Virus record (IMG/VR): IMGVR_UViG_3300032896_000431
Span: 1-64,000 of that record
Strand: one strand, 5' to 3'
DNA: 64,000 nt
Origin: a virus
A program made the position numbers and the translations under genes. Below, piece after piece: positions 1-64,000 of the stretch. The notes under the pieces are model-generated. The model ran no database searches. It was not told the DNA's origin and saw only the letters and a program-made list of their open reading frames with translations. How positions within the stretch are numbered: position 1 is the stretch's first letter; every line of letters begins with the position of its first letter.

Positions 1-1617
1 TGGATTGCGGTCAACCTTACGGCGAACCAGGCGTACGAGGTCACCGTCAATGGCCTGACCTCACAAGGCGAAGTCAGTGTCGTGACCGCGAGCGGCCTGG
101 ACGGGTCCGATGAAGCGTCGTCGGGTCTGATCGGCGACTTCTCGGCCGCGAGCAACTATGCCTATTTCATGCCGGGAACCACCGGCACCTATTACATCGA
201 CATCGCCGATCCGTATGCGATCACGCCGGAGAATTACTCGGTCAACGTCGCCGCCGTGACGGTGGATCATGGCGACAATCCGGCCACCGCCGGCACCATT
301 GCGGTTGGCGGCACCGTCGCCGGCACGCTCGCGAACATTGCCCAGCATGACTGGATTGCGGTCAACCTTACGGCGAACCAGGCGTACGAGGTCACCGTCA
401 ATGGCCTGACCTCACAAGGCGAAGTCAGTGTCGTGACCGCGAGCGGCCTGGACGGGTCCGATGAAGCGTCGTCGGGGCTGATCGGCGACTTCTCGGCCGC
501 GAGCAACTATGCCTATTTCATGCCGGGAACCACCGGCACCTATTACATCGACATCGCCGATCCGTATGCGATCACGCCGGAGAATTACTCGGTCAACGTC
601 GCCGCCGTGACGGTCGACTACGCTGACAATGCCACCACTACCGGAAGCGTCGCCGTCGGAGGCGGCATTCAGGACGTAACAATCGGCGGGACCATAACGC
701 CGTTCGTCAATATCAATATCAGCGATTTGTCCGGCCAGAACGAAACCCTGACAATCCTTGCGTCCGATGCTGGCAATGGCTCGCTCTCGAATCTCGGCAA
801 CGGCAGCTACAATTCCACCACCGGAGTTTATACTGACAGCGGTTCAGCCGCCGCGATCACGGCCGACTTGGATGGGCTGGCTTTCACGCCCAGCGCCGGT
901 GCGCCGGCATTGACCACATTTCAGATCTCAGTTGTCGACGCGGGAGGTGCCACGGCGCTGAGCAGTGCACCCAGTGTTCAGTCCGTCGAATGCTTTGTCG
1001 AGGGAACGCTGATCACGACAAGCCGCGGCCCCGTCGCGGTCGAGCATTTGGAGGTTGGGGATCTTGTTACCGCAGTATTCGGTGGGAATGTGCCCCTTAT
1101 CTGGATCGGAAGCCGTAAGATCAACTGTGGTCGGCATCCGAGGCCCTGCGCCGTCCGACCGGTCTGCATTGCGCGCAACACTTTGGGCACCGGCGTCCCA
1201 TATCGTGATGTCTGGTTGTCGCCCGACCATGCGGTCCTCATCAATGACGTGCTGATTCCGGTCAAGCACCTCATCAACGGCGAGTCGATTTATCAGGTGA
1301 GCGTAGGAAGAGTGGTTTACTACCACTTAGAATTGGCGCACCACGATGTGGTGCTAGCAAATGGGCTGCCCTCGGAATCCTATCTCGATGTCGGCGATCG
1401 TAGGAAATTCTCGACGTCTCATAATGTTGTCGACCTATTTCCTGACCTTTCGGCTCGGACTGTGGCGCCGGCCCTCTTTTGGGAGGCGTACGGCTGTGCG
1501 CCGTTGGTCGTGACGGGTCCAGAGGTTCTGTCGGCACGCCAGCTCGTTGATCGCATTGCAGCATCGGGGAGACACGGAACTTTTGCCAGTGCATCTCGGC
1601 TACCGAGCCGCGCCTAA
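1..1617 (+). CDS. PPC-like repeat and Hint domain protein, 5' end outside window
   Basis: This is the C-terminal 538 residues of a probable extracellular protein. The visible part begins inside a beta-rich repeat of the bacterial pre-peptidase C-terminal (PPC) type, recognisable by the pattern DWIAVNLTANQ ... YYIDIADPY ... YSVNVAAV. Two copies lie in tandem with a period of 351 bp (117 residues); positions 1-263 and 352-614 differ at a single base (126 versus 477). A Hint_2-type autoprocessing domain starts at residue 330 (ECFVEGTLI, candidate nucleophile Cys331), contains SPDHAV (His410) and ends near an HHDVVLANG motif. Hint_2 proteins of this kind are frequent in Acetobacteraceae and Rhodobacterales, where the domain is thought to mediate processing or attachment. 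The gene is probably host-encoded and marks chromosomal DNA left of the prophage. Confidence 0.85.
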   Translation, partial: WIAVNLTANQAYEVTVNGLTSQGEVSVVTASGLDGSDEASSGLIGDFSAASNYAYFMPGTTGTYYIDIADPYAITPENYSVNVAAVTVDHGDNPATAGTIAVGGTVAGTLANIAQHDWIAVNLTANQAYEVTVNGLTSQGEVSVVTASGLDGSDEASSGLIGDFSAASNYAYFMPGTTGTYYIDIADPYAITPENYSVNVAAVTVDYADNATTTGSVAVGGGIQDVTIGGTITPFVNINISDLSGQNETLTILASDAGNGSLSNLGNGSYNSTTGVYTDSGSAAAITADLDGLAFTPSAGAPALTTFQISVVDAGGATALSSAPSVQSVECFVEGTLITTSRGPVAVEHLEVGDLVTAVFGGNVPLIWIGSRKINCGRHPRPCAVRPVCIARNTLGTGVPYRDVWLSPDHAVLINDVLIPVKHLINGESIYQVSVGRVVYYHLELAHHDVVLANGLPSESYLDVGDRRKFSTSHNVVDLFPDLSARTVAPALFWEAYGCAPLVVTGPEVLSARQLVDRIAASGRHGTFASASRLPSRA

Positions 1618-1860
1618 CAAATGAGCAACGCGGTGAAGGTGGCTACCTCGCTGGCCCGGACAGACACACGCTGCCCAAAAATCAGCTAATATCGTCGCAT
1701 CAGTCCGGCGCAGTGCCTTCGGAGGATCTCGTCAGCGCTTCAGATGCAGGCGCGCCGGCCGCGCGTACCGGGCTACGGGAAGCTATCTCTGCCGCATGCA
1801 TGGATGCCAATCCAGACGTCGATTTCCTCGACCGGCTGATTCGGGCCTGGGGCGCCTCCC
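1618..1860. other. Gap between host gene and prophage; probable left junction
   Basis: This stretch of about 240 bp separates the rightward Hint-protein gene from the first leftward phage gene. The prophage boundary should lie here. I see no tRNA gene, integrase or clear att core, so the exact junction cannot be placed. A 61-codon GTG-start reading frame (1713-1898) runs through it but overlaps the end of the HTH gene and has no convincing ribosome binding site. Confidence 0.4.
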
Positions 1861-2352
1861 TCAAGCCGTATGGGCATGCTCCGGCTCCTCCCCCATAGTG
1901 GTTGCCTCGTCATACCAGCGGACCACCCACCGAATGCCGAGGCGGGAGAGGCCGTCCATGATACGCCACAGGAAGGCGACGTGCGCTGGGAACGGCAGGC
2001 CGGCCTGCGCAAGCGCGCTGCCGGCGTAGCCCTCCGGCGAGCGGTAGCGGAGCAACGCCACGGGGTCGGCTGGCGGGCGACGCAGGCGGGCCAGCGGCTC
2101 GAGCACCAGGCTGGCCTGGGCGCGGATCAGATCGTCCAGGTTCTTGAGTCCGTCGCTGGCGGACTTGGGGACGGCGTTGCGCCCGGCCTCCCAATGTTGG
2201 ACGGTGCGCAGGGCGGCGCCGAGGATCTGGCCGGCCTCCTGCTGCGTCAGGCCGCAAGCCTGGCGCAGCGTTATGAACTCGGCGACCGGCATGCGGTACA
2301 CCGGGCGGCGGTGGACCTGGCGGGCGGCCGGGGCGGCGTCGATATCGGTCAC
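1861..2352 (-). CDS. XRE-type helix-turn-helix protein
   Basis: This 163-residue protein carries a Cro/CI-like HTH at about residues 25-60: FITLRQACGLTQQEAGQIL followed by RTVQHWEAGRN, the usual turn and recognition helix. The C-terminal two thirds have no recognised domain but are rich in Arg, Ala and aromatic residues. The chosen start is the GTG at 2352, which overlaps the TGA of the upstream gene as GTGA, suggesting translational coupling; longer upstream frames are antisense-type artefacts of the GC-rich sequence. It is the last gene of the leftward early operon. Its position, distal and away from the promoter at 6738-6766, argues against a classic lysogeny repressor, but it could still regulate early transcription, possibly through the inverted repeat at 6703-6731. 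Confidence 0.8.
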   Translation of the reverse strand: MTDIDAAPAARQVHRRPVYRMPVAEFITLRQACGLTQQEAGQILGAALRTVQHWEAGRNAVPKSASDGLKNLDDLIRAQASLVLEPLARLRRPPADPVALLRYRSPEGYAGSALAQAGLPFPAHVAFLWRIMDGLSRLGIRWVVRWYDEATTMGEEPEHAHTA

Positions 2353-2705
2353 GGCGCCAACTCCTCGCTCTCCTCCGGCTCGACCTCGACGCCGTACTCC
2401 GGGCGGCGGTCGTTGCAGGCGCACGACCATTGATCGGTCCAGGCGCCACCGCAACGGGGACATTTGTAGAAATTGACGAAACGGCAGGGGTTGCCGTCGC
2501 CGTCGGTGGGGTCCGGGTCCGGCAAACCGGGGCGCAGATCGACATGGACGGCAGTGCCGACAGAGAAACCGCCGTCGCGCTCCGGCACGTCGAACGATGT
2601 GGCGGTGCTGTTGGGGCTGCGCTGGATGTCCAGGGCCTTGCGGGCGGCTTGGTTGTGGCAATCGGCTTCCAGGTCGATTTCCCAGGTGACGCGATAGAGC
2701 GGCAT
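2349..2705 (-). CDS. Small conserved phage/plasmid protein with CxxC zinc-type motif
   Basis: The protein has 118 residues and begins MPLYRVTWEIDLEADCHNQA, a pattern I associate with a small conserved family in proteobacterial phages and plasmids whose N-terminal half is annotated only as hypothetical. The C-terminal half has CPRCGG and a nearby CAC, which could bind zinc. Start ATG 2705 is preceded by AAAGGAT at proper distance; the frame is open further upstream but that extension overlaps the neighbouring gene and is arginine-rich non-native sequence. It overlaps the HTH gene by four bases and is part of the leftward early operon. Function unknown. Confidence 0.8.
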   Translation of the reverse strand: MPLYRVTWEIDLEADCHNQAARKALDIQRSPNSTATSFDVPERDGGFSVGTAVHVDLRPGLPDPDPTDGDGNPCRFVNFYKCPRCGGAWTDQWSCACNDRRPEYGVEVEPEESEELAP

Positions 2706-2707
2706 GG

Positions 2708-2995
2708 TCAGATCCTTTTCTCGGCTTCGTTGGCGATGTGGCCGCGGCACAGGAACACGACGGCCCAATCAATCGGCTCGGCCGGGCCGGTGCCCGATTC
2801 GGCGGCGGCGTTCAGGCCGGCGACGTAGGCGGCGGTGTGGGAGGCGGCGATGACGTGGGCGACGAAGGTCTTGGCCTCGATGTCCTGCACGCGGCCGGCG
2901 CGGGAGTCGTCTGGCACCAACACGACGGTAAACGGGGCGGGCGGCAACGCCAGCGCGGCCTGGCGCCGGCGTCTGGGCCTGTGGAGCATCGACAT
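2708..2995 (-). CDS. Hypothetical protein of early operon
   Basis: A 95-residue protein with a basic N terminus (RPRRRRQ) followed by a probable alpha/beta domain (FTVVLVPDD ... VAHVIAASHTAAYVAGL). The AAYVAGLNAA and WAVVFLCRGHIAN segments look like structured core. A strong Shine-Dalgarno (GAGGAGG) precedes ATG 2995, only a few bases after the stop of the upstream methyltransferase gene, so the two are cotranscribed. I do not recognise the family. Confidence 0.75.
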   Translation of the reverse strand: MSMLHRPRRRRQAALALPPAPFTVVLVPDDSRAGRVQDIEAKTFVAHVIAASHTAAYVAGLNAAAESGTGPAEPIDWAVVFLCRGHIANEAEKRI

Positions 2996-3005
2996 GGGCG
3001 CCTCC

Positions 3006-4865
3006 TCAGAACAGGGTCGGCTGCTCGATGCGGCGCGGCGGGCGCGGGGTGGCGGTGAACGACGCGACAGGCGGTGACGCCGCGGGTGCCTTGCGGGCGT
3101 CGATCACCAGCAGCAATGCGGAGACGCCTGTGCCCTGGTCGGCGAACGTGTCGGCGGGCAGCCCTTCGGCCTTGTTGGCGATCGGCAGGAAGGCGGCGCG
3201 CTGGCGGGGGCCGTTGGCGCAGAGCGCGACCAGCCGGCCGCCGGGTTTCAGGAACGTCAGGGCGTGCCGGATGTGCTTGATGTCAGCGCCGTGGTCGAAC
3301 GGCGGGTTCATCACCACGCGGTCGAACAGGCTGACCGGATCGCCGGGCGGCAGGGCGTAGGCGAGGAAGTCGTCATTGCGGATCGCAACGCGGCCGAGCG
3401 GGAAGTTCTGCCGGAGACGTTCAGCCAGTTCGGGGTTGACCTCGATCGCGCAGACCTCGCAGCGCGGCTCGCCGTCAACGATGGCCCGCAACAGGCTGCC
3501 GGTGCCGGCCGACGGCTCGAGTACCTGATGGCCGGACTGGATGTCGGCCAGTTCCACCATGCGGGCGGCGAGGTCGGGCGGGGTGGGGAACAGGCTGGGG
3601 ACCGCCGCGACCTTGATGCCGTCGCGCAACGTGGTGCGCATGGCGGCGATGTCGGTTGGCTCGGAGTCGGGCTGGCCCGGCGTATGCGCAACCTGGACCT
3701 GATCGAGCAGGACGAAGCCGATGCCATCGCCGGTGTCGCGCAGGCGCCCGGCGGCGCGGGACTCGGCGACTTCTGCCGCGGACATGACGGCGCGGAGCTT
3801 GTCGAACGGGATGGTGCGAGTGAAGTTCTTGCCCCCGTTGCGCCAGTTGTCCTCTACTGTGACGGAAGTCCGGTTGACCTTGCGGATGGTGGACCATCCG
3901 TGCGGGCCGGGCGGGGAGCACCAGCATTGGCAGCCCCCGCCCGGTTCGGGCCTTACCTGATCGGCGGCAGTGCCGCCGGCCTCCGCGAGCATGGCGCGCT
4001 CGTAAGCGAGGCGGTTGGCGATGTGGGCCAGCCAGCGGTCGCAGTGGGCCATGACGCGCGGATAGTGGTCGCGGGCGGCGTCCAGGACCTGCGCGACGGT
4101 CCAGGCGGGGCAGCGCGCATAACGTTTGTCGTCGGGCTGCAGCACGTCGTAGGCCGACCACCAGTTGGCCGGGCTGTGATCCTGGCGGATGGCGTACAGG
4201 TGGCCAGCCTCGGTGCAGCCGGCGATGCGGCGGGCGCGCGTGAGTTGCGCGTCGGGTTCGTTGTCCAGGCCGGCGACGCCTTCCCAGAGTTTCAGCCCCT
4301 CCTCGGCCTTGTCCTTGGCGCGCTGCTGGCGGCGTTGCTCCGCTTCCAGGGCCTTGATGCGGCGGGCGCGGACGTCGGGCCGTTCCTTGTATTTGGCGGC
4401 ACGGATCGCGCCCTCGGCGCGGGCCTGCCAGTAGCCGGCGGTTTCCCACAGGCGGACGGCGCGGCGCATACCGGCCTGGATGCGCTCGGCATCCTTGCGG
4501 GCGCGGCGTTCGGAGTGATGGCCGACCAAGATGGGCTGGCCGAGCGGGATGTTGTCGGCGATGGCGGCAACCGCGGCGCGGGCGGCGCCGGCGTCAGCGG
4601 TTCGCCGATCAGCGTAATCGTCGAAACGGTCTGCGCGTTGCTCGGCGCGTTCGACGAGACTGGTATCCTCGTCGTCGATCTGGCCGGCGAGTTCCAGCAG
4701 CAGATCTTCCCGGGCCGGAGTCCAGGTGGGGGCGACCCAAAGCTGTTGCTTGGGTGCCCAGATGAAGCCGGCAGCCTTGACCTCGTCGCAGGTTTCCGGG
4801 TCCAGCCGGGCGGTGGAGTACAGCCGGAGCTTGTTGTCGTCCGGACTGTACGTTGCGGTGATCAC
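3006..4865 (-). CDS. DUF3560 domain protein fused to N6-adenine-type DNA methyltransferase
   Basis: This 619-residue protein is a two-part fusion. The N-terminal part (KLRLYSTARLD ... AAGFIWAPKQQLWVAP, then a charged helical region) matches the DUF3560 family found in alphaproteobacterial mobile elements. The C-terminal part (about residues 410-600) is a SAM-dependent methyltransferase: motif I is LEPSAGTGSLL and the catalytic motif IV is VVMNPPFDHG, an NPPF of the kind typical of N6-adenine or N4-cytosine amino methyltransferases. No restriction endonuclease is adjacent, so it is likely an orphan phage methylase that protects or re-marks phage DNA. Start GTG 4865 has AAAGGAT upstream; the open frame extends to 5411 but that part overlaps other genes and looks non-native. 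It belongs to the leftward early operon. Confidence 0.88.
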   Translation of the reverse strand: MITATYSPDDNKLRLYSTARLDPETCDEVKAAGFIWAPKQQLWVAPTWTPAREDLLLELAGQIDDEDTSLVERAEQRADRFDDYADRRTADAGAARAAVAAIADNIPLGQPILVGHHSERRARKDAERIQAGMRRAVRLWETAGYWQARAEGAIRAAKYKERPDVRARRIKALEAEQRRQQRAKDKAEEGLKLWEGVAGLDNEPDAQLTRARRIAGCTEAGHLYAIRQDHSPANWWSAYDVLQPDDKRYARCPAWTVAQVLDAARDHYPRVMAHCDRWLAHIANRLAYERAMLAEAGGTAADQVRPEPGGGCQCWCSPPGPHGWSTIRKVNRTSVTVEDNWRNGGKNFTRTIPFDKLRAVMSAAEVAESRAAGRLRDTGDGIGFVLLDQVQVAHTPGQPDSEPTDIAAMRTTLRDGIKVAAVPSLFPTPPDLAARMVELADIQSGHQVLEPSAGTGSLLRAIVDGEPRCEVCAIEVNPELAERLRQNFPLGRVAIRNDDFLAYALPPGDPVSLFDRVVMNPPFDHGADIKHIRHALTFLKPGGRLVALCANGPRQRAAFLPIANKAEGLPADTFADQGTGVSALLLVIDARKAPAASPPVASFTATPRPPRRIEQPTLF

Positions 4866-4938
4866 GGGGTTATCCTTTCGGGCGATGCCGCGGCACCTGA
4901 CGGGCGTTTTGCCCTGGTGCCCCGGTATCGGGTGGGGG

Positions 4939-5142
4939 TCAGGCGGCCTTTTTCGCCATGACGTTGAGCGAGTAGCTGAGGGCGATGCCCTTGGGGCCTG
5001 GGATGGGCAGTGGGCCGCTGGTCGATCCGACCAGTTTCGTCTTGCCCGATCCCGAGGGCGGTGCCGCGTCAAGCGCGGCCTTGCCGATCCCCACGGTGAT
5101 GATGAGCTTGTCGCCCTCAATGCGGTGTTCGACATTGTGCAT
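4939..5142 (-). CDS. Small hypothetical phage protein
   Basis: A 67-residue protein starting MHNVEHRIEGDKLIITVGIG, predicted as a compact beta structure, with a Gly/Ser/Pro-rich centre and ending VMAKKAA. AAGGGGA precedes ATG 5142 at good distance. Similar short proteins occur in early regions of alphaproteobacterial phages next to DUF3560 proteins. No function can be assigned. Confidence 0.72.
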   Translation of the reverse strand: MHNVEHRIEGDKLIITVGIGKAALDAAPPSGSGKTKLVGSTSGPLPIPGPKGIALSYSLNVMAKKAA

Positions 5143-5233
5143 CGTCGGTCCCCTTGCTCTGCGCCGGCGGAATTGCCGATCGCATAGGGAGCGGCCGGCG
5201 TTTTAGCGGCGGTTCCCAATGCGGTCGGTTCGC

Positions 5234-5956
5234 TCACGCGTACTCCGGCTCGGGGACGGTGATTTCGCCGGCTGGGGTGTATTCCAGGGTGAAGTCGGGG
5301 GCCGGTTGGTTGGCGGCGGCCTTGCGGGCGGTGGCTGCGGCTTGTTTGACCTTCCGCTCGCGCGCGGCCTCGGTCAGCGCATCGCCGCTCAGGCCGGCGA
5401 GTTCGGGGCACTCGGCGAGGATTTCGGCGCGGTGTTTGGCCTGGCGCTCGGCGGCGGTGCGGATGTCGCCCTCCGGGTCCAACGGCCCGATTTCGGCGTA
5501 CTCGGGACCGGTCGGCAGGATGCCGCCGGGCCAGAACTGCGCCCGGGGGAAGTTTACGTCGCGCGGCGAGACCGATGTGCGGCCGAAGGTCCGGCAGGAC
5601 GTCCAGCCGGCAGGCAGGCGGGCGTGCATAGAGAGGTCCGGGTTGAGATACCAGCGCGGTCCGAAAGCATCGGCGGCGGCCTGGCGGGCGGCGGTGAAGG
5701 CGGGCGCGAAGTCATCCCAGCCCTTGTAGCTGCGACCGCCCAGCAGCCTGGGACGGGCGGGGCGAGCGGCAACTTCGGCGGCACGGAAGGCACGGGCGAG
5801 CTGACCCTGGTCGTATCGCGACAGGCTGGTGATCTGGCCAAGCACGGCGGCGAGTGCCGGCGAGGCGGCGGGCCAGGGGCCAGGCGTTGGCACGGGCGAA
5901 CGGGCGCGGAGGGCGGCGGGTGGCTCGATGCCGAACATCATGGGTTGCTCGATCAT
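5234..5956 (-). CDS. Hypothetical protein of early operon
   Basis: A 240-residue protein with no recognised catalytic motif. The middle contains SYKGWDDFAPAFTAARQAAADAFG, and the C-terminal third is a charged helical stretch (AERQAKHRAEILAECPELAGL ... ERKVKQAAATARKAA). An AGGAGA precedes ATG 5956, which overlaps the stop of the upstream gene as ATGA, indicating coupled translation. Conserved operon position suggests an accessory early phage function; nothing more specific is visible. Confidence 0.75.
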   Translation of the reverse strand: MIEQPMMFGIEPPAALRARSPVPTPGPWPAASPALAAVLGQITSLSRYDQGQLARAFRAAEVAARPARPRLLGGRSYKGWDDFAPAFTAARQAAADAFGPRWYLNPDLSMHARLPAGWTSCRTFGRTSVSPRDVNFPRAQFWPGGILPTGPEYAEIGPLDPEGDIRTAAERQAKHRAEILAECPELAGLSGDALTEAARERKVKQAAATARKAAANQPAPDFTLEYTPAGEITVPEPEYA

Positions 5957-6405
5957 TGGGCGATCTCCTGCGGTGCGGGGTGAAGGGTGCCGACGTAGGG
6001 CAGTTCCCTGCCGGACATGATGGCGTCGCGCTGGGTGCGGCCGGTGAGGCGCACAACCGCGCCACCGACGCGGATTTCCTGCTTGCCGCGTTCCCAGGTC
6101 ATTGCGGCGGCGTCATCAAGGTCGAGATAGGCGATCACGCTGCGGCCGCGTTTGGCGACGGCCTGCATGATGGCGCGCATCGACGTTGCCTCGCTGTAGC
6201 AGAGCAAGGCGCGGTCGCCGTCGGGACGGGCGATCTCGACTTCGTACATCGTCCGGCGGTTGCGTAGGCATTCCAGGCGGCGGAGTTGCTCCTCCGACAG
6301 GGGTGGCGGGGGCGTGAACACGCGGGCGGTGGCAACCTCGCGCATTGGGCAGGGATTGCGGGGCGGCGGCGGTGCGATGGCCCGGCAAAGGTCCAACAGG
6401 TCCAT
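5953..6405 (-). CDS. Hypothetical protein of early operon
   Basis: A 150-residue protein. The core reads YEVEIARPDGDRALLCYSEAT ... AIMQAVAKRGRSVIAYLDLDDAA, suggesting a small alpha/beta domain. ATG 6405 is preceded by GGAGG; the longer open frame up to 6648 is arginine/serine-rich and overlaps the preceding gene, so it is rejected. The stop overlaps the start of the downstream gene. Function unknown. Confidence 0.75.
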   Translation of the reverse strand: MDLLDLCRAIAPPPPRNPCPMREVATARVFTPPPPLSEEQLRRLECLRNRRTMYEVEIARPDGDRALLCYSEATSMRAIMQAVAKRGRSVIAYLDLDDAAAMTWERGKQEIRVGGAVVRLTGRTQRDAIMSGRELPYVGTLHPAPQEIAQ

Positions 6406-6418
6406 GGCTGGCCTCCGA

Positions 6419-6688
6419 TCAGTGCTGCGAGTGTTCACCGGCCAACCGCGTGCGGATGCGTGCCGCTTGCTCGCGGCGATCGGCAGCAAGGGCTGCGCGG
6501 TACAGCACGATCTCGTGGCCGTACACGCAGCCGCGGTGGGTGGTGTCGATGATCGCGAGGTTGCGGGCGATGGCGGGTGCCCATTGCAGGTCCTCGAAGC
6601 GGAAGCAGCCGGGCGGCTGCTGGGTCTGGGCATGGGCGGCTGTGCCAAGCCAGAGAATGGCGGCGAAGGCGGCTATGGTGCGGCGCAT
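6419..6688 (-). CDS. Small exported protein, first gene of the leftward early operon
   Basis: An 89-residue protein whose start at ATG 6688 gives a typical Sec signal peptide: MRRT, then a hydrophobic core FAAILWLGTA and an AHAQ cleavage site. GGGAGA lies eight bases upstream. The mature part is about 68 residues with two cysteines (PGCFRF and RGCVYG) that could form a disulfide. It is the promoter-proximal gene after the promoter/operator at 6703-6766, so it may be expressed strongly or even from the prophage state. A periplasmic protein from this position could act in superinfection exclusion, but that is speculation. Confidence 0.72.
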   Translation of the reverse strand: MRRTIAAFAAILWLGTAAHAQTQQPPGCFRFEDLQWAPAIARNLAIIDTTHRGCVYGHEIVLYRAALAADRREQAARIRTRLAGEHSQH

Positions 6689-6702
6689 TGGTGATGTCTC
6701 CC

Positions 6703-6766
6703 ATATCAATCAATCATCTGTAGATTGATATGGTCGTATATTACGAGCAAAACCGAGGGTTGTCCA
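6703..6766 (-). promoter_or_regulatory. Leftward early promoter with overlapping inverted-repeat operator
   Basis: On the minus strand TGGACA (6761-6766) and TAATAT (6738-6743) are separated by exactly 17 bases, a strong sigma70-type match. A perfect 9-bp inverted repeat, ATATCAATC (6703-6711) and GATTGATAT (6723-6731) with an 11-base spacer, covers the expected transcription start, as expected for a repressor operator. Confidence 0.7.
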
Positions 6767-6837
6767 GGAATATTTTTCCACACGCAAGTATGCCGACCGG
6801 CGGCTGTTCTCGCGTGGTGCTGTGGTATCCGGGGAAT

Positions 6838-6872
6838 GGTAGTGGGTCAGCGTGAATCTCGGCTTTCGACCC
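6838..6872 (+). repeat. Left terminal inverted repeat of cassette A
   Basis: Reads GGTAGTGGGTCAG, two variable bases, TGAATC, TCG, then GCTTTCGACCC inward. It matches the reverse complement of 10523-10557 at 28 of 35 positions and the left end of cassette E also at 28 of 35. Confidence 0.75.
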
Positions 6873-6968
6873 AAGCCCGTCGCTGGGTGCGATCCGAACC
6901 AACATCAAAAACAGACATTCGCAGAGTTCGACAAACGCCGCGCTGCGCGGTTGGCAACTCGATCGCTC

Positions 6969-7922
6969 CTATAATAAAAACTCTTCTCTGATAACTAACC
7001 CGTAGACGTCCCTGCCGCTGCGCGTATGACCCGATTTCACAAAGCCGAGGGTTTCAAGCCAGGCGCGTCTGCGCGGATCAGCAGCGGGCGCCAGGACCTC
7101 GACGCCCTGGCGAAGTAGTCCACACAGCCTCAAATGGCTAAACGCCGCGCGGCCAACAAATCCCAGGCTCGTGGTAACACCAGGTTTCAGCGCGACACTA
7201 ATTAGCAAAGCATAGGGTGCAGACCGAGGATCCTGCAATTCCCCATCAGCGAGGTTATATGCGACCACCTCACCATTCTTATATTTTGCAGCCACCTCCG
7301 CTGAAACTCCGAGGACAGCACAGATGCCTGAGGGTTCACCTTGCTGGCGACCGCTGACTTGAGGCGAGAACCGAAGCCACCGTCGATTCTCAACCGGTGG
7401 AGGTTTAAGCAGCATCAGCGACGTAGGCTGGAGCCGGTGCCACGTGAAGATGGCGTGGATTTGGTCAGCCGGGGTTGCATTCCCTCCGAGAAAACTCGGT
7501 CGACGATGCGACTGTATCAACTCCTGATGGAGGCGCGAGAACACTAGCCTATCCTCCGGCCGTTGAACGAGTTCATATTCGGACGACTCTAACGGCTGAA
7601 GCACCAAGTTGAGAACTTCGGCCATCGTCTTGGCCTTCAACGGACCTGCACCAGGCATCGAATGGGATGGGTCACTCGCACGGCGCGCCAGATAAATTTC
7701 GCCACCTAAGATCATCGTAAGCATAGCTAGCAAGGCGATTTTGAGAGATGATGACCAATCTGCAAGCCCGAGTTGGGTTCCGAATATTTCGAGAATCAGG
7801 GCGATGGCCGAACATATCAACTCCACGGTCAGTACAAGCCGATGATGCAGGGCGGCGAAGCCGCTAACTGCATAAAAGAACCTATCGACTGCGGCGATCA
7901 TTCTCATGCAGGTACCAACCAA
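6969..7922 (-). CDS. Two-TM membrane protein with C-terminal cytoplasmic domain
   Basis: This 317-residue protein has two predicted membrane helices near the N terminus, about residues 28-47 (LVLTVELICSAIALILEIF) and 58-80 (SLKIALLAMLTMILGG), and then about 235 soluble residues. The last 100 residues (GFVGRAAFSHLRLCGLL ... RRAWLETLGFVKSG ... DVYGLVI) have the look of a GNAT-like or related alpha/beta fold, but the acetyl-CoA signature is not clear. It is the last gene of the cassette A operon, 24 bases downstream of the cyclase-like gene. In Pycsar and CBASS systems a cyclase is paired with a TM effector of this size class, so an effector role is a reasonable inference. Base composition is lower in GC than the phage backbone. 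Confidence 0.75.
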   Translation of the reverse strand: MVGTCMRMIAAVDRFFYAVSGFAALHHRLVLTVELICSAIALILEIFGTQLGLADWSSSLKIALLAMLTMILGGEIYLARRASDPSHSMPGAGPLKAKTMAEVLNLVLQPLESSEYELVQRPEDRLVFSRLHQELIQSHRRPSFLGGNATPADQIHAIFTWHRLQPTSLMLLKPPPVENRRWLRFSPQVSGRQQGEPSGICAVLGVSAEVAAKYKNGEVVAYNLADGELQDPRSAPYALLISVALKPGVTTSLGFVGRAAFSHLRLCGLLRQGVEVLAPAADPRRRAWLETLGFVKSGHTRSGRDVYGLVIREEFLL

Positions 7923-7946
7923 CAGCGCCAGAGGTTCTTCAGTCGG

Positions 7947-9047
7947 CTAACGTCTCTGATTCGTACTAGTCGCCAACTCAGCCCATCTACTGAGCACAAA
8001 GTCACGTTGGGCTGCGTCTAATAATTGATGACCATACGTCCGCATCCCCGCCTCGACGACCTTTTGGCCAAGAAACTTCCGGATGACCTGATCAATCCAC
8101 CGAGGTGGGTCCTGTCTAGATGATAAGATACGGGACAAGATACTCAAATATACGGCCGCGATGCCTGGGACATCCCCGCACCGCCGCAGTCCATCCTTGA
8201 TGTGGATAGATCTAAATATCAGCGGAAAATCGACCCATCTTCCTGTATTATCATCAAAATTCAACCTCGAGAAGTCCGAAGACGACACGATCCCGATCAA
8301 AAGAGATACATATGACGAAGCTGCGCGCGGTGACAGCAACCGAGCCTTAAAAGCTTCTTGGAGCGCCAGATCGATATACGACTGCCCTTGTAAGCGCCGC
8401 TCCGGACCAAGACCCTCAGATCCATTTTCGCCATCTTCAGAATGATCAGGGTCTTGCGATGCCGAAACAGGCGCCCCAATTTCGTCGGCAGTATATCGAA
8501 CGTCCTTGTAAGGTTCTAGATGAGTGGTTGATGCCCTCCCTCCCCCTAGCGCTACGAAGTTCGACTCGACTAACAGCGGTGCAATGTCTGCCGGGACTCT
8601 TGGCTCCTGTTTGCGCGATATATAGATTCCGATCCCATGAAAATTCTGATGATCCTCATACACCTCAGCAGCGGCCCTACTGGAAAAAGAGAAGCCTTCA
8701 ATTCTGCGAATTCGTCCACCCCTTCCCACCCTATTGACCTGCAGCTCACCTGTAACTATGGCGCATTTGAAGTAATATGTATTCGCAAACATAGTGCTCC
8801 TTATCTTCTGAAGCCCCCGAAGCAACGCTGAGAGATCCTCGACATTGAAGACGGCACTGTCGCTCAGCACATAACACTGACTGCTATCTCCGAGTTCATT
8901 CGCCAAGGCAGATACCTGGTTTAAGAATAAACCAAGCGCATCCGCGAGCCTCTCGGGCGGAAGCAGTGCACGCTGACGAGTCCCTATCAGGTCAAGGAAT
9001 GCGACCCAGTTTGGCATGCCAACTCTCCCCTCACCCGGCGGCGACAA
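7947..9047 (-). CDS. Class III nucleotidyl-cyclase-like (palm fold) protein
   Basis: A 366-residue protein whose N-terminal half resembles the class III cyclase/palm fold: VAFLDLIGTR (first metal-binding Asp in the first strand), then CYVLSDSAVFNVED (second Asp in the hairpin) and YFKCAIVTGEL (the strand that in cyclases reads as G-x-x-x-G-E). Both presumed metal ligands are present, so it could be active. The C-terminal half (from about residue 190) is helical and unrecognised. It overlaps the 3' end of the upstream gene by 17 bases and lies 24 bases before the TM gene, so the three genes form one operon. Start may be ATG 9047 or the internal Met11 (MPNWVAF). Assignment rests on motif spacing only; it might instead be an inactive cyclase-homology protein. 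Confidence 0.65.
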   Translation of the reverse strand: MSPPGEGRVGMPNWVAFLDLIGTRQRALLPPERLADALGLFLNQVSALANELGDSSQCYVLSDSAVFNVEDLSALLRGLQKIRSTMFANTYYFKCAIVTGELQVNRVGRGGRIRRIEGFSFSSRAAAEVYEDHQNFHGIGIYISRKQEPRVPADIAPLLVESNFVALGGGRASTTHLEPYKDVRYTADEIGAPVSASQDPDHSEDGENGSEGLGPERRLQGQSYIDLALQEAFKARLLSPRAASSYVSLLIGIVSSSDFSRLNFDDNTGRWVDFPLIFRSIHIKDGLRRCGDVPGIAAVYLSILSRILSSRQDPPRWIDQVIRKFLGQKVVEAGMRTYGHQLLDAAQRDFVLSRWAELATSTNQRR

Positions 9048-10089
9048 AGAATCGAACCGGCGTAATAAAGTTGTCCGTGACTAGCCGCCGAAAATTCGGG
9101 GGCAGCTTGTCAGGCGGAAAGATCGCGACGGCACGCGAGGTCCATCGTCGCCGCTGAAATAGTGCCATGACCTGCCTGACGTCCCTCGATAACCTAGGCA
9201 CCTCCCTTGGACGAATGAGGACGTAACTGCCCGGCGATGGATGCTTCGTCAATTCCTCCGCAATGGCCTTTGCGCTCAGCTGCCCCCCTATAAGTCTCCG
9301 CGATCGTAGGTTACGGATCGCGGCCTCTCTCGTCGGAAGAAAGGACGAGAGGCTCGTGGTGACGAATCGATCCCACATGCGAATTGCTTCGCCAAATGGA
9401 TCGCGTCGAGCCTCTGCTCGCCCGAGCGACGTGAAGCTAACATATCTTGAATCTGGCAGCAGATCACCGTAGGGCGTTCTGCAGACGCGAGTTCCACTGA
9501 GCGCCGTGCCGTAGTCAGCAAGGGCGAACTCGACCTTGCGACGATAAAGCCCCTCGCGCGTCAATGCCTCGATCGCGGGTCTAAGCACGTCCATCATGCA
9601 CTCAGAATTAGCAATGCTCATCTCCAAAATCAGATCGAGAACCAAGTCCGAGACCCTACGCTCAAATGTGCCGCTGCGCGCACCTCGCAAGCCGATGGAC
9701 GCTTGTATCCAGGTGTCTCCCTCGGGACGCCACCCCGTGTCGTCCTTGGCAGAGTACGCGACCACGAAACCCAGCTGGTTCGGGTCGGGTAATGGCTCGA
9801 GTGGGATGCGCGGCTCGGTAGCATAAATCGATACCCGAGCGACCCCAGCCGGCAGCTGTCGGAGATAATAGGCGGGGGTATCTAGCGCCGGGTCATCCGG
9901 CACGATTACATTCCTCGTTTCGAGATGAAAGGAGTGAGGCTGAAGGCCAGTCCACAGCCGAATCCTCTCAAGCTCCTCTGCGAGATTGCGTCGGCAAAAG
10001 ACTACAACGTCGGCCAGCGGCGGAAGTTGGGGCTCCAAGCCCCGAACGAGCATCACGTAACGGTGGTTCGAGAGGTCGGGCGGCGCCAT
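9031..10089 (-). CDS. Unrecognised first gene of cassette A operon
   Basis: A 352-residue protein, soluble, with no signal peptide or membrane segment. It begins MAPPDLSNHRYVMLVRGLE. The C-terminal third contains YVLIRPREVPRLSRDVRQVM and RAVAIFPPDKLPPNF. GGGAGG lies upstream of ATG 10089. The centre (DTWIQASIGLRG ... LVLDLILEMSIANSECMMDVLRPAIEALTREGLYRRKVEFALADYG) is a mix of strands and helices. Tight coupling to the cyclase-like gene suggests that it is a sensor, regulator or second enzyme of the same system, but nothing in the sequence proves this. Confidence 0.7.
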   Translation of the reverse strand: MAPPDLSNHRYVMLVRGLEPQLPPLADVVVFCRRNLAEELERIRLWTGLQPHSFHLETRNVIVPDDPALDTPAYYLRQLPAGVARVSIYATEPRIPLEPLPDPNQLGFVVAYSAKDDTGWRPEGDTWIQASIGLRGARSGTFERRVSDLVLDLILEMSIANSECMMDVLRPAIEALTREGLYRRKVEFALADYGTALSGTRVCRTPYGDLLPDSRYVSFTSLGRAEARRDPFGEAIRMWDRFVTTSLSSFLPTREAAIRNLRSRRLIGGQLSAKAIAEELTKHPSPGSYVLIRPREVPRLSRDVRQVMALFQRRRWTSRAVAIFPPDKLPPNFRRLVTDNFITPVRFFVAAG

Positions 10090-10522
10090 AGGTTAACATT
10101 CCTCCCGCCCCTGGAGGTTCATCCTCCGAGGGTTCTACCGTCGTCAGGTTATTACGACGTTAACATCACTTCTGGTTGAGAGACAAGTCACTGTCACTCA
10201 TTTCGCGGACGGGTTGCAACACCCTCCCCGCACCACCGCCGCACTCGGCAGCGCCAGCCCCGTCGCATCACGAGACCTCCCACTCAGGATGCCCCGCCGT
10301 GCTCGCCTCGATATCCGCGACAACTCTCGCCAGTACCCTGTCCCACTGACCCTCGATCATGGCGGTCATCCGTGCTGTTCGCGCTGGCGGAGGCGCCAGC
10401 AGTACGCGCTCGACGATCGCCCATCTCTTGCGCCGGGACCGGCCGTCCGGCGCCGCTGGGTGAATCTGGCCGTGATGATGGGGTCAAGTGGCGTCCCCGC
10501 CTGGAGGCGGGCAGACGGCTCA
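10090..10522. other. Upstream region of cassette A operon
   Basis: About 430 bp without a supported gene. It holds an inverted repeat (10139-10159), a small GGAGG/CCTCC hairpin (10113-10127) and two GTTAAC copies (10092 and 10160). Towards the right end, one minus-strand frame (about 10267-10480) reads plausibly as coding (RWAIVERVLL ... IEGQWDRVLARVVADIEA) but lacks a start and is interrupted upstream, so it may be a decayed gene. Confidence 0.4.
10139..10159 (-). promoter_or_regulatory. Inverted repeat upstream of cassette A operon
   Basis: CGTCGT and ACGACG are separated by nine bases, about 50 bp upstream of the first cassette gene. It could be an operator for the cassette's own regulation or a leader hairpin. 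No convincing -10/-35 pair was found around it. Confidence 0.3.
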
Positions 10523-10557
10523 GCATCGAAAGCCGAGGTTCAAACCGACCAACTACC
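10523..10557 (-). repeat. Right terminal inverted repeat of cassette A
   Basis: Read on the minus strand from the outside it is GGTAGTTGGTCGGT, TTGAACC, TCG, GCTTTCGATGC. It mirrors 6838-6872 with seven mismatches. Confidence 0.75.
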
Positions 10558-10651
10558 CAGCGAATTTTCCGCTTGCGTTCTGGCAAAACGACTCGTATGG
10601 AGTCGGATATTGTTGGGGCAGTTGCGCCCTCCCCCCTTGCAAGGTGATCGA

Positions 10652-11293
10652 ATGGCTCGCCGGCCGGCTTCGCGGCAGGCGGATCAACCGTGGCTGCTGG
10701 CGATCGAGTTCAAGCGGCTGGACGATCTGCGCCCCGACCCGAACAACGCGCGCACGCACACCGAGCCGCAGATTGCGCTGGTGGAGAAGTCCCTGCTGGA
10801 GCGGGGATGGTATCTGCCGATCGGTGAGGGCGATGGGCAACTTGTCTTCGGCGAGGCCCGATGGCGGGCCGCGCAAAACATCCACGCGCGGCACCAGACG
10901 ATTCGTGGTGCACCGGCTGGAATGGCGCCGGTGGTGGACCTGGCGCACCTGTCCCCGGCGGAACGGACGGCGCTGGCGCTGGCCGACAACCGGCTGGCCG
11001 AGCTGGCGGGATGGGATTCGGCGATCCTGGCCGAGCAAATCGGCCAGCTTGCCGGCCAGGGGTTCGATCTTGAGACGGTCGGGTTCACGGCGGATGACCT
11101 GGCGGCGATGACGACGGCGGCCGACCCTGCAGCCGTGGTGGAGACACCCGTGGCGCCGGTACAGGACCGGTTCTGGATCAGCGTCCGTGGGCCGCTGCGG
11201 AGTCAGGCGCGAGCGTTGAAGGCGCTGCAAAACCTGATGGCCGACATCGAAGGCGTGTCGGTGGAGCTGGGGACCGTCCTGGACGATGGTTAA
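10652..11293 (+). CDS. ParB/sulfiredoxin-fold domain protein
   Basis: A 213-residue protein with a ParB N-terminal (ParBc) domain: IEFKRLDDLRPDPNNARTH near residue 16, then VEKSLLERGWYLPI and the signature GEARWRAA. The following segment LALADNRLAELAGWD is typical of ParBc domains that sit beside or are fused to phage DNA methyltransferases. This indicates a role in phage DNA processing or modification rather than chromosome partitioning. AAGGTG precedes ATG 10652 by five bases. The frame is open back to 10214, but that part runs through the right end of cassette A and is not native. Its stop overlaps the start of the methyltransferase-like gene. Confidence 0.85.
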   Translation: MARRPASRQADQPWLLAIEFKRLDDLRPDPNNARTHTEPQIALVEKSLLERGWYLPIGEGDGQLVFGEARWRAAQNIHARHQTIRGAPAGMAPVVDLAHLSPAERTALALADNRLAELAGWDSAILAEQIGQLAGQGFDLETVGFTADDLAAMTTAADPAAVVETPVAPVQDRFWISVRGPLRSQARALKALQNLMADIEGVSVELGTVLDDG

Positions 11294-11927
11294 CCGGGTG
11301 GCGCGGGCGTTCTCGCGCACGCTGGACGCGACCCGGCGGCAGCGGCGGAACGATCCCGTGGCGATAGCCGCGAAGGCGGAGATTCGCCAGCGGGTCCTGG
11401 ACATGATCGGGCCGGTCGAGGCTCGGGTGTTCGATGCGTTCGCCGGCGCGGGCGAGATGTACCGGCGGGTGTGGCACGGGGCGGCCGGATATGTGGGGTG
11501 CGACCGGAATTGGTACGCCGACGAGCGGCTGGTGTACTGCGCCGACAACCGGCGGGTTATGCGCTGCATCGACCTGGCGCTGTTCAACGTGTTCGACTTG
11601 GATTCGCATGGCTCGCCGTGGGAACAGGCGATCATCCTGGCGGCGCGGCGGCCGGTCGGGGCAGGCGAGCGGCTGGGCCTGGTGCTGACCGATGGCAGCA
11701 ACCTTGATCTGTCGCTGGGTGGCATGGTGGCGCCGCTGCGGGAGATTGCCGGCTTCGTGGGAATCCCAGCCGGCGCGGCGCGGTCGCATGCCGAGATCAT
11801 CGAGCGGGCGATCAACGGGGTGTGCCGGCGGATGGGCGTGCAGGTTCTCCGGCGATGGGAGAGCCAGGGCGGCAGCGGTGCCAGGGTGCGGCACATCGGC
11901 ATGGTCCTGGAACGGATCAGCCGCTGA
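11286..11927 (+). CDS. SAM-dependent methyltransferase-like protein
   Basis: A 213-residue protein with a Rossmann-type motif I, VFDAFAGAGEM, at about residues 48-58 and an acidic strand end GYVGCDRN that would bind the SAM ribose. I do not see a clear (D/N/S)PP(Y/F) catalytic motif, so it may be a divergent methylase or a SAM-binding relative. ATG 11286 overlaps the end of the ParB-like gene by eight bases, so the pair is cotranslated. Its 3' end overlaps that of the convergent DUF5131 gene by 11 bases. The pair probably modifies phage DNA before packaging. Confidence 0.78.
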   Translation: MVNRVARAFSRTLDATRRQRRNDPVAIAAKAEIRQRVLDMIGPVEARVFDAFAGAGEMYRRVWHGAAGYVGCDRNWYADERLVYCADNRRVMRCIDLALFNVFDLDSHGSPWEQAIILAARRPVGAGERLGLVLTDGSNLDLSLGGMVAPLREIAGFVGIPAGAARSHAEIIERAINGVCRRMGVQVLRRWESQGGSGARVRHIGMVLERISR

Positions 11928-12825
11928 ACAGCGGTTGCAGGCGGGCGACCAGCCCCGCGTAAGCGGCGGGGAACGAGCGGAACGTCTCGCCGTCCAGCGT
12001 GGCGCCGCCTTTTTCGCCGGCGACACGCGGCTTGCCGTCGGTGCCGATTTCGATGCGGGCCAGGCGCTCGCCGGCGGCGATGGCGTCGCGCACGCGGTCG
12101 ATGTGTTTGCCGGCGGTGGACGCCGCGTACAAGGGATTGGCCTGCCAGGTGCCCCATTGCTTGAGCCACAGCGCGGCGCCGGCATGGAGTGCCAGGTCGC
12201 GGCCTTGGCGCATGTGGTCAGCAATGCAGGTGCGAGCGTTGCGTCCGGATTCGCCTCCCAGCAGGACCTGATCGATATCGGCAAACGACACGCCGCGGAG
12301 GGGACCGATCAGCGGCTCGACCGAGGCAAAGGCGGTGAACGGGCCAACGTCCTGTTTCAGCCGGCGCAGTTCATCGAGCCGGACACCGCGGGGCGCGTCC
12401 TCGACCGAGACGCCGAGCCACAGGTGCGGCGGCACGCCACTGGCGCGATAGCGGGAAGCGATGTAGCGGCGAAGGGTCTGGTGGCGCTTGGTCAGGACCT
12501 GGAACACGGTGTCCGGGCAGGCGTCGATCACGTCGAATACCGCATTCCGGAAGGCGTCCGGGATATCGCGGTGCATCAGGTCCGACATCGAGTTGACGAA
12601 CACCATGCGGGGCCGGCGTTCGGCGCCGTCTCGGACCGGCCGGAAAGAGCGGCCTTCCGGCAGGCGGTCGGGGTGGAGTTTGACGGTCTCGAAGTTCCCG
12701 CCGAACAAGCGGTCGGTGATCTCGCGGGCGTAGCAAAACTTGCAGCCGGGTGAGACCGGGGTGCAGCCCGTGGTGGGATTCCACGAGCTGTCCGTCCAGG
12801 AAATGTGCGTGTTGCGGGCGGTCAT
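11917..12825 (-). CDS. DUF5131 (phage Gp37/Gp68-type) Fe-S cysteine protein
   Basis: A 302-residue protein of the Gp37/Gp68 family: it begins with ISWTDSSWNPTTGC followed by PGCKFCYAREI, where the closely spaced cysteines resemble a radical-SAM-type cluster motif. Other family hallmarks are VFVNSMSDLMHRDIPD, VFQVLTKRHQTLRRY, WLGVSVED and VLLGGESGRNAR. The family is common in phages and mobile elements; its biochemical role is not established. A CGGAGGG site lies before ATG 12825, inside the end of the upstream small gene, so it is the last gene of the second leftward operon. Confidence 0.92.
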   Translation of the reverse strand: MTARNTHISWTDSSWNPTTGCTPVSPGCKFCYAREITDRLFGGNFETVKLHPDRLPEGRSFRPVRDGAERRPRMVFVNSMSDLMHRDIPDAFRNAVFDVIDACPDTVFQVLTKRHQTLRRYIASRYRASGVPPHLWLGVSVEDAPRGVRLDELRRLKQDVGPFTAFASVEPLIGPLRGVSFADIDQVLLGGESGRNARTCIADHMRQGRDLALHAGAALWLKQWGTWQANPLYAASTAGKHIDRVRDAIAAGERLARIEIGTDGKPRVAGEKGGATLDGETFRSFPAAYAGLVARLQPLFSG

Positions 12826-12826
12826 G

Positions 12827-12979
12827 TCAGCCCTCCGGGAAGGTGCGCAGGGCCTCCATCAGCTTGTCCGCCAGCCCGCGCGCGTCGCGCTCCGACAGGC
12901 GCGGTTGATTGCCCATCAGCAGGGCGAACAGGGCTTTCAGTTCCGCCTCGGTCAGCGGAACATCCGCGGTGCGGGGCAT
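12827..12979 (-). CDS. Small hypothetical protein
   Basis: A 50-residue helical protein (VPLTEAELKALFALLMGN, then LSERDARGLADKLMEAL). GGAGG precedes ATG 12979. It ends one base before the start of the DUF5131 gene, so both are cotranscribed. The upstream extension to 13042 has no ribosome binding site. Confidence 0.65.
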   Translation of the reverse strand: MPRTADVPLTEAELKALFALLMGNQPRLSERDARGLADKLMEALRTFPEG

Positions 12980-13066
12980 GGGTGCCTCCGATTGTTGCGC
13001 TGGTGGATGGCAGGCCCGCGGGTGCGGCCAAGGGCCGTCCATGGCGCGGCGGGTGAGGCGCTAGGG

Positions 13067-13249
13067 TCATGGCTCTTCCCGGGCGCCGGCCTCCCACCAT
13101 TCGGCCTGACGGTCGGCCGCCTCGGACTGGTGCAGCAGTGCTTCCCGGCCGGCAGGTTTCAGGTGCGGGGCCTGAGCCAGGTCGCGCAGGTTCTCGGCCT
13201 CGGCGCGCCAATGGCGTGCGGAGTCCAGACAGGATTCGCGGTTGGTCAT
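13067..13249 (-). CDS. Small hypothetical protein, helical
   Basis: A 60-residue protein reading MTNRESCLDSARHWRAEAENL, a helix-rich, charged sequence with a second helix (REALLHQSEAADRQAEWWEAG). A GAGG-like site is found upstream of ATG 13249. It follows the 13258-13473 gene closely. Function unknown. Confidence 0.6.
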   Translation of the reverse strand: MTNRESCLDSARHWRAEAENLRDLAQAPHLKPAGREALLHQSEAADRQAEWWEAGAREEP

Positions 13250-13257
13250 AGCGCGCC

Positions 13258-13473
13258 TCACATGCCACGACCGGCGCGGTACTGCGCCTCGTCGAAGCAT
13301 TCCGCCTCGAAGCGGCGGGCCGCGGCGTCGGCCTCCTCGCCGAACAGGCAAGTCCGGCTGCTGGGAACGTAGAAGGCCCGGGTGCCGGCCGGAACGGTCT
13401 CGCCGTTCGCCAGCTTGGTTGGGTACTTGGTCGTGATCCAGTGCGGATCGCGTGAGAAACGATTGCGGCGCAT
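13258..13473 (-). CDS. Small hypothetical protein
   Basis: A 71-residue protein (WITTKYPTKLANGETVPAGT, RAFYVPSSRTCLFG, EADAAARRFEAECFDEAQYR). The first half looks like a small beta-hairpin domain and the second is helical. GGAG lies before ATG 13473. Short proteins with a KYP...G motif occur in phage early regions, but I cannot name the family. Confidence 0.68.
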   Translation of the reverse strand: MRRNRFSRDPHWITTKYPTKLANGETVPAGTRAFYVPSSRTCLFGEEADAAARRFEAECFDEAQYRAGRGM

Positions 13474-13513
13474 GGCGTCACTCCATGGTGGTTGCGGGAT
13501 TCGCCGTGGCAGA

Positions 13514-14155
13514 TTAGCCCCACGGCAGGCCGAACTTGTCGGCGCAGATCGGGCCGTAGCCGGCGTCGATTGATCGGTGATCGGTCAGTTCCAGGCCACA
13601 GAAGCAGCAGTGGCCGAACCGTTGGCCGTAGATCTTTGCTTGCCCGGCGGGTGCGGCAGCGAAGGCGTGCAACGCGGCGCCAATCGCTGCGGCATCATCG
13701 GGCGCGACGGTGTGGTGCGGGTGGAACATCCCGCCCAGGTCGATGCGGCCATAGAACGTGCGGTCGGCAAATGCCTTGTCGTCGCTGGTGACGCTGACTG
13801 AACCGGGTTCGCGGGCGGCGATTCCGGCCCGGCCCAGGCGGAACCGCAGGCCGTTGTCCGCGGCAAACCGAACGACCGGCCATTTCAGGGCCAGGGCGGC
13901 ATACGCCAGCATGTCAACGATGGGTGACAGACCATCGGTGGTTGGCGCGCGGGGTTGCCTGGCGCGGGCGGCAAGGCTGCCGGCCAGAGCGAATTGCCTG
14001 TCTGTCCAAGCGCGGGAGCGTGCCTGGTACAGCAGGCTGTCGGCGGTATCGCGGTCGCGTTCGCCCAGCCTGTCGCGGCAGGCGCGCAACGCGGCCACGG
14101 CGGGCGCTTCGCGCGGGGCGGGCGGGGCGAACATGTTGGGCGTTTGCAGTGGCAT
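13514..14155 (-). CDS. Hypothetical protein with C-terminal DUF6011-like zinc motif
   Basis: A 213-residue protein. The C-terminal 35 residues, GHCCFCGLELTDHRS ... GYGPICADKFG, form a treble-clef-like zinc motif seen in DUF6011-type phage proteins. The centre is a beta domain (FYGRIDLGGMFHPHHTVAPDD), and the N-terminal third is helical. AGGAGG precedes ATG 14155, just after the strong RNA hairpin at 14175-14227. It probably binds nucleic acid or acts as an adaptor; this is inferred from the zinc motif only. Confidence 0.75.
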   Translation of the reverse strand: MPLQTPNMFAPPAPREAPAVAALRACRDRLGERDRDTADSLLYQARSRAWTDRQFALAGSLAARARQPRAPTTDGLSPIVDMLAYAALALKWPVVRFAADNGLRFRLGRAGIAAREPGSVSVTSDDKAFADRTFYGRIDLGGMFHPHHTVAPDDAAAIGAALHAFAAAPAGQAKIYGQRFGHCCFCGLELTDHRSIDAGYGPICADKFGLPWG

Positions 14156-14174
14156 GGCGGCGGCCTCCTGGCAG

Positions 14175-14227
14175 CCTTGGGTTTGCGCGGGCGCCAGCCT
14201 TTTGCTGGCGGCATCGCAAGCCCAAGG
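14175..14227 (-). terminator. Long nested hairpin between clamp-like gene and next gene
   Basis: CCTTGGG...CCCAAGG (outer), TTTGCG...CGCAA (continuing stem) and CGCCAGC...GCTGGCG (inner) form a stem of about 20 bp with an internal loop and a CTTTT loop. There is no U-tract, so it may act as an attenuator, processing site or mRNA stabiliser rather than as a full terminator. Confidence 0.55.
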
Positions 14228-14235
14228 TCGGCGGG

Positions 14236-15381
14236 TCAGGCGGCGGCGGTTGCCTTGCCCTTTGCCTTGCCCTTCGCCTTGGCGGTGGGGGCGGCGGCGG
14301 CGGCGGGCGCATCGGGGGCGGGCGCGTCGGGCGCGGCGATTTGCGCGGGCGCGGGCGGTTCAGCCAGCGGCAGCATATCGGCAGTGCCAAGGTCGATTGC
14401 CTGGATGCGGGCGCGGTAGCCTTCGCACTTCGCTTCGGCAGCAGCGCGGGCATCGCCGGTCAGGTCGCCCAGCTTGGCTTCGGTCCGCGTCAGGTTTGCC
14501 AGGATCGCGGCGCGCGTACCTTTCGTGGCGGGCGCGAGGGCGCGGAAGGTCTCGGCGGGGATGTAGGCTTCGGTGCGAAGCGGCATCAGCACCAAAGCCG
14601 CGCCAGGGGCATCGTTGAACGTCGCCACGGCGGGCGCGATGTCGCCCCCACCTTGGCCGGCGAACAAGCTGATACCATCGGAGTACAGCGCGCTGGCAAC
14701 CTCGGTCGCGGCGCGCATGATCTTGGGCGCGAAGCTGGCGGTTTCGCCGGCCTCGAACTCGCGGTTGCCCATGACGTTTTCCAAGCCTGCCAGGATTGGC
14801 GCATAGTCCGGGTACGTGCCTTCAATGGGCACCATGCGGAACGTCGCGGACTCGCACGTGTCGCGCAGCACAACGGCGGGCGCGCCATCGCAGAAGCCGA
14901 CTTGCACGCTTGCGCTGGCGCGCTGGTCTTTGTCCAGCATGTCATCGAAGATTGCGAGACGTGCCTTGAGTCCGGCGCGCGGCAGGGTAACGCCATGGCC
15001 CAGCCACGTGGGCACTGCCTCGGGCGCGGCAATGCTGAACATGCCGGTGAAGAGCTTTGCGCCATCGGTGCCCGACACGCGCACGTCGCGGCCGGACGAT
15101 TGCAGGCGTACGCCTTGCAGGTATTCGCGCTTTTCGTCGGCCGACGCGCACAGCAGCGCGGCTTTGATGAACGTCAGCGGGATGGTGACGTACTCGAGCG
15201 GCGGCATCTTGTCGGCGGAATCGGGCGCGGGCGCGTCGGTTGCGGCGGGCGCGGGCGCATTGGCGATGGCGCGCGCGACGGTATCCAGCGCGGCATTGAT
15301 CGCGGTATCGCTGGCGGGCGCGGCGGGCGCGTTGCTCTCGGCGGCGGCGGCGGTTTCGGCGGCAGCGGTATCTTGCAGCAT
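14236..15381 (-). CDS. DnaN/beta sliding-clamp-like phage protein
   Basis: A 381-residue protein. After an Ala/Pro-rich N-terminal linker (about 60 residues), the core resembles the DNA polymerase III beta clamp: GVRLQSSGRDVRVSGTDGAKLF matches the clamp strand pattern ending in a TDG motif, and ATFRMVPIEGTYPDYAPIL matches the conserved IEG-x-(F/Y)PDY segment of the central domain. The C terminus is an Ala/Lys/Pro-rich tail (TAKAKGKAKGK). Length and motif spacing fit a clamp-like fold. No polymerase or clamp loader is encoded nearby, so it would have to recruit the host replisome or serve another DNA process. GGAG lies eight bases before ATG 15381; an upstream ATG at 15417 lacks a site. It is the first gene of the second leftward operon. 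Confidence 0.75.
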   Translation of the reverse strand: MLQDTAAAETAAAAESNAPAAPASDTAINAALDTVARAIANAPAPAATDAPAPDSADKMPPLEYVTIPLTFIKAALLCASADEKREYLQGVRLQSSGRDVRVSGTDGAKLFTGMFSIAAPEAVPTWLGHGVTLPRAGLKARLAIFDDMLDKDQRASASVQVGFCDGAPAVVLRDTCESATFRMVPIEGTYPDYAPILAGLENVMGNREFEAGETASFAPKIMRAATEVASALYSDGISLFAGQGGGDIAPAVATFNDAPGAALVLMPLRTEAYIPAETFRALAPATKGTRAAILANLTRTEAKLGDLTGDARAAAEAKCEGYRARIQAIDLGTADMLPLAEPPAPAQIAAPDAPAPDAPAAAAAPTAKAKGKAKGKATAAA

Positions 15382-15455
15382 GTGAGTTGCTCCATGAACA
15401 AGAGGGGTTATCACCATGCGCCGGTTATCCGATACCTGTGCATTGTGATGGGCGT

Positions 15456-15510
15456 ATCATACGTCCTAGAAATCGCCTTCGTCAAGAGAAATATTCAACT
15501 AATTTGAATA
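15456..15510 (-). promoter_or_regulatory. Leftward promoter of clamp operon with upstream inverted repeat
   Basis: On the minus strand TTGACG (15480-15485) and TATGAT (15456-15461) are spaced by 18 bases. Just upstream of the -35 lies a 7-bp inverted repeat, TATTCAA and TTGAATA with a five-base spacer (15492-15510), a plausible regulator site. Confidence 0.65.
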
Positions 15511-15519
15511 CAAATGCAT

Positions 15520-16040
15520 GGACAGGGGAAGGCGAGCGGGGCAGTCGCGGCTGGCTGAACAAGGTTCGGGCGGTCGGTTACGCGCGCGGGCGCGGCGGGC
15601 AGCGGGCGCAGCAGCAGCTTGCGGGCGCGGGATGTCCGGCGGTGACGGCCGGTCTGGCCGGACGTGCATGCGCAATATTGCTTCGTCGCCTCGACGGCGG
15701 AGCGAAGGAATGTTGCGCGCGGCATCCTGGCCGGCGGCAAATATGGTGCAGGGTTGCAAGGAACACCGTGCAACGCATTGACGGGGCGATGGTTTTGCCG
15801 GGTCGGCCCCTGCCCTATGCGGGCAGTGTCGGGCGGGGCGGGCGCGGCGGGCCGGGTTAGGCGGGGCCGGCCCCCGCCCCTGGACAGGGGGGGCAGGGGG
15901 TGGAGCGGCGGGCGCGGCCCCGCGGGCAACCGTCATCCGCGAACGTATTCAAAAATTCTGGTGAAAAAATTGCGCGCTGAAATGTTTGGGGCGGATTGAA
16001 GGGGAGACTGTTCTCCCTGGTCGGGTGTCGAGCGGTAACA
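15520..16040. other. Very GC-rich gap between early and late operons
   Basis: About 520 bp between the leftward clamp promoter and the terminase gene. Several overlapping reading frames cross it on both strands, but their products are Ala/Arg/Pro/Gly-rich with no start sites or motifs. The last 100 bp are AT-richer (around 15945-15985) and probably contain the late promoter; no clear consensus was seen. Confidence 0.4.
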
Positions 16041-17573
16041 GTGTCCGGAGTGGAAAACCCTGCTGTCGCGGATGGGCCGGCACCTGGCGCGCTGGCGGCG
16101 GCGTTCCTGCGGCTGGACGCGGATCGACGCGCGGCACTGCTGGAGGAGCTGACCGGCGAGGAGCTGGTGCAGCTTGAGGCCGACGTCGACGAGCAGGTGC
16201 GGTCGAGCCTGGAAGACTGGTGCCGGTTGGCGCTGGCGGATGAGGGCCAGGCTCCCGCGCTGCACCACCGGTTATTGCTGCGGGAGTTGGAAGACATCGC
16301 CGCCGGCGAGAACGACCGGCTGATGGTGCAGATGCCGCCGGGGACGGCGAAGTCACGCTACGTGTCGGACCTGTTCCCACCGTGGTTCATGGCGCGGCAG
16401 CGGGGCACCTCGGTGATCGGGGCGTCGCACACCTCGGGGCTGGCGCAGTACTTCTCGCGCAAGGTGCTGGGGCGGATCCGGCAGCATGGCGCGACGCTGC
16501 GCATGCACCTGCGCTCGGAGGGCGTGGAAAGCTGGGAGACGACGAACGGCTCGGAATACCGGGCGGCGGGCGTGGGCGCGGCTATCGCGGGCCGGCGCGC
16601 CGACCTGGTGCTGATCGACGATCCAGTGAAGTCGCGCGAGGAAGCGGACAACCTCGACATCAGGAACCGGACCTGGGAGTGGTACCAGGGCGACGTGATC
16701 GGGCGGCTGAAGCCGACGGGCCGGATCGTGCTGATCATGACGCGGTGGCACGAGGACGATCTGGCGGGCCGGTTGCTGGACCTGCAGCCCGGGCGGTGGC
16801 GGACGCTGGCGCTGCCGGCGCTGGCCGAGGCGGATGATCCGCTGGGCCGCGAGCCCGGGACGCCGCTGTGGCCGGAGTACTGGCCGCTGGAAAAGTGGCT
16901 GGCGAAGCAGGCCGAGGCCGGCGGGCCGAACTCGCGGGAGTGGAACTCGCAGTATCAGCAGCGGCCGGCATCGGCCACCGGTGCACTGTTCCAGGTGACG
17001 AAGCTGGCGGTGCATGACGACGTGCCGTCTCTGGTGCGGCGGGTGCGGGCGTGGGACCTGGCGGCGACCGAGGCCGGCGCGACGGTGGGGAAGAAGCGCG
17101 GGGCGGACCCGGACTGGACTGTGGGTGTGCTGCTGGGGAAGACGACGGCGGGCCGGTTCGTGGTGCTGGACGTGGCGCGGGTGCGGGGCGGCCCGGAGGT
17201 TGTCGAGCGGACCATCGTGGAGACGGCGCGGGCGGACGGGGCTGCGGTGACGATCGGGCTGCCGCAGGACCCGGGGCAGGCCGGGAAGTGGCAGGGATCG
17301 TATCTGACGGCGCAGTTGGCTGGGTATGTGGTGCAGACCTCGCTGGAAAGCGGGTCGAAGACGACGCGGGCTATGCCAGTGTCGTCGCAGTGCAACGGCG
17401 GGAACCTAGGCATCATGCGGGCGCCGTGGAACGCCGCGTTTGTCGATGAACTGCGGAATTTCCCGGCGGGGCGGTTCGACGATCAGGTGGATGCGCTGTC
17501 GCGGGGCTTCGCGATGCTGCTGCTGACGGCGAAGCCGGCGCACGGCAGGCATCTGGGCTTCATGGCACGGTGA
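16041..17573 (+). CDS. Phage terminase large subunit
   Basis: This 510-residue protein is the packaging ATPase/nuclease. Walker A is MPPGTAKS (residues 98-105), Walker B is DLVLIDDP, and a coupling-type motif IVLIMTRWHEDDL follows. The C-terminal RNase H-like nuclease domain begins at VRAWDLAATE, continues with PDWTVGVLLG and FVVLDVARVRGG, and ends with FDDQVDALSRG. This is the Terminase_6-type organisation. I chose GTG 16041 (VSGVENPAV); the frame is open to a TTG at 15996. It opens the rightward late operon, and its stop overlaps the next gene as GTGA. In this phage the large subunit precedes the small-terminase-like gene, the reverse of the usual order. Confidence 0.95.
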   Translation: MSGVENPAVADGPAPGALAAAFLRLDADRRAALLEELTGEELVQLEADVDEQVRSSLEDWCRLALADEGQAPALHHRLLLRELEDIAAGENDRLMVQMPPGTAKSRYVSDLFPPWFMARQRGTSVIGASHTSGLAQYFSRKVLGRIRQHGATLRMHLRSEGVESWETTNGSEYRAAGVGAAIAGRRADLVLIDDPVKSREEADNLDIRNRTWEWYQGDVIGRLKPTGRIVLIMTRWHEDDLAGRLLDLQPGRWRTLALPALAEADDPLGREPGTPLWPEYWPLEKWLAKQAEAGGPNSREWNSQYQQRPASATGALFQVTKLAVHDDVPSLVRRVRAWDLAATEAGATVGKKRGADPDWTVGVLLGKTTAGRFVVLDVARVRGGPEVVERTIVETARADGAAVTIGLPQDPGQAGKWQGSYLTAQLAGYVVQTSLESGSKTTRAMPVSSQCNGGNLGIMRAPWNAAFVDELRNFPAGRFDDQVDALSRGFAMLLLTAKPAHGRHLGFMAR

Positions 17574-18127
17574 CGGTGCAGGGTGAGATGGAACAGGCGA
17601 CCGGGCACCGGAACAAGCGAACCGAGCGGCAGGCGGACCTGCGGGCCGCGGCGAAGCTCCAGATCCTGGAAACCCTCGCCAAGGGGCTGTCGCCGGTGGC
17701 GGCGGCGAAGGCGGCTGGCGTCGCCTACTCGACCATCTGGACCTGGAAACGCGACGACGCGGCGTTCTCGGCGGCCTGGGACGAAGCCTTCGAGCAAGGG
17801 ACGGACGTGCTGGAAGACATCGCGCTGAAGCGCGCCACGGTGGGCAATCAGCGGCCGGTGTACCAGGGCGGCAAGCAGGTGGGCACGGTGCAGGAGTTCT
17901 CCGACCACCTGCTGTTGGCGACATTGGCGCGGCGGCGGGAGGCCTGGCGGCAGAGCAAGACCAAGGTGGAGCTGACCGGCAAGGATGGCGGGCCAGTGCA
18001 GGTGCAGCATGTCCGAGCGCGGATCGCGGAGAAGCTGGCGGCGCTGGCCGGCGGGCTGGGCTATGACGATGCGCAGCAGGCGGAGGCGTCGGCTGCGGCG
18101 CCAGCGAAGGACGGACCGCGCGGTTGA
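17570..18127 (+). CDS. Terminase small-subunit-like HTH protein
   Basis: A 185-residue protein with a helix-turn-helix at about residues 35-65: ETLAKGLSPVAAAKAAGVAY followed by STIWTWKRDDAAF. Such homeodomain-like HTH proteins of this length next to a large terminase are usually small terminase subunits that recognise the packaging site. The C-terminal part has EFSDHLLLATLARRRE, common in this group. It starts at GTG 17570, overlapping the stop of the large subunit. The end lies 30 bp before the left end of cassette B. Confidence 0.78.
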   Translation: MTVQGEMEQATGHRNKRTERQADLRAAAKLQILETLAKGLSPVAAAKAAGVAYSTIWTWKRDDAAFSAAWDEAFEQGTDVLEDIALKRATVGNQRPVYQGGKQVGTVQEFSDHLLLATLARRREAWRQSKTKVELTGKDGGPVQVQHVRARIAEKLAALAGGLGYDDAQQAEASAAAPAKDGPRG

Positions 18128-18156
18128 AGGCGGGCAAGTCGAACTAGGCGACAGGG

Positions 18157-18191
18157 GAGAGCGGATCGGCTCGAACTCTAGCTTTCGGTAG
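18157..18191 (+). repeat. Left terminal inverted repeat of cassette B (degraded)
   Basis: Best conserved parts are GGATCGGC, GAAC and GCTTTCGG, in register with the other cassette ends. Confidence 0.5.
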
Positions 18192-18330
18192 TTCTCTGTG
18201 AGCCTGCCTCCGGGTCGGGATGCATCAAACCAGAGATTCGGCCTAAGACAGGGCTGGTCGCGAGCCGGTTGGCGCCTTTGGGGTGGTTAGGCCCCTATAG
18301 TCGACCTCCACCGGACGATACTGTGCGTAC

Positions 18331-21300
18331 ATGCTGGAGCCGTGCCGCTTGGCATCCTATCTGAGACGAATGAGCAGACGATCCGACAACCAGAACAGAG
18401 CATCCGACGACGACCAGAACGACGAACAATCGGTCCCGGCCGCACCGCGCCAGGTCGAAACCGACGCCGATATGATCGACGCACTGTCCGACTTCATCGT
18501 GCGCAACCCTAACGTGCTAGGCGGTGGTGATATCCTAACAATCACGGGCGGCAGGCCGGTGGCGCGGGCGGGCATGCTGGCGGCGATCCTCGCTGGCTTG
18601 GCACTCGAAGGAGGGGCGCGGGCAATAAGGGGATATCTGATCGTCATTCCCCCTGCCGCTGATGCGGTGGCGGGACGTGAGCGTGCATGGGAAGGGTTCA
18701 CATTCGCATTCGCGCGTCTGGCGGGCCGATCCCTGACCCCGGCGGAGGAACATTGGCTTCTGAGCCGATTTGAGGTGCGGGCCGCCCCGGATGGCCGCGC
18801 CGCATCGATACTCGCGCTGATCGGCGACCAGCGCGAGCGAACGGCAATTATTGTCACTGAAGCGGCCGATTATCGGGATGACGCAATTGCGCCGTTCGTG
18901 CGCGAGGGCGCGGAGACGCCACTAGTTGCAGAAGATGTGTGGGTTCCTCAGCTCCACAGCCTGGCGCAGGCCGCTGTAGCGGTCGCAAGCGAGAAGAGCT
19001 TGTATGTCGCACTTGACGCGGATGAGCTCAGCCCAATTCGCCCGCAGCTTGAACAGTTGCTGCGGTCGGTCGATGGCTGCGGGGTCATGGGCGCCGCGGA
19101 CGACAACCGACCTGAGACCATCCTGGCAAGACATGTGGATACATGGGATCGGTGGATTGCCGAGGGGCGCGTTGGCCGAGTCTTGCGCGATGTCAACGAG
19201 CTTCCGACGACACTGAATTCCGAAAAGCCATTTCTGCGGGTCCAGCTTCTGCATAAGGCGGGGTTGCGCTTGGAAGCGCTCGCAGCGATTCGCAGCGAAT
19301 TCCTGTCGAGAGGCCATCTCGATCCGTCGTCGCGCGTGCGGCTCGCCCGCATCGCGGGCGATGCAGGCGCATCACGGCTCGCCCGGGAACTTCTTGAGCC
19401 ATGTATCACCCATCTCGACAGTCGGGAGGAACTCGAAAGCGCGCTTCGCACGGCCGAGGCCTCGGGATCTAACGAACTCCAACAAAAGCTCGCGAATCGA
19501 CTGGAAACACGCTTTCCCGGCGCTGAGGGTGTGCAACGTCATCATCGGCGGTTGCTGTTGCGCGACCGTGATTACGCCAGCGTCGCTGATCTGCTGCGTC
19601 CCGCAGACGCCAAACGCGCTACATTCTATGACGCGCTCGCTACCGCTCTGTCCGGTAGCGAGATCCCGGACTATATGACGCTCATTGGCTCTGCGCAGGA
19701 TAACAATCAGGCTGAGGCGTTTCGCCTCGCGAGCGTCGAGGACGCATTGTCACACTGCCTCACCGTGCATGCTTTCGAACTGGCGCTCGCCAGGCCGGCG
19801 AGTTCGGCACTCACCGAGCGCTGGCAGCGGCTCCTGCTTGAGGCCCTGGAACGCTGCTTCCTCGACTGCGGACCCAGCGGGAGTCCCCCGGTCGAGATGT
19901 CGCGCATTGAGGAAGGGCTGCGCGCGCTTGTGGCTAGCCTCGCCTGCGATCCGCTAAATGCTGCTCTGCGCTTCGGCCTAGTCGACCTCCTTCGGCCCAA
20001 CGTGTCGGGAACAACTGGGCTCGCGCTAATCGCAAAATTGGTGTTAGACGAAGCTGCGAACCCTATCACCCCCAGCAAAGGCTTCAAGTTCGGTTCGGCC
20101 GGAATGGATTGGCTGCTCAATAAGAAGCCATTTCTCAACAGAGCTTTGGACTGGTTGAAGAGCGAAGAGCCAATATTGATCGGCAAGCTCGCGCTTCCGG
20201 CGGAGCTACTGACCGAGGATGCCGACGCGATACTCTCTGCGATCGCATCCTATCTAGAACGGGTTCCGCTTGCAGACGCAAGCGACATTGAGTCCCTGCA
20301 GCTCTGGCTGACATTGGCTGCCGCTGTCGCTCCGCACAGTTCCGACCCGGACGTCGACCTTCGCTTGTACCGCCTGGCGGCTGGCAAGCTTGCGAGCTAT
20401 GGCTTCCCACAGCATGCGCGCGACTTGGTTGAGGTGGCGGTACAGGCGGGCACTGCAACGCCGCGGCGACGTCGATTGGCGTGGTTTTCCGTTGCGGATG
20501 TCTACCACCGAGTGCGTGACTATCTCGCCGGACTTGTCGCGCTGGCCTGCGCCTTCGCGGCAGATGACCACGCGGATGAGGAAGAGATCTGGCAGGAGAT
20601 CTATGCGCTCGCCCGCTTCATGCGCGATGCGGGCCTGTCCGACGTCGCGTTTGCGACGATCGCAAAGGGCCGTGATGTGCTTGCGCGAATGTCACTTTTG
20701 AAACCGTATGGCCACAGACTTGACCTGCTCGAATTGCAAGTGAGGCAGACGCGCCTTGATGAGCACGATGCCAAGGGATTGGCGGAGCTCCTATCGGACG
20801 CAATTCGCGTCGGAAAGGAAGTATTGAAGCGTCGTGAGCAGACCGCGCCGGCAGGGATCACTCTGGGCCAGCTTATCCGTGCGGCGCGTACCGCAGCTAT
20901 CCCTATTCCCGATGACGCTGAAACCGTGTTCCGGAAGCTCAACAAATGGGCGGGCGGCAATCTGGCGGCGATGATAGTCGCAGCCTCGTCATCGGCGCCA
21001 ACGGCCGCACAAGTGGCGGAGCTCGTGGCGAGCATGCCTCGTGCTCGCTATGCCGAGGATGTTGGCTTTGACACAAGCGTCGTGGCGAGACTCGCGCGTC
21101 GCGCTCTTACAGACAACGCCTTGCTATTAAACTCAGTGGAAACGTCGTTCACGCTCGAAGTGCTCTCTGATTGGGGCGCAGCGCTGCCCGGTTGGGACGA
21201 AGCTGCTGCGCCGCCCTCGGCCCTTCGAAAGGAAGAGCCGGCGGCGATTGCGAGATCGATCTCCAGCTCGGGACCGGCCATCCTCCAGTTGGGGTTGGAT

Positions 21301-22239
21301 GCCAACGGCAGCTTGATCCGCGCGATTTCGGCCAGCGGTCGGAATGGCGCGGCAATCCGCGAGGCGTCAGACATCTTCTCTCAAGAGGCATTCCACGACT
21401 GGATGCTCGAATTTCCGAGGCGCTATGGCTACGACGACAGCCCGAACCTGTTCTACACAACGACTGATCGTCTGCGCTTGAGCGCTGTACCAGAAGGCCC
21501 GACGATTGTGGTTGCCGCAACTGAGCTACAGACCTTCCCGCCAAATCTGCTGTTCGCCAACGGCGAATTCCTAGGGCGCAGACAGCCTGTCGCTGCGGCA
21601 CCATCCCTTGCATGGCTGAGTGGTGCGCGTGATCGGAGCCAGGCCGGAGACGGGCGGATGGTCGCATGGATTTCCACGGCCGAAGGCGAGGATGGTCGAG
21701 CAACGCTGTCGCTGCTAGCGCAGCGGCTTGAGGCGCCTTTTGCAGACTTTGGCTTCTTGTTAGACACCAGTCCAGTGATACCGCGAGGTTTTGCCGACGC
21801 GACCATGGCCGTGATCACCGCGCATGGGCGCGTCCATCCCGAAGGCCGCTATTTTCAAGTCGTGTCAGATGAGGGTACGTTAAGGGTATCCGCTGCAGAT
21901 CTTGCTGCTGCCGTCCGAAATGTTGGAGTCGTTGTCCTATTTGTGTGCAGCGGCGGGCGGTCTGACAAGCACCCCGGAGCGAACACGACGCTCGGGCTCG
22001 CAAAGCAAATACTCGACCGTGGTTGCAGTGCCGTGATCGCATCGCCATGGCCGCTCGACTCCCAAGTGCCACCGCACTGGCTTCCTGCCTTTCTCGCCGA
22101 GTGGGCGAACGGAGCGACGCTGATCGAGGCAAATTTCTCTGCAAATCGCGTGGTCGACGCGCGGTTTGCGCTCGACCCAGCAAGAGGCCTCGCAATGACC
22201 GTCTATGGCGACCCGCTCCTGAAAAGGCTGCGAAGTTAG
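18331..22239 (+). CDS. Large CHAT-family (caspase-like) protease with helical repeat region
   Basis: A 1302-residue protein. The C-terminal 250 residues form a CHAT domain of the caspase clan: AVITAHGRVHPEGRYFQVVS supplies the catalytic histidine (His1165), and VVVLFVCSGGRSDKHPG the catalytic cysteine (Cys1206). The canonical tail, ILDRGCSAVIASPWPLDS ... WANGATLIEANFSANR ... MTVYGDPLLKRL, is complete. The middle (about 250-900) is helical, with TPR-like amphipathic pairs, and the N-terminal 200 residues look like an alpha/beta domain. CHAT proteases act in bacterial immunity (TPR-CHAT, gasdermin-linked and NLR-type systems), cleaving a partner upon a trigger. No gasdermin-like or other partner lies in the cassette. 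The start may instead be ATG 18370 (MSRRSDNQN), which has a weak GAG upstream. Confidence 0.88.
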   Translation: MLEPCRLASYLRRMSRRSDNQNRASDDDQNDEQSVPAAPRQVETDADMIDALSDFIVRNPNVLGGGDILTITGGRPVARAGMLAAILAGLALEGGARAIRGYLIVIPPAADAVAGRERAWEGFTFAFARLAGRSLTPAEEHWLLSRFEVRAAPDGRAASILALIGDQRERTAIIVTEAADYRDDAIAPFVREGAETPLVAEDVWVPQLHSLAQAAVAVASEKSLYVALDADELSPIRPQLEQLLRSVDGCGVMGAADDNRPETILARHVDTWDRWIAEGRVGRVLRDVNELPTTLNSEKPFLRVQLLHKAGLRLEALAAIRSEFLSRGHLDPSSRVRLARIAGDAGASRLARELLEPCITHLDSREELESALRTAEASGSNELQQKLANRLETRFPGAEGVQRHHRRLLLRDRDYASVADLLRPADAKRATFYDALATALSGSEIPDYMTLIGSAQDNNQAEAFRLASVEDALSHCLTVHAFELALARPASSALTERWQRLLLEALERCFLDCGPSGSPPVEMSRIEEGLRALVASLACDPLNAALRFGLVDLLRPNVSGTTGLALIAKLVLDEAANPITPSKGFKFGSAGMDWLLNKKPFLNRALDWLKSEEPILIGKLALPAELLTEDADAILSAIASYLERVPLADASDIESLQLWLTLAAAVAPHSSDPDVDLRLYRLAAGKLASYGFPQHARDLVEVAVQAGTATPRRRRLAWFSVADVYHRVRDYLAGLVALACAFAADDHADEEEIWQEIYALARFMRDAGLSDVAFATIAKGRDVLARMSLLKPYGHRLDLLELQVRQTRLDEHDAKGLAELLSDAIRVGKEVLKRREQTAPAGITLGQLIRAARTAAIPIPDDAETVFRKLNKWAGGNLAAMIVAASSSAPTAAQVAELVASMPRARYAEDVGFDTSVVARLARRALTDNALLLNSVETSFTLEVLSDWGAALPGWDEAAAPPSALRKEEPAAIARSISSSGPAILQLGLDANGSLIRAISASGRNGAAIREASDIFSQEAFHDWMLEFPRRYGYDDSPNLFYTTTDRLRLSAVPEGPTIVVAATELQTFPPNLLFANGEFLGRRQPVAAAPSLAWLSGARDRSQAGDGRMVAWISTAEGEDGRATLSLLAQRLEAPFADFGFLLDTSPVIPRGFADATMAVITAHGRVHPEGRYFQVVSDEGTLRVSAADLAAAVRNVGVVVLFVCSGGRSDKHPGANTTLGLAKQILDRGCSAVIASPWPLDSQVPPHWLPAFLAEWANGATLIEANFSANRVVDARFALDPARGLAMTVYGDPLLKRLRS

Positions 22240-22403
22240 GTGCACGATTCCGACAAGGATTAGTCGTACGCTGGGGGAACTGCAACCTTCGCAAGCAACG
22301 TTCTAGGACTGCTTCGACTAGCTTTGGCACGATGCAGTCTGCGTCAGGCAGTGCGGTACGCCCGCTCCTGAGGCGGCATCACGGCCAGCCCTATAACCGA
22401 GTT

Positions 22404-22438
22404 ACATCGAAAGCGAAGATTCACGCTGATTCACTGAC
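22404..22438 (-). repeat. Right terminal inverted repeat of cassette B
   Basis: On the minus strand it reads GTCAGTGAATCAGCGTGAAT, CTTC, GCTTTCGATGT. It shares the central TCAGCGTGAATCT with cassette A's left end exactly. It ends 13 bases before the next phage gene. Confidence 0.68.
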
Positions 22439-22451
22439 ATCGGAGCATCCG

Positions 22452-22640
22452 ATGACGATCCGCATCAAGCCTTCGCACGAAGGCCGGCTGCACCGTGCGT
22501 TGCACATTGCGGCGGGCAAGCCGATTCCGGAGCGGCGACTGCAACAGGCCGAGCACTCGCGCGACCCGGCCACCCGGCGCGAGGCGGTGTTCGCCGAGAG
22601 CGCGCGCAAGTGGGATCACCCGAAGGGCGGCAAGAAATAG
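22452..22640 (+). CDS. Small conserved phage protein
   Basis: A 62-residue basic protein starting MTIRIKPSHEGRLHRALHI, with a conserved feel (AGKPIPERRLQQA ... DPATRREAVFAESARKW). Short proteins with this pattern are often found between terminase and portal genes in phages of Proteobacteria. GGAG lies seven bases before ATG 22452, so cassette B inserted without removing the ribosome binding site. Confidence 0.75.
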   Translation: MTIRIKPSHEGRLHRALHIAAGKPIPERRLQQAEHSRDPATRREAVFAESARKWDHPKGGKK

Positions 22641-22648
22641 GGGCACCG

Positions 22649-22693
22649 ATGCCGCCGAAGCCCGGGAAGGCCAAGCCGACGAAGCGGGGTTAG
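22649..22693 (+). CDS. Possible 14-residue peptide
   Basis: ATG 22649 follows AGGGG at five bases and gives MPPKPGKAKPTKRG before a stop. It is a lysine/proline-rich micro-ORF directly after the preceding gene. It may be a remnant or leader peptide; coding status is uncertain. Confidence 0.25.
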   Translation: MPPKPGKAKPTKRG

Positions 22694-22742
22694 GCCCGCG
22701 CGGCGGGGCCGTCGCCCCGCCGTTCAACCGGAGAACCCGAAC

Positions 22743-23402
22743 ATGAAGTCGTTGAAACGACCGCGCCATCGGGCGCGGCGCGTGCTGCTGACGCTGTGCC
22801 TGGTGCTGGCGTTGTGCGCACTTGCGCAAATCCGGCCGGCAGCAGCCCAGACCGCGGCGGTGGCATCGAACACACTGGACGTGACCGGCATCGTGCAGGC
22901 GCTGCTGGAAACCGCGGCGTTGGTGATCGCGGGCCTGATCGCCCGCTTCGTGCCGCGGCTGATCGATATCCTGGAGCAGCGGACCGGGCTGATGCTGACG
23001 GCGCAACAGCAGCAGACGGTGCTGCATGGCGTGCAGACCGCCGCCGGAATCATCGAGACGCAGATCGACCAGGGGCTGATGCAGGTCTCGCACGTGCGGA
23101 TCGACAACCAGGCCGTGCTGGCGCAGGCGCGGCAGGTGATCCAGGCGGTGCCAATGGCGGCGTCTGCCATGGGTGTCACCGAGGCCGGTGTGGCGCGGAT
23201 GATCGTAGGCGCGGTGGACACCGGCAGCCGGGTCACGCCCGCGCCGGCGCAAGCGGTGCTGCCCCCGGCCCCCGCTGTGCTGGGCACAGCCCCACAACCG
23301 GCAGCCCAAGCTGCTCCCCCCGCCCCAACCCGGGCTGCGCCCTCTCCCTTTCCGGCCCTCGCGGCCACCCCGGCACCGGCACAAGCCGCTGCCACAACGT
23401 AA
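22743..23402 (+). CDS. Holin-like membrane protein with long Ala/Pro-rich tail
   Basis: A 219-residue protein. An N-terminal signal or membrane segment (VLLTLCLVLALCALAQI, AAAQ) is followed by a second hydrophobic helix (VQALLETAALVIAGLIARFV) and an amphipathic region (LIDILEQRTGLMLTAQQQQ ... GVQTAAGIIETQIDQGL). This arrangement resembles LLH-type phage holins. The C-terminal 65 residues are low-complexity Ala/Pro. GGAGA precedes ATG 22743. Its location between terminase and portal is unusual for a holin; together with the next lipoprotein gene it could be an early or alternative lysis pair. Confidence 0.6.
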   Translation: MKSLKRPRHRARRVLLTLCLVLALCALAQIRPAAAQTAAVASNTLDVTGIVQALLETAALVIAGLIARFVPRLIDILEQRTGLMLTAQQQQTVLHGVQTAAGIIETQIDQGLMQVSHVRIDNQAVLAQARQVIQAVPMAASAMGVTEAGVARMIVGAVDTGSRVTPAPAQAVLPPAPAVLGTAPQPAAQAAPPAPTRAAPSPFPALAATPAPAQAAATT

Positions 23403-23416
23403 CGGAGGTTCCACCG

Positions 23417-23800
23417 ATGAAATCGCTCAGACCACGCGCCGCTGGTGCGGCGCTGCTGCTGCTGGCTGGCTGCACCCAGGCCCAGCTCCAGGCGACCGGC
23501 CTGCCCGCCTCGACCGCCGCGCAGGTCGCCACCGTCACCCAGACGCTGGCGTCCGACGGGCAACTCTTCTGCCAGGTCGGCAGCGTGATCTACCAGGCCG
23601 GCGACGTGAAGGTGACGAACGCCACCGCGGCAAGCGTCGCCGCCGCCTGCGGCGCGTTGCAGATCGGCTCGGCCATGATTGCCGGCGCCGTGCCGGTGCC
23701 GGTGCCGGCCGGCACGCAGGTCCAAGTCGCCTCGGTGCCGGCACCCGTCGCCGCGGCCGTCGCGGCGACGGGTGCCGCCGGCGAAGACCTGACGCCCTGA
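23417..23800 (+). CDS. Phage lipoprotein
   Basis: A 127-residue protein with a lipoprotein signal: basic start MKSLRPR, hydrophobic AAGAALLLL and lipobox LAGC, so Cys21 or nearby becomes the lipidated residue. The mature chain is Ala/Val/Pro-rich with two further cysteines (FCQVG, AACGA). GGAGG lies upstream of ATG 23417. It follows the holin-like gene by 14 bases. It could be an outer-membrane spanin-like partner or a superinfection-exclusion lipoprotein; the sequence does not decide. Confidence 0.7.
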   Translation: MKSLRPRAAGAALLLLAGCTQAQLQATGLPASTAAQVATVTQTLASDGQLFCQVGSVIYQAGDVKVTNATAASVAAACGALQIGSAMIAGAVPVPVPAGTQVQVASVPAPVAAAVAATGAAGEDLTP

Positions 23801-23809
23801 CGCGGCCGC

Positions 23810-25348
23810 ATGTTCCAGACGCTCGCCGACCGCATCCTGCGGGATGCCGATTACCCGCCGCGCACGCGGGAACTCGACATCCTGCGGCGGGTGCTGGAGG
23901 GGCGGCTGTATGACGTGCTGCCGCGGGAATTCCACCAAGAACGCACCTCGGGCGGCGAGTATATCCCGCTGCGGGATCGCCGCCCGTCGGTGCGCTACAA
24001 CCTCTGCCGCCTCGTGGTCGAGGATTCGGTCGCGCTGCTGTTCTCGGAGGGGCATTTCCCTACCCTGGAATGCAACGACGCCACCGTGCGCGGCGCCCTG
24101 CTGGCGCTGGCGAAGGATGCCCGCCTGGCGCGGGTGATGACGGACGCCGCCATCTCCGGTTCCGTCGGCTCGACCTGCATCCTGATGCGGGTGCTGCGCG
24201 GCCGGGTGTTCTTCGACGTGCTGCGCACCGAGTTCCTGACTCCGGTGTGGCAGCGCGAGGCGCCCGACACGCTGGCGATGGTGACCGAGCGCTACAAGGT
24301 CCATCGCACCCAACTGGAAGAGAGCGGCTTCTCCCCCGACCCGCAGTGGCAATGGTTCTGGTTCCAGCGGCGGTGGGATAGCCAGCGCGAGATCTGGTAC
24401 CTGCCGTGGCCCGTCGGCAAAGACGACGCCGGGCCGGTCGAGGACCCAGCGAACACGGTGACGCACGCGCTCGGCTTCGTGCCGATGATATGGATCAGGA
24501 ACCTGCCTGGCCCATCGGCCTCCGGCTCGCCGTTCGACGGGGCCTGCACGTTCCGCTCCGCTATCGAATCGCAGATCGAGATCGACTATCAGCTCTCCCA
24601 GGCCGGCCGCGGCCTGAAATACTCATCGGACCCGACCCTGCTCATCAAGGAGCCGGCGTTCGCGGAGCAACGGGAGTTCGTGCGGTCGCCGGCGGATGCG
24701 CTGGTGGTGTCGCTGGGAGGCGACGCGAAGCTGCTGGAAATCGGCGGCACGGCCGCGACCGTGGTGCTGGACTACTGCCGGCATCTGCGCGAGCTGGCGC
24801 TGGAGACGATGCACGGCAACCGCGCCAATGCGGACAAGCTGTCGGCGGCGCAGTCCGGGCGGGCGCTGGAACTGATGCACCAGGCGCTGATCTGGCTCGC
24901 CGACCATCTGCGGCAAAGCTACGGCGAGGACGGCCTGCTGCCGCTCATCCGAATGGTGATGCGGATATCGCGGGCGATGCCGTTGGTGCTGGCGGATGGC
25001 ACCAGGCTGCCGGCGATCCCGGAGAACACGACGATCTCGCTGCGCTGGCCGCCGTGGTTCCCCCCAACCGGCGAGGACATGGTACAGCAGGCGAACGGAC
25101 TGGTGACGCTGCGCGTCGGCGGCCTGATCTCGCGGGAGACCGGGGTCAAGCTGGTCGGCGAGACGCTGGACATCGAGGACGTGCCGGCGGAGCTGGCGCG
25201 GATCGCCGCCGACGAACAGGCGGTGATGGACGGCACGCAACTCCCGCCGACCGGCAGGATGCAGCAGAGCCCGGCCAATGCGCCGGGGCAGACCGGGCCT
25301 GGCCCGAACGGCAATCAAGGCAAGGGCGGCGACACGCCGCCGGTTTGA
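23810..25348 (+). CDS. Phage portal protein
   Basis: A 512-residue protein of the SPP1 gp6-like portal group. Recognisable parts are YIPLRDRRPSVRYNLCRLVVEDSV near residue 45, the wing-region sequence FDVLRTEFLTPVW, the stem segment CTFRSAIESQIEIDYQLSQAGRG, and the long helix LRELALETMHGNRANADKLSAAQSGRA. It forms the dodecameric DNA channel at the capsid vertex. The C terminus is Gly/Pro-rich. It begins ten bases after the lipoprotein stop and is followed by the scaffold gene 13 bases later. Confidence 0.9.
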   Translation: MFQTLADRILRDADYPPRTRELDILRRVLEGRLYDVLPREFHQERTSGGEYIPLRDRRPSVRYNLCRLVVEDSVALLFSEGHFPTLECNDATVRGALLALAKDARLARVMTDAAISGSVGSTCILMRVLRGRVFFDVLRTEFLTPVWQREAPDTLAMVTERYKVHRTQLEESGFSPDPQWQWFWFQRRWDSQREIWYLPWPVGKDDAGPVEDPANTVTHALGFVPMIWIRNLPGPSASGSPFDGACTFRSAIESQIEIDYQLSQAGRGLKYSSDPTLLIKEPAFAEQREFVRSPADALVVSLGGDAKLLEIGGTAATVVLDYCRHLRELALETMHGNRANADKLSAAQSGRALELMHQALIWLADHLRQSYGEDGLLPLIRMVMRISRAMPLVLADGTRLPAIPENTTISLRWPPWFPPTGEDMVQQANGLVTLRVGGLISRETGVKLVGETLDIEDVPAELARIAADEQAVMDGTQLPPTGRMQQSPANAPGQTGPGPNGNQGKGGDTPPV

Positions 25349-25361
25349 AGGAGAGTGACCC

Positions 25362-26003
25362 ATGCATTGGCGTCCCAGCCCCGTTTTCGAGACTGCCGAC
25401 CCGCCTGGCGGCGGTGACCGCAACAGTTTCTCGGCCGACTATGTGGCCCGGCTACAGGCCGACCTGGACAAGGTCCGCGAGGATCTCCGCGCGGCGGAGG
25501 CGAAACACACCACCGAGGTCAACGACCTCAAGCGCACCCATGGTGAGGCGATGGCCACGCTGCGGCGCGAGCACGAGGCGGCGGTGGCAGCAACCGCGCA
25601 GCAGCAAGCCGAGGCTCTGGATGCGGCCAAGAACGAAGGCAAGGCGGCATTGACCGCGGCCGAGACCGCTCATCGGCAGCGCGTGGTGGACTTCGCGTTG
25701 CGCGCCGAGGCGGCGGGCGCCGGGTTGCTCGACATGGACGCGCTGAAGTTGCTCGACCAGGCCGAGGTGGACAAGCTGACGATGGACGATGCCGGTGCGG
25801 TGGCCGGGGCCAAGCCGCTGATCGAGGCGATGAAGAAGGCTAAGCCGTTCCTGTTCGGGCAGGGCAGCACCAGCAATCCAAACCCGACGCCGCCCAACAA
25901 CACCCCGCCGGCGCTGAAGAACGCCCGCGACATGACCGACGCGGAGTTCGCCGAGGCCAATGCCCGTAGGGCGTGGCGAGGGGCGATCCCGCGGGCCGCG
26001 TAG
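25362..26003 (+). CDS. Capsid scaffold-like protein
   Basis: A 213-residue, strongly coiled-coil protein (VARLQADLDKVREDLRAAEAKH through AEALDAAKNEGKAALTAAETAH), then a helical domain (DALKLLDQAEVDKLTMDDAG) and an Asn/Pro-rich linker. Length, composition and position between portal and major capsid genes are those of a phage scaffold. GGAG precedes ATG 25362. The TAG stop sits at the start of a possible degraded cassette end, as also seen for the gene before cassette E. Confidence 0.82.
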   Translation: MHWRPSPVFETADPPGGGDRNSFSADYVARLQADLDKVREDLRAAEAKHTTEVNDLKRTHGEAMATLRREHEAAVAATAQQQAEALDAAKNEGKAALTAAETAHRQRVVDFALRAEAAGAGLLDMDALKLLDQAEVDKLTMDDAGAVAGAKPLIEAMKKAKPFLFGQGSTSNPNPTPPNNTPPALKNARDMTDAEFAEANARRAWRGAIPRAA

Positions 26004-27120
26004 TCGGTCTGCTTAGGGTATTGACCGATTGCGTCTGCGATTCTCCGGCTCCCAGTTTCTCGCAAATCCGGCGCGAAACTCATCGTCCCTACCCGCTCAC
26101 TTTTGTGGAAACTGTCCGTAGGGATTTTTAGCCGGGTCATACCGCCAAGAGCCGAGATCGAAGTCACCTAGCTCTATTTGCTCAATCTTACCGTGATGCA
26201 TAAATGCGCGGCGGACAATAGCGAAGGCTTCGCCACAACGTCTCTGATTTAGGCATCGGCTAACGATCGTGGCTGTCATATCTGCTATCCGGAGTTCTGG
26301 GCGTTGATGCGATGGGGCAAAAGAGAGGTTCTTTGTAAAGAGCTCGTTGAGATCAAGCTTTCCATGTCGCGTGAACTTATCCAAGAACGGATGCCCCGTG
26401 CTTCTCCACTCGCTAGCAATCAGCATGGGGGCCTTTTGGGTGATATGATAAAGCTGATTGCGTAGAATCTCTTTCCAAAAAATTTCGTGACGTGGCGTAC
26501 GGACAAAATCACGGTCTATAATGAACTGGAGCTCTGTCAGCTCACTATCATAGCCGCCACTGATCGCATGCCCAACACAGTTGGTCAAAGACTTTACGAT
26601 GCAATGGCCAAGCAGAACGATCTTGAGAAAGACGTTGTCGTCCAAATTCTGAAACCAGTTTCCCATCTCTTCGTAGGTCCGAGCCACTGCCGGCCGTCCG
26701 AGAGCCTGGTATCCTTTGACGCCTTCCTGGATGCCAACGAGGGCGACGTGCCGGTGCTTCGCAATGATGGCCCGTGGATGCTGAGATTGCCGAAGCGCGA
26801 CCGGCGTGATGCGGGGAATGGTGGGGATTTGGTAGATACGTGCGGCGAAGTCCCGCAGATGGGAATCAGTCAACGCGGCTCCTTTGAACTCACCTTTATG
26901 GTCCTTAAGGCGTCGTGGAAGGGTCCTTTCCCAATCGAGGAACTGAATGCACTTCTGTTCAGACAATTTGCCATGTTGTCGAAGAGACACTGCGACGAAG
27001 ATGTTTGTGCGGTCAGCGCCAAATCCGAACGAACCTGATTCGTCTATCGCGATGAGCATCTGCATAACCCCGTGATGCGCGGCCCCCGCCTGCCTCCGCT
27101 GAAATACCCGGTATTGGCCG
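26001..27120. mobile_element. Probable cargo insert C (DUF3800) with uncertain ends
   Basis: A leftward, lower-GC gene splits the scaffold and major capsid genes, which are normally adjacent. The left flank, TAGTCGGTCTG ... TTGACC (26001-26026), resembles the left ends of cassettes D and E but is gapped. No matching right end was found. A direct repeat GGTATTG(A/G)CCG occurs at 26017-26027 and 27110-27120. Confidence 0.35.
26097..27065 (-). CDS. DUF3800 family protein
   Basis: A 322-residue protein. It opens with MLIAIDESGSFGFG, the acidic DESG signature of DUF3800, an RNase H-like fold family. Further marks are FIIDRDFV in the middle and LRIADMTATIVSRCL near the C terminus, which corresponds to the conserved IAD-LA segment. 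The acidic residues needed for metal binding seem present. DUF3800 genes are common as accessory cargo in prophages and defence islands, and a nuclease role is suspected but not shown. It is alone and transcribed against the late operon, so it needs its own promoter. Start is ATG 27065 or the in-frame ATG 27059. Confidence 0.85.
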   Translation of the reverse strand: MQMLIAIDESGSFGFGADRTNIFVAVSLRQHGKLSEQKCIQFLDWERTLPRRLKDHKGEFKGAALTDSHLRDFAARIYQIPTIPRITPVALRQSQHPRAIIAKHRHVALVGIQEGVKGYQALGRPAVARTYEEMGNWFQNLDDNVFLKIVLLGHCIVKSLTNCVGHAISGGYDSELTELQFIIDRDFVRTPRHEIFWKEILRNQLYHITQKAPMLIASEWRSTGHPFLDKFTRHGKLDLNELFTKNLSFAPSHQRPELRIADMTATIVSRCLNQRRCGEAFAIVRRAFMHHGKIEQIELGDFDLGSWRYDPAKNPYGQFPQK

Positions 27121-27363
27121 TGGCAACCCCAGACGCTGTATGCCGGCCTTGGGTCGGGATCGGCTTTCCCGCGTAGCTACCCGCTCCGACGGACAGGAAG
27201 TCGGGTGACCCGTCATGTGGTCTGTCAAGGCCGCTGTGCAAAGGCACTCGCCAACACCCGGCCCAGCCGGGTGTCTGCCGAGCCGGTGTTCCCTCTGGGG
27301 CGCCGGCTTTTTCATCTCCCCTGCGCCGGGTTGCGCGCGCTCCAACACGAAAGGGACGCCAGC
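27066..27363. other. Gap upstream of capsid gene with strong hairpin
   Basis: About 300 bp without a supported gene. It contains a perfect 9-bp stem with a 3-base loop (ACACCCGGC / GCCGGGTGT, 27254-27274) and an imperfect palindrome AATACC-C-GGTATT (27103-27115). The capsid frame is open through part of it, but the product is not capsid-like before the ATG at 27364. Confidence 0.45.
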
Positions 27364-28779
27364 ATGGCGGTCAACGACCTTCCCGTTTCGCTCCAGGCTG
27401 CCATCCAGACCGGCTTCCTGGAGCGCCGGTTCCGCAACGCGCTGCGCGCCAAGCTCGGCTTCCGTGCGATCGCCGACAAGGAACCGTTCACCGGCAACAT
27501 CGGCGAGACCATCACCAAGACCCGCCTGGGCCTGCTGCCCGCCATCACCACGCCGATGCCCCCGGCGCAGACCACCGACATCACCTCGGGTCTCACGCCG
27601 CAGAACTATGGGCTGGAGCAATACACGCTCGGCATCGCGCAATACGCCGGCACCATGCAGTTGAACGTCGCGACCGCCCGCGTCGCGATCGACGACCTCT
27701 ACCTGCAGAACGCCGACAAGCTGGGCGAGCAAGCCGTGCGCTCGGTGGACACCCTGGCGCGCAACGCCCTGTTCGACATGTACATGGGCGGCAACACGCG
27801 CGTCACCACCACGCTCGGCTCGCCGGCCACCACCATCCACGTGGACGACGTGCGCGGCTTGTTCGCCTCGTGGAACAGCCAGAACGTGCCGGTGGCGGTC
27901 AGCAGCAGCAACCCGCTGACCGTTGTGGTGGGGAGCGACTCCTACACCCTGGTCGGGTGCGTGGCCGATGGCAGCGCGCCGACAACCATCACGCCATGGC
28001 TGTCGCTGCTTTCGTTCAGCGGCACCAGCAGCAACAGCTCCACCACGCCGGGCGGCTTTTCCGGCACCCTGACGTTCTCCGGCAACGTCTCGATCGCCGA
28101 CGGCACGGCCGGCAACGCGGTGGTCAGCGCCGTTGCGCCGATGGTGGTGCGGCCGAGCAATGCGACCTCCGGGGCGATGGCGGCGACCACAGCGGCGATC
28201 AGCGCGGCCAACGACCTCAACAGCGGCAAGGTCACCATCGAGATGATCCTGCAGGCCAAGGCCACCATGAAGTCGAACGCCGTGCCGGAGGTCACCGCCA
28301 CCGGCAATTACGCCTACTACGCCGACTCGATCCAGTTGACCGGCCTGTACCAGGATCCGGCCTTCCAGCGCTTCTTCATCGGCAAGCCGGACACACCCGA
28401 ATACCGGAGGGGCGTGGTTGCCGAGGTGCTGGGCTGCGACATCGTCGAGACCAACCTGGCGCTGGTGCAGGCGCTGGCCGGCGTGGGGACCGTGCGCCGC
28501 GGCATCCTGTGCGGCCAGGGCGCGCTGGTGGAAGGCGAATTCACCGAGGAGGCGGCGCAGGCCGCGGTACAGGTTGATGATGCTCGCATGATGACGATGG
28601 TGGACGGCATCGCCCACGTGACCCGCGAGCCGATCGACGCGTTGAAGCAGGTGGTGACGCAGTCCTGGTACGCGATCACCGGCTTCGTGGCGCCGACCGA
28701 CGTGCTGACCACGCCGACGACGATCCCGACCGCCAACAACTCCGCTTGGAAGCGGGCGATCATCGTGGAGTCGCTGTAG
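27364..28779 (+). CDS. Major capsid protein
   Basis: A 471-residue protein identified by position (portal, scaffold, then this) and by sequence character. It starts MAVNDLPVSLQAAIQTGFLE and has an N-arm-like region FRNALRAKLGFRAIADKEPF, a long helix NADKLGEQAVRSVDTLARNALFDMY, and a Gly/Ser/Thr-rich insertion (about residues 185-260) that could be a surface-exposed domain. The C-terminal core includes YYADSIQLTGLYQDPAFQRF and RRGVVAEVLGCDIVETNLAL. An AAAGGGA site precedes ATG 27364. HK97 fold is inferred, not visible directly. Confidence 0.82.
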   Translation: MAVNDLPVSLQAAIQTGFLERRFRNALRAKLGFRAIADKEPFTGNIGETITKTRLGLLPAITTPMPPAQTTDITSGLTPQNYGLEQYTLGIAQYAGTMQLNVATARVAIDDLYLQNADKLGEQAVRSVDTLARNALFDMYMGGNTRVTTTLGSPATTIHVDDVRGLFASWNSQNVPVAVSSSNPLTVVVGSDSYTLVGCVADGSAPTTITPWLSLLSFSGTSSNSSTTPGGFSGTLTFSGNVSIADGTAGNAVVSAVAPMVVRPSNATSGAMAATTAAISAANDLNSGKVTIEMILQAKATMKSNAVPEVTATGNYAYYADSIQLTGLYQDPAFQRFFIGKPDTPEYRRGVVAEVLGCDIVETNLALVQALAGVGTVRRGILCGQGALVEGEFTEEAAQAAVQVDDARMMTMVDGIAHVTREPIDALKQVVTQSWYAITGFVAPTDVLTTPTTIPTANNSAWKRAIIVESL

Positions 28780-28966
28780 CCCGCCGGTGCCTCCGACAAC
28801 CGCGCCTCTGTCCGGGGCCAGGCTTGCCCCGCCTGCCCCGGCGGACCGGCCGGCGGCGAACCGGCCGGGACCGGACGGTCTGGCGCGGGCGCTCTATGGC
28901 CGGCCGCCCAAGCTGCCACGTGCGCCGCGCACGCCCCGCGCGGCCCCAACCGAGGAAGGATCGAGC

Positions 28967-29425
28967 ATGCCTGACGCCCAGAGCACCAACGCAGAACAGC
29001 AGCCTGCGCAGGAACTCGCCGCGCGCGACGCGACGATCGCCAGCCTGCGCGAACAGATTGCCGAGCGCGAGAAGGAGCGCGACGACGCACGGCAGTCGGT
29101 GACGCAACTGACCTCGCAGGTAGGCGCCCTACAAAAGCAGGTGTCCGAGCGGGCGGCGCAGATCGCCGCGTATGAGGCAAAGGCTAAGGCGGCGACACAG
29201 CCCGCAGCGATTGCGCCTGCCCCGCCAGTGCCCGGCGGCACGCCGCAGGAGATCGTCCTGACGCAGCCCTATGGTTTCATCGACGAGCATGGCGCGAACC
29301 GCTCGTGGCCGGCCGGTATGACGATTCAGAACCCGCAGGACATCGCGCTGCTGATCGCGCGCGGGGCTGCCCACACGGTCACGGTGCTGGCTGCGACGCA
29401 GGCGATGGCAGCAGCCAAGAGCTGA
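28967..29425 (+). CDS. Structural/accessory protein with coiled coil
   Basis: A 152-residue protein. The first 90 residues form a coiled coil (LAARDATIASLREQIAEREKE, then VTQLTSQVGALQKQVSERAAQ). The C-terminal 50 residues make a small beta domain (IVLTQPYGFIDEHGANRSW, IALLIARGAAHTV). AGGAAGGA lies before ATG 28967. The reading frame continues upstream to 28787, but that part is Pro/Arg-rich with no ribosome binding site. The C-terminal domain looks like head-decoration or connector proteins found after capsid genes. The gene ends 13 bases before the left end of cassette D. Confidence 0.68.
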   Translation: MPDAQSTNAEQQPAQELAARDATIASLREQIAEREKERDDARQSVTQLTSQVGALQKQVSERAAQIAAYEAKAKAATQPAAIAPAPPVPGGTPQEIVLTQPYGFIDEHGANRSWPAGMTIQNPQDIALLIARGAAHTVTVLAATQAMAAAKS

Positions 29426-29438
29426 TCCCTTCGCGATG

Positions 29439-29467
29439 GGTAGTGTCTCAGTCTGAATTTTTGACCC
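29439..29467 (+). repeat. Left terminal inverted repeat of cassette D
   Basis: 29 bp, with a 6-bp internal deletion compared with the 35-bp ends of cassettes A and E; the outer GGTAGTG and inner GACCC parts are intact. Confidence 0.6.
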
Positions 29468-29639
29468 AGGGCGGACAAAGCAGACCGGCGCGTCGACGCC
29501 GAAGCCGTGGCGCACCACCCCACACCGCAGAACCCGGGCTTGCCCCCTACTTGGCAGAGCGATGTCATCTGTATATTGCTGCTGCATCTGTTGGCCGCAT
29601 AGCGTACGTTGTCTACGCTAGCTCGGGAGGGATGCTTCA

Positions 29640-30575
29640 GTGCGGCATCTGAGACCAGCGCTACTCACCTTAATTCAGGCGGTCAGCGTACCGATCATTC
29701 TGGAGGGGTTGTGGGCAGCCTACTGTTGGGGTCAAGGCTGGCCGACGTACTTCCGTTGGTTGGTGATCGGCTGCGAGTTCTTGATAACTCTGCTTGTTAT
29801 AATTGGCCTACGCGTATGGGCGGCGGTCTGGCTTGCAAGTTTCATACATGCTGCAAATGCGATTCGCTGGTCTGATTTGGGATCGTGGGTAGCAAAACAG
29901 AAGGTTGTGAGCTGGGGATCAGGTATTATACTCGTTCCCTTATATATCGTCCATTTTTTGAAGAAGGCCGTTTCGCATTGCGACGCCTCGAACATAAACT
30001 GGGCTTCTCACATAGCCTGTCAGTTTGACAGAGATGTCATGGCGTTTGATTTTCTAGGCCACCACTACGAAGCCACTGACATACTTACAATAGAGCTGCT
30101 CGGTCTTCTTATCGGCTTCGTCGCTCTGTACCTCTACAGAGCTTGGGCGCCTCCACCTCTGAAGCAGCCCCCAAAGCTTGGACTCGCGGATGCATTGCGA
30201 GAGTGGCCACACGGGATCAAGGGGTACCAGCTAGCGAACACTCTCTCGCAGCAAGTAGATGAACAAGCGGCGAAGCCCGAATGGAGCAACCACGACTGGT
30301 CCAGCGCTCGGGAGGCAGTTAGTCAGCTCGACGAGGTGTCGATGCTCGATAACGATCCAGGTGCAGCGCTTCAGGCTGGACGGGTAATCGAACTATTTCC
30401 GAAGATTCCGGGATTTCAAGAGCGCATGACACGTCTGTTTTTCGATGCCCTACACCCTGCAAGGCGCTGGGTGTTGGCGGGTATGCTTGCCGTCAGCGAG
30501 GTCTTGACCGCGTTCCCAATCCTGATACGCATCATTACCACCTTTTTCGAACGGCTTGGAGGAACACCGCAATGA
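29640..30575 (+). CDS. Multi-TM membrane protein of cassette D
   Basis: A 311-residue integral membrane protein. Predicted membrane helices lie at about residues 5-25, 42-66, 90-110 and 148-166, with a further hydrophobic segment near the C terminus (WVLAGMLAVSEVLTAFPILI). Between them is a soluble region of about 100 residues (PPPLKQPPKLGLADALREW ... SAREAVSQLDEVSMLDNDPG). Translation starts at GTG 29640, preceded by GGGAGG. It overlaps the next reading frame as ATGA, so a two-gene unit is likely. I do not recognise the family. By analogy with other cargo it may be a membrane effector, but that is a guess. Confidence 0.72.
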   Translation: MRHLRPALLTLIQAVSVPIILEGLWAAYCWGQGWPTYFRWLVIGCEFLITLLVIIGLRVWAAVWLASFIHAANAIRWSDLGSWVAKQKVVSWGSGIILVPLYIVHFLKKAVSHCDASNINWASHIACQFDRDVMAFDFLGHHYEATDILTIELLGLLIGFVALYLYRAWAPPPLKQPPKLGLADALREWPHGIKGYQLANTLSQQVDEQAAKPEWSNHDWSSAREAVSQLDEVSMLDNDPGAALQAGRVIELFPKIPGFQERMTRLFFDALHPARRWVLAGMLAVSEVLTAFPILIRIITTFFERLGGTPQ

Positions 30576-30962
30576 ATGTGGACATGCCGCGCGGGATGCG
30601 GGATGAAGACTGGATTCTTTTTGCGGGTCGCATCGGCAACCAGGATGCTCACGAAGTCCACCTCGTGCCAGCAGAAGATGACGATATATCCATTGTTCAT
30701 TCGAAGCAGGATGTCCATACGACAACCGATAGCGCGCAAAACACGTGGATATTTGTCCGCAAAGGTGCTCGATACGTTCGTTTTGTTGTTGGGCGTTATT
30801 CAAACTATTCTACCAGATCTGTCAGAGGTGACCGTTGCAGCCACAATTGCTCGGGAAGCTGTCAGTGTGTGGGACAGGTGGAATATTGCTGCAATGGCGG
30901 CGTGGCTGTGGGTTCGTGCTATGGCGAATGGGCGTGCCAAAATCCCTGAGGTAGCCAAATAG
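30572..30962 (+). pseudogene. Partner gene of cassette D, apparently frameshifted
   Basis: ATG 30572 overlaps the stop of the membrane protein gene. The first part (MRDEDWILFAGRIGNQDAHEVHLV) reads naturally, but past about residue 65 the same frame becomes cysteine-rich and odd. The +1 frame there reads well instead: AKVLDTFVLLLGVIQTILPD, TIAREAVSVWDRW, ending IPEVAK at 30962. A single extra base near 30745-30775 would explain this. It could be a true mutation, a sequencing error or, less likely, programmed frameshifting. The joined product would be about 129 residues with one hydrophobic segment. Confidence 0.5.
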
Positions 30963-31065
30963 GAACTATTTCAACAGTCTAATCTGCTCTACCCCGTCCT
31001 GCGTCAACCACTGCTCCGCTCGGTCGTAGAGCGGGGTTGTGGGGCCAGCGTCGTACGTCCAACCC

Positions 31066-31100
31066 CCACCCAAAGCCGAAGTTCAAACTGACCCGCTGCC
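31066..31100 (-). repeat. Right terminal inverted repeat of cassette D
   Basis: On the minus strand it reads GGCAGCGGGTCAGTTTGAAC, TTC, GGCTTTGGGTGG. It lies 11 bases upstream of the next phage start codon. Confidence 0.68.
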
Positions 31101-31111
31101 GGGGGCGACCT

Positions 31112-31522
31112 ATGTCGGGCTTCGATGCCTTCCAGTTCACGGATGCGCAGTTGACCGACATCCGGCGCTTCTGTGGCTATCCGGCCCGAGCCGACGGCGC
31201 CGTACTGTTCCCGGCACCGTGGGTGAACGTGCAGTACCTCGCGCTGGAATACCGGCTACAGCACCTCAGCCAGAGCGAGGGCGCCATCGTCGTCAACACA
31301 TACCTGGCGAATCTCAACACGCTGGAGCAGGCGGTGCTGGGGGCCGGGAACAACCTCGATACCGATCAGGCCGCGATATGGAAGCGCAACCGCACCGAGG
31401 TCGCGGACCGCATGGCGTTGTTCGACAACTTGCGCCGCCGGCTGTGTGCCTTCCTGGGCATCAAGCCGGGCCCGGAGTTCGTCAGCGGCGGCGGGATCGG
31501 CACCGTAGCGATGGTGGTTTGA
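31112..31522 (+). CDS. Head-tail connector-like protein
   Basis: A 136-residue helical protein (FTDAQLTDIRRFCGYPARADG, LQHLSQSEGAIVVNTYLANLNTLEQ, VADRMALFDNLRRRLCAFLG). The N-terminal DIRRFCGYP pattern and the helix-only make-up are typical of small connector (gp6-like) proteins found right after the capsid genes. ATG 31112 follows a weak GGGGGCG site, 11 bases after cassette D's right end. An upstream extension runs into the cassette and is rejected. Confidence 0.7.
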   Translation: MSGFDAFQFTDAQLTDIRRFCGYPARADGAVLFPAPWVNVQYLALEYRLQHLSQSEGAIVVNTYLANLNTLEQAVLGAGNNLDTDQAAIWKRNRTEVADRMALFDNLRRRLCAFLGIKPGPEFVSGGGIGTVAMVV

Positions 31523-31565
31523 TCCGATGCCGGGGCCGTGCCAAGGCTGACGGGGTGCGCCTCTG

Positions 31566-32258
31566 ATGGTCAGCCAGGCGACGATCCAGGCCAAGGTCAA
31601 TGTCGGCTTCGCCAAGGCAGCGAACGCGGCCGGCGTGCCGTGCCAGCAGTTCCGTCCGACCGGCGCGATCAGCCCGTTGGACCCCGGCAACGTGGTCGGC
31701 ACGCTACAAGTCCTGTTCGACACCAATGCAAGTCTGCGCCAGATCGCGCCGCGGCAACGCCAGAAGCCGGAGGAGTGGTACGCCGCATTCGATCCGAGCA
31801 ACGTCCAGGTAGGCGACTATCTGGTAACGCCGCCCTCGCCATCGGCCGGAGGCCAGCCCGAGACCCTGTTCGTTGCTGCCCTCGACCCGTTCCGCCCGGC
31901 CCGGCTGGTGCTGTGCAACCGGATCATCGACATCCACGCCCCAGGCACGATGCCGCAGCAGGGCCTCAACCAAGGCTATGGCGGCGACACGCGGCTGCGA
32001 GAGACGGTGGTTGCCGCGGGATGGCCCGCGGCCGTGCTGAAAGGTCCGCGGCAGGAAGTCGGCGACCTGAAACTGCCGGGCGACACCAAGCTGCCATGGG
32101 AGGAAATCCTGCTGCCGCCGATGCCCGGCGCCGCGCTGCGCAACGATATGATTGCGATCTACACCGACGCGGCCGGCGTGGGCTTCCGGCTGATCCTGAG
32201 CACGGTCGAGCTGACCTCGCTGGGTTACCGCTGCATCGCCAACCTGGAAACTGCGTGA
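31566..32258 (+). CDS. Conserved structural protein of head-tail joining region
   Basis: A 230-residue protein with an N-terminal VSQATIQAKVNVGFAKAANAAG and a central SNVQVGDYLVTPPS that looks like a minor structural protein. It ends LSTVELTSLGYRCIANLETA. Proteins of this kind precede the sheath gene in several small myoviruses. It lies four bases before the next gene and is cotranscribed. No catalytic motif is seen. Confidence 0.7.
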   Translation: MVSQATIQAKVNVGFAKAANAAGVPCQQFRPTGAISPLDPGNVVGTLQVLFDTNASLRQIAPRQRQKPEEWYAAFDPSNVQVGDYLVTPPSPSAGGQPETLFVAALDPFRPARLVLCNRIIDIHAPGTMPQQGLNQGYGGDTRLRETVVAAGWPAAVLKGPRQEVGDLKLPGDTKLPWEEILLPPMPGAALRNDMIAIYTDAAGVGFRLILSTVELTSLGYRCIANLETA

Positions 32259-32261
32259 TCC

Positions 32262-33233
32262 ATGGCCGACACGTCGGATGTGCAGGATGCGCTCGCGGCG
32301 CTGGTGGCGAGCATCCTCTACCCGCCGGGTGCCATGGGCGCCGGAGCGTGGTCGGTCGCCGGCGGATGGGCCTCCGGCGGCCTGGCGTGGGCCGATCGGT
32401 TGGCAGCCGGCACATCGGCGGCCGGCGTGCCCGTGCGGATCTATCGCGGCTGGCCGGTGGCACAGCAGCTCGACCCGGACCTGGCCGCCGGCATCGCGCA
32501 TGTCTCGATCTATGAGGACCCGGGCCGCAACCGCCTGACCGGCGGCTATTTGGATCGCAGAATCCCGGTGCCGGGGCCGCCGCCGACCATCCAGGCCTTG
32601 ATCTCCGGCCAGGTGGTGACGCTGTCCGGCGAGGCAACGCCGGGCAACATGGTGGGACTGCTGCAGGCCGGGCAGTCGGCGAGCTACGTGGTGCAGCCAG
32701 GCGACACGCTGCTGTCGGTAGCCCAGGCGCTGGCGGCGCAGTTCGGCTCGGGGACGGTGATGCTGGAGAGCGGCGCCACGGTGACGGACGACGCTGGCAA
32801 CCCGCTGCTGGTGGCCGACAGCGTGGTGGCGGCAGCAAACGGCAGCGGCGCCACGATCACGTTCAGCAACCCGGCGCCGATCACGGCGCGTGTGGCGTCG
32901 CAGGGCAGCGTGATCCGGCGCGGACGGCAACAGACCCAAGGGTATCGTCTGATCTGCTGGGCACCCACGCCGACGGTGCGAGACGCGATCTGCCGCCTGG
33001 TGGATGCCGAGCTGGCCGACACGCACTGGCTGCAACTGCCGGATCAGCGCGGGCGGCTTCTGTGGGCTGGCACCCGCAGCGACGACGTCCCGAGCAAAGC
33101 CGCGACCTGGCGGCGCGACCTGACCTTCCTGGTGACCTTTTGGACAACCCGGGAACGCCCGGCGCCACCGATGCTGTTCGGTCAGCTTGGCCTGAGTGGC
33201 AGCGTCGGCGCCACGTTGACCACAACCTCGTAG
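32262..33233 (+). CDS. Tail-completion-like protein with internal LysM-like segment
   Basis: A 323-residue protein. The N-terminal 120 residues and the C-terminal 90 (CRLVDAELADTHWLQLPDQRG ... RRDLTFLVTFWTTRE) are like a tail terminator or completion protein. Between them is a region of about 100 residues containing YVVQPGDTLLSVAQALAAQFG, a LysM-like repeat, followed by a beta-rich stretch. A peptidoglycan-binding-type LysM in this position is unusual. It might alternatively be a baseplate-type LysM fold used for protein contacts. ATG 32262 follows the upstream stop by three bases. Confidence 0.68.
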   Translation: MADTSDVQDALAALVASILYPPGAMGAGAWSVAGGWASGGLAWADRLAAGTSAAGVPVRIYRGWPVAQQLDPDLAAGIAHVSIYEDPGRNRLTGGYLDRRIPVPGPPPTIQALISGQVVTLSGEATPGNMVGLLQAGQSASYVVQPGDTLLSVAQALAAQFGSGTVMLESGATVTDDAGNPLLVADSVVAAANGSGATITFSNPAPITARVASQGSVIRRGRQQTQGYRLICWAPTPTVRDAICRLVDAELADTHWLQLPDQRGRLLWAGTRSDDVPSKAATWRRDLTFLVTFWTTRERPAPPMLFGQLGLSGSVGATLTTTS

Positions 33234-33245
33234 GGATCCATCGCG

Positions 33246-34856
33246 ATGCCAATCGTGCAGCAAGGGCAGATCAACACGACTGCCCTGGTGGTGCCGGACC
33301 TGTACGTCCAGATCGTGCCGCCGCAGAACCTCGTGGTGAACGGGGTGCCGACCAACGTTGTCGGCGTGGTGGGCACGGCGTCGTGGGGGCCGGCGAACAC
33401 ACCGGCCATCATCCCGGACATGCCGACCTATGCGGCGACCTTCGGCCCGGTGATGCCGCGCAAGTACGACATGGGGACGCAGGTGGCGACGGCGGTGCAG
33501 CAGGGCGCCAGCAATTTCCGTTGCGTCCGGGTCACCGACGGGACCGACACCGCGGCAACAGCGCTGTTTAACGGCAGCACCACCGGCGATTGCTCGCTGA
33601 TCGTCACGTCGCTCTACACCGGGTCGGAGGCGAACGGCGACACGTTCACACTGTCGGCCGGCTCGGCGGCGGGATCCTACAAGGCGACCGTGGCGCGGCC
33701 GGGCCTGACGCCGGAGGTGTTCGACAACATTCCGGCTGCAACCGGCTCCCCCTTCTGGTCGGCCGTTGCGGTCGCGGTGAACAGCGGCAACGGCCCGCTG
33801 CGGGGCAAGTCGAACCTGGTCAGCGTGGCGGCGGGCGCCGGCGCCAATGCCTCGGTGAATGTGAGCAGCCTGACGCTGCCCATGACGGCGACGCTGGGGG
33901 TCGGCGCCGGGGCGGTGGCCGGCACCGACGGCGTCACCACACTGTCTGCCGCGACGCTGGTGGGACAGGACACGCTGCCGCGCAAGGGCATGTACTGCCT
34001 GCGCGGACAGGGTTGCTCCATCGGCCTGCTGGCGGACACCGACGACTCAACGCAGTGGACGACGCAGGCGGCGCTTGGGTTGCAGGAGGGGATTTACATG
34101 ATCCTCACCGGGCCGGCGGGCGACACCATCACCAACGCGACCACCACGAAGGCAACGGCGGGGCTGGACACCTATGGCGCCAAGCTGATGTTCGGCGATT
34201 GGCTGTGGTGGAACGACCAGACCAACAACATCGTCCGCCTGGTCTCGCCGCAGGGATTCGCCGCCGGCCGCCTGGCGAACCTCTCGCCTGAGCAATCCAG
34301 CCTGAACAAGCCGATCTACAGCATCGTGGCGTCGCAGAAGTCCGGCTCTCCCGCCTCGCCGCAGACCGGGACGTATGCCTCGGCCGATCTGGCGGCACTG
34401 CTGGGCGCCGGCATCGACGTGATCTGCAACCCGCAGCCGGGCGGCACCTATTGGGGCGTCCGAGGCGGACACAACGCCAGCAGCAACGCGGCGATCAACG
34501 GCGACAACTATACGCGGCTGACCAATTACATCGCGGCCACGCTGGCGGCGGCGATGGGCCAGTTCGTCGGCATGACGATCGACGCCGATCTGTTCGACGA
34601 CATCCGCAGTGCGGAACTCGGGTTCCTGCAAAACATGCTCGACCAGGGCATGCTGGGCAGCACCGACGGCAGCATTCCGTTCTCGGTGGTGTGCGACACG
34701 TCGAACAATCCGCCGAGCCGCACCGGCCTGGGTTACGTGCAGTCCAACGCTCAGGTGCAGTACATGGCGATCAACGAGAAGTTCATCGTCAACATCGAAG
34801 GCGGCACGACGGTTCAGGTGACCACGCAAACGCTGCCTTCCGGTCAGCCGGCATAA
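33246..34856 (+). CDS. Tail sheath protein
   Basis: A 536-residue contractile tail sheath protein. The N terminus (LYVQIVPPQNLVVNGVPTNV VGVVGTASWGPANTP, in two parts) matches the conserved start of sheath proteins, and the centre has a Gly/Ala/Thr-rich insertion. The C-terminal domain contains the typical YWGVRGGHN, NYTRLTNYIAATLAAAMGQF, and FLQNMLDQGMLGS pieces, ending in a beta strand pair (VQYMAINEKFIVNIEGG) that would form the sheath mesh. Its presence shows that the phage is a myovirus. ATG 33246 is 12 bases after the previous stop. Confidence 0.93.
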   Translation: MPIVQQGQINTTALVVPDLYVQIVPPQNLVVNGVPTNVVGVVGTASWGPANTPAIIPDMPTYAATFGPVMPRKYDMGTQVATAVQQGASNFRCVRVTDGTDTAATALFNGSTTGDCSLIVTSLYTGSEANGDTFTLSAGSAAGSYKATVARPGLTPEVFDNIPAATGSPFWSAVAVAVNSGNGPLRGKSNLVSVAAGAGANASVNVSSLTLPMTATLGVGAGAVAGTDGVTTLSAATLVGQDTLPRKGMYCLRGQGCSIGLLADTDDSTQWTTQAALGLQEGIYMILTGPAGDTITNATTTKATAGLDTYGAKLMFGDWLWWNDQTNNIVRLVSPQGFAAGRLANLSPEQSSLNKPIYSIVASQKSGSPASPQTGTYASADLAALLGAGIDVICNPQPGGTYWGVRGGHNASSNAAINGDNYTRLTNYIAATLAAAMGQFVGMTIDADLFDDIRSAELGFLQNMLDQGMLGSTDGSIPFSVVCDTSNNPPSRTGLGYVQSNAQVQYMAINEKFIVNIEGGTTVQVTTQTLPSGQPA

Positions 34857-34874
34857 TTGGGGAGGCGGGCAGCG

Positions 34875-35321
34875 ATGAGTGCATCGGTGACGCAGGTCAA
34901 CGACTTCTCGACCGGCAATGACCTCCGGTTGGTGCTGATTTTCGGCCTGTTGGGCCGCATCGATTTGCAGCACAAGGTGGGGTTCCGGGCGACGCCGGTG
35001 GTGAAGCAGCTCCGGATCAACAAACTTTCTGCCCCGCCGATCGGGCGCGACGTTCCCGGCGGGTGGAACATCGCCATCTCGCTGGAACGCGGCAACTCGG
35101 TTGCCGACAACCTGATGGCGACGCTGGAGCAAATGTATTGGTCCGGGCAGCGCCTGCCAACCGGCCAGGTTTACCAGTACATCCGCGAACCGGATGGCTC
35201 GCGTTCGACGTTCTTCTTCAACCCGGTGACGCTGCACCTGTCGGATGCCGGCAACTGGCGGCAGGAGGTGACGGTGCAGCAGACCATCACCGGATTCTCC
35301 GGCACGAGGAGGCGCCTGTAA
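34875..35321 (+). CDS. Tail tube protein
   Basis: A 148-residue protein directly after the sheath, the canonical place for the tube. The sequence is beta-rich: VGFRATPVVKQLRINKLSA, GGWNIAISLERGNSVADNLM, and YIREPDGSRSTFFFNPVTLHL. GGAGG precedes ATG 34875. Its stop codon shares a base with the start of the chaperone gene. The N-terminal extension to 34857 has no ribosome binding site. Confidence 0.88.
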   Translation: MSASVTQVNDFSTGNDLRLVLIFGLLGRIDLQHKVGFRATPVVKQLRINKLSAPPIGRDVPGGWNIAISLERGNSVADNLMATLEQMYWSGQRLPTGQVYQYIREPDGSRSTFFFNPVTLHLSDAGNWRQEVTVQQTITGFSGTRRRL

Positions 35322-35692
35322 TGGCCGAAACACCGACCGTCGTCACCGATGCACGGGGACGCAAGCTCTCGATCCGGCTGCCGGATGCGGGGGATCAGTT
35401 CGACCTGATCGAAATCGCCGGAGCCGTCGCCGACAACCGCCCGTGGATGTTCCGGGCGATGGTGGTGTACGCGGTGTCGGCGATCGACGGCGTGCCGCTG
35501 CCGTTGCCGGCCAGCAAGGACGATCTGAAAACCAACGCGCGCGCCCTGGGCGACGACGGCATCATGGCGGTGATGGAGTCGCTGTTTCCCGAGGCGGTTG
35601 CCGCGGCCAGGGCGGCGGATGCCAGGGCGCGCGGCGAGAAGCTGCCGCCGCCCGGGCCGGATGGCGCGATGCTGGTCGCCGCAAAAAACTGA
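35321..35692 (+). CDS. Tail assembly chaperone, unshifted product
   Basis: A 123-residue protein between tail tube and tape measure genes. It begins with a beta region (RKLSIRLPDAGDQFDLIEIAG) and continues helical (DDLKTNARALGDDGIMAVMESLFPE AVAAARAADAR in two parts). This arrangement and size correspond to the gpE/gpG type chaperone that coats the tape measure during tail assembly. It ends just after a slippery heptamer, and a fraction of ribosomes should shift into the -1 frame and make the longer 180-residue form. Confidence 0.85.
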   Translation: MAETPTVVTDARGRKLSIRLPDAGDQFDLIEIAGAVADNRPWMFRAMVVYAVSAIDGVPLPLPASKDDLKTNARALGDDGIMAVMESLFPEAVAAARAADARARGEKLPPPGPDGAMLVAAKN

Positions 35693-35862
35693 GCCGGCAC
35701 CCCGTTGTCCGGGACACGCTGTACCTGGTCAGCAAGGGGGTGCCGTGGGACGTGGCGGTGAAGCTGTCGCCGGCGCGGCGGTTCGCTTTCTGCGTTGCCC
35801 TAGGCGAGCTCGGCGGCGGCAAGTTCGATTGGCGGGTACGCCAGTGGGTTGACCCGAAATGA
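35321..35862 (+). CDS. Tail assembly chaperone, -1 frameshift fusion
   Basis: The -1 frame opens immediately after the heptamer and adds 57 residues: LSRHPVVRDTLYLVSKGVPW, DVAVKLSPARRFAFCVALGE, LGGGKFDWRVRQWVDPK. The KGVPWDVAVKLSPARR and GGGKFDW elements are typical of the C-terminal extension of such chaperones in small myoviruses. The extension has no start codon of its own near its beginning, which supports frameshifting. In phages like lambda and P2 both forms are needed at a fixed ratio. Confidence 0.82.
35683..35689 (+). promoter_or_regulatory. Programmed -1 ribosomal frameshift site A-AAA-AAC
   Basis: The zero frame reads GCA AAA AAC TGA, so the heptamer is a perfect X-XXY-YYZ slippery site one codon before the stop. 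A GC-rich segment with potential to fold follows (GCCGGCACCCC ... GTCCGGG). Confidence 0.85.
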
Positions 35863-35888
35863 CCCGCCGACGTGGGTGAGGAACGAGC

Positions 35889-36086
35889 ATGGCAGACGAA
35901 CTTATGGAGCGCATCCGAGACGCCGTCGTTGCGGAGTGCCTGTTTCAGCCTGCCGACAGGGTGCGGCGGGCGGTAACGACGGTTTGCGATGGCATCCTGT
36001 CCTGCCTGGATGATCCCGCGCAGGACTGGCCCGGCTCGCCGGCCATCGGTTCGCATCTGCTGGCGTGGGGAGCCAATGATGGGTAG
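35889..36086 (+). CDS. Small tail-region protein, 3' end made by cassette E
   Basis: A 65-residue helical protein (MADELMERIRDAVVAECLFQ, VRRAVTTVCDGILSCLDDPA). The TAG stop is formed by the first bases of the cassette E terminal repeat (GGG TAG). Without the cassette the frame would continue about 30 codons into the next gene. The present C terminus may therefore be shortened by the insertion. AACGAG precedes ATG 35889. Confidence 0.6.
   Translation: MADELMERIRDAVVAECLFQPADRVRRAVTTVCDGILSCLDDPAQDWPGSPAIGSHLLAWGANDG
36075..36081 (+). repeat. Left copy of a 7-bp direct repeat flanking cassette E
   Basis: AATGATG immediately outside the left terminal repeat. The same seven bases are found at 37526-37532, one base outside the right terminal repeat, as expected for a target-site duplication. 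A GGGGAG site (36067-36072) sits just upstream. Confidence 0.5.
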
Positions 36087-36116
36087 TAGATCGGTCTGAA
36101 TCTCACCTTTCGACCC
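36082..36116 (+). repeat. Left terminal inverted repeat of cassette E
   Basis: Reads GGTAGTAGATCGGTCTGAAT, CTCAC, CTTTCGACCC inward; supplies the stop codon of the upstream gene. Confidence 0.75.
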
Positions 36117-36320
36117 CAGCGGGCCCTGATCCATTCGTTGCCTCAGAACGATGCCCATAGTAAAATCGAACAAAACCTCTTGCCCACGTTGAGTGAATCG
36201 TCGACGACTCCTATGTTACCCTTTCTTGGCTCTATGGCGGCACCGGAAAACGCGGCCTTCTTGCGGCCGCTTACGCGAATGTTCGCATACTCTCTTGCGC
36301 GACAACAGGCAGATCTTAAC

Positions 36321-37385
36321 ATGACCAAAAGGGATAGGTGGACCGAGGACGACGCCAGGAACCTACCGAGTGAAGAGCCGGACGCGTTTGAGCGCAAATC
36401 CGGAAAGCTTTTCGACAGCGGCCAGGACCTTTTCTTGAATGCGCTAGCCAAGGCGCTTTCGGCTTTTGCCAACTCAGGTGGAGGGTCAATCATAATTGGC
36501 GTACGCGACGACGGTACCTTCGATGGCCTCACTCCTTATGTCGGGCGCGCGACCATACGTGATTGGATTGAGATGAAGGTACCTACGCTGTTGGAATATC
36601 CTTTGTCGGATTTTCGCGTTCATACGGTAGAGAGAGGCGATTCTTCAGGAGTGCCTGCTGGCCGTGTAGTCGTCGTCATCGATGTGGGGGACAGTGCCGT
36701 CGCACCCCATCAAAGCAAGAGGGATAAAATCTACTATCGACGCGAGGGCGGAAGGTCGGTGCCTGCTCCTCATTTCTATTTAGAACTGTTGAGACAACGG
36801 CTAACAAACCCTAGGCTGGAGATAGAGCTAAAGGAGATTAAACCGTTCCATGCGTACGAGATTGCGGATCAAGAAGGAATACTAGTTAAGTTGAAGCTCG
36901 GCTTCTTGGTGCAGAACATCGGTCGGGTCTCGGCGAATAACTGGCAAATAAATATTCGGACCCTGTCTTGGGATAGCGCGCTAGATTTCAAAAGAGCAGA
37001 AGACATCATGTTTTCTGGCTTCCCAGAACCCAAGGTTCGCAAGTCAGTAGAGACCACCATCCCGTTTGGAAGCCGGGCGATTTTGCCTGGCTGCAGCTAC
37101 CTTGAGCACAGAGAGGTAGGGCTCCACCTGCGCCCGACGTTGCGGACTTTTGACGAGCTCGTAAGGGAGTTGGACGCTTTGATACTGCCGATCTCCATCG
37201 GCTGCCAAGTTGCGACTGAGACGTCACCAGGTGAGCTTGTCTCGGTCAAATTGAGTCCAGCCTATGACGCTGCGACAATCAAGGCTGCAATTGCCCAATC
37301 CTGTCCTGAATTTCTTGCGGCCACGCCGTCACAGGACGGTGTTGCACCTAACTATCCCGCTAAATCTGGTGAATCCGAAGCATGA
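36321..37385 (+). CDS. AlbA_2 (Schlafen-type) ATP-binding domain protein
   Basis: A 354-residue protein. Near the N terminus it has PDAFERKSGKLFDSGQDLF, then ALSAFANSGGGSIIIGVRDDGTFDGL, the standard AlbA_2/Schlafen core with the GG-x-(I/L)-x-IGV element, and HQSKRDKIYYRREGG as the conserved last strand. The C-terminal half (about 175-354) is a beta-rich domain of unknown type. AlbA_2 proteins occur as phage-defence components and transcription regulators. I chose ATG 36321; the frame is open back to a TTG at 36138, but the family N terminus fits the later start. A weak TTGCGG-N19-CATACT promoter lies upstream. Confidence 0.8.
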   Translation: MTKRDRWTEDDARNLPSEEPDAFERKSGKLFDSGQDLFLNALAKALSAFANSGGGSIIIGVRDDGTFDGLTPYVGRATIRDWIEMKVPTLLEYPLSDFRVHTVERGDSSGVPAGRVVVVIDVGDSAVAPHQSKRDKIYYRREGGRSVPAPHFYLELLRQRLTNPRLEIELKEIKPFHAYEIADQEGILVKLKLGFLVQNIGRVSANNWQINIRTLSWDSALDFKRAEDIMFSGFPEPKVRKSVETTIPFGSRAILPGCSYLEHREVGLHLRPTLRTFDELVRELDALILPISIGCQVATETSPGELVSVKLSPAYDAATIKAAIAQSCPEFLAATPSQDGVAPNYPAKSGESEA

Positions 37386-37489
37386 TCACTTCCATTTATT
37401 AGCGTGGTGCATTGTCGAGGTCCCACGATCAATCGAGTTTTACGTCAATCCAGCCACAGCCCAGCGGACGCCGCGAAACGTCCCGTCCC

Positions 37490-37524
37490 CACTTCAAAGC
37501 TGAAGTTCAAACCGACCCACTGCC
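37490..37524 (-). repeat. Right terminal inverted repeat of cassette E
   Basis: On the minus strand it reads GGCAGTGGGTCGGTTTGAAC, TTCA, GCTTTGAAGTG. It ends two bases before the first possible start codon of the next tail gene. Confidence 0.72.
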
Positions 37525-37525
37525 A

Positions 37526-37532
37526 AATGATG
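37526..37532 (+). repeat. Right copy of the 7-bp direct repeat flanking cassette E
   Basis: AATGATG, overlapping the start codons of the tail gene at 37527. See the left copy at 36075-36081. Confidence 0.5.
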
Positions 37533-38057
37533 ATGACCTTCGACCGCCCAGCCGCGTTTGCCCGACATCTGCGGCTGATCCAGATGGGCCTCGCGGGTGC
37601 CGAGCGGCAGGGCCTTGAGGCGGGCATCACGCTGATCCAACGCGAGGCGCAACATGTGCTGGGCGAATACCAGCGCAGCGACACCGGGCCGTTCGTGCCG
37701 TGGGCGGAGTTGGCTCAGTTGACCAAAGAAGAGCGCGAGGAGCAGGGCTATCCGGAGAACGATCCGCTGCTGCGGGAAGGCATCCTGCACGACAACATCG
37801 AGCATAGCGTCGGCGACCGCGAGGCGGCGACGGGCGTACCGGACCGTGAGGTGCAGCATCCCTACCAAGACGCGCCGGTGAACATCGGCGTGGTCGCGGA
37901 GGTGCTGGAAAACGGCAATGAGCGCGTGCCGCCGCGTTCTTTCCTGGGTGTGGCCGGGTTCCGCAAGGTCGAGGCGGCGTGTGACCAGGTTGCCCGGCAT
38001 GTGGCCTACTGGCTGGCGGCGATGCCGGTGCCAGCCGAACCAGAGGAAAGCCCGTGA
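37527..38057 (+). CDS. Tail completion (gp10/virion-morphogenesis-like) protein
   Basis: A 176-residue protein (from the first of three consecutive ATGs). The pattern LREGILHDNIEHSVGDREAA ... NIGVVAEVLENGNERVPPRSFLG corresponds to HK97 gp10-like or phage virion morphogenesis proteins, which end in an RP-R-F-L motif, here RVPPRSFL. The N-terminal helix is LRLIQMGLAGAERQGLEAGI. It has no Shine-Dalgarno sequence now; a good GGGGAG site lies on the other side of cassette E, so the insertion seems to have separated the gene from its ribosome binding site. Expression may be reduced. Its end overlaps the tape measure start by four bases. Confidence 0.75.
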   Translation: MMMTFDRPAAFARHLRLIQMGLAGAERQGLEAGITLIQREAQHVLGEYQRSDTGPFVPWAELAQLTKEEREEQGYPENDPLLREGILHDNIEHSVGDREAATGVPDREVQHPYQDAPVNIGVVAEVLENGNERVPPRSFLGVAGFRKVEAACDQVARHVAYWLAAMPVPAEPEESP

Positions 38058-40330
38058 TCGAAGCCTATCGCATCGGCTGCACGCTGGCGCTGGGGCCGTC
38101 GATCGACACCGAGCTGACCACCGTCATCGGTCTGTTTGAGCGGCTGGATGCAGTGGTCAAACAGGTGCAGCGAGATCTCGCTGCCCTGTCTGGACCAATC
38201 CGTGCTGCGGCGGCGCTGGACGGCACGTTGACGCGGTCGGCTGCGGCGTCCGAGCGTATGAGCCGGGCCACGGCCGACATGCAGCGCACGATGCCGGACG
38301 TGGCGCAGCAGGCGGCGCAGACCGCCGCGGCGATGGAGCGGGCGGCAACGGCGAGCCGCGGCTTTACTCTGGTCGGCGGCCCTGTCTCGCAACCAAACTT
38401 CGAACTGGTGGGGTCGCCGTACGAGCCGCCGCGGCAGGCGCTGGTGCCGTTCGCAGCGCCGGGAACGCCGGTGCCGTTCTATGGCAGCTATGGCGGCTAT
38501 CCGGGGCCGCACACGGCCTATGCCCCTGGCGGCCCTGTGGTGCCGTATGTCGGCGGCGGGGGAAGCGGCGCCGTGCCGCCGCCGATCGATCTGTCGTGGC
38601 CGGTCAATCCCCGGCCGTCCGGCCACGACTTCGCCCTGGCTGCGCTGGGCTATGGCATTGCCGGGCGCGCGTTGACCGGCTTCACCGGCGACGTGCTGCA
38701 GGCCGGCGCCGAGTATGGTCATCAGTTGACCATGCTGCGGGCAATGGGTTGGACCGAGGATCAGGTCGCCGCGGCCAACCGGACCGCGATGCAAGCGCAG
38801 CGCGACATTCTTGGCGTGCAGCCGGCGGGCGCGCTGGAGGCGCAGCGCGACATCTTCACCGTGACGCGCAATGTGCAGGAATCGATGCACCTTGCGCCGG
38901 ACCTGTTGCGGGCGTCGGTGGTGCTGTCGGAGGTCGGCAAGGGCGGGCAGTTGCAGCAACTCTTTCAGGCGCTGCAAGCCGGCGAACTGCGCGGCGTGAT
39001 CTCGGCCGAGCAAATCCCGAATTTCCTGCGCGAGATGGAAACTGCGGCGGTTGTCACCGGCGGCCGGGTGGGACCGGCGGAGATCCTGCAATTCCTGCGC
39101 AGCAGCGGCGTGGCCGGGCGCATCCTGGCTCAGCCGGATCTGTTCGGGCAGTTCATCCCGGAAATCCTGTCGATGGGGGCGAGCCGAGGCGGCACCGGGC
39201 TGCAGGCGTTCTTCCAGCAGTTCGGCATCGGCCGCATGTCGGACGCGGCGGTGAAGAACTTCCTTGAGCAGATGGGCCTGGCGCAGGAGGGAGGTAAATT
39301 CATCAAGGCCGGCATCGGCCAGTGGATGGCGCTACCCGGCGGGCTGAAGGGCGAGCAGTTGGTCTATACCGGCAACGAGGCGCAGTTCATGCGCGAGGTG
39401 CTGCTGACGGCGATCGACGAGTACAACCGAACGCATTTCGGCTACACCGACCCGCTGATGGAAGCGCGCACCGGCGCGGCATTGTCGAGCCGCATTCCTG
39501 GCGGCCGGTTCCTGGGCGAGTATTTCACTCTGCTGCCGCTGAGCGCCCGCTACAGCGAGGCGATGCGGGAGGGATCGGCGCGGGACCCGTACGCGATCTT
39601 TTCGCAGAACGATCCGACGCTGAAGGTGATGGGCTTGCAGGCGGCGTGGTCGGGTTTCCTGACCTCGCTGGCAAACGGGCCGGTGATGGATGCTGCGACC
39701 AAGGTGTTGCAGGACGTGACGGGCGCGCTGAACAACCTCGGCAAGTTCGCGGACGATCACAAGACGCTGGCGGCGACGATCGTGGGTATCGCTGAGGCGC
39801 TGGGCGTGCTGGCGACCGCAGCAGCGGGTGTATCGGCAGCGCTGTGGCTGCTGGGACCAATGATCCGCGTGGGACGCTGGGCCTACACCGCACTGGGCAG
39901 CGCGGCCGTCGGTGCGGCAGCGGTCGACGCGGCGCCGGTCGCGACTGCCGCTGGCGCAGGTGCGTTGGCGAGCAGAGCTGGGCCGGCCGGCCTGGTGGGC
40001 GCGCTGCTGTGGGATGCGCCGAGCGCAATGGGCCTCGGCGACGACTGGTGGGGCTACAAGTACGGGTGGAGTCCGATGCACCCGTTCAGCATGTCGACCT
40101 GGAACCCGAACACTAGCCGCTACGAGTACGGTTGGGAGCATTCGGCGGCGCCTCCTCCGGGCGGCGGCCAGGCGGTGACCATGCATGGCGACGTGTATCT
40201 GGACGGGCACCAGGTGGGCACCGTGGTTGCGCACGGCCAGGCCGACCAGATGTCGTTGCCCTCGGCCGGACCGACTGCTCCCGATGTCCGCATTGACCCA
40301 CCACAGACCGGATCGGGGTGGCCCTGGTGA
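38054..40330 (+). CDS. Tail tape measure protein
   Basis: A 758-residue protein. The first 110 residues are helical (TVIGLFERLDAVVKQVQRDL, ASERMSRATADMQRTMPDVA), followed by a Pro/Gly/Tyr-rich linker (about 110-185) and a long helical domain, then a hydrophobic stretch (ATIVGIAEALGVLATAAAGV SAALWLLG in two parts). This is the usual order in tape measure proteins, and the length fits a tail of roughly 110 nm using about 1.5 angstrom per residue. It starts at GTG 38054, overlapping the previous stop as GTGA. Confidence 0.88.
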   Translation: MIEAYRIGCTLALGPSIDTELTTVIGLFERLDAVVKQVQRDLAALSGPIRAAAALDGTLTRSAAASERMSRATADMQRTMPDVAQQAAQTAAAMERAATASRGFTLVGGPVSQPNFELVGSPYEPPRQALVPFAAPGTPVPFYGSYGGYPGPHTAYAPGGPVVPYVGGGGSGAVPPPIDLSWPVNPRPSGHDFALAALGYGIAGRALTGFTGDVLQAGAEYGHQLTMLRAMGWTEDQVAAANRTAMQAQRDILGVQPAGALEAQRDIFTVTRNVQESMHLAPDLLRASVVLSEVGKGGQLQQLFQALQAGELRGVISAEQIPNFLREMETAAVVTGGRVGPAEILQFLRSSGVAGRILAQPDLFGQFIPEILSMGASRGGTGLQAFFQQFGIGRMSDAAVKNFLEQMGLAQEGGKFIKAGIGQWMALPGGLKGEQLVYTGNEAQFMREVLLTAIDEYNRTHFGYTDPLMEARTGAALSSRIPGGRFLGEYFTLLPLSARYSEAMREGSARDPYAIFSQNDPTLKVMGLQAAWSGFLTSLANGPVMDAATKVLQDVTGALNNLGKFADDHKTLAATIVGIAEALGVLATAAAGVSAALWLLGPMIRVGRWAYTALGSAAVGAAAVDAAPVATAAGAGALASRAGPAGLVGALLWDAPSAMGLGDDWWGYKYGWSPMHPFSMSTWNPNTSRYEYGWEHSAAPPPGGGQAVTMHGDVYLDGHQVGTVVAHGQADQMSLPSAGPTAPDVRIDPPQTGSGWPW

Positions 40331-41157
40331 GCCAGTCGCTTTCATCGGTTGTCGCGACGGTCGCCGGTATCGGCGGCACCGTCAGCGACCTGCTGGGCGG
40401 TGGCACCACCGTCACGCTCGGCGGGTTCGTGTTCAAGGATATTCAGGTGCCCGCTACGATGCGCTGGGGCGTGCGCCAGCGCATCGTGAGGCAGCGCCTG
40501 CCGGGCGGCGTCATCGTCGCCAACATGAACGGTCCGGATTGGCCGCCGATCGCCTGGCGCGGTATCCTGGAAGGGCCGCAGGCGGTCAGGCAGGCGCAGC
40601 AGCTTTATACGATGACGAAAGCGGGCCAACCGTTGCAGCTATCGTGGATGAGCCAGGTGTTCATCGTCGCGATCGAGAGCTTCGTGGCCGACGACACCAC
40701 CACGGGATGGGTGCCGTATAAAATCTCCTGCCAGGTGTTGGCAGACGCCAGTCAGATCAACGGGCCGCCTGCACCGCCGTCGCTGGCCCAGCAGATCCTC
40801 GGCAACGTCAACGCGGCAGTGGGTTTCGATGTGGTCGATGCGGCGGGGCAGGCTGCGTCCGTGCTCAGCCAGGTGCAGGTTGCGGCAGGCGTCGTCGGCG
40901 CGCTGGTGCCGGGAACGCAGGCGTTCACCACGTTGTCGAGCGCGGCCGGCATTGCCTCCGGCGTGGTGGCCGGTGCGATCCCGCTGGCGGAAACCGCGGT
41001 GAACGGGCTCGACACCGTGGTCAGCGGCGCCACCGCAGCGATGACCTGGCTGGGCCGTGCCGTGAGCGGGACCGGCAACCTGGCGCAGGCGACCGCGGCC
41101 AACGGCTATCTCGGCGCGGCGCAATCGAACATGGCAGTGGACGACGGCACGACATGA
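40327..41157 (+). CDS. Tail protein with gpU-like N-terminal domain
   Basis: A 276-residue protein. The first 125 residues (VTLGGFVFKDIQVPATMRWG, PPIAWRGILEGPQAVRQAQQ, FIVAIESFVADDTTTGW) resemble the tail-tip or DNA-circularisation N-terminal fold common after tape measure genes. The C-terminal half is Ala/Val-rich and may be a hydrophobic helical tail. GTG 40327 overlaps the tape-measure stop as GTGA. Confidence 0.72.
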   Translation: MSQSLSSVVATVAGIGGTVSDLLGGGTTVTLGGFVFKDIQVPATMRWGVRQRIVRQRLPGGVIVANMNGPDWPPIAWRGILEGPQAVRQAQQLYTMTKAGQPLQLSWMSQVFIVAIESFVADDTTTGWVPYKISCQVLADASQINGPPAPPSLAQQILGNVNAAVGFDVVDAAGQAASVLSQVQVAAGVVGALVPGTQAFTTLSSAAGIASGVVAGAIPLAETAVNGLDTVVSGATAAMTWLGRAVSGTGNLAQATAANGYLGAAQSNMAVDDGTT

Positions 41158-41366
41158 GCGGCACGATTTCGGTGGTAGGCGGCGACCTCTTCCACATCGC
41201 ATTGCAGCAGCTCGGCGACGCGACGCAGTGGAACCTGATCGCCGGCCTGAACGGGCTGACCGATCCGTTCATCAGCGGGCCGATGACGCTGACCCTGCCG
41301 CCGCTCAACCCGAATGCCGGCGGCGGAGTGACCGTGGTGGCCGGCACCGAGATCGCCCCGGCCTGA
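41154..41366 (+). CDS. Tail protein X-type (LysM-like) protein
   Basis: A 70-residue protein, VVGGDLFHIALQQLGDATQW NLIAGLNGL, with a single LysM-like fold as found in gpX-type baseplate proteins of P2-like phages, where it connects the tape measure region to the hub. ATG 41154 overlaps the upstream stop as ATGA. Confidence 0.82.
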   Translation: MSGTISVVGGDLFHIALQQLGDATQWNLIAGLNGLTDPFISGPMTLTLPPLNPNAGGGVTVVAGTEIAPA

Positions 41367-41367
41367 C

Positions 41368-42483
41368 ATGCCGCTGAACAACCCGCAGGTGACGCCGCAG
41401 AGCTTGCGGCCGCGGCCGCGCGTGCTGACCAATGGCAGCCTGATCCCGAACTGCAAATCGGTCAGCGTCACGTCCACCAACAATTTCCACGGTGACACCT
41501 TCAGCGCGTCGTTCGCGCTCGACCGCACGATGCAGAACGGCCAGGTCGGGTCCGACGCATGGTGGGCCTCGCAGGACACGCTGCCGGTCGATGTTCAGCT
41601 TGGCCTGGTGCCGCCCGGCGGCGGCGAGAGCGACGCCAACTGGACTTCGATGCTGACCGGCAAGGGGGATCGCATCTCGCTGAACCGCCAGCAGGCGGTG
41701 GCGACGATCGACGGCCGCGACCTGACCGCGCTGCTGCGCGACACCACCAGCGGCGCCTTCGAGGTCAATCAGACCAGCAGCGACATCGTGACCGCGCTGG
41801 CGAACATGGTGGGCCTGACGCCGGCGGTGACACAGACGACGGAATTGGTCGGCCGCTACTTCGGCTCCGACCACACCATCAGCTATACCGACCGCGCGCA
41901 CCGTGCCGCCAATATGTGGGACGCGATCGTGGAGTTGGCGCGCTACGAGGGCTTCGATGCCTTCGTGCAAGGCAACACGCTGTATTTCCAGCCGCAGACA
42001 GATTCCAATTCCGATTCGTACCTGATCAGCGAAACCGTCGATCCCACCACACGGATTCTAGTAGCGAACGTCACCGGGCTTTTGCTGCAACGGCGGCTCG
42101 ATGTGGCGCAGGGCGTGAAGGTGACGGTGCGTTCCTGGGCATCGCGGTCGGCGCAGACGATCGAGGGTATGGCGTCAACGCCGGGCAGCGGGCCGCTCAA
42201 GCAGTACAACATCGTCCGGCCCGGGCTGTCGCAGGATCAGGCGGACAATCTGGCGGCGCGCTACCTGGCGGAGATCACCCGCCACGAGCGCACGATCAGC
42301 GGCACGCTGCCGGGCGACATGGTTCTGACGCCGCGCGTGATGCTGCGGCTGATCGGCACCGGCACGGCATTCGACCAGTCGTACTATCCGGAAACGGTCG
42401 AACGGCAGGTGGGCGGGCGCGGGTTCACCATGTCGTTCACGGCGAAGAACGTGTCGCCGGAAGTCGAAAGCGGGGCGGGCTGA
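41368..42483 (+). CDS. Baseplate hub protein, gpD-like
   Basis: A 371-residue protein that fits late control protein D / gp27-type hubs. It has a beta-rich first domain (SVSVTSTNNFHGDTFSASFA), then IDGRDLTALLRDTTSGAFEV, a DRAHRAANMWDAIVELARYEGFDAFVQGNTLYFQP segment (two parts) typical of the hub, and a C-terminal beta barrel. Order X-D-V supports the assignment. It shares its last base with the start of the spike gene. Confidence 0.85.
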   Translation: MPLNNPQVTPQSLRPRPRVLTNGSLIPNCKSVSVTSTNNFHGDTFSASFALDRTMQNGQVGSDAWWASQDTLPVDVQLGLVPPGGGESDANWTSMLTGKGDRISLNRQQAVATIDGRDLTALLRDTTSGAFEVNQTSSDIVTALANMVGLTPAVTQTTELVGRYFGSDHTISYTDRAHRAANMWDAIVELARYEGFDAFVQGNTLYFQPQTDSNSDSYLISETVDPTTRILVANVTGLLLQRRLDVAQGVKVTVRSWASRSAQTIEGMASTPGSGPLKQYNIVRPGLSQDQADNLAARYLAEITRHERTISGTLPGDMVLTPRVMLRLIGTGTAFDQSYYPETVERQVGGRGFTMSFTAKNVSPEVESGAG

Positions 42484-43061
42484 TGTGGCGCCTGGTCAAC
42501 GCCTTCAAGTCGCACGCCTTGCAGTTGGACGCGCAGGTTGGACAGCCGCGGTTTGGCACGATCAGCAGCGCCGATCCCGGCTCCGGCACCGCCAAGGTCC
42601 TGCTGCAGCCGGAGAACATCCTGACCGGCTGGCTGCCGATGCTGGCGCCTTGGGTCGGTTCCGGCTGGGGCATGTTCGCACCGCCGCCGCCCGGCACACA
42701 GGTCGCGTTGGTGATGCAGGAGGGCGATATCGACAACGGCATCATTCTCGGGCCGGTGTGGTCGAACGCAATGAGGCCGCCGGCCGCGTGCGACGGCGAG
42801 GCAGTGATCCGCCACCAATCGGGCAGCGAGGTGCATCTGGCGAGCGACGGCACGGTGACGTTGCAAGACCCGTCCGGCACGTCGATGAAGTTCACCAACA
42901 ACGGGACGCTGCTGGTGACGGGCAACCTGATGGTGACCGGCGATGTCAGCGACAACGGCGGCGCGCACCGCAGCGTTGCTTCGCTGCGCAACGCCTACGA
43001 TCCGCACACGCATGTCGATTCCCGTGGCGGCACGACCTCCGGACCGAGCGAGACGGTGTGA
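42483..43061 (+). CDS. Baseplate spike protein, gpV-like
   Basis: A 192-residue protein. The N-terminal OB-fold region contains GQPRFGTISSADPGSGTAKV and MFAPPPPGTQVALVMQEGD, typical of gpV/gp45 spikes. The C-terminal part is a short beta-helix (GSEVHLASDGTVTLQDPSG, GTLLVTGNLMVTGDVSDNGG). Near the end YDPHTHVDSRGG holds an H-x-H-type iron-binding motif as in other phage spike tips. Confidence 0.87.
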   Translation: MWRLVNAFKSHALQLDAQVGQPRFGTISSADPGSGTAKVLLQPENILTGWLPMLAPWVGSGWGMFAPPPPGTQVALVMQEGDIDNGIILGPVWSNAMRPPAACDGEAVIRHQSGSEVHLASDGTVTLQDPSGTSMKFTNNGTLLVTGNLMVTGDVSDNGGAHRSVASLRNAYDPHTHVDSRGGTTSGPSETV

Positions 43062-43423
43062 TGGCGATTTCGCATGTCTGGGGCGCGGACTTGCAGATTG
43101 GTCCGAGCGGAGATCTCGCGCAGGTGTCGGCGCCGCAGTTGGGGCAGCAGCGGGTGCTGCGCCGGCTGCTGACATCGCCGCTCGAGTACATCTGGGAGCC
43201 GACCTATGGCGGCGGGCTCGGCGGCATGGTGGGGCAGCCGGCCGACCCGCAGGCGATCCAAGGTCTGATCCTGGCGCAGATGCAGTTGGAATCCGCGGTG
43301 CTGCAAGACCCGCCGCCCGTCGTCACGGTGCAGGGCAATGCCGGCGGCGTTGTGGTGGCGACCATCCAGTATGTCGATGCGTCCAGCGGGCAGACCGTGA
43401 CGCTAACCGCTCCGATCGGGTGA
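43061..43423 (+). CDS. Baseplate wedge protein, gpW/gp25-like
   Basis: A 120-residue protein with SGDLAQVSAPQLGQQRVLRR LLTSPLEYIWEPTYGGGLG (two parts), the conserved GPW_gp25 pattern in which the EPTYG segment is diagnostic. It acts as a lysozyme-related wedge component at the baseplate. It shares one base with the stop of the spike gene. Confidence 0.88.
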   Translation: MAISHVWGADLQIGPSGDLAQVSAPQLGQQRVLRRLLTSPLEYIWEPTYGGGLGGMVGQPADPQAIQGLILAQMQLESAVLQDPPPVVTVQGNAGGVVVATIQYVDASSGQTVTLTAPIG

Positions 43424-43429
43424 GGCGCG

Positions 43430-44581
43430 ATGTTGCAGCTCCTGACGTTCACGACGCTGGTGCAGCGGTTCGCCGCGGCGGCGCTGGCCCAGGCCGGGCT
43501 GCTGCTGGATTTCAGCGGCGGCTCGATCGAACTGGCGCTGGCACAGGCCTCGTCGTCCGTCGCGATCTGGATCCAATGGCTGATCGTGCTGCTGTTGCAG
43601 CAGATACGGGCCGCGACCAGCACCGGTTCGGCGCTCGATTCCTGGATGGCCGACTTCATGGTCACCCGGCTGCCGGCGACACCGGCGACCGGACAGGTGA
43701 CATTCTCCCGCTTCACGCCGACCGCCGCGGCGCTGATCCCGGTCGGCGCGACGGTTCGCACGGCGGACGGTTCGCAGACCTTTGCCGTGGTGGCGGATGC
43801 GACGCAGACCTATTGGAACGCGGCGCAAAACGGCTACCTGATCCCGGCCAGCGTCGCTTCCGGCAATGCCACCGTGCAGGCGACGGTGGCGGGAACTGGC
43901 GGCAACGTGCTGGCGGGGATGATCTCGCTGCTGGCCTCGGCGATCGCCGGCATCGACAGCGTGACGAACGCTGCGGCGTTCACCAACGGCATGGCGGCCG
44001 AGAGCGATGCCGCACTGCGCAGCCGCTTCCAGAACTTCCTCGCGACGCGCAGCCGCGCGACGGTATCGGCGGTCGAGTATGCGATCCAGGGCGTGCAACA
44101 GGGTTTGTTCTATTGGGTTTCGGAGAACACCGCTGCCAATGGCGCCTATCAGCTCGGCAACTTCCTGGTCGTGGTCGATGACGGCAGCGGCGATCCGCCG
44201 ACCGCGTTGCTGACTGCGGTGCAGGCGGCGATCGACGCCGTGCGGCCGGTGGGCAGCACGTTTGCGGTGCTGCCGCCGACCGTGATCACCGCCACCGTGA
44301 CACTGACCATCGCCACGACGCCGGCCTCTGCCAAGACGGCCACGCTGCTCGGCCAGGTGCAGAGTGCCATCGCGAGCTACATCAATGCGCTGCCGCCCGG
44401 TGCGCCGCTGCCGTACAGCCAGATCTATCGCATTGCCTATGCGGTCGGCGGCGCATGGGTACAGGGCGCATGGGTGCCGCTGATCACCAACATCACCGGC
44501 TACACGCTGAACGGCGGCACGGCGGACATCGCCGGTGCCACCGGGCAGTCGATCAAGGCCGGCACCGTTACGGTGAACTGA
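43430..44581 (+). CDS. Baseplate J-like protein
   Basis: A 383-residue protein of the baseplate_J family (P2 gpJ, Mu gp47). The segments GSALDSWMADFMVTRLPATP and ATGQVTFSRF correspond to the conserved LD-W-F...R-A...G-V-F order; AESDAALRSRFQNFLATRSR ATVSAVEYAI is the family's arm helix, and the C-terminal IYRIAYAVGGAWVQGA closes it. The gene lies between the W-like and I-like genes as in P2. Confidence 0.9.
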   Translation: MLQLLTFTTLVQRFAAAALAQAGLLLDFSGGSIELALAQASSSVAIWIQWLIVLLLQQIRAATSTGSALDSWMADFMVTRLPATPATGQVTFSRFTPTAAALIPVGATVRTADGSQTFAVVADATQTYWNAAQNGYLIPASVASGNATVQATVAGTGGNVLAGMISLLASAIAGIDSVTNAAAFTNGMAAESDAALRSRFQNFLATRSRATVSAVEYAIQGVQQGLFYWVSENTAANGAYQLGNFLVVVDDGSGDPPTALLTAVQAAIDAVRPVGSTFAVLPPTVITATVTLTIATTPASAKTATLLGQVQSAIASYINALPPGAPLPYSQIYRIAYAVGGAWVQGAWVPLITNITGYTLNGGTADIAGATGQSIKAGTVTVN

Positions 44582-44582
44582 C

Positions 44583-46535
44583 GTGGCGACCGGCGACCAG
44601 TCCGACATGATGGCGCGCATGCAGGCGGTGCTGCCGCCTTCATGGTTCCCCGATACGAGGCCGGTGCTGGATTCGATCCTGGCCGGCATGGGCGCGGTGT
44701 GGGCCCGGATCTATGGCGTGCTGTCGTGGGTCCCGTTGCAGACCAGGATCATGACCTCGACCGAGGCGATGCTGGACCTGGCGGCGTGGGATTTCTTCGG
44801 CAACGCACTGCTGCGGCGGGCGGGCGAGGCGGACGGGCCGTTCCTGACACGCATCCAAAACGAGATGTTCCGTGAGCGGGGGATCCGTGCTGCGGTGGTC
44901 GAGGCGCTGATCGACCTGACCGGCGTTGCACCTTGGGTGTTTGAGCCGGCCCGGCCGGCTGACACCGGCGGTTACGGCACGTCCGGCAGCAGCGCGGGCA
45001 CCGGCCTGGGCTATGGCTGTGCCGGCGGATATGGCTCGCTGGCGCCCCCGTTCCAGTTCTTCGTGATCGCCTATCCCGGCACGCCGGAGCCTGGCCCGGC
45101 GAACGTCATGGGTTACTACGCCGGATCGGGATGGGCGGGCGGCGGCTACGGCCAGGGCGCGATCGAGTACGCCACGCCGGCATGGCAGCAAGGGCTGGTG
45201 GCCGATTCCGACATCGACAACGCAGTGTCGGAGGTGCTGCCGATCAACACCATCGCCTGGACGGCTATCACAGAAACCTCGCCGTTCACCGAGCCGCCCG
45301 GGGCGGTCACGGGGCTGGCGGCCGGATCGGTGACACAGACCTCGGTGGCCCTCACCTGGACGGCACCGGCCGGCGGTGGCGCGGTGGGCGCATACGACGT
45401 GCTCTATCGGGTGACCGGGAGCGGGGCGTTCTCGATCCTGGCGAGCACGGGGGCGACGAACGACACGCTGGCGAGCCTGTATCCGAACACGTCCTATGAT
45501 TTCGCGGTCTTTGCGGCCAACGGTGCGGGGCCGGGCGCGCTGTCCAACGTGGTGACGGTGCAGACGGTGGGGGCGGTGCCGAACACACCAGGCGGGTTCT
45601 CTGCGGCGGCGGCGACGCCGGCCTACAGTTCCGCCGCCCTGTCCTGGGCAGCATCCGTGCCCGACAGCACGCATGGTCCGGCCGCGAGCTACACGGTCAG
45701 CTACAGTGCGGGCAACACCGGGGCGTGGACGGTGTTGCAGAGCGGGATCACCGGACTGTTCGTGACCGTCACCGGGCTGGCGCACGACACGCTGTACGGC
45801 TTCAAGGTCGATGCGGTGAACAGTGACGGGACCAATGTCACGGGCGCCACCACGACGCTGACCACCGACTATGCGCCGCCGAATGTGCCGACGGCATTGT
45901 CCGTGGCGCCGGTGCCGGATGGCACCACGTCGGAACTGAGTGTCGCCTGGACGGCTTCGGCCACCGACGGCGCGCACGACGCGGCGACCGGCTACGATGT
46001 GCGATACAGCTTGAGCGGCGCGGGATCGTGGACCACGCAAACCGGCGTCACCAGCGGCGTCGTGCTGACCGGCCTGACCGCCGGCACGGCATACGACGTG
46101 CAAGCGCGCGCTACCAACGCTTCCACCACGTCGCCCAGCGCGTGGTCGGCCACCGTCACCGCGACGACCTGGGCGACGGCCCTGGTGTGGGGTTCTGATG
46201 GTCAGGGTGGCAGCCTGCCGCCGACCTCACCGGTCTCGCACACCGGCAGTTGGCCCGGCGGCGGTTTGAATTTTGCCGCGACGAACCCGCTTTCGCATCC
46301 ATCCGGCATGACCGGCTGGCTGGTCTATGACACCCAAGGCGTCGTCCCGCCGTCTACCGGAAACGAATATGCGGTGTCGTGCTCGACGCCGTGGACCTCG
46401 ACCTATGGGCAATATCTGGCGCCGCCGCCGACCGCGGGCACCTGGTATGTGTGGGCGGAGCTGACCACCAGCGCCACGGCCGGCGCCGGGTCCGTGACGG
46501 CTGCCATCGTGTCCGGCCCGATCACTGTCACATAG
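44583..46535 (+). CDS. gpI-like baseplate protein fused to three FN3 domains
   Basis: A 650-residue protein. The N-terminal 225 residues are of the tail protein I type (PPSWFPDTRPVLDSILAGMG, LDLAAWDFFGNALLRRAGEA, FREERGIR-like helix). Then come about three fibronectin type III domains at roughly residues 237-328, 333-430 and 432-530 (VTQTSVALTWTAP, YDVLYRVTGSGAF, VTGLAHDTLYGFKVDAVNSDG), and a C-terminal beta domain ending PITVT. FN3 repeats on virion proteins are thought to aid attachment to cell-surface carbohydrates. Fusion of FN3 modules directly to the wedge protein is uncommon. Start is GTG 44583, two bases after the gpJ-like stop. Confidence 0.82.
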   Translation: MATGDQSDMMARMQAVLPPSWFPDTRPVLDSILAGMGAVWARIYGVLSWVPLQTRIMTSTEAMLDLAAWDFFGNALLRRAGEADGPFLTRIQNEMFRERGIRAAVVEALIDLTGVAPWVFEPARPADTGGYGTSGSSAGTGLGYGCAGGYGSLAPPFQFFVIAYPGTPEPGPANVMGYYAGSGWAGGGYGQGAIEYATPAWQQGLVADSDIDNAVSEVLPINTIAWTAITETSPFTEPPGAVTGLAAGSVTQTSVALTWTAPAGGGAVGAYDVLYRVTGSGAFSILASTGATNDTLASLYPNTSYDFAVFAANGAGPGALSNVVTVQTVGAVPNTPGGFSAAAATPAYSSAALSWAASVPDSTHGPAASYTVSYSAGNTGAWTVLQSGITGLFVTVTGLAHDTLYGFKVDAVNSDGTNVTGATTTLTTDYAPPNVPTALSVAPVPDGTTSELSVAWTASATDGAHDAATGYDVRYSLSGAGSWTTQTGVTSGVVLTGLTAGTAYDVQARATNASTTSPSAWSATVTATTWATALVWGSDGQGGSLPPTSPVSHTGSWPGGGLNFAATNPLSHPSGMTGWLVYDTQGVVPPSTGNEYAVSCSTPWTSTYGQYLAPPPTAGTWYVWAELTTSATAGAGSVTAAIVSGPITVT

Positions 46536-46537
46536 CA

Positions 46538-46696
46538 ATGCCGCGATGGCGCTTCGGCATGGACGTGCCAACCGAACCATGGGGGCCGGAGGATGTGGCG
46601 TTCTGGACCGGCACCGCATGGTATGAGCCGTGGAAGGATGTAGCGGCATTCTTCCGAGAGCCGCCCGTGCCGTCTGACACCACCACCGTCACATAG
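46538..46696 (+). CDS. Small tail-associated protein
   Basis: A 52-residue protein (MPRWRFGMDVPTEPWGPEDV, WTGTAWYEPWKDVAAFF), Trp- and Pro-rich, starting two bases after the previous stop. It ends TTTVT, the same C-terminal pattern as the protein before it. No ribosome binding site is obvious, so translation may be coupled. Confidence 0.55.
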   Translation: MPRWRFGMDVPTEPWGPEDVAFWTGTAWYEPWKDVAAFFREPPVPSDTTTVT

Positions 46697-46718
46697 CGAG
46701 GACCAACACGGCCAGACG

Positions 46719-46763
46719 ATGCAGAGCGGCGCTGCAATTACCCCGGCCGTCACCGTCACCTGA
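46719..46763 (+). CDS. Possible 14-residue peptide ending in TVT
   Basis: ATG 46719 gives MQSGAAITPAVTVT and a stop. It is notable because the two preceding proteins also end in TVT. It could be a translated peptide or the leftover 3' end of a fibre gene. Confidence 0.25.
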   Translation: MQSGAAITPAVTVT

Positions 46764-46780
46764 CAACTTCGGAGAGACCG

Positions 46781-48052
46781 ATGGACCGCCAGATTGTCTA
46801 TCCGGGCGCGATTCCGCTCGACACCGACCTGTTGAGCGTGCAGCGCAACATGATGATTGCCCATGGCTTCCTGGCGCTGGCCGTGCTGGGCAGCGGGCCG
46901 GTGGTCAACGGATTGGCGTGCAATCCGACCAGCCCGGCCTCCATGCAGGTGACGGTCGGGCCGGGCATCATGGCGTCGATGCAGGTGGTCGATGCGCTGG
47001 CGTTCGGCTCCCTGCCGGCAGACACCACGGACGCGCTGATGAAGGTCGGCGTCAACCTGACCTCGACCAGCTTCACGCTGACCGCGCCCACCACCTCGGG
47101 CGATTCGATCAACTATTTGATCGAGGCGGCGTTCAGCGAGGCGGACGCCGACCCTGTGGTGCTGCCCTACTACAACGCATCCAACCCGGCGGTGTCCTAT
47201 TCCGGGCCAGCCAACAGCGGGGCGGCGCAGAACACGCAACGCCAGCAGCGGGTGGCGCTGACGTTGAAGCCCGGCACCGCGGCGCCGACCAACACCCAGA
47301 CCACGCCGGCCGTCGATAACAACAATGTCGGCCTGTGGGTCATCACCGCCGCGTACGGCGCGAGCAGCATCGTCGCGGCCAACATCGCGCAATATTCCGC
47401 CGCCCCTATCATCCCGTTCGCGCTGCCACAGCTTCGCCCCGGCTTCGGCTCTGGCGTGGCTGCGTTCAACGTTGGCACATCGACATGGACCGTGCCCTCC
47501 GGAGTAGCTGCCATCGAAGCGGAGATTTGGGCTGGCGGCTCTGGGTCCTGGGCATCGACCCCCACGCTGCCGGGTGGGGGCGGCTCCGGCGGCGGCTATT
47601 CGCGCAAGCGTATTCTCGTGACGCCGGGGCAGGTTGTTACAGTAGTGGTTGGGGGTGCCGGGAATGGCGGCACGGTATCACCGGCGGCAGCCCCAACTGC
47701 CGGGGGCAATTCGTCTCTGTCGGTCGCCGGCACGGTGGTCATCAGCGCCACCGGCGGCCAGGTTAACACGACAACGACCGTTACCCAGCCGACCAGCGGC
47801 AACCTCGGAGGCGTCGGCTCCGGCGGTGATCTGAACCTTGCTGGTGGCGACGGTGGTAACGGCGACGCCCCTATTGGCTATGGTGGGATGGGCGGAGATG
47901 GCCCGCTGTCCGGCGGGCAGGCCAACTCCGGCACCTTTGGTCGCGGCGGGTATTTTCCTGGTGGCGGCTCCGGCGGCGCAGGCACGGCGCCGGGTAACAC
48001 CGCCTATAATGGCGGTAACGGCGCCGCCGGCTACTGCCTTATCCGCTGGTGA
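46781..48052 (+). CDS. Tail fibre with glycine-rich adhesin domain
   Basis: A 423-residue protein. The N-terminal part (IPLDTDLLSVQRNMMIAHGF, VTVGPGIMASMQVVDALAFG) is like tail-fibre base domains. From about residue 250 the chain is extremely glycine-rich (LPGGGGSGGGYSRKRILVTP, VVVGGAGNGGTVSP, GYGGMGGDGPLSGGQ, YFPGGGSGGAG), ending GYCLIRW. Such polyglycine-sandwich modules act as receptor-binding tips in several phages, and terminal Gly-rich loops vary to change host range. GGAGAG precedes ATG 46781. Confidence 0.8.
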   Translation: MDRQIVYPGAIPLDTDLLSVQRNMMIAHGFLALAVLGSGPVVNGLACNPTSPASMQVTVGPGIMASMQVVDALAFGSLPADTTDALMKVGVNLTSTSFTLTAPTTSGDSINYLIEAAFSEADADPVVLPYYNASNPAVSYSGPANSGAAQNTQRQQRVALTLKPGTAAPTNTQTTPAVDNNNVGLWVITAAYGASSIVAANIAQYSAAPIIPFALPQLRPGFGSGVAAFNVGTSTWTVPSGVAAIEAEIWAGGSGSWASTPTLPGGGGSGGGYSRKRILVTPGQVVTVVVGGAGNGGTVSPAAAPTAGGNSSLSVAGTVVISATGGQVNTTTTVTQPTSGNLGGVGSGGDLNLAGGDGGNGDAPIGYGGMGGDGPLSGGQANSGTFGRGGYFPGGGSGGAGTAPGNTAYNGGNGAAGYCLIRW

Positions 48053-48061
48053 GGGCGCGAC

Positions 48062-49888
48062 ATGCCGACGCTCGATCAGATCCCAGCAGCCAGCCAGGCG
48101 ATCTCGCCCGCCGACGAGATCATGGTATCGCAGGACGTAGGCGGCGTACGGGTCACCGGGAAAGCCACCGTCGGAACGCTGATCGCGCTGCTGGCGTCGC
48201 AGGGCTTGCTGCCGGGCGGGTTCATTTCCGGGCAGGGCGCGCCGGCGAGCAGTCTTGGCGAGGACGGTTGGACCTATCTGAACGCCAGCACGGGCGATGT
48301 GTATCAGCGCGCCGCGGGCGTGTGGACCAAGACCGGCAATATCGCTGGGCCGGAGGGACCGGCTGGCCCGGCGCAGCCGACATTCGCTGTGCCGTCGCTT
48401 TCGACGGTCGATTCCATTGGCTCCTCGGACCTGATCCCGATCGGCCAGAACGGCAGCACCGTGGCCGTGTCCTATGCCACGCTGCTTGATTCCGAGACGA
48501 TCGACGAACTGACCCCTGCCAGCGCCGCGGCCCAGACCGACACGTTCCTGACGGGGCAGAACAGCAGCACGCTTGTCCGGCAGACGCTATCGGCGGTGTG
48601 GACGCTGATCGCGTCGCTGCTGCCATCGTGGCATCGGCCGGTGGTGGAGCTGACCACCAACACCACGCTGGACGGATCGGTGCACAACAACGCGATCCTG
48701 GTGGTAAGCCAGCCGATCACGATCACGCCGGCCGCGACGATGGCGAGCGGCTTTTCCTGCGACATCATCAACGTGTCCGGCAGCAGCGTGACGCTGGGCG
48801 CCGGGTTCACCACCAGCAACGCGAGCAATGTCCTGCCTTCCGGCGAGACGGCGCGGGTGCAGTGCGCGGTGTACAGCGGCGGGACGCTGTATTTCGCCAC
48901 GCTGTCGGCGGGCAGCGGCGGCTCGGCGCCGGCGGCACCGGGCGAGGTCTCGGCCCTGTCGGCGACGGCGACGACATCGAGCAGTGTCACGCTGTCGTGG
49001 ACGGCGCCGGCTTCGGGCGGCCAGGTCACGAGCTACGCGGTGAACTATCGCACGCCGTCCGGGTCGGGATCGTGGACCGCGGCGGCCGGCAGTCCGGGGT
49101 CGGCCTCGGCGACCACATTCACCGTGAGCGGCCTGTCGGCATCGACGGCGTACGATTTCGAGGTCATTGCGCAGAACTCGGCGGGCGCGGGGACGGCGGC
49201 GGTGCTGTCCGACATCTCAACCGCGGCTGCCGGGACGGCGCCGGGCGCGCCGACCGACGTGGCCGCGAGCGGGGCCACCGCGAGCACCATGACGGTTTCC
49301 TGGGGCGCGCCGGCCTCGGGCGGCGCGGTGTCCGGGTATTCGGTCTATTACCGGGTGACCGGCACGACTTCGTGGACGCTGGCGACGGCGAGCCTGGCGG
49401 CGAGCGCCACCAGCTATGTCGTCACCGGGCTGTCGGCGAGCACCAGCTACGATTTCTATGTGGCGGCCAATTCGACCAGCAACGGCAGCACCGCGTCGGC
49501 GACGGTGACCGCATCGACCGCGGCCGGCGGCAATTACCTGCTGACCCTGGCCGGCACTGGCGGGAATAACCTGCAGCCCGGGGCGACGCTCACGCACGGC
49601 CAGGGCGGCATCGTCTGTCAGATCAACATCAACACATCAGCGACCGACGGCAGCTATACCGCCCCGGCAAGCGTGTTCTTCGCATGGGGCGCCAACAACA
49701 CCACGGCTCCGACGACGGGATTGCAGAGCACCTATCCGTATTCGCCGGATGGTTCGCACAACCTCATGGTGCAGTACCTGAACGCACCGGCAACGGCAGG
49801 CAGCGATTACCTGTGGGCGCTGGCGTTCGACATCGGCAGCAATTTGGTTGCTTCGTTCGTCTGGCCCGGCGCGTTCACCATCACCTGA
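48062..49888 (+). CDS. Tail fibre with collagen-like stretch and two FN3 domains
   Basis: A 608-residue protein. It begins PTLDQIPAASQAISPADEIM, a head seen in phage fibre proteins, then has FISGQGAPASSLGEDGWTYL NASTGDVYQ (a common stem repeat), a short collagen-like GPEGPAGPAQP, and a beta-rich stalk. FN3 domains lie at about 300-395 and 398-492 (SSVTLSWTAPASGG, STAYDFEVIAQNSAG, TMTVSWGAPASGG). The C-terminal 110 residues form a distinct beta domain ending GAFTIT. The FN3 copies are similar to those in 44583-46535, suggesting module exchange. Confidence 0.8.
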   Translation: MPTLDQIPAASQAISPADEIMVSQDVGGVRVTGKATVGTLIALLASQGLLPGGFISGQGAPASSLGEDGWTYLNASTGDVYQRAAGVWTKTGNIAGPEGPAGPAQPTFAVPSLSTVDSIGSSDLIPIGQNGSTVAVSYATLLDSETIDELTPASAAAQTDTFLTGQNSSTLVRQTLSAVWTLIASLLPSWHRPVVELTTNTTLDGSVHNNAILVVSQPITITPAATMASGFSCDIINVSGSSVTLGAGFTTSNASNVLPSGETARVQCAVYSGGTLYFATLSAGSGGSAPAAPGEVSALSATATTSSSVTLSWTAPASGGQVTSYAVNYRTPSGSGSWTAAAGSPGSASATTFTVSGLSASTAYDFEVIAQNSAGAGTAAVLSDISTAAAGTAPGAPTDVAASGATASTMTVSWGAPASGGAVSGYSVYYRVTGTTSWTLATASLAASATSYVVTGLSASTSYDFYVAANSTSNGSTASATVTASTAAGGNYLLTLAGTGGNNLQPGATLTHGQGGIVCQININTSATDGSYTAPASVFFAWGANNTTAPTTGLQSTYPYSPDGSHNLMVQYLNAPATAGSDYLWALAFDIGSNLVASFVWPGAFTIT

Positions 49889-49901
49889 TCGGGTCCGCGG
49901 G

Positions 49902-51965
49902 ATGAGCATGCTTCTGATCGCGCCTGGGGTCGCCCTGGCGCTGGGCAGTGGCGAACATGCGCTGTCGCGTTCGCTTGCCGGATCCTCGGGAGGCGCGGGC
50001 GGTTCGCCGGGATCGGCGACCCTGGCCGGCATTTCGGGCCTTTCCGCGTGGTGGGACGCCAGCACGGCGTCGGGGCTGCTGGACGCCAACGGCGTGGCGC
50101 TGCCTGCGCTTGGGTCCGGCACGGTGGCCTTGATCGCCGATCAGTCCGGTTCCAACCGGCCGCTGGCGCCGGTGTTCCTGCAAGTGCCGGGCACGTGGTC
50201 GGCCAGCGCCGCGCCGCGGATCAATGGTCTGCTGGGCGGCGTCGGGCGCCCGACCGGCTATTCCGGCGTGGCGCCGCAGCTTGATCCCAACCTTGGCTTC
50301 CAGTGTGCCGGGATTGCGATGGGGTCGGCCGGCGCGTGGACGCGCTACCTGGTCTGGACTCGGCCGAACCTGCGGCTCAACAGCGGCCAGAACAGCTTGC
50401 CGGTTGGTCTGCTGACCGCCGGCTCGACGGTGGTGCTGGCGTTGGACAGCGTTGCCGGCGGCCGGCTGGTGCTGTTTCCCGGCGCGGCGCAAACGGTGCT
50501 GTCGCAGACGATGGAGCGACGGCACACGCACGCTGTCATCATGCGCTATGCCCCGGGCGCCGGCGTGGATGTGTGGTTGGACGGCCTGCGGGTTGCCACC
50601 GGGGCGCCGAATCCGCTGCCGTCGAGCGGCCAGTCACCGCTGACCCTGTTGCACGACACCACTTGGCAGGGCAGCGCGCAGTGCTGGTTCAATGAGGCTG
50701 CATGCTGGGAACGGTCGCTGTCCGATAGCGAGGTCGGGGTAGCGGTGCTCGCTGCGGCGCGCTGGGGCCTGGGAGCCAGGCGCGGCATCAACCTGCTGGT
50801 GGTGGGACAGAGCAATGCCGGGCTCGGGCTGAATGACGGCGCCTGGCTGGAAACGGCGCAGGGGGTGGCGTGGCACCTGGGCGCGGCGTCGTATTGCGTG
50901 ATCGGGCTGTACGGCAGCGGCTCGGCCTATACCTGCATCGGCGGGCACCCGATCTACAACGTGCGCCAGCCGCCCGGCACCGGCAGCATCTACCTGCCGG
51001 GTTCGTTCCTGAACGATCCGGGCGACGGGTCCGATCCGGCCGGGTGGAGCCTCGGGTCGCCGGATGGCGAGGCGGTACAGGCCTATCTCGCCGAGCAGGC
51101 GGCGGATGACGTGAGCGACATCGCGGCGATCCTGTGGCCGTGGTCGGAGAGCGACAGCACCCGAGAGTATTCCGAGCTGGCCTACTACAGCGACGGCGCG
51201 GTGAACCTGCTGGGGCAGTTGCGCACCATGCTGGGCAAGTCCGCCGCGCAGATGCCACTGGTGTGGTGGAACGCCATGCCGTTCTGGACGGACGAAGGCG
51301 TGCAGATGGTGCGCGTCGCGATGGCGACGCTGGTGGCGAATGCCGGGCTCAACGTCATCTGCGGGATGCCGATGACGGCGGACAGCAATCCGTTGAACGG
51401 CACCGATTACAATCACCTGAACACGCCCGACGTGATGCGGCAGGGGATGCTGGCGGCGGGGCCGACGGCGCGGGCGGTGCTGGCGGCGAGCGGCGGCGAC
51501 ACGATCAGCGCCATCCCCGCTGGCGTGCCGAACGCCGGGCCGGTGATCACGCACGCCTACAGGCAAAGCAACACCAGCATCATCGTCACGATCCAGCATG
51601 ATGCCGGCAACGACGTGGTGCTGCCTGGCACCGCGGCGCAGGGCACCGGGTGGACGGTGATGGACGGCGGCTCGCTGGCTGCGCCCGGCACGCTGGTTTC
51701 CGCAACGGCGTGTGCGCGGGTCGATGCAACGCACCTGGAACTGACCTTGTCGCAGGCGCTGGTCTCGCCCAGCTCGGGCTGCTTGCTGCTCTATCCGTGG
51801 GGTTCGACCCGGATTGGCACCGGCAATGCGGTGACCGACAACGCGGCGTCGGTCACGCCGCCGGCGGGGTGGAACATCGGCAGCGATCTCGGCAGCGGAT
51901 GGCTGTGGAATTTTCCGTTGCGGGCGACCACGGCCGGCGTGGCATTGAGCGACAGTGCGACGTAA
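49902..51965 (+). CDS. Tail-associated SGNH esterase with LamG-like domain
   Basis: A 687-residue protein. Residues 45-290 look like a LamG/ConA jellyroll (ISGLSAWWDASTASG, TLLHDTTWQGSAQCWFNEAA). A catalytic SGNH-hydrolase domain follows, with the nucleophile block LLVVGQSNAGLGL (Ser304) and the DYNHLN block containing Asp502 and His505 as a DxxH dyad. Enzymes of this type remove acetyl groups from capsule or O-antigen polysaccharide. On a tail they act as receptor-destroying or depolymerising components, as an inference. The C-terminal 130 residues are a beta domain. ATG 49902 is used; an upstream in-frame start lies inside the previous gene. Confidence 0.8.
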   Translation: MSMLLIAPGVALALGSGEHALSRSLAGSSGGAGGSPGSATLAGISGLSAWWDASTASGLLDANGVALPALGSGTVALIADQSGSNRPLAPVFLQVPGTWSASAAPRINGLLGGVGRPTGYSGVAPQLDPNLGFQCAGIAMGSAGAWTRYLVWTRPNLRLNSGQNSLPVGLLTAGSTVVLALDSVAGGRLVLFPGAAQTVLSQTMERRHTHAVIMRYAPGAGVDVWLDGLRVATGAPNPLPSSGQSPLTLLHDTTWQGSAQCWFNEAACWERSLSDSEVGVAVLAAARWGLGARRGINLLVVGQSNAGLGLNDGAWLETAQGVAWHLGAASYCVIGLYGSGSAYTCIGGHPIYNVRQPPGTGSIYLPGSFLNDPGDGSDPAGWSLGSPDGEAVQAYLAEQAADDVSDIAAILWPWSESDSTREYSELAYYSDGAVNLLGQLRTMLGKSAAQMPLVWWNAMPFWTDEGVQMVRVAMATLVANAGLNVICGMPMTADSNPLNGTDYNHLNTPDVMRQGMLAAGPTARAVLAASGGDTISAIPAGVPNAGPVITHAYRQSNTSIIVTIQHDAGNDVVLPGTAAQGTGWTVMDGGSLAAPGTLVSATACARVDATHLELTLSQALVSPSSGCLLLYPWGSTRIGTGNAVTDNAASVTPPAGWNIGSDLGSGWLWNFPLRATTAGVALSDSAT

Positions 51966-51983
51966 CGACGGCCGGAGCCGGTC

Positions 51984-52184
51984 ATGCGCAAGGATCATCC
52001 GCGCCAGAAAGCGCGCAACGCCTCGGTTGACCGTCAGATTGCATTCGCGCGCAGCGAGGAACTGTCGATCCGCCGGACGATCCTCTCCGGCATCACGGCC
52101 GGGATCTCGGCCGCTGTCTCCACCCTGATTGTGAGCCTCATCCAATGGGCGATACGACTGTTGGCCGCGAGCGGCCATTTCTGA
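51984..52184 (+). CDS. Small holin-like membrane protein
   Basis: A 66-residue protein with a basic, hydrophilic N terminus (MRKDHPRQKARNASVD) and one long membrane segment (RTILSGITAGISAAVSTLIV SLIQWAIRLL in two parts). One TM of about 25-30 residues after a charged head is compatible with a class III or pinholin-like holin. GGAG is found before ATG 51984. It sits between the tail genes and the decayed endolysin, the usual place for holins. Confidence 0.6.
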   Translation: MRKDHPRQKARNASVDRQIAFARSEELSIRRTILSGITAGISAAVSTLIVSLIQWAIRLLAASGHF

Positions 52185-52345
52185 CGTTGGTGCGCGCGAA
52201 GGTGCGCCGCTGCCACGCCCAGCATCCCACACTGTGCTTCATGGTGTGGGCGGCTGGATCATTCCAGGTGGCCGCCGCGATCATCGCTGCGGCGGCTCGC
52301 ATCCTGCACCTGCACTGGCAACCGCTTCTGTTCTCGCTGTTCTGA
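52145..52345 (+). CDS. Second small membrane protein, possible holin partner
   Basis: A 66-residue reading frame overlapping the first small membrane gene by 40 bases. It has a hydrophobic segment CFMVWAAGSFQVAAAIIAAA ARIL (two parts) after a basic start (RAKVRRCHAQH). Overlapping small membrane genes often form holin/antiholin pairs. The ribosome binding site is weak, so confidence is moderate. Confidence 0.45.
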   Translation: MGDTTVGRERPFLTLVRAKVRRCHAQHPTLCFMVWAAGSFQVAAAIIAAAARILHLHWQPLLFSLF

Positions 52346-52348
52346 CCC

Positions 52349-52930
52349 CACGGGGCCGATCACGGGCACGCTCGACCGCCTGCCGGCGGCGCTTCACGCT
52401 GTTGCGCCGTGGGTCAATGCTGCTATGTGGACCGAGCCGCTGGCGCCTTCGATCCGCAGTTGCGGGCTGACCACGCCGCGCCGAGCCGGCATGTTCCCTG
52501 GGCAGTTCACCGAGGAGTACCAAGTGCGGGTATTCGGGAGAACCTGAACTTTAGCGCCGACGCGCTGCGGGCGGAATCTCAACCGCACTTTGCGCTGGCG
52601 CCGGGCAAGCCGGCGGCGGACGAGTATGCGCGGCAGCCGGCGCGCAACACCAACTACGTGGATTCGATAGCGTGTCACCCAGACCTCGGCAATACCGAAC
52701 CGGTCGACGGTCAGATCTGCCGTGGGGTGGGCAGGCTGCTGTTGATGGGACGGGCGATGAACTCACGGTTCGCGCGGGCGGTGGAGACGAGGATGGAGGC
52801 GCCGATCGACTGGATGTAGACGCCGCAGGGCGCGGTGCGGTCCGCGTGCTGGTGCTGGTTGCCCGCGGACCCTCTGCTGGAGCTGTCGTATGCGTGGGAC
52901 ATCGAGACCGTAAGCCACTTCAATGATCGA
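52349..52930 (+). pseudogene. Decayed GH19 chitinase-type endolysin gene
   Basis: No single frame is open, but pieces in different frames read in the order of a GH19 lysozyme: RLPAALHAVAPWVNAAM and TPRRAGMFPGQFTEEYQVRV in one frame (to about 52550), then IRENLNFSADALRAE and DEYARQPARNTNYVD (52540-52680), DLGNTEPVDGQ, GVGRLLLMGRAMNSRFARA (about 52690-52790), and AVRSACWCW ... AWDIETVSHF (52840-52925). The ancestral pattern would be RRAAMFLAQV-type, ENLNYSA, YARQP and GNTEPGDG. Several frameshifts and lost Gly/Trp residues show that the gene is inactive. The phage may no longer lyse its host by this route. Confidence 0.7.
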
Positions 52931-53088
52931 CCGCGGCTGCGGACAGCCAAAATACCCTTTCCTGAGCGCACCAACCGTTTTATAACCAACCAGCTTAGGG
53001 AGCGGGCAAGGCTGACGACCGCAATCGTTTTGTCAAAAAAAGAAGAGCAATCTCGGTCTGTAATACAGCATCAGGTGGGGGGAGGGAA

Positions 53089-53823
53089 ATGGCTTTCTTC
53101 GCAGGCTTTGACGCGAAAAACTACCCGGGCAACGATACGATGAACTGGCTCGCCACCAATACCAACCTCAGATGGTGTGGATATTATCTAGCTCCCGCCC
53201 CGAACCGCCCTCCATCCGGCTGGCAAGGTCAGTATGCCTCGCTCAAGGCGCAATGGGGGGTATTACCTATCTATGTCGGCCAACAGGATCCGAACACGGG
53301 TAATACTAATTACAACCCATCCAGCATCCTGACGGCGGATCAGGGCACAATCGATGGAAAGAATGCGGCCGATCTGGCCTCGGCTGATCAATTTCCATCC
53401 GGAACATTCGTCTATCTCGACTGGGAGGAGGGAGACCTTAACACGGGCGGCGCCAAAGATTACATCAGGTCGTGGATCGCGGCAGTGGCCGCAAGCGGCC
53501 AGATCATGCCCGGAATATATTGTTCGCACGCGATAGCGTCAGACGTCGCGGCGCTGGTCGATCAGATCAACCCGACGCCAATTGTCAAGTTCTGGTGCTG
53601 GAAAGTAAGCAATCCGACGACGCCGCATCCATATCATGGCGACCTGATGAACATTCCGCTGCTCGACCCATCGGGTTGCGGAGTTGTGGGCGCTGACGCG
53701 TGGCAACGAGAAGACAATGTGGTCCTTGCATTGGGAGACGGCGCACCCGTTACAACGTTGCAGGTTGACTTCAGTAGCGCATCTTCTGCCAATCCTGGGG
53801 CACCTATCCAACCGGTAGCCTGA
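53089..53823 (+). CDS. DUF1906 (Rv2525c-like) glycoside-hydrolase-like protein
   Basis: A 244-residue protein that begins MAFFAGFDAKNYPGNDTMNW, with Asp8 in the first strand, and has FVYLDWEEGD (Asp111, Glu113) in the middle and QVDF at the end of the barrel. This matches the DUF1906 / Rv2525c-like family with a GH25-like TIM barrel. Family members are often cell-wall-associated, with glycan hydrolysis likely but rarely shown. No signal peptide is visible. GGGAGGG precedes ATG 53089. It opens a rightward operon with two giant proteins. It might serve as a replacement endolysin, or be unrelated to the phage. Confidence 0.85.
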   Translation: MAFFAGFDAKNYPGNDTMNWLATNTNLRWCGYYLAPAPNRPPSGWQGQYASLKAQWGVLPIYVGQQDPNTGNTNYNPSSILTADQGTIDGKNAADLASADQFPSGTFVYLDWEEGDLNTGGAKDYIRSWIAAVAASGQIMPGIYCSHAIASDVAALVDQINPTPIVKFWCWKVSNPTTPHPYHGDLMNIPLLDPSGCGVVGADAWQREDNVVLALGDGAPVTTLQVDFSSASSANPGAPIQPVA

Positions 53824-53867
53824 GCAATCAGGGGAGAGACCGAGTTTTCGCGACTGTCGGAGGCGGT

Positions 53868-56800
53868 ATGGGTCTCTGGAAAATCTTCGCCGCCATCGGC
53901 ATTGCCCCGAATGGGCGGAATATATGCGTAACCGCCTCGGTGAACGAGACATGGGATCTCGATCTGGAGTATTCGCCGGTGCTCCAGGGCGCATTGTGGC
54001 CTGCTGATAATGCGGCCTGGGAGAAGTGGCAGACAGACTCGGTGGAGTCTGTTTCGCGGGTGGTGTATTTCAAGCAGGGCGTTAGCGATCCGTGCTTGGT
54101 GGTCGATACGGTACCGTCTAATACAACCGTCATATTCGATACGAAATTTTTTGGCCAGACCCAGACCCAGATCACGCTTAAAGGGGTTCTGCCAGCCGTG
54201 ATTGTGGCTCCCGGTTCTACGCCGGACTACATGCCCCCGCTTGAGCTGAAAATCACTAGATTTGGCGAGTCGTCCGGCCCTCCCTTCAGCGACGACGGAT
54301 ACCCAATTTTCGCCGACGGCCTTCTCGGTTCGCAACAAATTCCACCCAATACGAAATTGCCGGATCTGGTCCACTATCCTGGGCTATACGAGTCGGGGAA
54401 TCAGCCCGGACCGGCGGTCGCGGCCGCGCTCGGCCTCACCGTGCATAATTCGTTGCCGTTCAACGACTGGCGCCGGCCGATATCGCTGCGTTTCGTCGCG
54501 ACGGACGACGGTCAGGGCGTGCGCCTGGTCATGTCGAGATACTTCGAGCTGGACACCCAGTCCCAAATCCTGTCAGCTCCCTACTATTGCGAATTCCAAA
54601 TATCTGTCGTCCCTACAACAGATGCAGACGAGATGCCTCGTACCTCGGTGTTCCCGGCGGACCGAGTCCCCACCGTTTTTACCCAGGAACAACCAGCTGA
54701 TATTCTCAGTAAGGCCCGCTCCGGCACCGTCACTGAGTGGCCTACTTGGGACCTCGTGCTGGCAGGCATTTCTTATCGCGCCATCCAGGATTTTTGGAAC
54801 ACGGTGGTGGCGCGCCCATACCATCGCTCCATCCGTGTGGCGGCACAGAGCCGGCCGAATTCGGTCGTTCCATTCTGGCGCGACTCAGAGCCGCTCAACC
54901 CGATCCCGCCGCCGGCGCTCACGGAACCGGTCTACGCGCTGCGATTCAAAATCGCCGGCTGGCGGGACGTCAGCAAGCCGATCACGAAAGACAACCTTTT
55001 CGTGTGTGGTCTGGAGCTGACGCCCGAGACAGTCAATGCAGACCCATTCCCGAAAATCGAAACCCAACTGGAATTCGCCGGCTTGGTAGATCATGGCGGA
55101 AATCCAGTCACGGTACAGATCGATCCGGGAAAACCAACCGGCAAGAAGTATTTCATTACCCTTGCACTATATAAGCCAAAGACAATCCCGGAAAACGGAG
55201 CAATCAACGCAGCCTGGAACTTTAGCAAAGCCGAGTCGACGACGACGCATCAATCCGTGCGGATCGGCGCGATGGATCTCACCTTCCTGAACAGTGGTGC
55301 CGGCCTTGACTATCCCGGTGGTGCTCTGGCGCTGACCGTTCAGGTCGATTTCGAAAGACAGACGATTGGTGGCGAACCGTTCAGCATCCCGCGGCCTCGG
55401 GTGATTTCGCCAAGCAATCTGCCGGTCCTGGATGCGCGTCCCGGCGGCCAGGACACGCCGGTCGGCGCCGAATATCTCCCATCCGAGCGCAGCGCTCAGT
55501 ACGCGCGGCCTCCGGCGCTCGTGTTCGCACCGTATGCCACGCCAATCCCGCAGCCGCTTTTTCTGGAAGTTGCCGAAGATACCGGCGATCCAGAACACGG
55601 CGACGCGCAATCGCCGAAGCTCACGTTGCGTCTGAGGCAGCCGGAAGGGGCGCCATCGGACTTTGGCCAGGTCATCGTGCTCGATCCAGCTCCATTCACC
55701 GTGGCCGCCGTGCAGGCAAAACTGCTGCGGCAGACCGCATCGAACCTGCTTGGCACCTGGAGCAATGGCAGCGTCGATGGTTCGTCCTGGCAACTCGCGC
55801 TCGATCCAACCGGCTTCGCCCTGACCCTGCCGCCGCAGGCGATCGCAGAGACAATGTCGAAATGCGCGACCTCCGATGATCTTCAGCCCGGACAATTTTC
55901 GGACCTGCGCTTATCGCCGGTCGCCAGCGCGACCCTGGACGCGGCGCCGTTCCCTCAGCAGTTCGTCGAGCCATACTGGAATCTCCGCCGCCGGCTCGGC
56001 TTTCCTGGGCAGCGCGCGCCCGGTTCGGGGCTGAGAAGCTTGCGCTTCGAGCTGCTCTATGGTCTGCAAATCGACGTCAACGCGCCATTGATGTCCCTCG
56101 CGGAATTGCAATCGCGGATCGGTACGCCGCCTGGGCCACTTGACGATCCGCTGCCCTGGGCCAACGTGTCGCATGCACAGCAAATGCAGTTGCCGAAGGC
56201 CAACGAGGAATGGGCGGCGAAATACGCCGAACTCGACCGCCGGCTTGGCTGGCTGGAAATCTGGAGCCCGGCTCAACCGGCTGAATTCCAACTCAGTTCA
56301 AACGTGAATTTTACCCAGCGTGGCGCAGCGCTGAGCCAGATGCGCTCGCCGTTCGACAAGCAGCACGACGCCTCGAAAATCGCCGGCGGATGGATGTGGG
56401 GCTTCGAGTCCGCCAACATCCTGGCGGCAGTCCAGCGTTCGGCGAGCTCGACCGGCGGTGAACTGGCTAGACCGGCGTTGTCCGCGCTTGGCGGATGGGG
56501 TTGGCAAAAAGCCTGGTTTGACAACAACCGCACGGCGATCATCGCGGACGTGGCGATGGGGCGGACCGATTTCTACAGTCTGGAGCGGATCGGACGCATC
56601 GCGCCGTTCTGGAATACCGCCAAACACGTTATCGTCTATGAACGCACGGTGCGTCAGCATCGCGCTGAATTCAGCCGTACCGGGCTGGAGCGTCGACCGG
56701 TGCTACGCAAGGTCGCTGAGTACGTCGAGATCCTGCAGCCCGTGCGGCAACTGATCAACGACGGGACTGACAATCCGCTGGCCATGAGATTTTTCGAATC

Positions 56801-59800
56801 GGTCGAGTTTCCAAAACAGAACAATACTAATCCGCGGATTCCCGTTGACGGCGCCTGGGGTGGCGACTGGAACTCGGTCGATCCAAGCGGCAAAGCAGTC
56901 ACCGGCTGGCAGGTTCCGCTGTGGCGTCCGGGAGAGGATCCGGCTGCCTATCCGAAGCCGCACATTCTCTCGCGCGTGACGGCGGTGCCGGGCAGCGCTG
57001 TGCCGGCGTCGACGGTCGAGCATGACAATCCGGACTTGTTCCGTTTCTATACCAGCACTGTGGCCAGCGATCATGATGATCCCGATCAATGGCAGCCGGT
57101 GAAGGGCATCGATTTCGTCGATCGGCCAGTGACGATAGCGTCGCCCGCGCTGGATAACCACAATCTGGATGCGTTGCTGCCCTCTCCAACGCCGATTGGC
57201 GTCGGGCTGGAACAATTCACCTTTGGCCTGAAGCCCGCGCCGGTCAAGGTGAATCTCACAGCCGGAAGCGCGACCGCCGTAGGTGCCACGCTGCGCAACG
57301 TGGTCGTGATGCGCGGAACCGGCGTTGGCAACTCAGCGGTCTCAGGGCCCTTGGACGCCATCGTCAAGGCGTCTTCCAAGCTTGATGAGATTGAAAGCGC
57401 GGCCAACGGCGTGCTCGCGTCATATCCGCCGGACTCGCAGCTGAACTCCGTGCTGACGGATTTGAAGCAAAAGTTGATGCGGTTGCCGGCCGCCACAGAG
57501 TGTCAGAACGCTCTGAATGGCGCACAAAGACTACTGGGCTCGCTGGCGGACAAAGCGCCGTGCGCCTTTCTCCAGCAGACTGCGACGAACAAAATCAACG
57601 ATTACGCGACCAGTCTGAAAAACCAAATCGATCAGGTACAAACAAACCTGCTGTCGGCGCTCAGTAACATCTTGCCTTCAAGTATTGATCAGTTCAAGGT
57701 GCGTGCGAGGATCAAGCTGGCCCAGATCGTCGATCCCATCGCCTCTGTCTCCGGCGCGTTCGACGACGTGATCGAATCCGCGATTGCCCGGGTGCAATCC
57801 GCGATCCGATCGGTCAATTCCGCCCAATCAACGTTGCAACGGGAGGCTGAGACATTCTCACGGGGCGTGGCGCAAGTGATGCAAACGCCGCTGCCCAGTA
57901 CCTTTACGCCGATCGGCAACACGCTCTTCGCGGATATCGACAGTTATCGGTCCGGACTAGAAACGTTGCTGCGATCGACCGAGACGGGGGTTCAGGCGGT
58001 TGGCCAGATCCGCTTCGGCGGCCTGGTTCCCCCAGCCGGAGTAACTGGGCTTCCGGCGAGCCTAAGTGACGCGCTCGCCGCTGTACGCCGGACGTTGCCG
58101 GTCACGTTGGCGAAGTTGCGCGCCCGTGTGAACGCGCTCGCCGGAACGCCGGATGTTCAGTCGGTCAGCCAGGTCGTCGCGGATCTTGGAGGTTTGGCCA
58201 GGGCGGAGTGCAAGGTCGCATCGGATCAACTCGGCCTCGCATCTGGTCTGTTGCGAGCAGGTATCGATGCCCTGAATGCCGCGGGAATGGCGCGTGCCTC
58301 GGCGTACAACGCGCTGACCGGCCAACTGGCATCGGTCACGGCGCAGCTCGATCAGGCGCTCGATCAGATGGGCAGCGACGCCAACGCGTTTATTCAATCG
58401 GTCAAGGCGATACTGACGGATGCCAGCAATCAGATCAGCAACGCCGCCAATACGCTGAATGGCGTGGTGTCAACGGCGATACAAAACAACGTTTGCCCTC
58501 TATTGGCTAACCGACAAAGCTGGATTGGTCAGTGCACCGCTCTCGAGACCGCGATGGGCCGGGTCGGCGCGGGGATCTGCGCGGAACTGGATGCGTTGCT
58601 GGGCCAGTACCCTTACGCAACGATCGCAGGCGCGCGGCAATTGGTCAGCGATTTCCTCAACTCCTCGCGGATCGAAGTCGATCAGATCGCCGGACAGGCC
58701 CTGTCGTCTATCGACAGTAGCGGCAACCCTGTCTTCTTCTCCGGCGGCCGTGGCATTTCGCTGCCGCGGGCGCTAGTCGAGGCGCCGGAAGCGCTTGGTC
58801 AGGCGATCAACCGCGAACTCGTGGCGCTGCACTTTCCGATCGCGAGCCCCACGATCAACATGACCCCGGTCGGCGTGCTGGTCGACCGAGTTGGCGGCGA
58901 ACTCAAATCGCTCGGCGTGCGCATGCCGAGCACGAGCTTGTGGGACGGGTTCATACCAGATACGAAGGCGATTGGCCTGAGCGACCTGCTACCGGATTTC
59001 TCCGGTCTGAAGCTGGATGGTTTGTTCAAGGGCATCTCGCTCACGGATCTCAAGATCGACCAAATCAGGCTGTCTCACGGCATCGAAGCCGAAACGCACC
59101 GGGCCTGGCTCGAGGCGGCGATTAACATAAAGATGCCGCCCGACATGACGATCTTCAACTGGGAAGTGCTTGAACTGCACGTATTGGACGCGCGGTTTCA
59201 GGCCACGTCGCGTATCAGCGTCGACACCGCTGGCGCGGTTCAGCGCTCGGCCCAGGGAAGCATCACTGGAAACTGGGGACTGGTTATTTCGGGTGCGACA
59301 TTCGTCACGTTCAACAATACGACGTTGACGTTCAATGATGGCCATATATCTTTCATGCTCAATCCAAAAGACATCAATCTTAGTGGCGGACTACAGTTCC
59401 TCTCGACCTATCTCACCGATGTAAGCGGCCATCTGCCGGGCGGGCCCGACGCGGGCGTCGCGGTGCGGCAGATCGAGAACAATGGCTTGCCGGTTGGTGC
59501 CGAGGCGTTGCTCGATCTGCCATTGCCACCGTTGGATTTTGGCACCTTCGGCATCGCCAACGTCGAACTGATCGGCGCGCTTGGTCTTGGCCTGTTGGGC
59601 AGCGAAGATAGTTTCGCGGTACGGTTGATGTTTTCCTTGGCCGAACAGACGACGCCCTTTACGTTGTCCGTCTTCGTCCTGGGCGGCGGCGGCTGGCTCA
59701 ATGCCGATTGCATCTACTATCCGCTGCTCGGCCGCCTCGACTCCGACATAACGATCAGCTTTGGCGCGACGGCGCGGCTCGCCGTCGATCTGGTGATCGT

Positions 59801-60140
59801 CAGCGGGTCGGTTGAACTGTATTTCGGTTTGGCGGCCGAGTTTCACTCGGGCGGTGGGACGTCGTTCTCGCTGGCGATCATCTTCGTCATGGACGGCAGC
59901 GTCTCAGTTCTTGGCATCCTGTCAATTGATCTGAACCTGACGCTGGAGGTAGTTTACGATGGCCGTAACGTGACTGGCTTTGGAACGGTCCGCGTGCGTG
60001 CCAAACTGGGGCCGTTCTTCAGCATCTCGATCGACCAATCGGTGCAATACCAACTCGGCGACGCCAGCCAGCATCCAAGTGCGTTGGACATATCGGCGGC
60101 GGCGAACGATTACCATCAGCAACTTGATTCCGAAGGCTAG
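53868..60140 (+). CDS. Giant unrecognised protein, 2090 residues
   Basis: No family is recognised. Residues 1-1130 are mostly beta and Pro-rich (ICVTASVNETWDLDLEYSPV, VYALRFKIAGWRDVSKPITK, FALTLPPQAIAETMSKC). Residues about 1160-1650 are a long helical, coiled-coil-like region (LDEIESAANGVLAS, IDQVQTNLLSALSNILPS, VTAQLDQALDQMGSDANAFI). Residues about 1660-2090 are again beta-rich with alternating hydrophobic strands (AVDLVIVSGSVELYFGLAAE, SVSVLGILSIDLNLTLEVVY). There is no signal peptide or evident membrane anchor. It lies 44 bases after the DUF1906 gene and ten before the next giant gene. The beta-helix-beta layout could be a large structural or toxin-like protein; no function is claimed. 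Confidence 0.8.
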   Translation: MGLWKIFAAIGIAPNGRNICVTASVNETWDLDLEYSPVLQGALWPADNAAWEKWQTDSVESVSRVVYFKQGVSDPCLVVDTVPSNTTVIFDTKFFGQTQTQITLKGVLPAVIVAPGSTPDYMPPLELKITRFGESSGPPFSDDGYPIFADGLLGSQQIPPNTKLPDLVHYPGLYESGNQPGPAVAAALGLTVHNSLPFNDWRRPISLRFVATDDGQGVRLVMSRYFELDTQSQILSAPYYCEFQISVVPTTDADEMPRTSVFPADRVPTVFTQEQPADILSKARSGTVTEWPTWDLVLAGISYRAIQDFWNTVVARPYHRSIRVAAQSRPNSVVPFWRDSEPLNPIPPPALTEPVYALRFKIAGWRDVSKPITKDNLFVCGLELTPETVNADPFPKIETQLEFAGLVDHGGNPVTVQIDPGKPTGKKYFITLALYKPKTIPENGAINAAWNFSKAESTTTHQSVRIGAMDLTFLNSGAGLDYPGGALALTVQVDFERQTIGGEPFSIPRPRVISPSNLPVLDARPGGQDTPVGAEYLPSERSAQYARPPALVFAPYATPIPQPLFLEVAEDTGDPEHGDAQSPKLTLRLRQPEGAPSDFGQVIVLDPAPFTVAAVQAKLLRQTASNLLGTWSNGSVDGSSWQLALDPTGFALTLPPQAIAETMSKCATSDDLQPGQFSDLRLSPVASATLDAAPFPQQFVEPYWNLRRRLGFPGQRAPGSGLRSLRFELLYGLQIDVNAPLMSLAELQSRIGTPPGPLDDPLPWANVSHAQQMQLPKANEEWAAKYAELDRRLGWLEIWSPAQPAEFQLSSNVNFTQRGAALSQMRSPFDKQHDASKIAGGWMWGFESANILAAVQRSASSTGGELARPALSALGGWGWQKAWFDNNRTAIIADVAMGRTDFYSLERIGRIAPFWNTAKHVIVYERTVRQHRAEFSRTGLERRPVLRKVAEYVEILQPVRQLINDGTDNPLAMRFFESVEFPKQNNTNPRIPVDGAWGGDWNSVDPSGKAVTGWQVPLWRPGEDPAAYPKPHILSRVTAVPGSAVPASTVEHDNPDLFRFYTSTVASDHDDPDQWQPVKGIDFVDRPVTIASPALDNHNLDALLPSPTPIGVGLEQFTFGLKPAPVKVNLTAGSATAVGATLRNVVVMRGTGVGNSAVSGPLDAIVKASSKLDEIESAANGVLASYPPDSQLNSVLTDLKQKLMRLPAATECQNALNGAQRLLGSLADKAPCAFLQQTATNKINDYATSLKNQIDQVQTNLLSALSNILPSSIDQFKVRARIKLAQIVDPIASVSGAFDDVIESAIARVQSAIRSVNSAQSTLQREAETFSRGVAQVMQTPLPSTFTPIGNTLFADIDSYRSGLETLLRSTETGVQAVGQIRFGGLVPPAGVTGLPASLSDALAAVRRTLPVTLAKLRARVNALAGTPDVQSVSQVVADLGGLARAECKVASDQLGLASGLLRAGIDALNAAGMARASAYNALTGQLASVTAQLDQALDQMGSDANAFIQSVKAILTDASNQISNAANTLNGVVSTAIQNNVCPLLANRQSWIGQCTALETAMGRVGAGICAELDALLGQYPYATIAGARQLVSDFLNSSRIEVDQIAGQALSSIDSSGNPVFFSGGRGISLPRALVEAPEALGQAINRELVALHFPIASPTINMTPVGVLVDRVGGELKSLGVRMPSTSLWDGFIPDTKAIGLSDLLPDFSGLKLDGLFKGISLTDLKIDQIRLSHGIEAETHRAWLEAAINIKMPPDMTIFNWEVLELHVLDARFQATSRISVDTAGAVQRSAQGSITGNWGLVISGATFVTFNNTTLTFNDGHISFMLNPKDINLSGGLQFLSTYLTDVSGHLPGGPDAGVAVRQIENNGLPVGAEALLDLPLPPLDFGTFGIANVELIGALGLGLLGSEDSFAVRLMFSLAEQTTPFTLSVFVLGGGGWLNADCIYYPLLGRLDSDITISFGATARLAVDLVIVSGSVELYFGLAAEFHSGGGTSFSLAIIFVMDGSVSVLGILSIDLNLTLEVVYDGRNVTGFGTVRVRAKLGPFFSISIDQSVQYQLGDASQHPSALDISAAANDYHQQLDSEG

Positions 60141-60149
60141 GACCCAGCA

Positions 60150-63100
60150 ATGGCGCGCACTCTCGTCATAAAACTGGACCCGCATGAGCTTCTACCAACG
60201 TATTCCGCCGGCTGCACCGACTACAGCATAGCGCTGACCACCAGCGTCGACAGCGCGAGCGCCGACGCCGCCGACCCAGTCGTTGCTAAACAGTATCTGA
60301 CGCCGTGGCGCTGGGAGGCAATTCAGGCGTTCCAAGTGTGGAATTTATCAACTCCGGTCGGACAGCCTGTCGACCAGATCAATACGGCGGTGACCGTCTC
60401 GCCGACGCCAGCAGGCACGCCAGACCTATCAAAATTCCTGAACACCCTTGACGGAACGTTGCCTGATCCGACGCCGGGCGACCTTTTCTACGATGACAAG
60501 AATACGTCCGGTGATCCAGAGCAATGTTTCGCGACGAAGCTAGCGTCGCTGCAAGGCGTGGGCGCATCGACGCCACAATGGCTCAAGCTGGTCAGTTTCG
60601 CGCGGGTCAAAACCGCCGACTTACCGCCGCTCCCCCCGCCGGTGGGGCAACAACCGCGGAAAATAGCGCTCGTTCCGGTGATCGAAGTACCCGGTCTGGC
60701 GGCCGGCCAGAGTGTCGTGCTCACCCCGGATACAGTCAGTGCGCGTACCACGAAGCCAAAAAATGATGGGGGCGCGGCGGCGACGTTCAACTATCTTCAA
60801 AGTCCGGCAAACGCGTTGCCGTTCATTGTCCGGGGCGAAATCCAGCTTGATCCGCCCTGGCAACCGGACCCCGGCGCGCTCATCGATCCCAATAATCTGC
60901 TTGTCTTCGCCAGCGGACACCCGAACAACTTTGGCCTCTACAGCGATGACTGGCTGTCCGGGTTGGCCGCGCGGGTGGCCGAGGGAGCCGATCTGCTGAA
61001 CCTGGTCGTCGCCTGGGCAGAAAAGTTTCTCTCGCTTGATCCGATCACCATTCCGACTCCGTGTATTATTACGCCGAACCCGACCCACGGCGGGCTGTAC
61101 ACGGTGCGGCTGGCTTTTCTGGCGGCCTGCCGGAGCGTCGCGCATGCCGGCGCCAAGGCCGAAGCGGGCCAGGCCGCTCCACCTAAATTGCTCACGGACC
61201 CGCCCGACCCGGCTTCGCTCGCCGATGACCTGATCGCGGCAGTCAATCCAAGCGGTAACCCGAATGCGCGCCATGGTTTGGTTCGCGCCCTACGGGAGCA
61301 AGACGCGAACAGCGACAGCATTTACAGCGCCAATTGGGATCTATGGCGGAACAAGTTCAATTGCCTTCTGGGCAATCTGCCGGGCAAACCGGCGTGGCTT
61401 AACGGGGCGCTGGTTGCGCCATCGCAGACGGATCAACGGCTGACACGGGACGAGATCGATCAGGAATTGCTGGGCATGCGCGCTATCAGCACGGCGCTGT
61501 GGCGCGCCGACATCGCGTCGACGGTAATCACTAAGCAATGGGAGGGAGTGACCGACCCAACGACCAACGCGGTGATCGACCCGACGATCATCAGCTCGGC
61601 CCTGGCGGCGGCCCAGTCGCGCGATCGCGGTCTGCGTCGACAACTGACGCTCGGGTCATTCGGGCCAGACCTTTGGACGAAGCTGCTGACGCCGGCCACC
61701 GGCGTGACGGACCCGGTCGCGATCAGCCAGGCATTCCCGGAAGTCGTTGCCGATTATGCAAAGGGCGCCCTGGGCGGCGCCTTACCCAATGCGCAATTTA
61801 CTAGTTTCGTGACGGACAGGGCGATCGCCTATGCCTCGCTGGCGACGACCCCGACGTCGCCGCCACCAGCGGTGGGGCAGACGGCCAAAAACAGCCTTCT
61901 CGGCTTCAACCCAACACGCAAAGGGAATTGTGAATACGGCGACGGAACGCCGACGCAACAGTCTGGGGGGCTGGTCTATGCCTTCGATAGGGTCGGACCG
62001 GAAAACGGCGCGGCGGATTTTCTCAATCGGCTAGCCGGTGTGGTGGTGTTCCTGAAGCAGGGCAATGCTAGCGCGATCGGCCATACGTTGCAGGACCTGG
62101 CATCGCCCGCCAACCTGCAAGGCTGCTTTGGCTCGTGGCGCGCGCTGAACATCGCCGATCTTTACCTCAAATATAGCACTACCGATCCGGCGATCATTGA
62201 GCGCGCGATATTGCCCGCGGTCCGGTTTACCACCGATGGCGGCGTGCGCCACGCTCTGATCACCTACAACGCCCATCCGCTGATCGCCCGAAGTCCGGCG
62301 GCGAAGCTTGTCGGCGATGTCAACGCGACGCCGCCGCCGAAAGGGCTGTCGCGAGGCCCGATCGATACGGAATACCACGCGCCGAAAAAGCCCAATGGCC
62401 AATATGAGGATTGGGCCAGGCTGCCGGAGCTGCGGTTCGGCCAAGTTTACGCGCTGCAGGCCTTCGCGCGCACCCATGCGGGCGCGTTGCCCAGCGAACT
62501 GGTAGCGCCGGGTGGGCATCCCGCTTACCTCAAGCCCTGGAGCGAAACGGTCGATATTGGCACTGTGTCGACGGATGGCACGGTTCTGGCTCGGGTCGCG
62601 CGGTATCTGCGTCGCGTCGCGGTCGGAGCTCCGGTGTGGCAGGCCGCGCCAGGCGATCCCCGGTATGGCAAGGCATCGCCTCTGCCGGCGCCAACCTTGC
62701 CACCGATCCCCTCCGGCGTCACGCCGCTAGCTCCCGAAGTGCCGCCCTGGTCCGGAGGTGGCAGCTTCGATTTGCCGCTGCTGCTGTTGCAGCCGAACTG
62801 GAAAGCGCTGTCGCGGCCGGAGCAGCACCCGCCGCCGCCAGATACGATGGCGCCGACGAGCTTCACGTTCCAGCTTCGCATGCCGACGGTGGACCTGGAG
62901 ACCTGGGACCACTGGGTGGCGACAGGCGCGGTACGGCACACATCAGCGGCGGCCGTGGCGCAAAAGGCCGGCAACGCCGCGGCGGCGGACGCCGCGACTA
63001 AAGCCGCGAAGGCCGTCCAGGATCAGCGGATTAAGGTCAGAGCCGAGTATTACACCAACCTGTCCTTGCGAAAGTCGAAACAGCCCGCGGCGTCCATCGA

Positions 63101-64000
63101 CATTGACGATCCTGCGGTGACGGGCGTGCTGGTTAAGGTGATCGATCGATCGCCGGGAGGCGCCGACGCGGCTCCGCCAGCGACGACTCTCACGCTGCCA
63201 ATCACGACGCTGCCGGCCTGTGCGGGCACTGGCCTCGCCGGGGTTCGGAGACCGCCGATTGCCGTCACGGTCACTGTCGCTACCGGGGCGTGGGGCGTGC
63301 AGCCGTACGACACCGCCAACAACGCGCTCGAAATCTGCGTGCCAAAGGGGCACGTGATCGAGGTCGATATCAGCGTCCTGGTTCCGGCGTCGGAATTTTT
63401 TACGGGCGTGACGGCCACGCCGCCAGCGCGCATGATCGCGATCAGCGACTTTGGTTACGCGCCACTCGACACCGACCGTTCCCTGATCTGTTGCGGCATG
63501 ATGCGCTTTGTCGTCGAGGTCGCGACCAACACGTTGCCCGATGCCGGGGCGCTGCGGGACGCACTGGTGCCCTCGATCGCTGGAGACCAGTTGCGGGTCG
63601 CGTTCAATACCCTGCCGACCGCGCCGTTCGCTTACTGCCAGTGGGCTGAGCCGATGCGTCAGATATGGCGTTGGGATGGCAGGGCATTGGCCGATTTCCC
63701 CTGGCCAAAGCTGACGCCAGCTAACACACTCGCGTTCGATCCGCTGGATGCAACGGACGGTATCGGGACGGATGCCTGCGCGAACTGGGAAGTGCGAGGT
63801 TTTGGCTCGCGCGCGGATACAGATTACTCCCAGCAGCGGGTACGGCTGATTTACAATCAGGCGCGATCCGCAAACGAAGTTCCGGTGCTGTATCAGGAGT
63901 CGATCGAAGGGGATCGGCGCGCGCTGTATAACCGGTTCGCGGTGCGGGTGATCAGCCGGTATCAGGGCGTGATCCCGCTGGATGCGTCGGACACGCTCAA
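60150..64000 (+). CDS. Giant unrecognised protein, 3' end outside window
   Basis: An open reading frame from ATG 60150 to the end of the window, at least 1283 residues. It starts MARTLVIKLDPHELLPTYSA. The first 130 residues are Pro/Thr/Asp-rich; the centre has ADLLNLVVAWAEKFLSLDPI, YTVRLAFLAACRSVAHAG and PELRFGQVYALQAFARTHAG. An Ala/Lys helix lies near residues 930-960 (AVAQKAGNAAAADAATKAAK). Later parts alternate beta strands with turns (ALEICVPKGHVIEVDISVLV). No known motif could be named. It follows the 2090-residue gene by nine bases, so the two are surely cotranscribed and probably work together. Confidence 0.8.
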   Translation, partial: MARTLVIKLDPHELLPTYSAGCTDYSIALTTSVDSASADAADPVVAKQYLTPWRWEAIQAFQVWNLSTPVGQPVDQINTAVTVSPTPAGTPDLSKFLNTLDGTLPDPTPGDLFYDDKNTSGDPEQCFATKLASLQGVGASTPQWLKLVSFARVKTADLPPLPPPVGQQPRKIALVPVIEVPGLAAGQSVVLTPDTVSARTTKPKNDGGAAATFNYLQSPANALPFIVRGEIQLDPPWQPDPGALIDPNNLLVFASGHPNNFGLYSDDWLSGLAARVAEGADLLNLVVAWAEKFLSLDPITIPTPCIITPNPTHGGLYTVRLAFLAACRSVAHAGAKAEAGQAAPPKLLTDPPDPASLADDLIAAVNPSGNPNARHGLVRALREQDANSDSIYSANWDLWRNKFNCLLGNLPGKPAWLNGALVAPSQTDQRLTRDEIDQELLGMRAISTALWRADIASTVITKQWEGVTDPTTNAVIDPTIISSALAAAQSRDRGLRRQLTLGSFGPDLWTKLLTPATGVTDPVAISQAFPEVVADYAKGALGGALPNAQFTSFVTDRAIAYASLATTPTSPPPAVGQTAKNSLLGFNPTRKGNCEYGDGTPTQQSGGLVYAFDRVGPENGAADFLNRLAGVVVFLKQGNASAIGHTLQDLASPANLQGCFGSWRALNIADLYLKYSTTDPAIIERAILPAVRFTTDGGVRHALITYNAHPLIARSPAAKLVGDVNATPPPKGLSRGPIDTEYHAPKKPNGQYEDWARLPELRFGQVYALQAFARTHAGALPSELVAPGGHPAYLKPWSETVDIGTVSTDGTVLARVARYLRRVAVGAPVWQAAPGDPRYGKASPLPAPTLPPIPSGVTPLAPEVPPWSGGGSFDLPLLLLQPNWKALSRPEQHPPPPDTMAPTSFTFQLRMPTVDLETWDHWVATGAVRHTSAAAVAQKAGNAAAADAATKAAKAVQDQRIKVRAEYYTNLSLRKSKQPAASIDIDDPAVTGVLVKVIDRSPGGADAAPPATTLTLPITTLPACAGTGLAGVRRPPIAVTVTVATGAWGVQPYDTANNALEICVPKGHVIEVDISVLVPASEFFTGVTATPPARMIAISDFGYAPLDTDRSLICCGMMRFVVEVATNTLPDAGALRDALVPSIAGDQLRVAFNTLPTAPFAYCQWAEPMRQIWRWDGRALADFPWPKLTPANTLAFDPLDATDGIGTDACANWEVRGFGSRADTDYSQQRVRLIYNQARSANEVPVLYQESIEGDRRALYNRFAVRVISRYQGVIPLDASDTL

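Follow-up and report, generated by a model that had tools for sequence, protein, structure and literature searches.

A solitary separase-like TPR-CHAT protease gene, apparently inserted among the late genes of a contractile-tailed phage, as a candidate one-gene anti-phage system

CHAT proteases paired with bacterial gasdermins are presumed activators of a death response, and Borvo is a single-gene system. The known immune CHAT proteases are mostly switched on by a partner, such as Cas7-11, or act on a neighbouring substrate. Craspase is a type III-E CRISPR-Cas system in which target binding repositions the catalytic dyad of the protease Csx29 through its TPR region (PMC9729208, PMC10028731), and Borvo, with its protein BovA, has been described as a CHAT-protease defence system (PMC10952713). 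A precedent for the carriage of defence genes by phages themselves is Tab of phage JBD26, a late-operon defence moron located between the terminase genes (PMC10884400).

The DNA analysed here, referred to as the window, comprises 64,000 nucleotides and is nearly the whole of a 65,156-base IMG/VR virus record. It derives from a contractile-tailed phage, as PHROG and Pfam matches to a large terminase, portal, scaffold, major head protein, tail sheath, tape measure and baseplate wedge indicate. Among these genes lies an intact open reading frame (ORF) at 18331..22239 (+), 1302 aa long and without internal stop, for which the initial annotation had proposed a C-terminal CHAT domain. This assignment was borne out by Pfam CHAT (PF12770) over residues 1164-1267 (E=1.3e-9; 38.3 bits against a cut-off of 24), the sole Pfam match above cut-off in the protein. 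The N-termini of homologues and a codon-based gene caller agree on ATG 18370 as the better start, yielding a protein of 1289 aa; residue numbers given below follow the 1302-aa ORF opening at 18331. The features of the locus are as follows.

15996..17573, + strand, large terminase, flanking core gene (PHROG 38, E=9.5e-90)
17570..18127, + strand, small terminase-like gene, flanking core gene (Sf6_terminase, E=1.4e-5, just under the Pfam cut-off)
18370..22239, + strand, solitary TPR-CHAT protease gene (ORF opens at 18331; start at 18370 preferred)
18463..19125, + strand, N-terminal alpha/beta domain, residues ~45-265 (model pLDDT 91.5; weak RecA-like fold match; putative sensor or regulatory domain)
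19126..21270, + strand, predicted alpha-helical (TPR-like) solenoid, residues ~266-980 (AlphaFold2 model, pLDDT 92.3, pTM 0.90)
20311..20670, + strand, conserved solenoid core, residues ~661-780 (QxARDLxE ... RxRxxWxxADVYxR ... RD; 39% mean identity)
21271..22236, + strand, CHAT (separase/caspase-like) protease domain, residues ~981-1302 (Pfam, model and Foldseek)
21823..21825, + strand, codon of the predicted catalytic His1165 (invariant in the alignment)
21946..21948, + strand, codon of the predicted catalytic Cys1206 (invariant in the alignment)
23810..25348, + strand, portal, flanking core gene (PHROG 145, E=1e-12)

The protease gene had been described as sitting directly between terminase and portal. 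It does lie between the small terminase gene (17570-18127) and the portal gene (23810), but not directly, as three ORFs (62 aa, 206-219 aa and a lipoprotein-like one of 127 aa) intervene before the portal. When the genes of the window were mapped onto related phages, no CHAT gene was found at the TerL-portal site: the interval spans 6.2 kb in the window phage versus 7, 359, 443 and 1,245 bp in relatives holding both genes, and in the closest related phage (L094) it consists of 3.7 kb of other genes. The GC content of the CHAT gene is 0.616 versus 0.70 in the flanking phage genes, its GC3 is 0.66 versus about 0.88, and a codon model trained on core genes of the phage itself fails to recognise it. 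Gaps of 242 bp on the upstream side and about 210 bp on the downstream side set it off. Absence from the site in relatives, foreign GC3 and codon use, and the flanking gaps together give the picture of an insertion, that is, of a probable accessory gene or 'moron' of a contractile-tailed phage. Co-expression with packaging, which had been read from gene position, appears less likely; a scan beside the gene, of a kind not suited to such a host, detected no sigma-70-like promoter or terminator. Searches of the 65-kb phage record for tyrosine and serine recombinases, as signs of lysogeny, found no integrase or resolvase. Three other low-GC inserts are present in the window phage, two without plasmid relatives and one with distant ones only.

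The catalytic residues named in the initial annotation, His1165 and Cys1206, are exactly as described, the former in an AHG motif and the latter in CSGGR.D. Both are invariant in all 49 aligned homologues and in 47 of 47 once one duplicate and one short row are removed. In the structural model the histidine lies on a strand, and the cysteine just past a strand, of a six-strand caspase-like core. By every feature testable here (profile, dyad and predicted core) the window protein is a CHAT protease, and from its sequence we infer that it probably has proteolytic activity.

A structural prediction lacking a caspase-like core had been named at the outset as a refutation, but the prediction made here contains that core. 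An AlphaFold2 model of residues 103-1302, built with 42 homologues, displays in order an alpha/beta domain, a long helical solenoid and one C-terminal caspase-like domain; a second model covers residues 14-410. A stretch of some 1000 helical and sensor-like residues had been placed ahead of the CHAT domain. The large non-catalytic N-terminal part stands, but residues ~45-265 form a six-stranded alpha/beta domain rather than helices, which start only after it. In a Foldseek search of the PDB, human separase ranked first (E=8.7e-14), and the other high matches included the anti-sigma factor DdvA, Csx29/TPR-CHAT of Craspase (1.7e-9) and the yeast and worm separases. Whole-chain TM-scores were low (~0.3), as expected since solenoids bend differently, indicating a shared architecture and not close kinship. 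Single-sequence and profile searches of PDB sequences returned marginal or chance matches only, so that it is fold comparison that connects the protein with separase and Craspase. Searching a library of viral structures with the model gave generic repeats and nothing more. The N-terminal model weakly matched the RecA-fold ATPases RadA, F1 and DnaC (E 6e-3 to 2e-2). The Walker A lysine (GK[ST]) was looked for at the N-terminus of the aligned homologues and was absent, and an active ATPase in this part of the protein was rejected on that ground. Mean pairwise identity is highest in the catalytic half of the CHAT domain (47%), followed by the solenoid core at residues 661-780; the N-terminal domain and another stretch of the solenoid are the least conserved, at 22%. 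On sequence, such a distribution is what a conserved effector with a putative, divergent sensor would show.

Relatives of the protein, most of them full-length and about 25-67% identical, were found with an alignment query in 56 bacterial loci of the Pseudomonadota, Desulfobacterota/Deferrisomatales and Myxococcota; since these loci were retrieved through two short peptide patterns, 56 is a lower bound. A protein query identified relatives in 23 plasmid records, 19 of them conjugative; coverage was at least 80% in 21 of the 23. Three IMG/VR contigs with family members were recovered by the alignment query, which was needed because a plain protein query of IMG/VR returned no relatives. A tblastn search of 50,697 phage records gave no match to the CHAT gene, which by this measure is no phage hallmark gene, and the Providencia homologue had no match at the DNA level in the E. 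coli genomes searched. The frame is visibly broken in some copies (L024, L028, L047 and L056). In the phylogenetic tree the window protein groups, with full support, with copies from Rhodobacteraceae/Roseobacteraceae, one of them on a plasmid. Members of different classes and phyla stand together in sister branches (Desulfoprunum and Thiocapsa, for example), which points to frequent transfer of the family. These proteins appear to constitute a coherent and apparently unnamed family of solitary separase-like TPR-CHAT proteases of ~1,270 residues; no description of such a family was found in the literature searched, a body from which most subscription papers were out of reach. The initial annotation had held that decay of the window gene would count against its reading. 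This was not borne out, as the frame is intact and the gene is under purifying selection, non-synonymous change relative to its relatives (0.22-0.37 per site) being far under the near-saturated synonymous change.

A second phage lineage carries the gene at a different place. By PHROG matches, L068 is clearly a contractile phage; its homologue lies between the tail-tube and tape-measure genes. L063, a prophage in a Pseudomonas genome, belongs to this phage type too and has its homologue in the corresponding position. Their CHAT proteins are 70% identical, with an omega of 0.13, like that of the tape measure gene, indicating that the gene was kept and selected while this phage lineage diverged. 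In the tree they lie far from the window protein, among gamma- and betaproteobacterial copies. Insertion in this lineage is independent of that in the window phage.

The protease had been proposed to be solitary, its substrate encoded elsewhere, and a survey of homologue neighbourhoods supports this: clustering of 1,128 flanking ORFs of the relatives revealed neither a recurring partner gene nor a conserved substrate gene. The substrate would thus be encoded elsewhere or be a widely conserved protein; as the gene stands alone in hosts of several phyla, it should be a widely conserved protein, a phage protein or the protease itself. Neighbours differ between loci, and those that recur are limited to integrase-like genes and one 4-gene block in 3 loci. 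The commonest neighbour family, found in 8 loci at varied positions and also commonest in the Pfam and PHROG scans, probably consists of tyrosine integrases. The immediate neighbours of most relatives match integrases and transposases, with no structural phage family in the top list.

Defence genes are present around many of these copies. Annotated plasmid neighbours include Z1/AIPR/PD-(D/E)XK genes with a cytosine methyltransferase, ABC-three-component/HNH, MazEF, YhaV/PrlF, an Abi protein and TIR genes, and immediate chromosomal neighbours give strong and specific PADLOC matches to Lamassu LmuA, Shango SngA, Mokosh MkoA/C, SAVED effectors, a DRT helicase, a type III REase and GajB. PADLOC matched 136 families from 81 immediate neighbours versus 79 from a control of 78 genes located ~55 kb or more away or on another contig; the control matches were mostly to generic ATPase-type models, which occur in both sets. 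As the control genes total fewer residues and the statistic is crude, the enrichment is rated moderate, and there is moderate support for the location of family members in defence islands. The window protein itself is recognised by none of the PADLOC models.

We consider it probable that the solitary TPR-CHAT protein is a one-gene anti-phage system, acting by abortive infection or superinfection exclusion, which the contractile-tailed window phage carries as a moron gained by insertion. This role is favoured by the defence-type neighbourhoods of the relatives and by earlier cases of defence morons in late operons, Tab among them. By analogy with Csx29 we propose a model, putative in its autoinhibition, trigger, substrate and outcome alike, whereby the protein would be held inactive at rest, and the N-terminal alpha/beta domain and solenoid would sense a product or consequence of another phage's infection. 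The solenoid would relay this signal to the CHAT domain, where His1165 and Cys1206 would move into register as they do in Csx29, and the active protease would then cleave one or more host or phage proteins to stop the infection.

Other explanations of the locus draw on the same observations. The protease might serve the lytic phase, being made with the late operon and cleaving host or competing-phage proteins in takeover, lysis or assembly, or being packaged and injected. In keeping with this, the gene is flanked by late genes of the same orientation in both phage lineages and was long kept in that of L063 and L068; however, related phages manage without it at the TerL-portal site, its composition and codon use are unlike those of late genes, and most relatives reside in genomes and plasmids where the immediate neighbours match integrases and transposases, with structural phage families missing from the top list, so we regard a lytic function as unlikely. 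We think it quite unlikely that the protein is a self-contained conditional toxin that stabilises its element or excludes rival plasmids rather than phages: this would suit a single mobile gene whose homologues occur on conjugative plasmids, near repABC/parAB or toxin-antitoxin genes, but an antitoxin-like partner gene never recurs among the flanking ORFs, and the large conserved sensor-like architecture fits conditional activation better than addiction. That a phage captured a host-regulatory or structural protein by chance, without selection for any function there, would agree with the rarity of the gene in phages (the window record, one clear second phage contig and 0 of 50,697 phage records). 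It is highly improbable given an intact frame of 1.3 kaa, the low rate of non-synonymous relative to synonymous change and maintenance in a second phage lineage at omega 0.13.

Within the anti-phage interpretation, a broader claim is put forward tentatively, as a possibility that is easier to doubt than to hold: that the family represents a widespread new one-gene immune system in which a separase-like protease with a built-in sensor (a P-loop-less RecA-like domain plus the solenoid) responds to phage infection without a partner by cleaving a conserved bacterial protein, with phages themselves carrying it to exclude rivals. A family that is always alone, crosses phyla and keeps its active site must presumably carry its own sensor and act on something common to all its hosts. 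The identity of the substrate would reveal what a bacterial separase-like protease cuts to stop phage, and independent insertion in two phage lineages would provide a natural test of phage-against-phage warfare.

Of the described systems, Craspase provides one of the closest structural parallels. Csx29 likewise places a separase-like CHAT protease after a TPR-like helical region, and the spacing of the dyad, 41 residues in the window protein, is nearly the same in Csx29 proteins (H585/C627 and H615/C658). The solved Csx29 chains are shorter, however, at 650-735 residues versus about 1,270 aa in the solitary family, and begin with a three-helix bundle where the window protein has an alpha/beta domain. 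The window gene lies among phage head and packaging genes, with no Cas7-11/gRAMP, crRNA or Csx30/31 beside it, and its relatives have no recurring neighbour; membership in Craspase was ruled out on these grounds. Eukaryotic separase, the best fold match, shares the long helical solenoid and C-terminal caspase-like protease but is only 10-14% identical in structural alignments, and the window gene has no securin or cohesin context. The BovA profile (711 positions) does not match the window protein; among the 31 rows of the 49-row alignment that were scanned, it matches 2 weakly (best E=3.7e-6), the located matches covering ~90 of the 711 positions in the catalytic part only, and membership in Borvo was likewise ruled out. 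The gasdermin-linked CHAT systems differ in that the solitary family has no adjacent gasdermin-like or recurring substrate gene in the loci examined, as judged by ORF clustering, and the cassette in the window contains no further gene. Like the window gene, Tab is an accessory gene that sits as an insertion among late phage genes of the terminase region, but it is an 83-residue tail-assembly inhibitor and no protease. By sequence and gene context, the solitary TPR-CHAT family is distinct from Borvo, Craspase and the gasdermin-linked CHATs.

The late operon of the window phage is broken by three further genes of low GC3 (0.56-0.61):

26487-27038, low-GC3 late-operon gene 1
29640-30575, low-GC3 late-operon gene 2
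36138-37385, low-GC3 late-operon gene 3, encoding a Schlafen/AlbA_2 protein

At the sites of these three genes, the head and tail genes of the related phage L092 are nearly contiguous, and the late region of the window phage seems to contain several accessory cargo genes. A relative of the AlbA_2 insert was found in Bradyrhizobium (L020:3042-3383; 39% over 125 aa), where it and a CHAT homologue lie less than 7 kb apart.

Other features were located in the left arm and tail region of the window phage and in L068, a second phage contig with a CHAT homologue:

6969-10089 (-), three consecutive low-GC3 genes in the left arm
53868-60140, very large ORF (2090 aa)
60150-64000, very large ORF (>1282 aa)
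L068:8433-9200 (-), second foreign-looking gene of that contig, adjoining the CHAT gene, on the opposite strand

The three left-arm genes, which received no Pfam or PADLOC assignment, probably constitute a further inserted cassette. The two very large ORFs close the tail region; neither could be assigned convincingly to a family. The L068 gene product, which we take to be DUF4062-like, had no match in L063, a Pseudomonas prophage of the same phage type.

Among bacterial loci, L036, L038 and L049, from three unrelated hosts, share a multi-gene block adjoining the CHAT homologue. This block, with products of about 150, 680, 515 and 410 aa, is probably another defence operon.
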